In this document: positions 1 through 25,518 of the stretch, piece after piece
Position numbering within the stretch: position 1 is the stretch's first letter
How the letters are laid out: each line of letters begins with the position of its first letter
Source of the DNA: a virus
DNA: 25,518 nt
Reading direction: 5' to 3' (one strand)
Virus record (IMG/VR): IMGVR_UViG_3300025009_000355
Span: 1-25,518 of that record
Translations under genes and position numbers: made by a program
The notes under the pieces: model-generated
What the model was told of the DNA's origin: nothing
The model's input: only the letters and a program-made list of their open reading frames with translations
Database searches by the model: none

Positions 1-477
1 CATGATTTGCCTCCCGAGAAGTGGCCTTCATTTCTTGGTGCTGGGCAAGGATGGGGAGATAAGATAGTTCCTGATCATTTCGGTAAGGCTAGGCTTAATC
101 CTGCAGGACTTTGTCATGATGTAGAATGGGCCTGTTCAGCAAAGAACTTGAGTGCATTTTTGGGGGCTAATGGTAGGTTCTTCTTGAACTGTGTATCACT
201 TATTCTTGCTTCAGATATGGAAGTATGGCCTAAGATAAAGACCATGATTTTTGTTAGTGGACTGTATCTTACGGCAGTAAGCACTATAGGAATCTTGTTC
301 TTTTCTTGGTTTACTAAGGAGCGAAAGGAAGATGTTGATCCATTGCAGAATTCTATTGTAAGAGATAGGTTGAGAAGACTGGCTACAGCGCGGAATAATC
401 ACTGGGCGAAGATTCTTGATACTCGGTTACCTGATAATGAAGATATGCTTTATAGAGATGATGAAAGGACAATATAA
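1..477 (+). CDS. membrane-anchored protein with phospholipase A2-like His-Asp motif, 5' partial
   Basis: The reading frame is open to the window edge, so the start is probably outside; a TTG at position 7 is the only early alternative. The visible part is 158 residues. Near the front it reads VPDHFGKARLNPAGLCHDVEW, with a His-Asp pair at about residues 39-40. This resembles the FG...C..HD..Y/W catalytic region of small phage phospholipase A2-like proteins, and a downstream ANGRFFLN stretch fits the second helix of that fold. A single membrane segment follows (about residues 80-103, MIFVSGLYLTAVSTIGILFF), then a basic, charged tail. It overlaps the next gene by one base (TAATG). Next to holin-like, peptidase and lysozyme genes, a role in envelope disruption or entry is plausible, but that is inference. 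The membrane segment is clear; the enzyme assignment is tentative. Confidence 0.55.
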   Translation, partial: HDLPPEKWPSFLGAGQGWGDKIVPDHFGKARLNPAGLCHDVEWACSAKNLSAFLGANGRFFLNCVSLILASDMEVWPKIKTMIFVSGLYLTAVSTIGILFFSWFTKERKEDVDPLQNSIVRDRLRRLATARNNHWAKILDTRLPDNEDMLYRDDERTI

Positions 478-830
478 TGACTGAAGAAGTTGAAATATAT
501 GCCGGACACAGTTATGAGGACCGAGCAGGATCTAGACGGAGATATAATCTTACTAATGAAGATCTTGAAGCAATCACTGCAATTGTTGAAGCTGTAGTTT
601 ATAAGCAACAACATACAGATACGAATTGTCGATTTGCTGCTATTCAACCTGGTGATCTTAAAGCGATGGTTGATGCACATAAAAAGTTTACTGTTATGAT
701 GGATGATAATAGAACCGTGGTTAGAAGATTTGTTCTAGTCTTGATATTGACTGGAGTAGCAGGTACAACAGTTTATGGTTATTGGGCAAAATTTGTTGAT
801 GCAGTTAAAAAAGTAACAACTGGGAGCTGA
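477..830 (+). CDS. small membrane protein, holin-like
   Basis: A 117-residue protein with a soluble, charged N-terminal part and one hydrophobic segment near the C-terminus (about residues 84-107, FVLVLILTGVAGTTVYGYW), ending in a short basic tail. The middle contains NCRFAAIQPGDLKAMVDAHK, a pattern often seen in small unnamed phage membrane proteins that sit beside lysis genes. Start: ATG at 477 overlaps the upstream stop, with AAGGAC a few bases before. The lysozyme two genes downstream has no export signal, so some membrane-permeabilising partner is expected, and this gene and its upstream neighbour are the visible candidates. A holin role is inferred from topology and position, not from a recognised family. 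It could instead be a virion membrane protein. Confidence 0.6.
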   Translation: MTEEVEIYAGHSYEDRAGSRRRYNLTNEDLEAITAIVEAVVYKQQHTDTNCRFAAIQPGDLKAMVDAHKKFTVMMDDNRTVVRRFVLVLILTGVAGTTVYGYWAKFVDAVKKVTTGS

Positions 831-831
831 G

Positions 832-1557
832 ATGATACTTAAAGATGGTAGTGAAACTCAAGATCCTCGTTGTGGATTGATCTTTCAAGCTGATCCTACA
901 GCACCTAATCTTCTTGCTGTGCCACCGATTGATGATGGTATTGACCTGCGATATCGAGAATTGATCAGTAAATATCGAGTAAAGAAATTTAAAGAGCCTT
1001 TACTTAATCAAGGTAATTGGAGTGCTTGCGGAGGATTTGGATTTGCTGGTTTTATGGAGCATGAGCCTGGGATAAGAACTCTTGGAGATGAATGGGCTCT
1101 TGAGTTTTACTTTCGGTGTCAAGATAATGATCAGTGGCCAGGTTCAGAAAGACCTGGAGCAAAACCAATTAGTTATGGTACATCACTTGCAGCAGTAATG
1201 CAGACTGCAAAGCAAGAAGGATTGATTGAATCATATTGTCGAGCAAGGACTGTTGATGAAGTAATTCGTGGCATCGACTATTACGGCAGTGCTATACTTG
1301 GTCTGGAATGGACTGAGGGTATGATGTATCCTCGTGAAGTAGATGGATTAAGTACTCTTGGTGGAGAAGTAGTTGGTGGACACTGTACAGCTGGAACATT
1401 CATTAATTTACATCAACGAATTATTGGTGGTCCAAATTCATGGCCGGATTGGAACTTATTGCGTAATGGCTATTGGGTAATGGATTTAGATGACTTTGCC
1501 GAAGTATTTATGAAACGCGGTGGTGAATGTGCATTTGCACGGAAGGCGGTAATATGA
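832..1557 (+). CDS. papain-like (C1-type) cysteine peptidase
   Basis: A 241-residue protein with the marks of a papain-fold cysteine peptidase in the right order. NQGNWSACGGFGFAGF (residues 59-74) has the oxyanion Gln60 six residues before catalytic Cys66, the papain spacing. VGGHC supplies His184, and PNSWPDWNLLRNGYW supplies the Asn202 of the NSW...W..GYW motif. A DLRYRE stretch before the Cys also fits the family's mature N-terminus. No signal peptide or inhibitory propeptide of usual length is visible. ATG at 832 follows GGGAGCTGA, and the stop overlaps the lysozyme start (ATGA). The substrate is unknown. Possible roles are processing of virion or host proteins, or help with lysis. Peptidase fold confidence is high; biological role is open. 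Confidence 0.8.
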   Translation: MILKDGSETQDPRCGLIFQADPTAPNLLAVPPIDDGIDLRYRELISKYRVKKFKEPLLNQGNWSACGGFGFAGFMEHEPGIRTLGDEWALEFYFRCQDNDQWPGSERPGAKPISYGTSLAAVMQTAKQEGLIESYCRARTVDEVIRGIDYYGSAILGLEWTEGMMYPREVDGLSTLGGEVVGGHCTAGTFINLHQRIIGGPNSWPDWNLLRNGYWVMDLDDFAEVFMKRGGECAFARKAVI

Positions 1558-2030
1558 ATATGAAAGTTGATGATAAATTTTATGAGTTTTTAAAACTTGT
1601 TGAGGGAAGTCATAAACAAGTTTATCCTGATTCAGGTGGAGAACCTACTATCGGTATTGGCCATTTATTGACACTCTCTGAGCGAAGATCAGGAAAGCTC
1701 GTAATTGGTAAAGCTGTTGTAGAATATAGACATGGATTAACTGATGAACAGATATTAACTCTTTGCATACAAGACATTCGAGTTGTAGTTAAGATAGTAA
1801 ATCGCGGAGTTAAGGTAATACTTACACAAAATCAATTTAATGCCTTAGTAAGTTTTACTTTCAATGTAGGTGATGATGGTTTTCTGAACTCTACTTTACT
1901 TCGATTACTTAATCAAGGGCATTATGTTGCTATTCCTACTCAATTGCGTCGATGGAAATATGATAATGGAAAAGTAGTTCAAGGTTTAATTAATCGACGA
2001 GAAAAAGAAATTCGATTGTGGTTGTCATAA
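1554..2030 (+). CDS. endolysin, GH24 (T4-type) lysozyme
   Basis: A 158-residue muramidase that would cut the beta-1,4 bond of peptidoglycan at lysis. The T4 lysozyme catalytic triad spacing is exact: Glu17 in LVEGSHKQVYPDSGG, Asp26 nine residues later and Thr32 six after that, followed by IGIGHLL. Further GH24 signs are QNQFNALVSFTFNVG and the Arg-rich C-terminal helices (LINRREKEIRLW). Start: the frame is open from 1527, but ATG at 1554 overlaps the upstream stop as ATGA and is preceded by GGAAGGCGG, so it is preferred; a second ATG lies two codons later. No signal peptide or SAR-type N-terminal membrane segment is present, so release should depend on a holin. Length is typical of the family. 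Confidence 0.92.
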   Translation: MNMKVDDKFYEFLKLVEGSHKQVYPDSGGEPTIGIGHLLTLSERRSGKLVIGKAVVEYRHGLTDEQILTLCIQDIRVVVKIVNRGVKVILTQNQFNALVSFTFNVGDDGFLNSTLLRLLNQGHYVAIPTQLRRWKYDNGKVVQGLINRREKEIRLWLS

Positions 2031-2041
2031 AGAGGTAAGCA

Positions 2042-2281
2042 ATGTCATATAAACCTGGTGATTATTTAGTAATTTGCGATCAATGTGGCTTTCAGCGTTA
2101 TGCATCTGAATGCCGGATGACTTGGGATAAGTTGTTTGTTTGTGCTGATACATGTTGGGAAGAAAAGCATCCACAGTATACTGATCCAAAACCATTAGGC
2201 GAGAAGCAAAGTGTTCCTGTACATAGGCCGGAACCAGAGGAAAATTTTATAACTGTTCCAATTACACCAGATGATCTTTAA
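2042..2281 (+). CDS. small zinc-ribbon protein
   Basis: A 79-residue protein with two cysteine knuckles: CDQC (Cys12, Cys15) and VCADTCWE (Cys34, Cys38), with an extra Cys24. The segment CxxC...TWDKLFVC...CWEEKHPQ has the look of a small rubredoxin/zinc-ribbon type phage protein commonly found among head and tail genes. The C-terminal third is acidic and proline-rich and is probably disordered. A strong site AGAGGTAAGC precedes ATG 2042. Metal binding is inferred from cysteine spacing. The function is not known; head-tail assembly or nucleic-acid contact are both possible. Confidence 0.75.
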   Translation: MSYKPGDYLVICDQCGFQRYASECRMTWDKLFVCADTCWEEKHPQYTDPKPLGEKQSVPVHRPEPEENFITVPITPDDL

Positions 2282-2289
2282 GGAATTTT

Positions 2290-2958
2290 ATGACTACTTT
2301 TAGTGAATTAAAAAGTAAAGCTGATGTTCTTGTTGCTGATCCTTCTTTGACTGATTATTTAGGGGACTTTATTAATCAAGGAGTTTCTGAAATTGCTGGC
2401 GGAATGCTTTCGTTATTAGATGGAATTGAGAATCCAATACCGAATGCACTTACGCCGCCGTTGCCTGAATTATTTACTATAGGTACTGTAACAACTTCAA
2501 CGACTGCTGCTTTTGTAGCTATGCCAACTAATTTTCATCGAGACTTGCAATTAGTAGTTTCACCTACTGGAAGTGAGATTGATATAGCACATTCGTTTAT
2601 TGAATTTACAGAGACTTATCCTTTGCTGAATAAGTCAGGAAGAATTTCTGAATCTATTGAACATGGAAGAAAATTATATTATCAAGGTATTCCTACAAGT
2701 GCTGAGACATTAACATTACATTATTATAGAAAACCCGTTGATATGGTTCTTGATGCTGATGTTCCTGATGGCATTCCTTCACATTTACATATTTCTTTGT
2801 TGGTGAACTTTGCAGCTTGGAAAGCTTATGAGCATATTGAAGATGGGCTTGAAGGTGAAACACCAAATACTATTAAATTTAAAAAGCTTTTTCTTGAAGC
2901 AATGAGAACATTTGAATTAACACTTCCATTTTATTCTCGTGGATTCATGCTTAAATAA
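2290..2958 (+). CDS. probable phage adaptor / head-tail connector protein
   Basis: A 222-residue protein starting with MTTFSELKSKADVLVADPSLTDYLGDFINQGVSEIAGGM, a helical opening typical of phage adaptor proteins that dock beneath the portal ring. It continues with a beta-rich middle (FVAMPTNFHRDLQLVVSP, TLHYYRKPVDMV) and helices at the C-terminus (LLVNFAAWKAYEHIEDG). The SLTDYLGDFINQG...P.NF....LY..G....LHYYRKP pattern matches what is usually seen in that family. AAGGAATTTT before ATG 2290 is a good ribosome site. Its position before the fibre genes fits a connector. The assignment rests on overall pattern, so it is moderate. Confidence 0.6.
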   Translation: MTTFSELKSKADVLVADPSLTDYLGDFINQGVSEIAGGMLSLLDGIENPIPNALTPPLPELFTIGTVTTSTTAAFVAMPTNFHRDLQLVVSPTGSEIDIAHSFIEFTETYPLLNKSGRISESIEHGRKLYYQGIPTSAETLTLHYYRKPVDMVLDADVPDGIPSHLHISLLVNFAAWKAYEHIEDGLEGETPNTIKFKKLFLEAMRTFELTLPFYSRGFMLK

Positions 2959-2977
2959 TTTAAAACAGAGGTATACT

Positions 2978-3172
2978 ATGGCATTGGAAGAAGGAAAAAG
3001 AGCAAAGTTGAAACAACCGCCTGTTGAAGGAATTGTAGTTGATGTGCAGTACAACAAGCAGGAGCGATGCCTTGAGCATTGCCTCGAATGGACCACGGAT
3101 GTTAATAATGATGGAGTGCCAGAAACTCATAGGCGCTGGTTTCTTGAATCTGAATTGGAAGAGGTGATGTGA
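2978..3172 (+). CDS. small hypothetical protein (64 aa)
   Basis: The frame is open from 2939, but ATG 2978 lies after ACAGAGGTATACT and beyond the stop of the previous gene, so it is the likely start. The 64-residue product starts MALEEGKRAKLKQPPVEG, then has a strand-rich middle (IVVDVQYNKQERCLEHCLEW) and a segment NNDGVPETHRRWFLESELEE that reads like a short beta domain with an acidic end. Its stop overlaps the next start (TGATG), so the two are probably translated together. No family is recognised. Position suggests a minor virion or head-completion protein. Confidence 0.6.
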   Translation: MALEEGKRAKLKQPPVEGIVVDVQYNKQERCLEHCLEWTTDVNNDGVPETHRRWFLESELEEVM

Positions 3173-3876
3173 TGGAAGAAATTAGAACTGAATTTTCACA
3201 TGGTCTCTCAGTTCAGGGTGCGAATATTGGCAGAGGTGTTGAAGCACTAGAACAGTCTAAAGCAATTGGTAGGTATGATGTTGAATGTATTGGCCCGGTT
3301 GAAGAATTTCGAGCACAGTACGTGTTGCTTTGTGATAAGATTCTCTCTTTCAAGCAGATGGGCAAGGTCAGACGATTCTTGCAAAGGATGGATATTGCCA
3401 AGACGCTCTCCGACTTTGCTGCAGTTCCGATGGAGGCCAAGTGGACTGAGGCATTTGATAATCTTGTTACTACTGCTGGCAAGAATGATATGCTGGATAA
3501 GTATCTAGCTGGTTCATCTTATACTGCCGCTTGGTATATTGGACTTATCGGATCGACAAGTTATACAACTGGTGCTGCGGTCACTAATACGATGGCCTCG
3601 CATGGAGGTTGGGCTGAGGATGTTGAATATTCTCAGGCAGCTCGGCCGACTACAGCGTGGAGTGCAGCAGCAGCTGGAAGTAAAGCTCTTTCTGCGGCTT
3701 GTGTTTTTTCAATTAATGGTGATGGCACAACGATTAAAGGTTGTTTTCTTAACTCTGTAGCTACTAAGTCTGGTACCACTGGCACTTTGTTCTCGGCTGG
3801 ATTATTCACTGGCGGCGACAAGGTTCTCGCCAACGGCGACACGCTGAACGTCAGTTATACCGCCACCTTGACTTAA
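3172..3876 (+). CDS. probable virion structural protein with C-terminal beta-rich module
   Basis: A 234-residue protein. ATG 3172 overlaps the previous stop and follows GAAGAGGTG; a GTG one codon earlier is possible. Residues 1-80 are helical and charged (EEFRAQYVLLCDKILSFKQM). From about residue 88, AFDNLVTTAGKNDMLDKYLAG introduces a module rich in Ala, Gly, Ser and Thr that contains AAWYIGLIG, DTLNVSYTATLT and alternating strands. Modules of this style occur in small phage structural proteins, sometimes alone, so this may be a fusion. GC content rises near the 3' end, where the GC-rich segment begins. The receptor or capsid site is unknown. The call as a structural protein rests on composition and neighbours. 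Confidence 0.55.
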   Translation: MEEIRTEFSHGLSVQGANIGRGVEALEQSKAIGRYDVECIGPVEEFRAQYVLLCDKILSFKQMGKVRRFLQRMDIAKTLSDFAAVPMEAKWTEAFDNLVTTAGKNDMLDKYLAGSSYTAAWYIGLIGSTSYTTGAAVTNTMASHGGWAEDVEYSQAARPTTAWSAAAAGSKALSAACVFSINGDGTTIKGCFLNSVATKSGTTGTLFSAGLFTGGDKVLANGDTLNVSYTATLT

Positions 3877-6560
3877 TAGGTTGATGTGGGGGCTGTTCCG
3901 TATTACATAAATGCAGGTGCGTTTACCAGTGGCAGCGGGGCTATTTCAGTCCCGATTCCCACAGGGGCCGGTTATACCGATGGTGATCTGCTTGTTCTCT
4001 TGGTAGCGACGGCGAATCAGGCCATTACTACCCCTGACGGCTGGACCGAGGTAGCTAATAGTCCACAAGGCACAGGCCCTGCCGGATCAGCCGGTGGGGT
4101 GATGCTTGCGGTGTTTTGGCGGATAGTGTCAGGGGCACCCTCTGCAGCGGAGATTGCTGATTCAGGAAGTGTCACTATCGGGCAGATGCTTCATATTAAT
4201 GGCGTTGACCCGACCGGCCCGATCAATATAACTGCTGGCGGAGTTAATGCCACAGCGTCTACTGACTGGTCCTGCCCAGCCGTGACAACCACCGTTTCAA
4301 ACTGCCTCATTCTGAACTGCATCGCCCAGGACCAGGATGCCAATTCTACCACTTCCCTCACCTACTCCTGGAATACCAACCTCACCAGTTTTACCAAGCG
4401 GATTGATCAGACGGTTAGCACAGGGGCGGGCGGCGGCCTGGGATTATGTACCGGCGAAAAAGCCACTCCTGGAGATATTGGGACGACTTTTATAACCAGT
4501 GCAGTATCTACCACGGCGGCGTTCATCACAATTGCCTTACAGTCACAGACTGTTTTTGGGGTGTCGCAGTCGGAAACCACGGCAGCTAGCGAGGCATCTG
4601 TCGGTGGCAGTAGCGAGCAGGTCAATGCGGAGCAGACCGATTCGGCAACACCGGGAGAATCCTCTACAGGGACTGCGCCCATAGATGCGGAGCAGACTGA
4701 TTCTGCATCTGCAACAGACGAGTATCTGCCATTCAGGCAAGTTAAAGTTGTCGGGATCGTGTCTCTTCCGCCGAAGGACAATGCTTTTGGTGATCATGCT
4801 GGGACTTACACTGTTACCGTGCCGGATGATGCTGATTTTTGTGTACTGTTTCATGGGTCCAGAGATACGTATGTTGATGATGTTCCGCCATATACTGATG
4901 ACTTTATGGTTGGTGAATATTTCCTTGGGGGTCAACCATTCGTATTTTTAGCCAGGAGCGAGGAGTGGGATGAACATCTTGGAAATAATGAATATATCTC
5001 TGATGTAGCTGCATATGGCATAATCGGACCAAGGCTTGGAGAGCAGGCATTCAGTTGGGATTTTTTTTACCCGCTATCAGATTTCCATTACTTCAGTCTC
5101 GTCTTTTACTCAAACGTCCACCAGACCGCCCCTCTAGTCTACCAAGAGGATCGGCCTGCCGATCAGCATTACTTCAATGCGTGGGCCACCGCCTCCGATA
5201 CACCAGTCACCAGATCTCTGGCTATCGTTGATATGGAGGGCGGGCTAGTAGTCGGCGCAGTGTCTACCACAAGCACGACAGCCACCATAGAGACAGGCAA
5301 CCAGTTGCTCAGGTTGACACATGGAACTGGAGAGTATCCGTATTTTATCATCACAATGGTAGGCGACTATCCTGCCGGGTCGGCAACCTCATTTGACTTC
5401 ACCAATATCTCTTACGCGGGTTTTCTCGCATTCGCTCTTCGTTCATCTACGGGAGTGTTGCACCGAGTCTTTCAGACCGAATCCGCTGGCACCATTGCAG
5501 AAACAAGCATCGGGCAGGATCAGACTCAGTATGTGTATTCAGCGGCGGCAGAAGAAGCCTTGCTGGATGCCTTGGAGCAAGCAGTATCCGCTGAGAGCGT
5601 TGAGCAAGTAGACAGTGTATCCGCAAGTGCAGACCCTGACAGTGAACTTATCCCATCTGGTGCAGAGATAACTGAGACAGGACAGGCAACTGATGAGGAA
5701 GACAGTTTCGCCACCAATGAGGGGTTCGACCGGGGAGTAGGTGAATGGGCCACGCCAAGCGCTGAGGCGGGATCTACTGCGGAAAAACCAGGCACGGCAA
5801 CAGAGACAACCACAGTCCGCAACATCAACGGACCCTATGTCGATATCCCGACTGGGATGATGTTCTCTGACAGCCGAGATTATCAGGAGCATGTGCAAAT
5901 CAACTCAGCGGCGGGGAGCAGATCAGTCACAATCCATCCCGATACCGATCTACTGATCTTCACCTACAGCACTTTATTCAGCACCCCATCGTGGATACAG
6001 GAGGGAAACTATACCCTGACATTAGGAGGAGTGGCGATTGCACATCTCGCCAACACAAACGCAGTTGGCTACAACGTCATGGTTGCGTATGTCAAAAACC
6101 CGACATCGGGGACCATCGCCTGGAATTTCCCTAATCCTAATTTCGGCGGGGCGGCTGACATTTATGACATCATAAAAATCTGCCAGTTTACCAACGTCGA
6201 TGTGTCGGGCGACCCGTTCCGTAGTGTGATTGACCCGATAACCGATGGGTACATAGAAGAACTTACGCTTTCTGATATCTCGTTTAATGAAGGGGATATG
6301 GTCGTCGGTATTGAGTACGGACCAGGGGGTGGGATCTTCGGGCAAGTCTCATACAACGTAGGCCGGCAGCCAAATATAATCACCGGGGGAGTCTACAACA
6401 CCTCATATGGTTGGTCGATTCGCACAACGGTAGGTGTCATCCCATGGGGTGCGAGCAGCATTACAGCAACTGCTGGCGAAGGTGGCACTGGAGGGATAGA
6501 AGAAGATATCTCCATGATGGCTGTTGTCCTCAAAGTGAAACTGGAGGGGTGGATTGCTTC
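3780..6560 (+). other. GC-rich segment, likely imported DNA
   Basis: Composition changes abruptly. Hand counts of single 60-base lines give 35 G+C at 4021-4080 against 16 at 2641-2700 and 23 at 6601-6660. Codons ending in G or C are common inside the segment and rare outside. The segment starts within the 3' end of the preceding gene and ends inside the fibre gene, close to residue 890, without breaking either reading frame. This fits recombination between phages in a fibre gene. Exact edges were judged by eye. Confidence 0.7.
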
Positions 6561-7428
6561 ACCAGCAACTGCTGATTCAGGATCACTCACACCATCTGAT
6601 ACTTTAACCAGTACTAGTCTTCATGCTGAAGAAGCGGATAGAACTGATTCTTTAGAGGTAACTGAATCACATGATGGAGTTTCTTCTGCTACTGAAGAAG
6701 CCTATAGGACTGACAGTGCTGCAATTGCTGAAACACCAGTTGGAGCACAATCTTATGGAGGATCAGTTACAGATAGTTTGTTAATTGCTGATGATCGAAT
6801 AGCTAGTCGCTATGTTTATGGTACAGGTTATGCATGGGCTATAGTTAGAGCAACACAGAATAGTCATAAGACAGTTGATTCCTCAGTTAGTGATACATTA
6901 ATTCCTAGTGAAGAGGTTATTGCATGGCGAGGACTTTATACTTCTCTGGCAGATATAGCAACCATTGAAGAGATAGTGTCAGCATACAATGCTGCATCTG
7001 GAGTAATTGCTGAGAGCATGGGAATAGATGCTGACACAACGACAATAATGGTCAGTTGGGGATTCACGGTTGAGACTTCATTTACTGTTGCTGTACCAAC
7101 GAATACTGCTATCATGAATGCTTCAAGGATAGAATTGTTCACGATTCTTGATGGTTATTCAGCAAGCAGAATTGAATGCTATTTCCCTGAGATGACTATC
7201 ACTTATGGGGAAACAGTATATACTGCTACTCTGTTTGTTCCGACAATAGAAGCAATCTTTAACAGTGAGACAATTATGGGGACGTTGCAAGATAATGAGA
7301 TAGAAGCAATTTTCAGCCAAAATGAAATTACTGCTGTTCATGATACACCTGAAATAGAGGCTATAGCAGCTGGTGCAGTTGTTGCGACTCTCAGTCAAGC
7401 TACATACATCGCAACAAAGGGAGAATGA
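3886..7428 (+). CDS. large modular fibre-like protein (1180 aa)
   Basis: The start is GTG 3886; in-frame TAG at 3877 rules out anything earlier, and no ATG lies nearby in frame. Three beta-rich modules of about 220-245 residues can be seen: residues 1-220 (with DGDLLVLLVATANQ and TPDGWTEV), 286-525 (with YTVTVPDDADFCVLFHG) and 646-888 (with VTIHPDTDLLIFTY). Each has a strand pattern ending in a hydrophobic ALQS/ALRS/VLKV edge. They are separated by acidic Ser/Thr/Glu linkers with repeated EQTDSA-like motifs. Residues 889-1040 are a longer linker, and the C-terminus carries IEAIF repeats. No catalytic motif is seen. Adhesion or host recognition is inferred. Most of the gene is GC-rich (see separate entry). 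Confidence 0.75.
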   Translation: MGAVPYYINAGAFTSGSGAISVPIPTGAGYTDGDLLVLLVATANQAITTPDGWTEVANSPQGTGPAGSAGGVMLAVFWRIVSGAPSAAEIADSGSVTIGQMLHINGVDPTGPINITAGGVNATASTDWSCPAVTTTVSNCLILNCIAQDQDANSTTSLTYSWNTNLTSFTKRIDQTVSTGAGGGLGLCTGEKATPGDIGTTFITSAVSTTAAFITIALQSQTVFGVSQSETTAASEASVGGSSEQVNAEQTDSATPGESSTGTAPIDAEQTDSASATDEYLPFRQVKVVGIVSLPPKDNAFGDHAGTYTVTVPDDADFCVLFHGSRDTYVDDVPPYTDDFMVGEYFLGGQPFVFLARSEEWDEHLGNNEYISDVAAYGIIGPRLGEQAFSWDFFYPLSDFHYFSLVFYSNVHQTAPLVYQEDRPADQHYFNAWATASDTPVTRSLAIVDMEGGLVVGAVSTTSTTATIETGNQLLRLTHGTGEYPYFIITMVGDYPAGSATSFDFTNISYAGFLAFALRSSTGVLHRVFQTESAGTIAETSIGQDQTQYVYSAAAEEALLDALEQAVSAESVEQVDSVSASADPDSELIPSGAEITETGQATDEEDSFATNEGFDRGVGEWATPSAEAGSTAEKPGTATETTTVRNINGPYVDIPTGMMFSDSRDYQEHVQINSAAGSRSVTIHPDTDLLIFTYSTLFSTPSWIQEGNYTLTLGGVAIAHLANTNAVGYNVMVAYVKNPTSGTIAWNFPNPNFGGAADIYDIIKICQFTNVDVSGDPFRSVIDPITDGYIEELTLSDISFNEGDMVVGIEYGPGGGIFGQVSYNVGRQPNIITGGVYNTSYGWSIRTTVGVIPWGASSITATAGEGGTGGIEEDISMMAVVLKVKLEGWIASPATADSGSLTPSDTLTSTSLHAEEADRTDSLEVTESHDGVSSATEEAYRTDSAAIAETPVGAQSYGGSVTDSLLIADDRIASRYVYGTGYAWAIVRATQNSHKTVDSSVSDTLIPSEEVIAWRGLYTSLADIATIEEIVSAYNAASGVIAESMGIDADTTTIMVSWGFTVETSFTVAVPTNTAIMNASRIELFTILDGYSASRIECYFPEMTITYGETVYTATLFVPTIEAIFNSETIMGTLQDNEIEAIFSQNEITAVHDTPEIEAIAAGAVVATLSQATYIATKGE
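4624..4706 (+). repeat. 60-bp direct repeat coding for the AEQTDSA linker motif
   Basis: Two near-identical copies of ATGCGGAGCAGACNGATTC lie at about 4625 and 4685, exactly 60 bases (20 codons) apart. They encode NAEQTDSATPG and DAEQTDSASAT in the first linker of the fibre-like protein. Related but diverged motifs (EQVDSVSAS, DRTDSLEVT, YRTDSAAIA) appear in later linkers. The repeat probably reflects unit duplication in a flexible spacer. Confidence 0.7.
7246..7410 (+). repeat. three 18-aa (54-nt) repeats at the C-terminus of the fibre-like protein
   Basis: The motif I-E-A-I begins at 7246, 7300 and 7354, exactly 54 bases apart, at residues 1121, 1139 and 1157. The first two copies read IEAIF and the third IEAIA; each is followed by a short alternating pattern (NSETIMGTL, SQNEITAV, AGAVVATL). 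Looser relatives RIELF and RIECYF lie at 7129 and 7171 with 14- and 25-residue spacing. The pattern suggests a repeated beta-hairpin or solenoid-like end. Confidence 0.75.
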
Positions 7429-7429
7429 T

Positions 7430-7771
7430 ATGGCAAATGAAAACGATATTAGGATGTATAGGGGTGATTCATACGATCTTACTTTTACGATTACTGATAG
7501 TGATACAGCTCTTCCTGTATCTCTTAATGGTGCAACATTGAAGATGACTGTTACAACAATTAAAGACCCACCTGATGCTACTACCAAACTATTCGATATG
7601 ACTGGTACTATTAATGCAGACCCAACAACTGGGATAGTAGTATTCAAGCCAACTTCAGTGAATACTGCGGCTATTGGAAATTATTTTTATGATATTCAAT
7701 TGACAAGTGGAACGGATGTAAGGACTGTTCAAAAGGCAAAATTTGATATAGTTCAGGACAATACGAAATGA
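7430..7771 (+). CDS. Ig-like protein resembling the N-terminal domain of baseplate BppU
   Basis: The frame is open from 7373, but ATG 7430 follows AAAGGGAGAATGAT and lies just after the fibre stop, giving a 113-residue protein. The opening NDIRMYRGDSYDLTFTITDS and then NGATLKMTVTT, FDMTGTIN and FYDIQLTSGTDVRTVQKAKF are the strands of the small Ig-like domain seen at the start of BppU-type baseplate proteins and as a stand-alone protein in many phages. The stop overlaps the next start (ATGA). It probably joins the fibre or hub to the tail. The family resemblance is good; the exact partner is unknown. Confidence 0.7.
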   Translation: MANENDIRMYRGDSYDLTFTITDSDTALPVSLNGATLKMTVTTIKDPPDATTKLFDMTGTINADPTTGIVVFKPTSVNTAAIGNYFYDIQLTSGTDVRTVQKAKFDIVQDNTK

Positions 7772-9153
7772 TTATAAAATTGTTTTCTGGAACTACTGGA
7801 TGGAACAATATTGCTGATCCAACTAGGCTTAAGATTGACTTTGAAACTGGTATAGTCGAATTGGCAGAGGCTCTTGATGTAGATATAGATGATAATGGGC
7901 GAATATCCAGAAGATTAGGACAAGTCAGAATTGCTACAGGTAGTTATCATTCTATATTTTATGAGGGAGTTGATTGCTTTGTTGTTATTGAGCTAGCAAG
8001 TGAAGCAGCAATTTACAAAGTCAATACTGACAATACTCTGGTTGGAGTTCGATCTGGATTGACTCAAGGATTGAGAATGGGTTGGTGTCAGACTAAGCTT
8101 GGCCTTTATTACAGCAATGGTGTACAGAGTGGTCGCATTGTAGCTGGAGTTTCTTATACCTGGGTTGCAACTACTTATGTAGGACCTCCAACTACTAGGA
8201 CATTTGGAACACCTCCACTTGGCACTCGTCTTGCTTTGTTTGCCACTAGTATGTGTGTAGTTAATGGTTCCATTGTTAACTATTCTGAGCCATTAGGATA
8301 TGGTTTATTTGATAATGCGCGATCAAGATTGCGGTTTGGTAGTGATGTAAAGATGTTTAAGCCCATTGATGGTGGGGTATGGGCATCTGATAGCAAGCGA
8401 ACTTATTTTCTTGAGGGCTCAAATATTAAAGAACTCATCAGGCATCCACGTCTTGAATGTCCTGCACACGAATACTCAGAAGCCATAGGATATATCAATG
8501 GTGCAGACTTTGGACTTTCACCAGATGTAGGAGAGTGTGCAGCATGGTCGTGCAATGATGGACTGTGTATAGGCACACCACAGGGGCAGTTGATTGTAGT
8601 TACTAAGGACAAACTCAATTATCAGGCTGGAACTAGGGGTGCAAGTGTTATTTTAGGTAGTACAGTTATCAATACAATTGATGATTCAGTTTGCATCAGA
8701 ACCAATCTTCGTGGAGCAGCATCTAGTAAGTATCAGAATTATGGATTTAACTCGATGGTTAAGTTTAATGGTGGCTTGTATGGTGCAAGGAGTGATGGAC
8801 TTTTCCAGCTTGCCAGCGGAAGTACTGATAACACTGCACTGATTGCTTCTACATTTACTTTGCCTACTACTGACTTAGGTTCACAAAATAACAAGCACAT
8901 TCGTTTCTGGTACATGGGGGTAAAAACTGATGGCAAAATACAACTTGACTTGACAGCAGAAGGTAAGACGACTAGTACTAAATCATTCAGGATTTCACCT
9001 CCAAGGAATGTACACCAAGTTGTTAGGACACCAATAGGGCGTAACTTGTATGGAAGATATTGGACTCCGAAGATATCAAATGTTCTTGGAAGTGATTTTT
9101 CTATAGATACAAATGCAGTATTACCAATTATTAAATCAAGTGGAATTTCATAG
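7768..9153 (+). CDS. probable tail hub/nozzle protein, beta-propeller-like
   Basis: A 461-residue protein. ATG 7768 overlaps the previous stop as ATGA, with CAGGAC nine bases upstream. Its opening states NIADPTRLKIDFETGIVELAEALDVDIDDNGRISRR, a layout typical of podovirus proteins that form a propeller-shaped nozzle or DNA-stabilising hub (P22 gp10-like). Repeated strand pairs follow, such as YHSIFYEGVDCFVVIE, LGLYYSNGVQSGRIVA, GVWASDSKRTYFLEG and GLCIGTPQGQLIVVT. No enzyme motif or membrane segment is visible. It lies between the Ig-like protein and a helical rod protein, a position that fits a tail component. The assignment to a particular hub family is by resemblance of the N-terminal pattern. 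Confidence 0.55.
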   Translation: MIIKLFSGTTGWNNIADPTRLKIDFETGIVELAEALDVDIDDNGRISRRLGQVRIATGSYHSIFYEGVDCFVVIELASEAAIYKVNTDNTLVGVRSGLTQGLRMGWCQTKLGLYYSNGVQSGRIVAGVSYTWVATTYVGPPTTRTFGTPPLGTRLALFATSMCVVNGSIVNYSEPLGYGLFDNARSRLRFGSDVKMFKPIDGGVWASDSKRTYFLEGSNIKELIRHPRLECPAHEYSEAIGYINGADFGLSPDVGECAAWSCNDGLCIGTPQGQLIVVTKDKLNYQAGTRGASVILGSTVINTIDDSVCIRTNLRGAASSKYQNYGFNSMVKFNGGLYGARSDGLFQLASGSTDNTALIASTFTLPTTDLGSQNNKHIRFWYMGVKTDGKIQLDLTAEGKTTSTKSFRISPPRNVHQVVRTPIGRNLYGRYWTPKISNVLGSDFSIDTNAVLPIIKSSGIS

Positions 9154-9162
9154 GAGATAGTT

Positions 9163-10614
9163 ATGGCAGATTTTGTATCATCCGCAGGAGTAGTACTGCC
9201 TGTTGCAACAGTTACTCCAAACCTTCCAGATATTCATGTCCCTGATCCGCCTATCATAATTGGTGGTACACGTACTTTAGTTGAAACAAAACTGACTTCG
9301 ACCATGCAACTGGCCGATGACATGATGGTCAGGCTGGTCGGACTTGATGGAACAAGCGGTTATCTTGGAACACTTAACTCATTGATTACCACTTATTCGG
9401 AACCAGTTCTTGATCCACTTTCTGTTACCCTGACAACAACTGCGGTAACTATTCCAGATCGTCCATTGCCTACTGGGCTTGCTTCATTGATTACTGATTT
9501 TGGTACATTTAATACAGCCGCGCCGACTATGGCAGCAATGCCGGCCATTGACACGACGGCTCTGACTCCAGGCACTGCTCCAGTTGCACCTGATGCAAGT
9601 ATCACATGGTCTGAGACTGCGCTTGCTACTTCTGTTTATACACCATTGTTGGCGAAAATCCTTGCCACTATGGCAGATGATTCCACAGGGCTAGATCCGT
9701 TGGTTGAGCAGGCTATTTATGATAGAGCCATTGCAAGAAACCTGACTACTAATAATAAGATGCAAACCGAGGTCGAGACTTATTTCTCGGCCCGTGGTTG
9801 GGATGAACCACAGGGTGCACTTGAGGGAAGACTTCTCGAAGTATCTGCTGAGATTGCTAGAAACGAAACTGATGTTACTGAAAAGATAATGATCGAGCGC
9901 GCTGATCTGGCACAGAAAAATGCTCAGTTCATCATCCAACAAGCAACTGAATTAGAAAAATTAATTCGTGCTACCAGGGATGGAGAATCACAGCGAGCAC
10001 TTGATTATTCTAAGGTTTCTGCAGAGATTGTTATTCAGTTATATTCAGAAAGTGTCAAAGGTTATGTTGCTACTCTTGAAGCTAAGAAAGCATATATACA
10101 GGCACAAGTTGAAGTTCTGCGTGGAGTTATAGAAAGTAACAAGGGCTTGCTTGATGTGTATAAAGCACAATCTGAAGTATTCAAGATTGGTGTTGAGGCT
10201 AAGGCTAGTATTAATGATGCAATTATCAAAGGCTTTGAGGCTGAGATAACTGGTTATGAAGCTGAAACTAAAGCACTTACTGCTAGCCAAATGGCTCTTG
10301 TTGAAGATAACAAAGCAAAGATCGAAAAGGCTGATCTTGAATTACGTCTGATGATTGCCCAGATTGATGCTGCAATTCGAGCCTATATAGGCGAGTCTTC
10401 TTTGAAGGAAAAAGTCAGTAATGACTTAGCTCAGATTGCTGCACAGTCTGTAGCTTCTGCATTGAATGCAGTCAATGTTTCTGCTTCAGTCGGTGCGACT
10501 GAAAATGAAAGTCGATCTGAGGATTATAATAAGAGTGAATCAATTACTGAACAACATAGCTTCCATTCTAGCATCTCTGAATCACACGATTATACACATA
10601 ATCCAACAGCATGA
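9163..10614 (+). CDS. helical rod-like virion protein
   Basis: A 483-residue protein; TAGGAGATAGTT precedes ATG 9163. Residues 1-175 are rich in Thr, Pro and Val with repeated TxxP stretches and are probably extended or weakly folded. Residues about 178-440 are almost continuous amphipathic helix (ELEKLIRATRDGESQRALDY, VEVLRGVIESNKGLLDVYKA), suited to a coiled-coil rod. The last 40 residues are Ser/Glu/His-rich (SESITEQHSFHSSISESHDY). Such a layout suits a tail shaft or internal virion protein. No family is recognised. The stop overlaps the next start (ATGA), so the two are likely co-translated. It is too short for a tape measure of a long tail. Confidence 0.6.
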   Translation: MADFVSSAGVVLPVATVTPNLPDIHVPDPPIIIGGTRTLVETKLTSTMQLADDMMVRLVGLDGTSGYLGTLNSLITTYSEPVLDPLSVTLTTTAVTIPDRPLPTGLASLITDFGTFNTAAPTMAAMPAIDTTALTPGTAPVAPDASITWSETALATSVYTPLLAKILATMADDSTGLDPLVEQAIYDRAIARNLTTNNKMQTEVETYFSARGWDEPQGALEGRLLEVSAEIARNETDVTEKIMIERADLAQKNAQFIIQQATELEKLIRATRDGESQRALDYSKVSAEIVIQLYSESVKGYVATLEAKKAYIQAQVEVLRGVIESNKGLLDVYKAQSEVFKIGVEAKASINDAIIKGFEAEITGYEAETKALTASQMALVEDNKAKIEKADLELRLMIAQIDAAIRAYIGESSLKEKVSNDLAQIAAQSVASALNAVNVSASVGATENESRSEDYNKSESITEQHSFHSSISESHDYTHNPTA

Positions 10615-12521
10615 TAGTTCCTATTAAAATAACATATACCGGAGATACTTTTACTGGTAAGAATTTTGCTAAGCAAGCTAGAGTTCAAGTTGGCATGCTG
10701 AAGGATGATATGGCTCGACTTGGGCTTAAACAAGGCAGACGTTTTGTTCCTGTTGCTCCAGGTGTAACTATTGAATCGCGCTCAGTATTTGGATTTGATG
10801 AAGCAAGGGTTCATGTTGCACCTTTAAATAGAAAGAAACTTGGCAAACACTTACCCATCGAAGAAAGGTATGAATGGTACTGGTATGCCTTAGCAGTTTC
10901 TACAGACACTATACAGACTCTTATTTCAGGTGGTGGGCTATCAGATATTGATGTTGATACAATGGGCAACGTAATTGTAGTTGGTTACACTAGAACAAGA
11001 GATTTTGCAGATGCTTCGTCAGACTTATCAAATGAAGCATACGTTCAATATTATGATAATGATGGATGGTTTCAGCGTCGTCGAGTATTAGAAGGTGGAC
11101 TGTTAAGTGGAGTGAATCGGAATGAATCTGGTACTGGAGTTGCAATTGATCCTACAGTTCCGACAGAACTTGATACTGATTATGGTGGAGTTTATGTCAC
11201 AGCAGATATTTATAAGTTGCGTGATGATAATTGCTATGATATGAGTCTGATCAAGTATGCTTCAGATGGCGTAACGATTAAATGGAAGAAACGATTTTCT
11301 CTTGGAGCGACTGGAATTGATGACCTATTCAGTTGGGGAGTTGATGCTGATGCCACAGGAAATGCTGTAGTGATTGGCAGGCATGATGCCTACGATATCA
11401 CAGAGCCGTATTACAGTGATCCTTATGCATTGCTGTATAATGCTGGGTACATTGCTTCACTGAGATATGATGGTGTTCTTAATTGGGCGCTGCAGCTTGG
11501 AGATAGCTTACTTGATGAAAATGGACACCCAACAGTAATGAACTCCGTAAGTCCTTATGATGTTGCTGTCGATTCAGCAGGAGACATTGTTGTCGGATGT
11601 GGTATCAGGGAAGTGGAGACAAGTTTTGTGCATCCAATGGGACTGCTCACCAAACTAAATAACGAAGGCACAGTTCAATGGCACCGAGTTCTTGAAGGCA
11701 GGTTCAAGCAGGCGAACGGGCTTTATGGCTGGTATGGCGTCGGCACCAGTATGAGCGGACTGAATATCAGGGGCTGCGCGATCGACAGTAATGGAGATAT
11801 TTACTGTATTTCAATGACAAAGATTGAGATTGCTACTGATAGTGGTTGGTGGCATTTTCATCTTTCTAAAGTATCTTCTGCTGGCGCATTACAGTGGCAG
11901 CGGTTTGCTGAGGTGCAATATCACGACGATGCTGATGCAATCCTTTGTGTTACTCAAGTCGATGTTGCTCCTGATGGAGTGTATATTATTTTTCCCAGTT
12001 TCCCTAATGGAACTGATGGATGGGGAGCATATATAATTAAGTTTCAAAAGTCTGATTCTGTTAATCCATTATCTCCACAGGCAGGAGATGTACTTTGGAA
12101 AAGGCATCTGGCCCTTGAACTTACACAAGCACAAGTTGCAGGAAATACAGGAGTTATTCCAAGAGCAATTCGAACAGTAGGTTCTGATATTTATTTTGCA
12201 GGTTCGATTATTGCTGATAAGTCACCACTTACAGCAAAACTTCCTGGTAGTGGAGGATTTATTGGCAATCACATGGGGTTAGTATTTACCAATCCTGCTT
12301 TGACTATATATGATAATCAAGCAAGTATTCCTGTACATCAAGATCCTGGTGAGGGCGAAGGAACACCAGGGTACGAGTTCTTCTGGCACAGTGATGTAAC
12401 AGTCAACACAACTACCGGGGCGGCAACCATCTTAACACCAAGCGAAGGTGATTACGATTCGCCACTCTGGACGCAAACGAATAAAATTATCAAGAAAACA
12501 ATTTATACTCAAGGAGAATAA
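10611..12521 (+). CDS. seven-repeat beta-propeller virion protein
   Basis: A 636-residue protein. ATG 10611 overlaps the upstream stop; no clear ribosome site is seen, so translational coupling is likely. After a 90-residue N-terminal part, seven blade-like repeats can be picked out with the theme i.vD..Gdi.v.G: near residue 110 (IDVDTMGNVIVVG), 176, 242 (VDADATGNAVVIG), 316 (VAVDSAGDIVVGCG), 385 (CAIDSNGDIYCIS), 447 (VDVAPDGVYIIFP) and 518 (RTVGSDIYFAGS). Spacing is about 65 residues. This is the SBBP-type propeller pattern. The last 55 residues (from GYEFFWHSD) are a separate end with higher GC. Probably a tail or receptor-contact protein. The fold is well supported, the role inferred. Confidence 0.65.
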   Translation: MIVPIKITYTGDTFTGKNFAKQARVQVGMLKDDMARLGLKQGRRFVPVAPGVTIESRSVFGFDEARVHVAPLNRKKLGKHLPIEERYEWYWYALAVSTDTIQTLISGGGLSDIDVDTMGNVIVVGYTRTRDFADASSDLSNEAYVQYYDNDGWFQRRRVLEGGLLSGVNRNESGTGVAIDPTVPTELDTDYGGVYVTADIYKLRDDNCYDMSLIKYASDGVTIKWKKRFSLGATGIDDLFSWGVDADATGNAVVIGRHDAYDITEPYYSDPYALLYNAGYIASLRYDGVLNWALQLGDSLLDENGHPTVMNSVSPYDVAVDSAGDIVVGCGIREVETSFVHPMGLLTKLNNEGTVQWHRVLEGRFKQANGLYGWYGVGTSMSGLNIRGCAIDSNGDIYCISMTKIEIATDSGWWHFHLSKVSSAGALQWQRFAEVQYHDDADAILCVTQVDVAPDGVYIIFPSFPNGTDGWGAYIIKFQKSDSVNPLSPQAGDVLWKRHLALELTQAQVAGNTGVIPRAIRTVGSDIYFAGSIIADKSPLTAKLPGSGGFIGNHMGLVFTNPALTIYDNQASIPVHQDPGEGEGTPGYEFFWHSDVTVNTTTGAATILTPSEGDYDSPLWTQTNKIIKKTIYTQGE

Positions 12522-12523
12522 GT

Positions 12524-13597
12524 ATGCTTAATGATTTTCAAGCAGCAGCAGCTGAAGAAGAAAAGAAAAAAAGAAAGTTGTCTCTTCTGCCTACTACAGA
12601 TGATGCATTTACAGGTGAAGCTTGGAATGTTCCTGTTCCTATAAAGAAACAAGCACCAATGACTCCAGGCGATCCGATGAATGAATCATTTTATGGTGGA
12701 AGTAATCCATTAAGAGATATTAATTCTCGTCCTGATAGAATAGGGCAAGGAACTAGAGTAGTTGAAAGAAATATGTTACCTTCAGTAAATATTGAAAGCC
12801 CTAAGATTAATGAAATTCCTAATGCACAAAGAAATGCAGAGTTAGGCGAAATGACTGTAGCAAAAAATGGAAATACAACTACTTATGATATTGGAGGAAA
12901 TACTCTTTCATTTGAAGGAGAAAAACCTACTAGAGCATTAAACAGGATGGCTGGAGCAAACCCAGGACAAAGATCAAACATGGATGTATCATTTGATTCT
13001 AGTGTAGCACCTGAAGCAAGAAAAAGATTCTTAGAAAATCCTGTTGCACCAACTGGTCAGATGGCTCAATATGAAAAGTACATGAACACTCCGCGAGGGC
13101 AGAATTTTGGCGTTACTAAGATTGACAATACTCCACCACCTCCTATGGGCTGGAGAACTCGTAAAGATCTTATGACGCAAGAATTAGCTAATCAACAATC
13201 AAGAGAGAATAATTTAGCTAATCTTGAATCGGCAACTCTTGATAGAACACAACGAGCTAATATAGATACAGATAAAAATCGCATAGATGAAATGGGTGTT
13301 ATAGCAGAAAATAAATTACGTGATATTCAAGGTCAAGCATTGCAAAATCCTCCAGTTAAAGAAACTGAATTAAAGCCATTAGTAATAAAAGAATATGATG
13401 CTTTAGGTAATGTTATTGGTGAAAGGATTAAACTTCCTGGTCCTGATAGTACATATGGAGAAGCAAACCAAACAACATTTATAACTCCAAAGCCAGCTAC
13501 TACAGAAAAGCTATTAAAAATGCGCGCTTCTAAAGATCCTAATTTTGCTGCTGCTGAAGTTGAGTATAAAGCAAGGTTTGGAAACCTTCCGTATTAA
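12524..13597 (+). CDS. disordered virion-associated protein, probably internal
   Basis: A 357-residue protein; AAGGAGAATAAGT before ATG 12524 is a strong site. It opens with an Ala/Glu/Lys stretch (FQAAAAEEEKKKRKLSLLP). Most of the rest is rich in Asn, Pro, Gln, Thr and Glu with few hydrophobics, so it is probably disordered. One short beta-like patch reads MTVAKNGNTTTYDIGGNTLSF (about residues 109-128). A helical stretch (QELANQQSRENNLANLESAT) follows in the last third. No family is recognised. Its place directly before the giant ejected-type protein suggests a packaged internal protein or assembly partner. The call as a real gene is firm; function is unknown. Confidence 0.6.
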   Translation: MLNDFQAAAAEEEKKKRKLSLLPTTDDAFTGEAWNVPVPIKKQAPMTPGDPMNESFYGGSNPLRDINSRPDRIGQGTRVVERNMLPSVNIESPKINEIPNAQRNAELGEMTVAKNGNTTTYDIGGNTLSFEGEKPTRALNRMAGANPGQRSNMDVSFDSSVAPEARKRFLENPVAPTGQMAQYEKYMNTPRGQNFGVTKIDNTPPPPMGWRTRKDLMTQELANQQSRENNLANLESATLDRTQRANIDTDKNRIDEMGVIAENKLRDIQGQALQNPPVKETELKPLVIKEYDALGNVIGERIKLPGPDSTYGEANQTTFITPKPATTEKLLKMRASKDPNFAAAEVEYKARFGNLPY

Positions 13598-13622
13598 TAA
13601 ATTAAAACTATAGGAATATAAA

Positions 13623-16600
13623 ATGGCTGGATTTTTTGATGATACAGAAGAAACTACTTCGCCAGTAGTAAAAAGTTTTTTTGATGATACAGAAGAAATT
13701 AATACTCCTACTCCAACTGATTCTGATTTTATACCTGGAGTAAAAAGAGGACTTCAGAATCTTCAGGCATCTGCATATGGTGCTACTGCTCTTGCAGGAT
13801 CAGGATTAAAAAAGCTTGGAATTGATTCTGCTGGCCAGAATTTGCAAGACTTTGGCATGGAGGGATATAACAGGAATATTGAAGAAGCCAAACAGTATCC
13901 TAAGAAACATTCTTTTAAAGATGTATATACTGGTAAAGCAGGAATTGGTGGTGCTGTTGACTGGGCTCAAGGAACTCTAGGTGAACTTGTACCAAGTATG
14001 GCTGAAGCAGCAGTTGGTGCGATTGCTGGATCTGTTGTTGCTCCTGGTGCAGGTACTGTTGCCGGAGGTTTGGCAGGTAGAACAATTCTTAAGAAAGGAA
14101 TTGATGAAGCGGTAAAGCAGTCTATTAAACGTGGAATTGGTGACTTGACAGAAGCTCAGGTAAGGAAACAACTTACTGGACAAGCACTGAAGAAGTTTGG
14201 TGGTAAAGTTGGTATTGCTGGATCAGTAATGCCGTTAGAATCTGGTGGAATGTACGCAGAGTTGTTGCAAAATAAAGGCATTGATGCTCCTGAGACTGCA
14301 TTACTGTTTGGTGCTTTGGCAACATCATTAGAATTTGCTGGTGGTAATAGTAAGTTAGTTGATACTTTTGTTGATGCCTTGAGTAAGGGGTCTACTGGAA
14401 CTATTAAAAAGTCTGCAAAGGAACTGCTTACAAATATTCCTCAAGAAGCTCTTCAGGAAGGTGGCCAGGAGCTGCTTAGTGTTCTTAATACTGTAGCAAA
14501 TACAGATGAGAAGTTACTGACTGCTGATAATGTTGAACGAATTATTGAAAGTATGGCTGCTGGAGCTATTGGTGGTGGTGCTGGTGCAGCAGTTAATGCA
14601 GGCTTCTCCGCACAAGCAAAAGATCCTGGGCCTGGAAAGACTGATGCAGAGATTGAGCTTGACAGGCGAGCAGCAAATATTCTCAATTTGAAAGAAGATG
14701 AACTTGGTAAGAGTATTCAAACTTTAAATGCTACTCTTAACTTGAATAAAGAAATTCTTGATGATCCTTATAAACTTGATCAGAAGGCAAGAGAGTTAAA
14801 TGTTGATCCGGCTGAATTAATTAGAAAGACTGTTGAAGATAATAAAAATAATCAAAGCCTTCTTGATCGGATTAATTCAGGAATCCAGAAGAAAGAAGAA
14901 CTGGCTAAGAAAGAATATGAAGCTCTTTCTCCTGAAGAGAAGCAAGTAAAAGAAATTGAAAATAAGTTAGCTGAGAAGAGAATTGCTGATGCTCAGAAAA
15001 TTAATGATGATCTTGATACAATTAATAAGAGAGAAGAAATAGCTCTTAAGCAATATAAGGATGAAACTGATCCGGATAAAAAGGCATCAATTGCTGATCG
15101 GATTTTTAATCTGAAGAAGGAGAAAAATACTCTTCTTGATCGACAGCTTCAGCAGAAAACTAATCAGGTTAATGAATTCGAAGAGCCGAAGAAGGCTGAT
15201 GAAATTCGTCAAGAGAAAGAGAACTTCTATAACCAGCTTTGGCTCGGTGGAGTTAATAAAGATGCAACTGAGTCTGCAAAAGTCTTTGGTGAAAAATCTA
15301 CTGAGCAGCAAGACATACTAGATAGACTTTCAACACAGATTGCAAATACTCAAAGTCAGCAAAAGAAACAAGAATTACAGAAAGTTTATGATGGATTGTT
15401 TCAGACTTTTGAACGTGACGCAAGTGAATCTGCAGAAACTATTGCTAACGCAGACACTAGTCAGTTTGATCAACTTGTTAAAGCCAAAGATCAGGAACGC
15501 CTTAACAGTATTCTTGAATCTATAGTAGTTGAACCTGATCCTCAAGCTAGGCAAACACTGTATGAGAAGATGTTCATGCAGCCTGGAGTTAAAGACGCTG
15601 CTGATTCTGCTGAGGTATTTGCTGCTCAAGGTGAAGACGCCATTGCTAACCAACGAAAGCAAGAACTTCAAAAAGTAATGTCTTCGATTACTCAAGAGAG
15701 TGATCCGGCTGTAAGGCAGAAGCTTTATAATCAAATGTTTCTTCAGCCTGGAGTTAAGAATGCTCAGGAGTCAGCTGAAGTATTTTTAACACAGAAATTT
15801 ACTGAAAGAGAAAAATCTGTTATAGAAGATTATTGGCAAGAGGTTAAGAAAGAACTTAATCTTCGCAGTGAAAAAATGACTCCTGGAACGGAAGCATTTA
15901 TGCGAAAGAAGTTCTTTGAGACTCAACTTGCTAATATTGAGAAAGATGTTCAACAAGAAGCTAAGACTCAAGATGCTGCGAAACAAAATGTTGTTCCGTC
16001 TTTAGCTGAACAGAATAAACGCCAGGTAAGGTTTCGTCAAATTGCTGAAAGCCTCGGAGATATTCCATCAGTAAATAGCCAGGCAGTTGAAACTGAGGTT
16101 CCTAGAAACTTGCCCGGAGGTTTGCAGAGTGGGTTCACTAATGAACAACAAGTAGCAGGTACTCCACAGTTTCAAGTAAACGAAAATCAAGAAACTTTAA
16201 ATAAAGTAAATCTTGATGACATTAAGAAGACTTTTCCAAATCAAGTAATTAATCAAAATGATGATGGTTCAGTCTCTGTTCAGTTCAAGAATGGTAAAGG
16301 CGTAAAGATTAATAGCATTCAAAATGCAGGTGAAGGCTTCATCAAGTTAGCTATTGAAACTGGGCAGATGTCCAAAGATAAAGTAATTTTTGGTATTACA
16401 ACGGGGAATGAAATTCTTCTTGATGAAAACTTTGCAGACAATAAGACTCTTTGGCATGAGAACAAGCATGTTCTTGACAACCTGGGATTGATTACAGAAG
16501 CAGATGATAGCGCGCTTAATAAGGAGTTTAATAAACTGAGAAAGGCAGGCAAGCTTGACTTTGCTCTGAGTACTTATAATGACCCAAAGAAGAGTGAAAA

Positions 16601-19600
16601 TGAGAATAAGAAGCAGCGGATGGTTGAGAATCGTGCGAACATGTTTGCTCAGATTATGGTCAACAGAGCTGAATATCGCAACACTGCGTTTGGTAAAGTG
16701 ATTCAGAGGGTAATGGATTTCTTTCAGCAGCTGCTAAGTTTTGGTAAGCAAACAGTCTCAGGGTTGGCTCGTGAAGTAGAAAGTGGAAAGCTTTATGAGC
16801 GTCAAGTTAATGGCCAGACTGTTCAAGTTACTGTTCCCCAGGCTGAAGAAGTAGCTAGTAAGTGGTACTCTGCACTTGAGAATGCAGTTGCAGGATTTAA
16901 TCAGAAGCAAGCAACACCTGATCAATGGAAAGGAATGATTAAGAACTTTCCAGGTATAAAGCAGGATGAACTTGATTGGGTTGGTGTGAATGATTGGCTT
17001 GATAAGCAGGAAGGAAAAGTCAGTCAGGCAGCTTTGCTGAAATTTGTTCAGGATAATAATGTTCAGCTTGAAGAAGTTGTTAAAGGTGATAAAACATATC
17101 TCTATAATTCTGTTGATGATTGGGATAATGCTATTGATAATGCACAGACAAATGAAGAACAGCATAGATTAGAAGTCTTAGAAGCTGAATGGGCATCAAG
17201 AAATTTGATTGAAAGAACGGATACTAGACATTCAAGCTATCAACTTCCAGGGGGGAAAAATTATAAAGAATTAATACTTACTCTACCACATGAATCAAAG
17301 CAACAAACATATCAAGAATGGGTAGCAGATGGTATGCAAGGAGAATGGAATAGTAAAGGAATTACTTCTGATAAAAAGATTTATACTCACGAAGTTCATT
17401 GGCCAGGTATTGCAAATCCTTTAGCTCATATCAGATTCAATGAACGAACTGATGCAGATGGAAATAAAGTTCTTTTCCTTGAAGAGATTCAAAGTGACTG
17501 GCATCAGGAAGGGAGAGAAATAGGTTACAGAGAACTCTTAGATAAACGATTTAAAGAATTAGATGCAAAAATATTAGCAGGAGAAAAACTTACTGAAGAA
17601 GAAAAGAAATGGTATCAAGATAATGAGATGCTGATGGGTGTTCCAAATGCTCCATTCAAGAACTCTACTCAGTGGTCTCTGCTTGCAATGAAGCGAATGG
17701 TTAGGTATGCTGCTGAGAATGGTTTTGATAAAATTGCATGGACTACTGGACAGCAACAGTTTGATCGTTATGCTCAGGGCACTGAAGAGGAACAAGCTAA
17801 AAGACTTCATGGAATGCAAGAGTTTTATGATAAAATACTCCCGAATACTTTTAATGCAGAGTTCAATAAGAACAAGTGGGGAAACGCAAGAGTTGAAGTA
17901 ACTAACATTCCTCAAGGAGAATTCAATCCATTAACTAAGAAGTTTTATAAAGATGGGTATGAAGCTGAGGCACTTCAGCAGCTTTCTATTCCAATCACGA
18001 ACCGCATGAAATCTAAGGCACTGCGTGAAGGTATGCCTATGTTCGAGGTTCGTGAAGCTCCAACTCAGAAGATTAGCGATGATGTTTACCACCAAATGTT
18101 CAGCGAACAAAATAGTTTGGTTCGTACAATCGGCCAGATGCTTCGTATGCGCGGGCATGAAATTAAGCAACTCATTGACAAGGGATTAGGGTCTATTTCA
18201 ACTAGGCTTAAAAACGTAGATCCTATGCTCAGAGCAGAGATTAGAAACCTAGACTTTCGGACAGCTCAAAAGATTGTAAATGCATTACGAATCGCTCATC
18301 CACTCCTGGAGAAGACTAAACAAATGAGTCTGCAAGACAAATTTGTTTGGGATGCAGCTAGGAGAAACTCAGACGAAGTTAAGATAAAAGAGATTGCAGA
18401 AAAATACAACATGATTGCTGATCAAGAAAAGCTGCGGTCAGTCTTAGATCAGATTAGGCAGGATGCAATTGATGTTGGTTACGATGTAGGATTTATTGAA
18501 GAATACTGGCCTCGCATAATCAAGGATCAAGAAGGCTTCTTGCAGGCAACTAAAGGAATTTCTCAACGACCAGTTATTACTGATGCAATCAAAGTTTATG
18601 CAGACAAACTTGGAATGACTGTTGAGAAGTTTGAACTTGCATATCCTGAACAAGCAGCAGATATTGCAAGCAATACAATACTTGGCAGGAACCTTGGTAT
18701 TGGTGGGCCAGGCAATATTCAAGCTAGGCAATATGAAACTGTTCCGCCTGAGTTGAATAAGTTCTACATGGATAGTGATGCAGCATTGATGCAATACATC
18801 TATAGTATGACCAAGAAAATTGAAGCACGGAGATTCTTTGGTAAGGTTCCAGAGAGAATAGCAAGCCTGAAAACTGAAAAGAAACGAAAGCAGGTAATGC
18901 TTACAGAATATGAAAAGGCTAATAATACTGCACGCATAGAAGATGTTTCAGGCGACTTGATTAGAATAGAGCAAGAATTGGATAAGTACAAACTGCAAAG
19001 AGACTATACTGAAAATATTGGTACATATATTAATGACTTGCGAATGTCTGGTCGAATCCAAGCAGATGATGAAAAAGTAGTTAGGGATATTCTTGATGCA
19101 AGGTTCCACGAGCACGGGGCTACAGGAATAGTTAATGCCTACAAAAATATGTCATACATCGACGTGATGGGTTCGCCTATATCTGCGCTGACTCAGATTG
19201 GAGATTTGGCTTGGGCGATGTATGTAGGTAAGGTATGGACACCACGTGGCCTTGCTGATACGGTTAAGAATGTTGGTAAAGCCATAACTAAGAAGTCTGA
19301 AATAACTAAGGAAGACTTAGGAATTGAAAGGATTGCTCAGGAATTTGCAGACGGAACTACGTTGGGGAATGCAGTTAGTTGGGTATTCAAAAAAGTGCAG
19401 CTTGAAAGAATAGATTCGATCGGCAAGGAGACATTAATTAACAATGCATTTAGCAACTACAAAGCTATGGCTAGCACAGAAGCTGGAAGACAAGCATTGT
19501 TGAAGCAAATCAAGCCAATCTTTGGAACACAGTCTGATAGTGTAATAAATGATTTGCTTGCCGGAACACCAACAGACAACGTAAAGATGTTACTGTACCA

Positions 19601-20438
19601 TAGATTGTTAGACTTCCAGCCTGTAGCGCTTTCTGAAATGTCAGAGCAATATCTCAAGAGTGGAAATGGGCGAGTGTTTTATATGCTCAAGACATACACA
19701 CTTAAACAGTTTGATGTTTTCAGAAATGAAGCATGGCACAAAATTAAGACTGGCGAACGGGATCAGGTTATTGAAGGAATTGGTAACATGATTAAGCTGG
19801 TGAGTTTACTTACACTTGCTAATGCTGGAGCGGATGAGTTGAAAGATTTGCTGTTGGGTAAAGAAACAAAGTTTGAAGATCACGTGATTGAGAATTTTCT
19901 TACGATGGGAGGTGCATCAAAGTATGTGAGGATGCAGACTACTCGGGAAGGTTTGGGATCTGGATTGATCGGGCAGATTTTGCCTCCGTTCAGGTTTGTA
20001 AACTCCATCAGTAAGGATCTTAATCAATTGTATGGATCTTACATTACGGGGGATACAATTGATTATGATCACGCCAGAATTGTAGAGTCCATTCCGATTG
20101 GTGGAAAGATTTATTATTGGCACTACGGCAGAGGTGAAGATTACAAAAAGAGTAGCAATGAACAAGAGTTTGGTAAGGTCAGTAAGGAAGTAGACATCTT
20201 CAAGAGGCAGCTTGAAAATTCTGAAGACAAACGAACTTTCTTGAATTCAAACCTGGATGGCTTTAAGCAAATGAAGTTACATGAAAATTTTCAGAGTGCC
20301 CTCAATCGGAACCAGGCAGTAATTAATAAGCTGAAAAAGATTGACCAGACAACAAATGTACGGGAAAGGCTTGGACAGTTGCAACAGCAACGAGAGATGA
20401 TATTGAAAAGATATTTTGAAGTATCAGAAACCTTGTAA
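13623..20438 (+). CDS. giant multidomain polyvalent protein with zincin motif, probably ejected with DNA
   Basis: A 2271-residue protein; TATAGGAATATAAA precedes ATG 13623. In order: a duplicated FFDDTEE peptide (residues 4-25); two Gly/Ala-rich segments (about 130-155 and 311-330) able to insert in membranes; a charged coiled region (420-536); four degenerate 53-58-residue helical repeats (539-726); a zincin-like HENKH (H945, E946, H949) with candidate third ligand E1002 in VENRANMFAQ; a domain at about 1170-1450 with FLEEIQSDWHQEGREIGY and FDKIAWTTGQQQFDRY, known from large polyvalent proteins of phages and plasmids; and a long helical C-terminal half. Proteins of this kind are often packaged and injected with DNA to aid entry or protect it. 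That role is inferred; the domains are seen. It ends just before a terminator. Confidence 0.8.
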   Translation: MAGFFDDTEETTSPVVKSFFDDTEEINTPTPTDSDFIPGVKRGLQNLQASAYGATALAGSGLKKLGIDSAGQNLQDFGMEGYNRNIEEAKQYPKKHSFKDVYTGKAGIGGAVDWAQGTLGELVPSMAEAAVGAIAGSVVAPGAGTVAGGLAGRTILKKGIDEAVKQSIKRGIGDLTEAQVRKQLTGQALKKFGGKVGIAGSVMPLESGGMYAELLQNKGIDAPETALLFGALATSLEFAGGNSKLVDTFVDALSKGSTGTIKKSAKELLTNIPQEALQEGGQELLSVLNTVANTDEKLLTADNVERIIESMAAGAIGGGAGAAVNAGFSAQAKDPGPGKTDAEIELDRRAANILNLKEDELGKSIQTLNATLNLNKEILDDPYKLDQKARELNVDPAELIRKTVEDNKNNQSLLDRINSGIQKKEELAKKEYEALSPEEKQVKEIENKLAEKRIADAQKINDDLDTINKREEIALKQYKDETDPDKKASIADRIFNLKKEKNTLLDRQLQQKTNQVNEFEEPKKADEIRQEKENFYNQLWLGGVNKDATESAKVFGEKSTEQQDILDRLSTQIANTQSQQKKQELQKVYDGLFQTFERDASESAETIANADTSQFDQLVKAKDQERLNSILESIVVEPDPQARQTLYEKMFMQPGVKDAADSAEVFAAQGEDAIANQRKQELQKVMSSITQESDPAVRQKLYNQMFLQPGVKNAQESAEVFLTQKFTEREKSVIEDYWQEVKKELNLRSEKMTPGTEAFMRKKFFETQLANIEKDVQQEAKTQDAAKQNVVPSLAEQNKRQVRFRQIAESLGDIPSVNSQAVETEVPRNLPGGLQSGFTNEQQVAGTPQFQVNENQETLNKVNLDDIKKTFPNQVINQNDDGSVSVQFKNGKGVKINSIQNAGEGFIKLAIETGQMSKDKVIFGITTGNEILLDENFADNKTLWHENKHVLDNLGLITEADDSALNKEFNKLRKAGKLDFALSTYNDPKKSENENKKQRMVENRANMFAQIMVNRAEYRNTAFGKVIQRVMDFFQQLLSFGKQTVSGLAREVESGKLYERQVNGQTVQVTVPQAEEVASKWYSALENAVAGFNQKQATPDQWKGMIKNFPGIKQDELDWVGVNDWLDKQEGKVSQAALLKFVQDNNVQLEEVVKGDKTYLYNSVDDWDNAIDNAQTNEEQHRLEVLEAEWASRNLIERTDTRHSSYQLPGGKNYKELILTLPHESKQQTYQEWVADGMQGEWNSKGITSDKKIYTHEVHWPGIANPLAHIRFNERTDADGNKVLFLEEIQSDWHQEGREIGYRELLDKRFKELDAKILAGEKLTEEEKKWYQDNEMLMGVPNAPFKNSTQWSLLAMKRMVRYAAENGFDKIAWTTGQQQFDRYAQGTEEEQAKRLHGMQEFYDKILPNTFNAEFNKNKWGNARVEVTNIPQGEFNPLTKKFYKDGYEAEALQQLSIPITNRMKSKALREGMPMFEVREAPTQKISDDVYHQMFSEQNSLVRTIGQMLRMRGHEIKQLIDKGLGSISTRLKNVDPMLRAEIRNLDFRTAQKIVNALRIAHPLLEKTKQMSLQDKFVWDAARRNSDEVKIKEIAEKYNMIADQEKLRSVLDQIRQDAIDVGYDVGFIEEYWPRIIKDQEGFLQATKGISQRPVITDAIKVYADKLGMTVEKFELAYPEQAADIASNTILGRNLGIGGPGNIQARQYETVPPELNKFYMDSDAALMQYIYSMTKKIEARRFFGKVPERIASLKTEKKRKQVMLTEYEKANNTARIEDVSGDLIRIEQELDKYKLQRDYTENIGTYINDLRMSGRIQADDEKVVRDILDARFHEHGATGIVNAYKNMSYIDVMGSPISALTQIGDLAWAMYVGKVWTPRGLADTVKNVGKAITKKSEITKEDLGIERIAQEFADGTTLGNAVSWVFKKVQLERIDSIGKETLINNAFSNYKAMASTEAGRQALLKQIKPIFGTQSDSVINDLLAGTPTDNVKMLLYHRLLDFQPVALSEMSEQYLKSGNGRVFYMLKTYTLKQFDVFRNEAWHKIKTGERDQVIEGIGNMIKLVSLLTLANAGADELKDLLLGKETKFEDHVIENFLTMGGASKYVRMQTTREGLGSGLIGQILPPFRFVNSISKDLNQLYGSYITGDTIDYDHARIVESIPIGGKIYYWHYGRGEDYKKSSNEQEFGKVSKEVDIFKRQLENSEDKRTFLNSNLDGFKQMKLHENFQSALNRNQAVINKLKKIDQTTNVRERLGQLQQQREMILKRYFEVSETL
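13632..13698 (+). repeat. duplicated FFDDTEE peptide at the N-terminus of the giant protein
   Basis: TTTTTTGATGATACAGAAG occurs twice, with the GATGATACAG core at 13638 and 13683, 45 bases (15 codons) apart. Both encode FFDDTEE. The copies are nearly perfect at DNA level, so the duplication is recent or under selection. The linker between them is TTSPVVKS. Confidence 0.75.
15237..15800 (+). repeat. four degenerate 53-58-aa repeats in the giant protein
   Basis: Landmark residues recur at 15237, 15396, 15570 and 15735, spaced 53, 58 and 55 codons. The last two copies are closest: RQTLYEKMFMQPGVKDAADS against RQKLYNQMFLQPGVKNAQES, each preceded by E.DP and followed by AEVF. Earlier copies (FYNQLWLGGVNKDATESAKV and VYDGLFQTFERDASESAETI) keep the aromatic/hydrophobic core and the S/A-E-x-A tail. 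The pattern is helical. Confidence 0.75.
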
Positions 20439-20451
20439 AGTATTTAAAACT

Positions 20452-20487
20452 AATAGGGCATGGAGAAATTCATGCCCTATTTTTTTA
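20452..20487 (+). terminator. strong intrinsic terminator between convergent operons
   Basis: AATAGGGCATG (20452-20462) pairs perfectly with CATGCCCTATT (20471-20481), an 11-bp stem with an 8-nt loop (GAGAAATT), followed by a run of T to 20487. It lies 13 bases after the stop of the giant + strand gene and 6 bases before the last - strand stop. On the - strand the same stem is followed by TAGTTTT, so it may also stop transcription from the right, less strongly. Confidence 0.9.
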
Positions 20488-20492
20488 TTTGT

Positions 20493-20729
20493 TTATCCAA
20501 CTAGATGCTTTTCAAATCTGGCTATCTGTTTCTTAGTCAGCCCATATACATATAACGCTCCATTTCCATACTCTCCTGGAGTACCGAGCAGTCCGTATCC
20601 AGGTGCTCTTAGAACATACTTTGCACCTCCATTAAATCTAGATACACTGAAGTCTATGCCAGCAGGTATCCCCTTATAAAACTGATGATCCTGCCCAAAT
20701 CTTATGATGTTACCTGCTTTGAATTTCAT
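20493..20729 (-). CDS. small hypothetical protein coupled to thyX (78 aa)
   Basis: The frame is open further upstream, but ATG at 20729 overlaps the thyX stop as ATGA and follows GGGAGGAATTCTT, an excellent ribosome site, so a 78-residue product is preferred. The sequence is compact: MKFKAGNIIRFGQDHQFYKG, strands rich in Gly and Tyr (GGAKYVLRAPGYGLLGTPG, GALYVYGLTK), then a short basic helix (KKQIARFEKHL). It reads like a small beta-barrel with a C-terminal helix. No family is recognised. It is the last gene of the right operon, just before the terminator. Coupling to thyX suggests equal expression and perhaps a linked job, but nothing in the sequence proves that. Confidence 0.65.
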   Translation of the reverse strand: MKFKAGNIIRFGQDHQFYKGIPAGIDFSVSRFNGGAKYVLRAPGYGLLGTPGEYGNGALYVYGLTKKQIARFEKHLVG

Positions 20730-21592
20730 AAGAATTCCTCCCAAGGCATCATATTCATTACTCGCTGCATATCTGGATGGGCTGACTTTGCTGTCCGTAG
20801 CTTCCTGATATGTGCCCACTCAGCTGCATCTGCTGTGACTACGATCTCGGTCTTCAGGGCATTAGGCAGGACGGTTCTAGCTTGTTGGGGTTTGAGTTCT
20901 CCTAAATTAAGCATCCGATTATATGCAAGTTCGGCATGTTCACAACTAGATACAAAGTCACTTCTGGCATAATTGGTCCAGTCATCAAAATCAGCTGGCT
21001 CAATAAACCCCATAGCCTTGCCACCATAGTTCACATACCTGGTGCTTTCCTGAGCAAAAGAGCAAGGTCTATGTCGCACCAGTTCGTGACTGACTCCGCG
21101 ATCACAGATGAATTTTGCTGAGTAGCGGTGAAGTTCTTTGGGGATTTCGTCGTGAGGACAGATTTCCCAAGATGAATGTATCTCTACCATACTTTGATCA
21201 AACAGCTTTCCATATATTTTTACAAATGGAACAAGCACTGCAGCATATCTAATTTCCATAGTTATTTGCGCCCATGCTGTTAAGCTACCACCCACATAGA
21301 TAAAGTCTTTCCATACCTTGACATTAATATATTTTCCTAACTGTTCTGTCATCAATGCAATATATGTAGGAGGAAAACTGTTGATGGCTCGCACTACAAA
21401 ATTCGAGTGCTCAACCATAGCCAGATGCCCAGCCTTGATCAGCTTCTTAACAAATCCTTCTGCACTATCTTCAGTGATCTTGTCTTCTGACTTATAGCAA
21501 GTTCTGCCTGCCATCTCGATGAACTTAAGTGCTGCATTATATTCAGTCGGTACTGCTCCGAAAAACTCAACGCTTGGTTTGATTATTTTCAT
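20726..21592 (-). CDS. thyX: flavin-dependent thymidylate synthase ThyX
   Basis: A 288-residue enzyme that methylates dUMP to dTMP using FAD, NADPH and methylenetetrahydrofolate. The family signature RHRxxSxxxxSxRY is complete: RHRPCSFAQESTRY at residues 173-186. Other fitting parts are ARTCYKSE near residue 33, the GHLAMVEHSNFVVRAI core and the C-terminal Arg/Gln-rich region (KPQQARTVLPNALKTEIVVT). Start: ATG 21592 is preferred, four bases after the upstream stop, with GGAG nine bases before; an in-frame ATG at 21613 would add seven residues and overlap the upstream gene. Phage ThyX enzymes supply thymidine nucleotides for replication, consistent with the helicase and exonuclease genes upstream in the same operon. 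All key motif residues are present. Confidence 0.95.
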   Translation of the reverse strand: MKIIKPSVEFFGAVPTEYNAALKFIEMAGRTCYKSEDKITEDSAEGFVKKLIKAGHLAMVEHSNFVVRAINSFPPTYIALMTEQLGKYINVKVWKDFIYVGGSLTAWAQITMEIRYAAVLVPFVKIYGKLFDQSMVEIHSSWEICPHDEIPKELHRYSAKFICDRGVSHELVRHRPCSFAQESTRYVNYGGKAMGFIEPADFDDWTNYARSDFVSSCEHAELAYNRMLNLGELKPQQARTVLPNALKTEIVVTADAAEWAHIRKLRTAKSAHPDMQRVMNMMPWEEFL

Positions 21593-21596
21593 AGCT

Positions 21597-21851
21597 TCAT
21601 TCTCCATCCTCATGATTTAAAGCTGCTATCAAATCATTATGCAAATCTTCTTTATAATCAATTATATCGTCTTTTTGGCTCTTCATTAAGTGCACTTTTA
21701 TATCAGCCAGAACTCGTATCTGAGCATAAAGTTGCTTAATCTTTTCATCAATAGCAATTATACTAGCTTCTGTTAGATCCTTAGTAAGGAACTCTCGAAG
21801 CAATGGAGCATTAATATTTGCTTGATCAAGTGTCTTCAGATGTGCTTTCAT
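21597..21851 (-). CDS. small hypothetical helical protein (84 aa)
   Basis: An 84-residue protein. ATG 21851 follows AAAGGAACTAATA. It overlaps the end of the upstream gene by 26 bases. The sequence is mostly helical (LLREFLTKDLTEASIIAIDE, KIKQLYAQIRVLADIKVHLM), followed by an acidic tail (ALNHEDGE). A helical hairpin or short coiled coil is likely. No family is recognised and no catalytic or DNA-binding motif is visible. The tight spacing to thyX points to operon membership. Gene call is supported by start, site and position. Confidence 0.65.
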   Translation of the reverse strand: MKAHLKTLDQANINAPLLREFLTKDLTEASIIAIDEKIKQLYAQIRVLADIKVHLMKSQKDDIIDYKEDLHNDLIAALNHEDGE

Positions 21852-22026
21852 TATTAGTTCCTTTAACTATTTTAATGCAATCTTTAATTGCCTGTATGGT
21901 AGCCGCTGCTGTAACTCCATTAGGAATTATTATGTTGGCTGCATCCATGATTGGTTCTGCCTCCCGAGAAAGTAAATAAGTTTGGAGTTTTTGCAACACG
22001 ATATATTTGAATGTAATTATTGGCAT
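21826..22026 (-). CDS. small hypothetical protein (66 aa)
   Basis: A 66-residue protein starting MPIITFKYIVLQKLQTYLLS, with an amphipathic helix, then a second stretch (NIIIPNGVTAAATIQAIKDC) and a Ser/Thr/Glu tail. The ribosome site GGAGG sits eight bases before ATG 22026, inside a small hairpin (see separate entry). Its end overlaps the next gene by 26 bases, more than the 1-4 bases typical elsewhere here. No family is recognised. Confidence 0.6.
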   Translation of the reverse strand: MPIITFKYIVLQKLQTYLLSREAEPIMDAANIIIPNGVTAAATIQAIKDCIKIVKGTNNESTSEDT

Positions 22027-22029
22027 TGT

Positions 22030-22046
22030 TACACCCTCCAGGTGTA
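22030..22046 (-). promoter_or_regulatory. hairpin holding the ribosome site of the 66-aa gene
   Basis: On the - strand TACACC pairs with GGTGTA around a 5-nt loop TGGAG, so the Shine-Dalgarno core GGAGG lies across loop and stem, and the stem ends three bases before the ATG. This could expose or hide the site. No T-run follows, so it is not a terminator. The stem is only 6 bp; a regulatory role is inference. Confidence 0.35.
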
Positions 22047-22056
22047 GTTAATCACT

Positions 22057-22293
22057 TCAGGTTTTGCATGGAACTTCTGGTTCAACAGAATTGCCAGTTT
22101 TAATCACAGTTTGTTTTGCCCTCACAGAAAAGCCTTTGACAAGTTTCTTCTCTACTACATGTCCTAGTGATTCATTCAATCTCTTAATCATGCCAGCCAG
22201 CCAGTCTCCATGTGATTTAAACTGTAATAATTCGCATTCATCTAAAGCGTTTTGTAAGTCTAGTTCAGTTAGTTTTTTCATAAATTTATTCAC
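22057..22293 (-). CDS. small hypothetical protein (78 aa)
   Basis: A 78-residue protein if GTG 22293 is used; that codon overlaps the upstream stop (GTGA), as at other joins in this operon. An in-frame ATG at 22281 would shorten it by four residues; neither has a strong ribosome site. The sequence has an acidic helical first half (ELDLQNALDECELLQFKSHGDW), then a helix (LAGMIKRLNESLGHVVEKKL) and a basic, flexible end. No family is recognised. The strong packing in the operon supports a real gene. Confidence 0.6.
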   Translation of the reverse strand: MNKFMKKLTELDLQNALDECELLQFKSHGDWLAGMIKRLNESLGHVVEKKLVKGFSVRAKQTVIKTGNSVEPEVPCKT

Positions 22294-22487
22294 TTAGACT
22301 CTGTTACTAATTGCCATGATCTAACAGTTGCTTTAGCTCCACGTTTAGTTTTAATCTTTAACTTATCACATCTTCCAGTATGGAAAGCAACTAATTCTGC
22401 CGCATGTTTTTCAGTTGCACAAGTAGATGCAACATAATGCATACCTTTTCCCCACTGGATAGTGATTATAAATTTTTGTATTTCCAT
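22290..22487 (-). CDS. small hypothetical basic protein (65 aa)
   Basis: A 65-residue protein starting MEIQKFIITIQWGKGMHYVA. AAGGATATTT precedes ATG 22487. It has alternating strands (FIITIQW, MHYVAS), a helix (EKHAAELVAFH) and a basic end (KLKIKTKRGAKATVRSW), compatible with a small nucleic-acid-binding fold, but no family is recognised. It is very close to its neighbours (8 bases upstream, 4-base overlap downstream). Confidence 0.6.
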   Translation of the reverse strand: MEIQKFIITIQWGKGMHYVASTCATEKHAAELVAFHTGRCDKLKIKTKRGAKATVRSWQLVTESK

Positions 22488-22495
22488 AAATATCC

Positions 22496-22828
22496 TTATT
22501 CATGCATGATTATTTTATCAATCTCTTGGGTTTCTTCAGCAAGTTTTGTATAAAGCATCCCTGCATAGTGTGCAATCTTTAACAGGTCAAGCATCTGTTG
22601 GCCTTCACGAGAGTTTTTTCCATAACGATTTAGATACTTTTTCATTTGGGTGATAAAGTCAGCTTCGCTAAACTCTGAACATTGATCGTTACCCTTATCT
22701 CCGTATTGTGGCACTGTGTAGGATTCAATATGATTGAAGACTCTAGTAGCAAAGCTTTGCCATTCAATTGCACGTAAAGAATGGCTTGGCTCATAATCAT
22801 CTTCTGATGGACAAGGATCAATTTGCAT
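22496..22828 (-). CDS. conserved phage protein of unknown function (110 aa)
   Basis: A 110-residue protein; GGAGTTTAACT precedes ATG 22828. The core FNHIESYTVPQYGDKGNDQ, then MKKYLNRYGKNSREGQQMLD and LLKIAHYAGMLYTKLAEE, follows a pattern widely seen in small phage proteins (H-I-x-x-YTVPQYGDxxxDQ ... KYxxRxGxNxR ... DLLKIAHYA). The function of that family is not known to me. The Asp/His-rich motifs might bind metal, but this is not established. It sits between small genes and two bases after the 56-aa gene's stop. Confidence 0.75.
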   Translation of the reverse strand: MQIDPCPSEDDYEPSHSLRAIEWQSFATRVFNHIESYTVPQYGDKGNDQCSEFSEADFITQMKKYLNRYGKNSREGQQMLDLLKIAHYAGMLYTKLAEETQEIDKIIMHE

Positions 22829-22830
22829 AG

Positions 22831-23001
22831 TTAAACTCCATTATTATGTTTTTCTATTTTTGATACAAGATCTTTTAAGCCTTTTTCAATCTTATAAAGT
22901 CTTTCAAGTTCAGTAGCAGCCTGTAATCTTGCTGTACGTAATTCAAGTTCATCAATACCATAATGATTTCTAAGGTAAGATATCATAATATTTCTATCCA
23001 T
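22831..23001 (-). CDS. small hypothetical helical protein (56 aa)
   Basis: A gene too short for common size cutoffs. ATG 23001 lies one base after the exonuclease stop, preceded by GAGGGTTAAT. The stop TAA at 22831-22833 falls two bases before the next start. The product begins MDRNIMISYLRNHYGIDELE and continues as a charged helix (ELERLYKIEKGLKDLVSKIE), probably a coiled coil. Without it the operon would have a 174-base gap, unusual here. No family is recognised. Confidence 0.75.
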   Translation of the reverse strand: MDRNIMISYLRNHYGIDELELRTARLQAATELERLYKIEKGLKDLVSKIEKHNNGV

Positions 23002-23002
23002 A

Positions 23003-23626
23003 TTAACCCTCTAAGTTAGGAGTAACAATTCCTCTATTCACCAACTCAAAAAAGCATCGCTTAGTTGCACTGATATCTGCATATGCATCATGAGCACCAT
23101 CAAAGCATTCACCAAATAAGTGTTCATGCAACTCGGTTAGTTTGGGCCATTTTGCACGGCCAGCCTTGTTTTTTAATCCACACATTTTTACTACATTCTT
23201 ATCTTTCATGGTACAATGGTTTGGCAGGTCAAGATAGAATGCACTTCTCGCCAGGTCTGATAGCTCTTCCAAGTTGCGTTCCATCATCTGGTAAACGTAG
23301 TTCCAATCAAAAGCAAAGTTATGGCAGACAACCAGATCAGCTTCTCTGAGCATTAAACCAAATTGTTCGGCAGCAATTAGTTCGTCTATTCCTTCTTGGT
23401 CGGCTCTCTCAATGGTGATGCCATGCACTTCTTGGGCATAATAGTTCATTGAACGGCCGTTACTTTTGATGATGACATTCATTTGATCAAATTCTTCTTC
23501 TTGACTGGCAAGAATTGCTCCTATCTGTACTGTCCAGGCCTGCTCGGGATCATTGGCAGAGAGAGCTTTTTTAATAAAATCTGAAGTTTCAGTGTCAAAG
23601 AATAGTACTTTTGTAGCTGGTGTCAT
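23003..23626 (-). CDS. DnaQ-like 3'-5' exonuclease, DEDDh type
   Basis: A 207-residue exonuclease with the three motifs of the DEDDh branch: ExoI FFDTETSD (Asp11, Glu13), ExoII CHNFAFDWNYV (Asp107) and ExoIII GAHDAYADISAT (His179, Asp184). These residues bind two metal ions and remove nucleotides from DNA 3' ends, as in the epsilon proofreading subunit of DNA polymerase III. KLTELHEHLFG before ExoIII also fits the family. AAGGAGCTTAC before ATG 23626 is near-ideal. No polymerase is fused or seen in the window; the polymerase may lie beyond it or be the host's. Likely roles are proofreading or end processing in phage replication. Confidence 0.92.
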   Translation of the reverse strand: MTPATKVLFFDTETSDFIKKALSANDPEQAWTVQIGAILASQEEEFDQMNVIIKSNGRSMNYYAQEVHGITIERADQEGIDELIAAEQFGLMLREADLVVCHNFAFDWNYVYQMMERNLEELSDLARSAFYLDLPNHCTMKDKNVVKMCGLKNKAGRAKWPKLTELHEHLFGECFDGAHDAYADISATKRCFFELVNRGIVTPNLEG

Positions 23627-23646
23627 GTAAGCTCCTTAAATTAGTT

Positions 23647-24156
23647 TTATTTATTTATCCAATCAAGCCAAAAATCTTGTTGCTTTTTATTAAATAAATT
23701 ATAGATAGGTACTTTGTAATGTTCGGCAATTGAAATTGCAGTGCCAGTACCTCCAGTTTTACGAGAACGAGTTTCATGATATTCACAACCGTCAGGTGTC
23801 CAACAAATCAATAATCTGCTAGGCATATTGAGATTAACACCAAGAACTTGAAATGCATTACGTCCATGAAGTTTTCGAGCATATTCTGAACAAGCATTCC
23901 AAGCATGATGAAATTGTTTAGCAATAGCCATAGCTTTAATAGTACATTGATTAGCAAGATATATTTCTTTAGGGCCTTTCATATCATTACAACCAGCTTC
24001 AAAAGCTGAATCAGCACCGTCAGCTCCTCCAGACCTAAGTATAATATTATTCATTGCCATCTTCTTAGCAATTTTAATCATAAGTTTCATTATATTTCCA
24101 GGAGTTTTTCTTGATCCTACACCAGTATAATGTTCTATATGAGGCATCTTTTCCAT
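23647..24156 (-). CDS. SLOG-fold (DprA/LOG-like) protein
   Basis: A 169-residue Rossmann-like protein. TGVGSRKTPGNIM (residues 11-23) is the N-terminal strand and loop, RSGGADGADSAFEAG (41-55) is the glycine-rich nucleotide-binding loop, and KTGGTGTAISIAEHYKVPIYN (133-153) is the C-terminal GG-T motif. These match the SMF/DprA-LOG superfamily, whose members bind nucleotides, nucleotide-derived signals or single-stranded DNA. Small SLOG proteins are common in phages with no settled role. The start is four bases after the helicase stop; ATG 24156 has only a distant GGAG, and an ATG three codons later is possible. Clustering with a replication ATPase and an exonuclease hints at DNA handling; that is inference. 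Confidence 0.75.
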   Translation of the reverse strand: MEKMPHIEHYTGVGSRKTPGNIMKLMIKIAKKMAMNNIILRSGGADGADSAFEAGCNDMKGPKEIYLANQCTIKAMAIAKQFHHAWNACSEYARKLHGRNAFQVLGVNLNMPSRLLICWTPDGCEYHETRSRKTGGTGTAISIAEHYKVPIYNLFNKKQQDFWLDWINK

Positions 24157-24160
24157 TTAT

Positions 24161-25432
24161 TTAGTTCTTCTCCATTTGATTTTTAATAACATTCCGATCC
24201 ATCAACCTAAAGATTGTTCTATCAAGATATGTTGGATCACGAATCTTTTGTTGCTTACGAATGGTGGTATACATGCAAGTTGTCGCAGAATTCTCGGCTT
24301 TGAGTATTCCAGATTGCTCAGCCATTTCAACATAGCCACGTAGCTGAGGTATGTTGTCTACATCTAGGTGGAAATTCCTAACCAGTTCTGTCCATTCAAA
24401 AGATTCATGACTATCAATAAATGAAAGTATCTTTGCATAGATGTTAGCCTGACTAGATAAGCCAAGTCCATAGAATGCGTTTGGCATCTCAAGTTCTGTT
24501 GCTTGCATTATTGCCAAGGCTTGCTCGAAATGTTCAGCCGTGATTATCATGTCGTCAGATTCAGCGGCACATACAAGCATACAAACCTTATTCAAATGAA
24601 GGGGCCTCCTATGATTATAACCTAAAAACCTCTCACTTGGTACTCCAGATTCGTCATAGTCTTGCTCATACCAACGCACATAAGTTTTGAGAAAATCCTT
24701 ACTAAGGGTGAATTGTCCAGATAAGTTTGCAATTTCCTGCAAGTCGTTTTCTAACTTTTTTTGTGTATCTTCCTCCTCTTCAGTCAAAAACTGCAAGGCT
24801 CTTCTTTGCTTGGGACCCTGGCCAACTACGAAAATAATCCGAGAGATTAAGCCACCACCAACTGCGTCTTGACTCAGTTTAGATTGCAAAAGACTAGGAG
24901 TAATACATCCAAATAATGTTAGCCAACAATTGGATATGTCTTCAGTCTTTCTTGCTAAGGTTTTATACTTCCAAGTATCTGCACAATCAAACAGATCGGT
25001 TAGGGATGCTAGAAGCATCTGATCTCTGTCGTTCAAGAAGACTTGAAATTCTTCTGACCAGATTGATACGCTCTTATGCTTACGAGTAAGTCCAGCATGA
25101 TCAACATAAGTATCTTCGCTGTCCATGAGTTCTCTGTACAACGCCTGGGTGGATCCTAATGAATCTGCACCGATATTAACATCTAGTTTTTGTACAAAGC
25201 TCTTTGCAATTTTCATGGCTGTGCCTTTCCGTCCTCCAGGTGGACCGACAAGAGATACAAATAAGTTTGGATAAACATAACCACGAAGTGCTCCCCAGTT
25301 ACAATAGCACTTTCTTCGTAATGCGGAAGCTATTGCAGTCAGTCCAGACCACAAATGGTATAGTTCTGGTGGCTCTGTTCGCTGTGTGTACTTCATATAA
25401 TGAGCTAACCAATTATCTAATTGCCTCGACAT
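24161..25432 (-). CDS. DUF3987-type P-loop ATPase, probable replicative helicase
   Basis: A 423-residue protein. Walker A is LVGPPGGRKGT (residues 61-71), close to the GPxGxRKGT form of phage DUF3987 proteins. SVSIWSEEFQVFL acts as Walker B with acidic pair. LFGCITPSLLQSKLSQDAVG, followed by GGLISRIIFVVG, is the family's sensor-like region with the Ser-Arg-Ile signature. The N-terminal YTQRTEPPELYHLWSGLTAI is also typical. The C-terminal 90 residues look like a winged-helix or small helical domain (ILSFIDSHESFEWTELVRN). AAGGAACCTTTTC precedes ATG 25432. Proteins of this kind are thought to unwind DNA in phage and plasmid replication. No primase domain is present in this polypeptide. Confidence 0.75.
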   Translation of the reverse strand: MSRQLDNWLAHYMKYTQRTEPPELYHLWSGLTAIASALRRKCYCNWGALRGYVYPNLFVSLVGPPGGRKGTAMKIAKSFVQKLDVNIGADSLGSTQALYRELMDSEDTYVDHAGLTRKHKSVSIWSEEFQVFLNDRDQMLLASLTDLFDCADTWKYKTLARKTEDISNCWLTLFGCITPSLLQSKLSQDAVGGGLISRIIFVVGQGPKQRRALQFLTEEEEDTQKKLENDLQEIANLSGQFTLSKDFLKTYVRWYEQDYDESGVPSERFLGYNHRRPLHLNKVCMLVCAAESDDMIITAEHFEQALAIMQATELEMPNAFYGLGLSSQANIYAKILSFIDSHESFEWTELVRNFHLDVDNIPQLRGYVEMAEQSGILKAENSATTCMYTTIRKQQKIRDPTYLDRTIFRLMDRNVIKNQMEKN

Positions 25433-25482
25433 GAAAAGGTTCCTTGAATAGCGACATACGATTGTTGAATGGGCTTTCCCAT
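25417..25482 (-). CDS. possible 21-aa leader peptide overlapping the helicase start
   Basis: An ATG at 25482, preceded by AAGAGATAATAAA, opens a 21-codon frame (MGKPIQQSYVAIQGTFSCRG N) ending TAG at 25417, so it overlaps the first 16 bases of the ATPase gene in another frame. It contains the ATPase ribosome site. Such short frames can occur by chance. The 86 bases between 25433 and 25518 otherwise show only this and a 6-bp hairpin (25468-25483). Confidence 0.2.
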   Translation of the reverse strand: MGKPIQQSYVAIQGTFSCRGN

Positions 25483-25518
25483 TTTATTATCTCTTAATTA
25501 AAAACCTATCTTCTCAAT

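Follow-up and report, generated by a model that had tools for sequence, protein, structure and literature searches.

The giant open reading frame of the window, that is, the whole source fragment of 25,518 bases analyzed here, was found to encode a polyvalent protein in which two payload slots flank a zincin-like domain, and alignment of close relatives showed predicted enzyme modules to be swapped at these fixed positions. In its best reading, it represents an additional polyvalent ejection protein that includes an uncatalogued domain and whose relatives document the exchange of cargo unusually clearly. On balance, we favor the view that it is a late-expressed, virion-packaged ejection protein of a podovirus, the zincin of which would process its own chain to free the payload. 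Polyvalent proteins, the zincins within them, and their delivery are already established ideas.

Overall architecture of the giant protein

The frame begins with ATG at 13623 and runs without interruption to the stop codon at 20436–20438. A 37,660-base contig encodes the identical protein (100%) at identical coordinates, and long intact homologues were recovered, comprising 39 full-length nonredundant relatives. In L047, the giant gene is present as two overlapping frames (9953–14956 and 14868–16652), which is either a genuine frameshift or an artefact of assembly. C-terminal relatives L289 (1762–4035) and L290 (7277–9637) lie on contigs assigned by binning to Candidatus Omnitrophota, which hints weakly at the host and may reflect wrong binning. 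The elements described in the first-pass annotation, namely HENKH, E1002, FLEEIQSDWHQ/WTTGQQQ, the repeats, and a helical C-terminus, were all located within the 2271-residue frame, as follows.

13623..20438, + strand: giant polyvalent ejection-type protein, 2271 aa (intact ORF, homologues)
13623..14657, + strand: N-terminal Gly/Ala-rich module, type I (residues 1–345), with type II in its place in close relatives
13986..14102, + strand: Gly/Ala-rich stretch 1 (residues 122–160; composition, hydropathy)
14547..14612, + strand: Gly/Ala-rich stretch 2 (residues 309–330; under the hydropathy threshold used)
15225..15287, + strand: repeat 1 (residues 535–555; self-comparison)
15384..15446, + strand: repeat 2 (residues 588–608; weakest copy, placed by eye)
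15558..15620, + strand: repeat 3 (residues 646–666; self-comparison)
15723..15785, + strand: repeat 4 (residues 701–721; self-comparison)
16146..16205, + strand: payload slot 1 (residues ~842–861), empty here, with inserts of 125–1052 aa in relatives
16206..16805, + strand: zincin-like metallopeptidase domain (residues 862–1061; conservation, predicted fold)
16455..16469, + strand: HENKH (residues 945–949; motif, conservation)
16626..16628, + strand: E1002 (E of VENRANMF), candidate third zinc ligand (conservation, position in predicted fold)
16779..16790, + strand: ESGK (residues 1053–1056), with E1053 and G1055 invariant in 30/30 and the slot 2 junction next to it
16806..18020, + strand: payload slot 2 (residues 1062–1466), holding the cassette here, empty in some relatives, with an extra ART-PolyVal in L012
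16863..17078, + strand: helical subdomain with KQDELDW (residues 1081–1152; alignment, model)
17250..18020, + strand: GNAT-like core (residues 1210–1466; model, fold search)
17475..17507, + strand: FLEEIQSDWHQ (residues 1285–1295; motif, conservation)
17739..17759, + strand: WTTGQQQ (residues 1373–1379; motif, conservation)
18051..20435, + strand: all-helical C-terminal scaffold (residues 1477–2271), constant among relatives

The polyvalent character previously ascribed to the protein was borne out insofar as the chain appears to combine at least two disparate activities, the zincin and the GNAT-like cassette, as judged from motif conservation and predicted fold, with ART-PolyVal occurring in the sibling L012. 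It was not reflected in the published LPD/polyvalent Pfam models, none of which matched the protein, as is also the case for many members of the class; single-sequence scans against Pfam and PHROG returned no credible match.

Conservation and predicted fold of the zincin-like domain

Residues H945, E946, H949, and E1002 showed no variation at any of the four positions across the aligned zincins (30/30), of which some are only 25–41% identical, such that an HExxH motif and a downstream Glu ligand were both conserved in every one. HExxH was present in all 39 full-length relatives, whereas its chance expectation in a chain of this composition is ~0.018. L207 and L222 lacked the HENKH domain and carried a HELTH (HExxH) site downstream of the cassette. 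The dN/dS ratio of the domain was 0.09–0.16, a sign of purifying selection. An AF2 model (mean pLDDT 83.3) placed strands, the HENKH helix (model residues 79–92), another helix, and the E1002 helix (131–158) in succession, and this predicted order agrees with that of zincins (β-sheet, HExxH helix, ligand helix). No zincin appeared among the 50 PDB fold matches listed, and a profile search of the domain against PDB sequences yielded nothing meaningful. The earlier proposal of E1002 as the third ligand was supported by its conservation and by its helix position in the model, and H945, H949, and E1002 are retained as a candidate metal site. A zincin duplication considered for L007, L009, and L013 was ruled out, as each chain contains one HENKH and its additional sequence consists of inserts of other kinds.

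Characterization of the cassette in slot 2

The cassette unit (residues 1075–1476) is separated from the zincin by a linker with pLDDT below 50 (residues 1065–1075). One scan of viral contigs identified 123 stretches encoding it, often in chains of 2,500–5,400 aa, and it was additionally found in HTVC028P gp34 and phage ct7L0027. E1288, Q1290, S1291, D1292, and YAAENG (1362–1367) were invariant in 57/57 cassettes. The dN/dS ratio (0.35–0.57) exceeded that of the rest of the protein, a value that averages the conserved core and variable loops. Short-piece matches were also observed in two cyanophage genes (PP438410.1, 34253–35326; PP438424.1, 20386–21459) annotated as "lysin"; the label is possibly wrong and was not taken up, since short pieces alone match.

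No credible Pfam model was found for the cassette using 67 relatives, and its profile matched nothing meaningful among PDB sequences. The DSSP order of the predicted model corresponded to GNAT β2-β3-β4-α3-β5-α4-β6-β7, with an insert between β4 and α3, and the majority of the top 50 PDB matches in Foldseek were of GNAT type, albeit weak (best E 0.023, low TM-scores). The acetyl-CoA loop Q/RxxGxG/A was not seen, the corresponding loop being PNAPF..QW..LAMKRM, and because this usual motif is absent, the cassette was classified as GNAT-like rather than GNAT. The model lends moderate support to a GNAT-like predicted fold. What had been described as a known FLEEIQSDWHQ/WTTGQQQ domain kept its motifs, lacked a Pfam model, and emerged as an exchangeable cassette.

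Exchange of modules among relatives

Both slots vary around the zincin. In relatives such as L016, L018, and L020, slot 2 lacks the cassette and VESGKIYER joins AEALREGMPMF directly, and in L012, ART-PolyVal (1.2e-22) follows ESGKIYERQ, ahead of the cassette of that protein. Inserts of slot 1, named by eye without profile confirmation, were ParB-like (L195, L191), GNAT-like (L185), methyltransferase-like (L199), and ART-like (L212, L215). The 3423-aa relative L049 (9950–20218; also L212) carries a slot 1 insert of ~1052 aa, apparently made up of several ART-like units with YHGT and YHGS motifs.

When mapped onto a tree built from C-terminal DNA, the presence of the cassette changed ~8 times (6–8 in bootstraps; at least 3 changes forced by well-supported branches), a rough count because many branches of the tree are unresolved and recombination inside the C-terminus would inflate it; the count was no lower than with shuffled labels. 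The type of N-terminal module switched 5 times on the same tree. Two kinds of this module occur among close relatives, type I, as in this protein, and type II, as in L018, which shares 96% identity with the giant protein over the C-terminus.

Repeats, Gly/Ala-rich stretches, and the C-terminal scaffold

The four repeats of ~21 aa, starting at 535, 588, 646, and 701, proved genuine on self-comparison: the best pair scored 106 and the first copy 47, the highest score among 50 shuffles being 40, and the second copy was the weakest. Both Gly/Ala-rich stretches that had been put forward as membrane-insertion candidates are present; a membrane-active role was not established, because only stretch 1 passed the mild hydropathy threshold (19-residue mean 1.59).

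The long helical C-terminal half was confirmed at the level of prediction, its 795 residues being modeled as all-helical (mean pLDDT 68.5). With dN/dS of 0.04–0.06, this region is under the strongest constraint in the protein. Its predicted fold gave chance-level matches only against PDB, its profile found nothing meaningful among PDB sequences, and no credible model was found in NCBIfam. Comparison with the PLxRFG module of F116-type phages revealed weak similarity at a single common site, at which most real sequences outranked 560 shuffles (best E 0.0015); the hhalign probability was ~1%. An iterative search that seemed to join the two kinds of C-termini was rejected, since some of its rows included cassette residues, and with trimmed rows the similarity is suggestive only. 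The cassette was also observed in giants with PLxRFG-type C-termini (L084, L114, L119, L121, L123, L126), from which it appears to move between C-terminal scaffolds.

Late-gene surroundings and probable packaging

The giant protein is encoded among late virion genes, in a + strand operon that also includes the following genes and is succeeded by a convergent block of ThyX, exonuclease, and DUF3987.

2290..2958, + strand: SU10-type adaptor (PF24175, E 3.2e-14)
3169..3876, + strand: H66 gp55 homologue (4.3e-9)
7768..9153, + strand: H66 gp54 homologue, head closure Hc3, MS-verified in H66 (1e-12; gp57 matched too)
9163..10614, + strand: H66 gp58 homologue (2.2e-15)

In H66, the giant gp60 is likewise the last late structural gene ahead of the lysis genes, several of the homologues preceding it, and its record notes that it was "verified by mass spectrometry as part of the virion". 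The gene order differs in that gp55 follows gp54 in H66, whereas the gp55 homologue precedes the gp54 homologue here. The type II N-terminal profile matched H66 gp60, a giant "PLxRFG" virion protein of the F116 group, at 2e-58, and phage 8P at 3e-56; type I had no direct match to either, its likeness to type II lying mainly in the distal part. Since only the type II N-terminus of relatives matches gp60, packaging is inferred through the mosaic. The giant protein is probably packaged in the virion and delivered with the DNA, as the first-pass annotation had proposed, and this claim is supported by gp60 homology, gene content, and gene order, though not for this very chain.

Two differences from the contig G003 (IMGVR_UViG_3300025009_000089) were observed in the surroundings. 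The tail-region genes at 3886–13597 are different or far diverged, while the flanking genes are 73–97% identical, as if a tail module had been exchanged. At the place equivalent to ThyX (20726–21613), G003 carries two different ORFs that match nothing in the window.

Comparison with known systems

H66 gp60 differs from the giant protein in its C-terminal module, which is only suggestively similar, in having a methyltransferase-like region and two HExxH sites of its own, and in the absence of the FLEEIQSDWHQ cassette. With the phage polyvalent proteins of Iyer et al. (PMC5512222), the giant protein shares disparate domains in one chain, a zincin-type MPTase, the late-gene context, and ART-PolyVal in a sibling; it differs in that it is matched by no LPD or other polyvalent Pfam model, in that the cassette lies outside Pfam, and in the within-population slot swapping around a constant zincin. 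T7 gp14/gp15/gp16 have the same proposed role, large helical parts, and a mosaic domain make-up (PMC8954989), but neither sequence nor fold matched, the giant protein is far larger, and no transglycosylase domain was found in it. HTVC028P gp34, a ~954-aa protein of a Pelagibacter phage, contains the cassette (profile E 1.1e-60) and belongs to a block in which internal virion proteins are annotated; the zincin and the C-terminus of the giant protein were both not found in it.

Proposed mechanism and alternatives

In the mechanism that we favor, a podovirus with late genes partly like those of Pseudomonas phages F116/H66 would pack the giant protein in its head, from which it would exit with the DNA. 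The delivery scaffold would be formed by the Gly-rich module at the N-terminus and the long helical region at the C-terminus, with the zincin and the payload slots between them. Slot 1 being empty, the GNAT-like domain of slot 2 would act on a host target, putatively by acyl transfer, and the zincin would cut its own chain near the adjacent flexible linkers, freeing the payload either while virions assemble or once the host has been entered. The first-pass annotation had the zincin acting on a substrate of the host or the virion; self-processing is judged the most likely role, because HExxH is constant while the payloads vary, because the zincin lies between the slots, and because the linker at 1065–1075 is of low confidence, as flexible stretches are. 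Such a self-processing role was proposed for MPTases of polyvalent proteins by Iyer et al. (PMC5512222), although N4 vRNAP, which is packaged uncut despite its MPTase domain (PMC5512222), counts against it.

The same uncut N4 protein speaks against a role of the zincin in maturing its own protein or neighboring head proteins during assembly, with only part of the chain packaged; P1 DdrB, for which such maturation is suggested and which is cut before packaging (PMC5512222), lends this somewhat unlikely alternative a precedent, and nothing here distinguishes the timings. Less probable still is a packaged protein whose zincin is an effector cleaving a host protein after delivery. Iyer et al. deemed this possible (PMC5512222), and one divergent relative weakly matches the toxin metallopeptidase PF15638 (E 0.007), but the retention of HExxH in 39/39 relatives while other enzymes vary, together with the exchangeable kind of zincin, resembles a housekeeping activity more than an effector. 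We consider it very improbable that the protein has a structural role alone, as an internal core or tape-like component, with the zincin and GNAT-like domains as inactive relics: the strong constraint on the helical C-terminus would suit such a role, whereas the invariant metal-site residues and dN/dS values well below 1 in both the zincin and the cassette argue against it.

Beyond self-processing, we tentatively propose, as a possibility that is still doubtful, that these phages retain one virion-delivered protease between two slots, by way of which a local phage population would rapidly swap injected effectors, including GNAT-like enzymes. The relatives constitute a natural series of near-identical phage delivery proteins differing in the enzyme carried, and therefore self-processing by the zincin, the part that enters, and the action of payloads versus host defence become testable by comparison. 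The cassette itself, despite lacking a Pfam model, is widespread in giant phage proteins. If the proposed mechanism is true, the family would provide a delivery protein with interchangeable cargo freed by its own protease, and the cassette would represent a new GNAT-like enzyme family.
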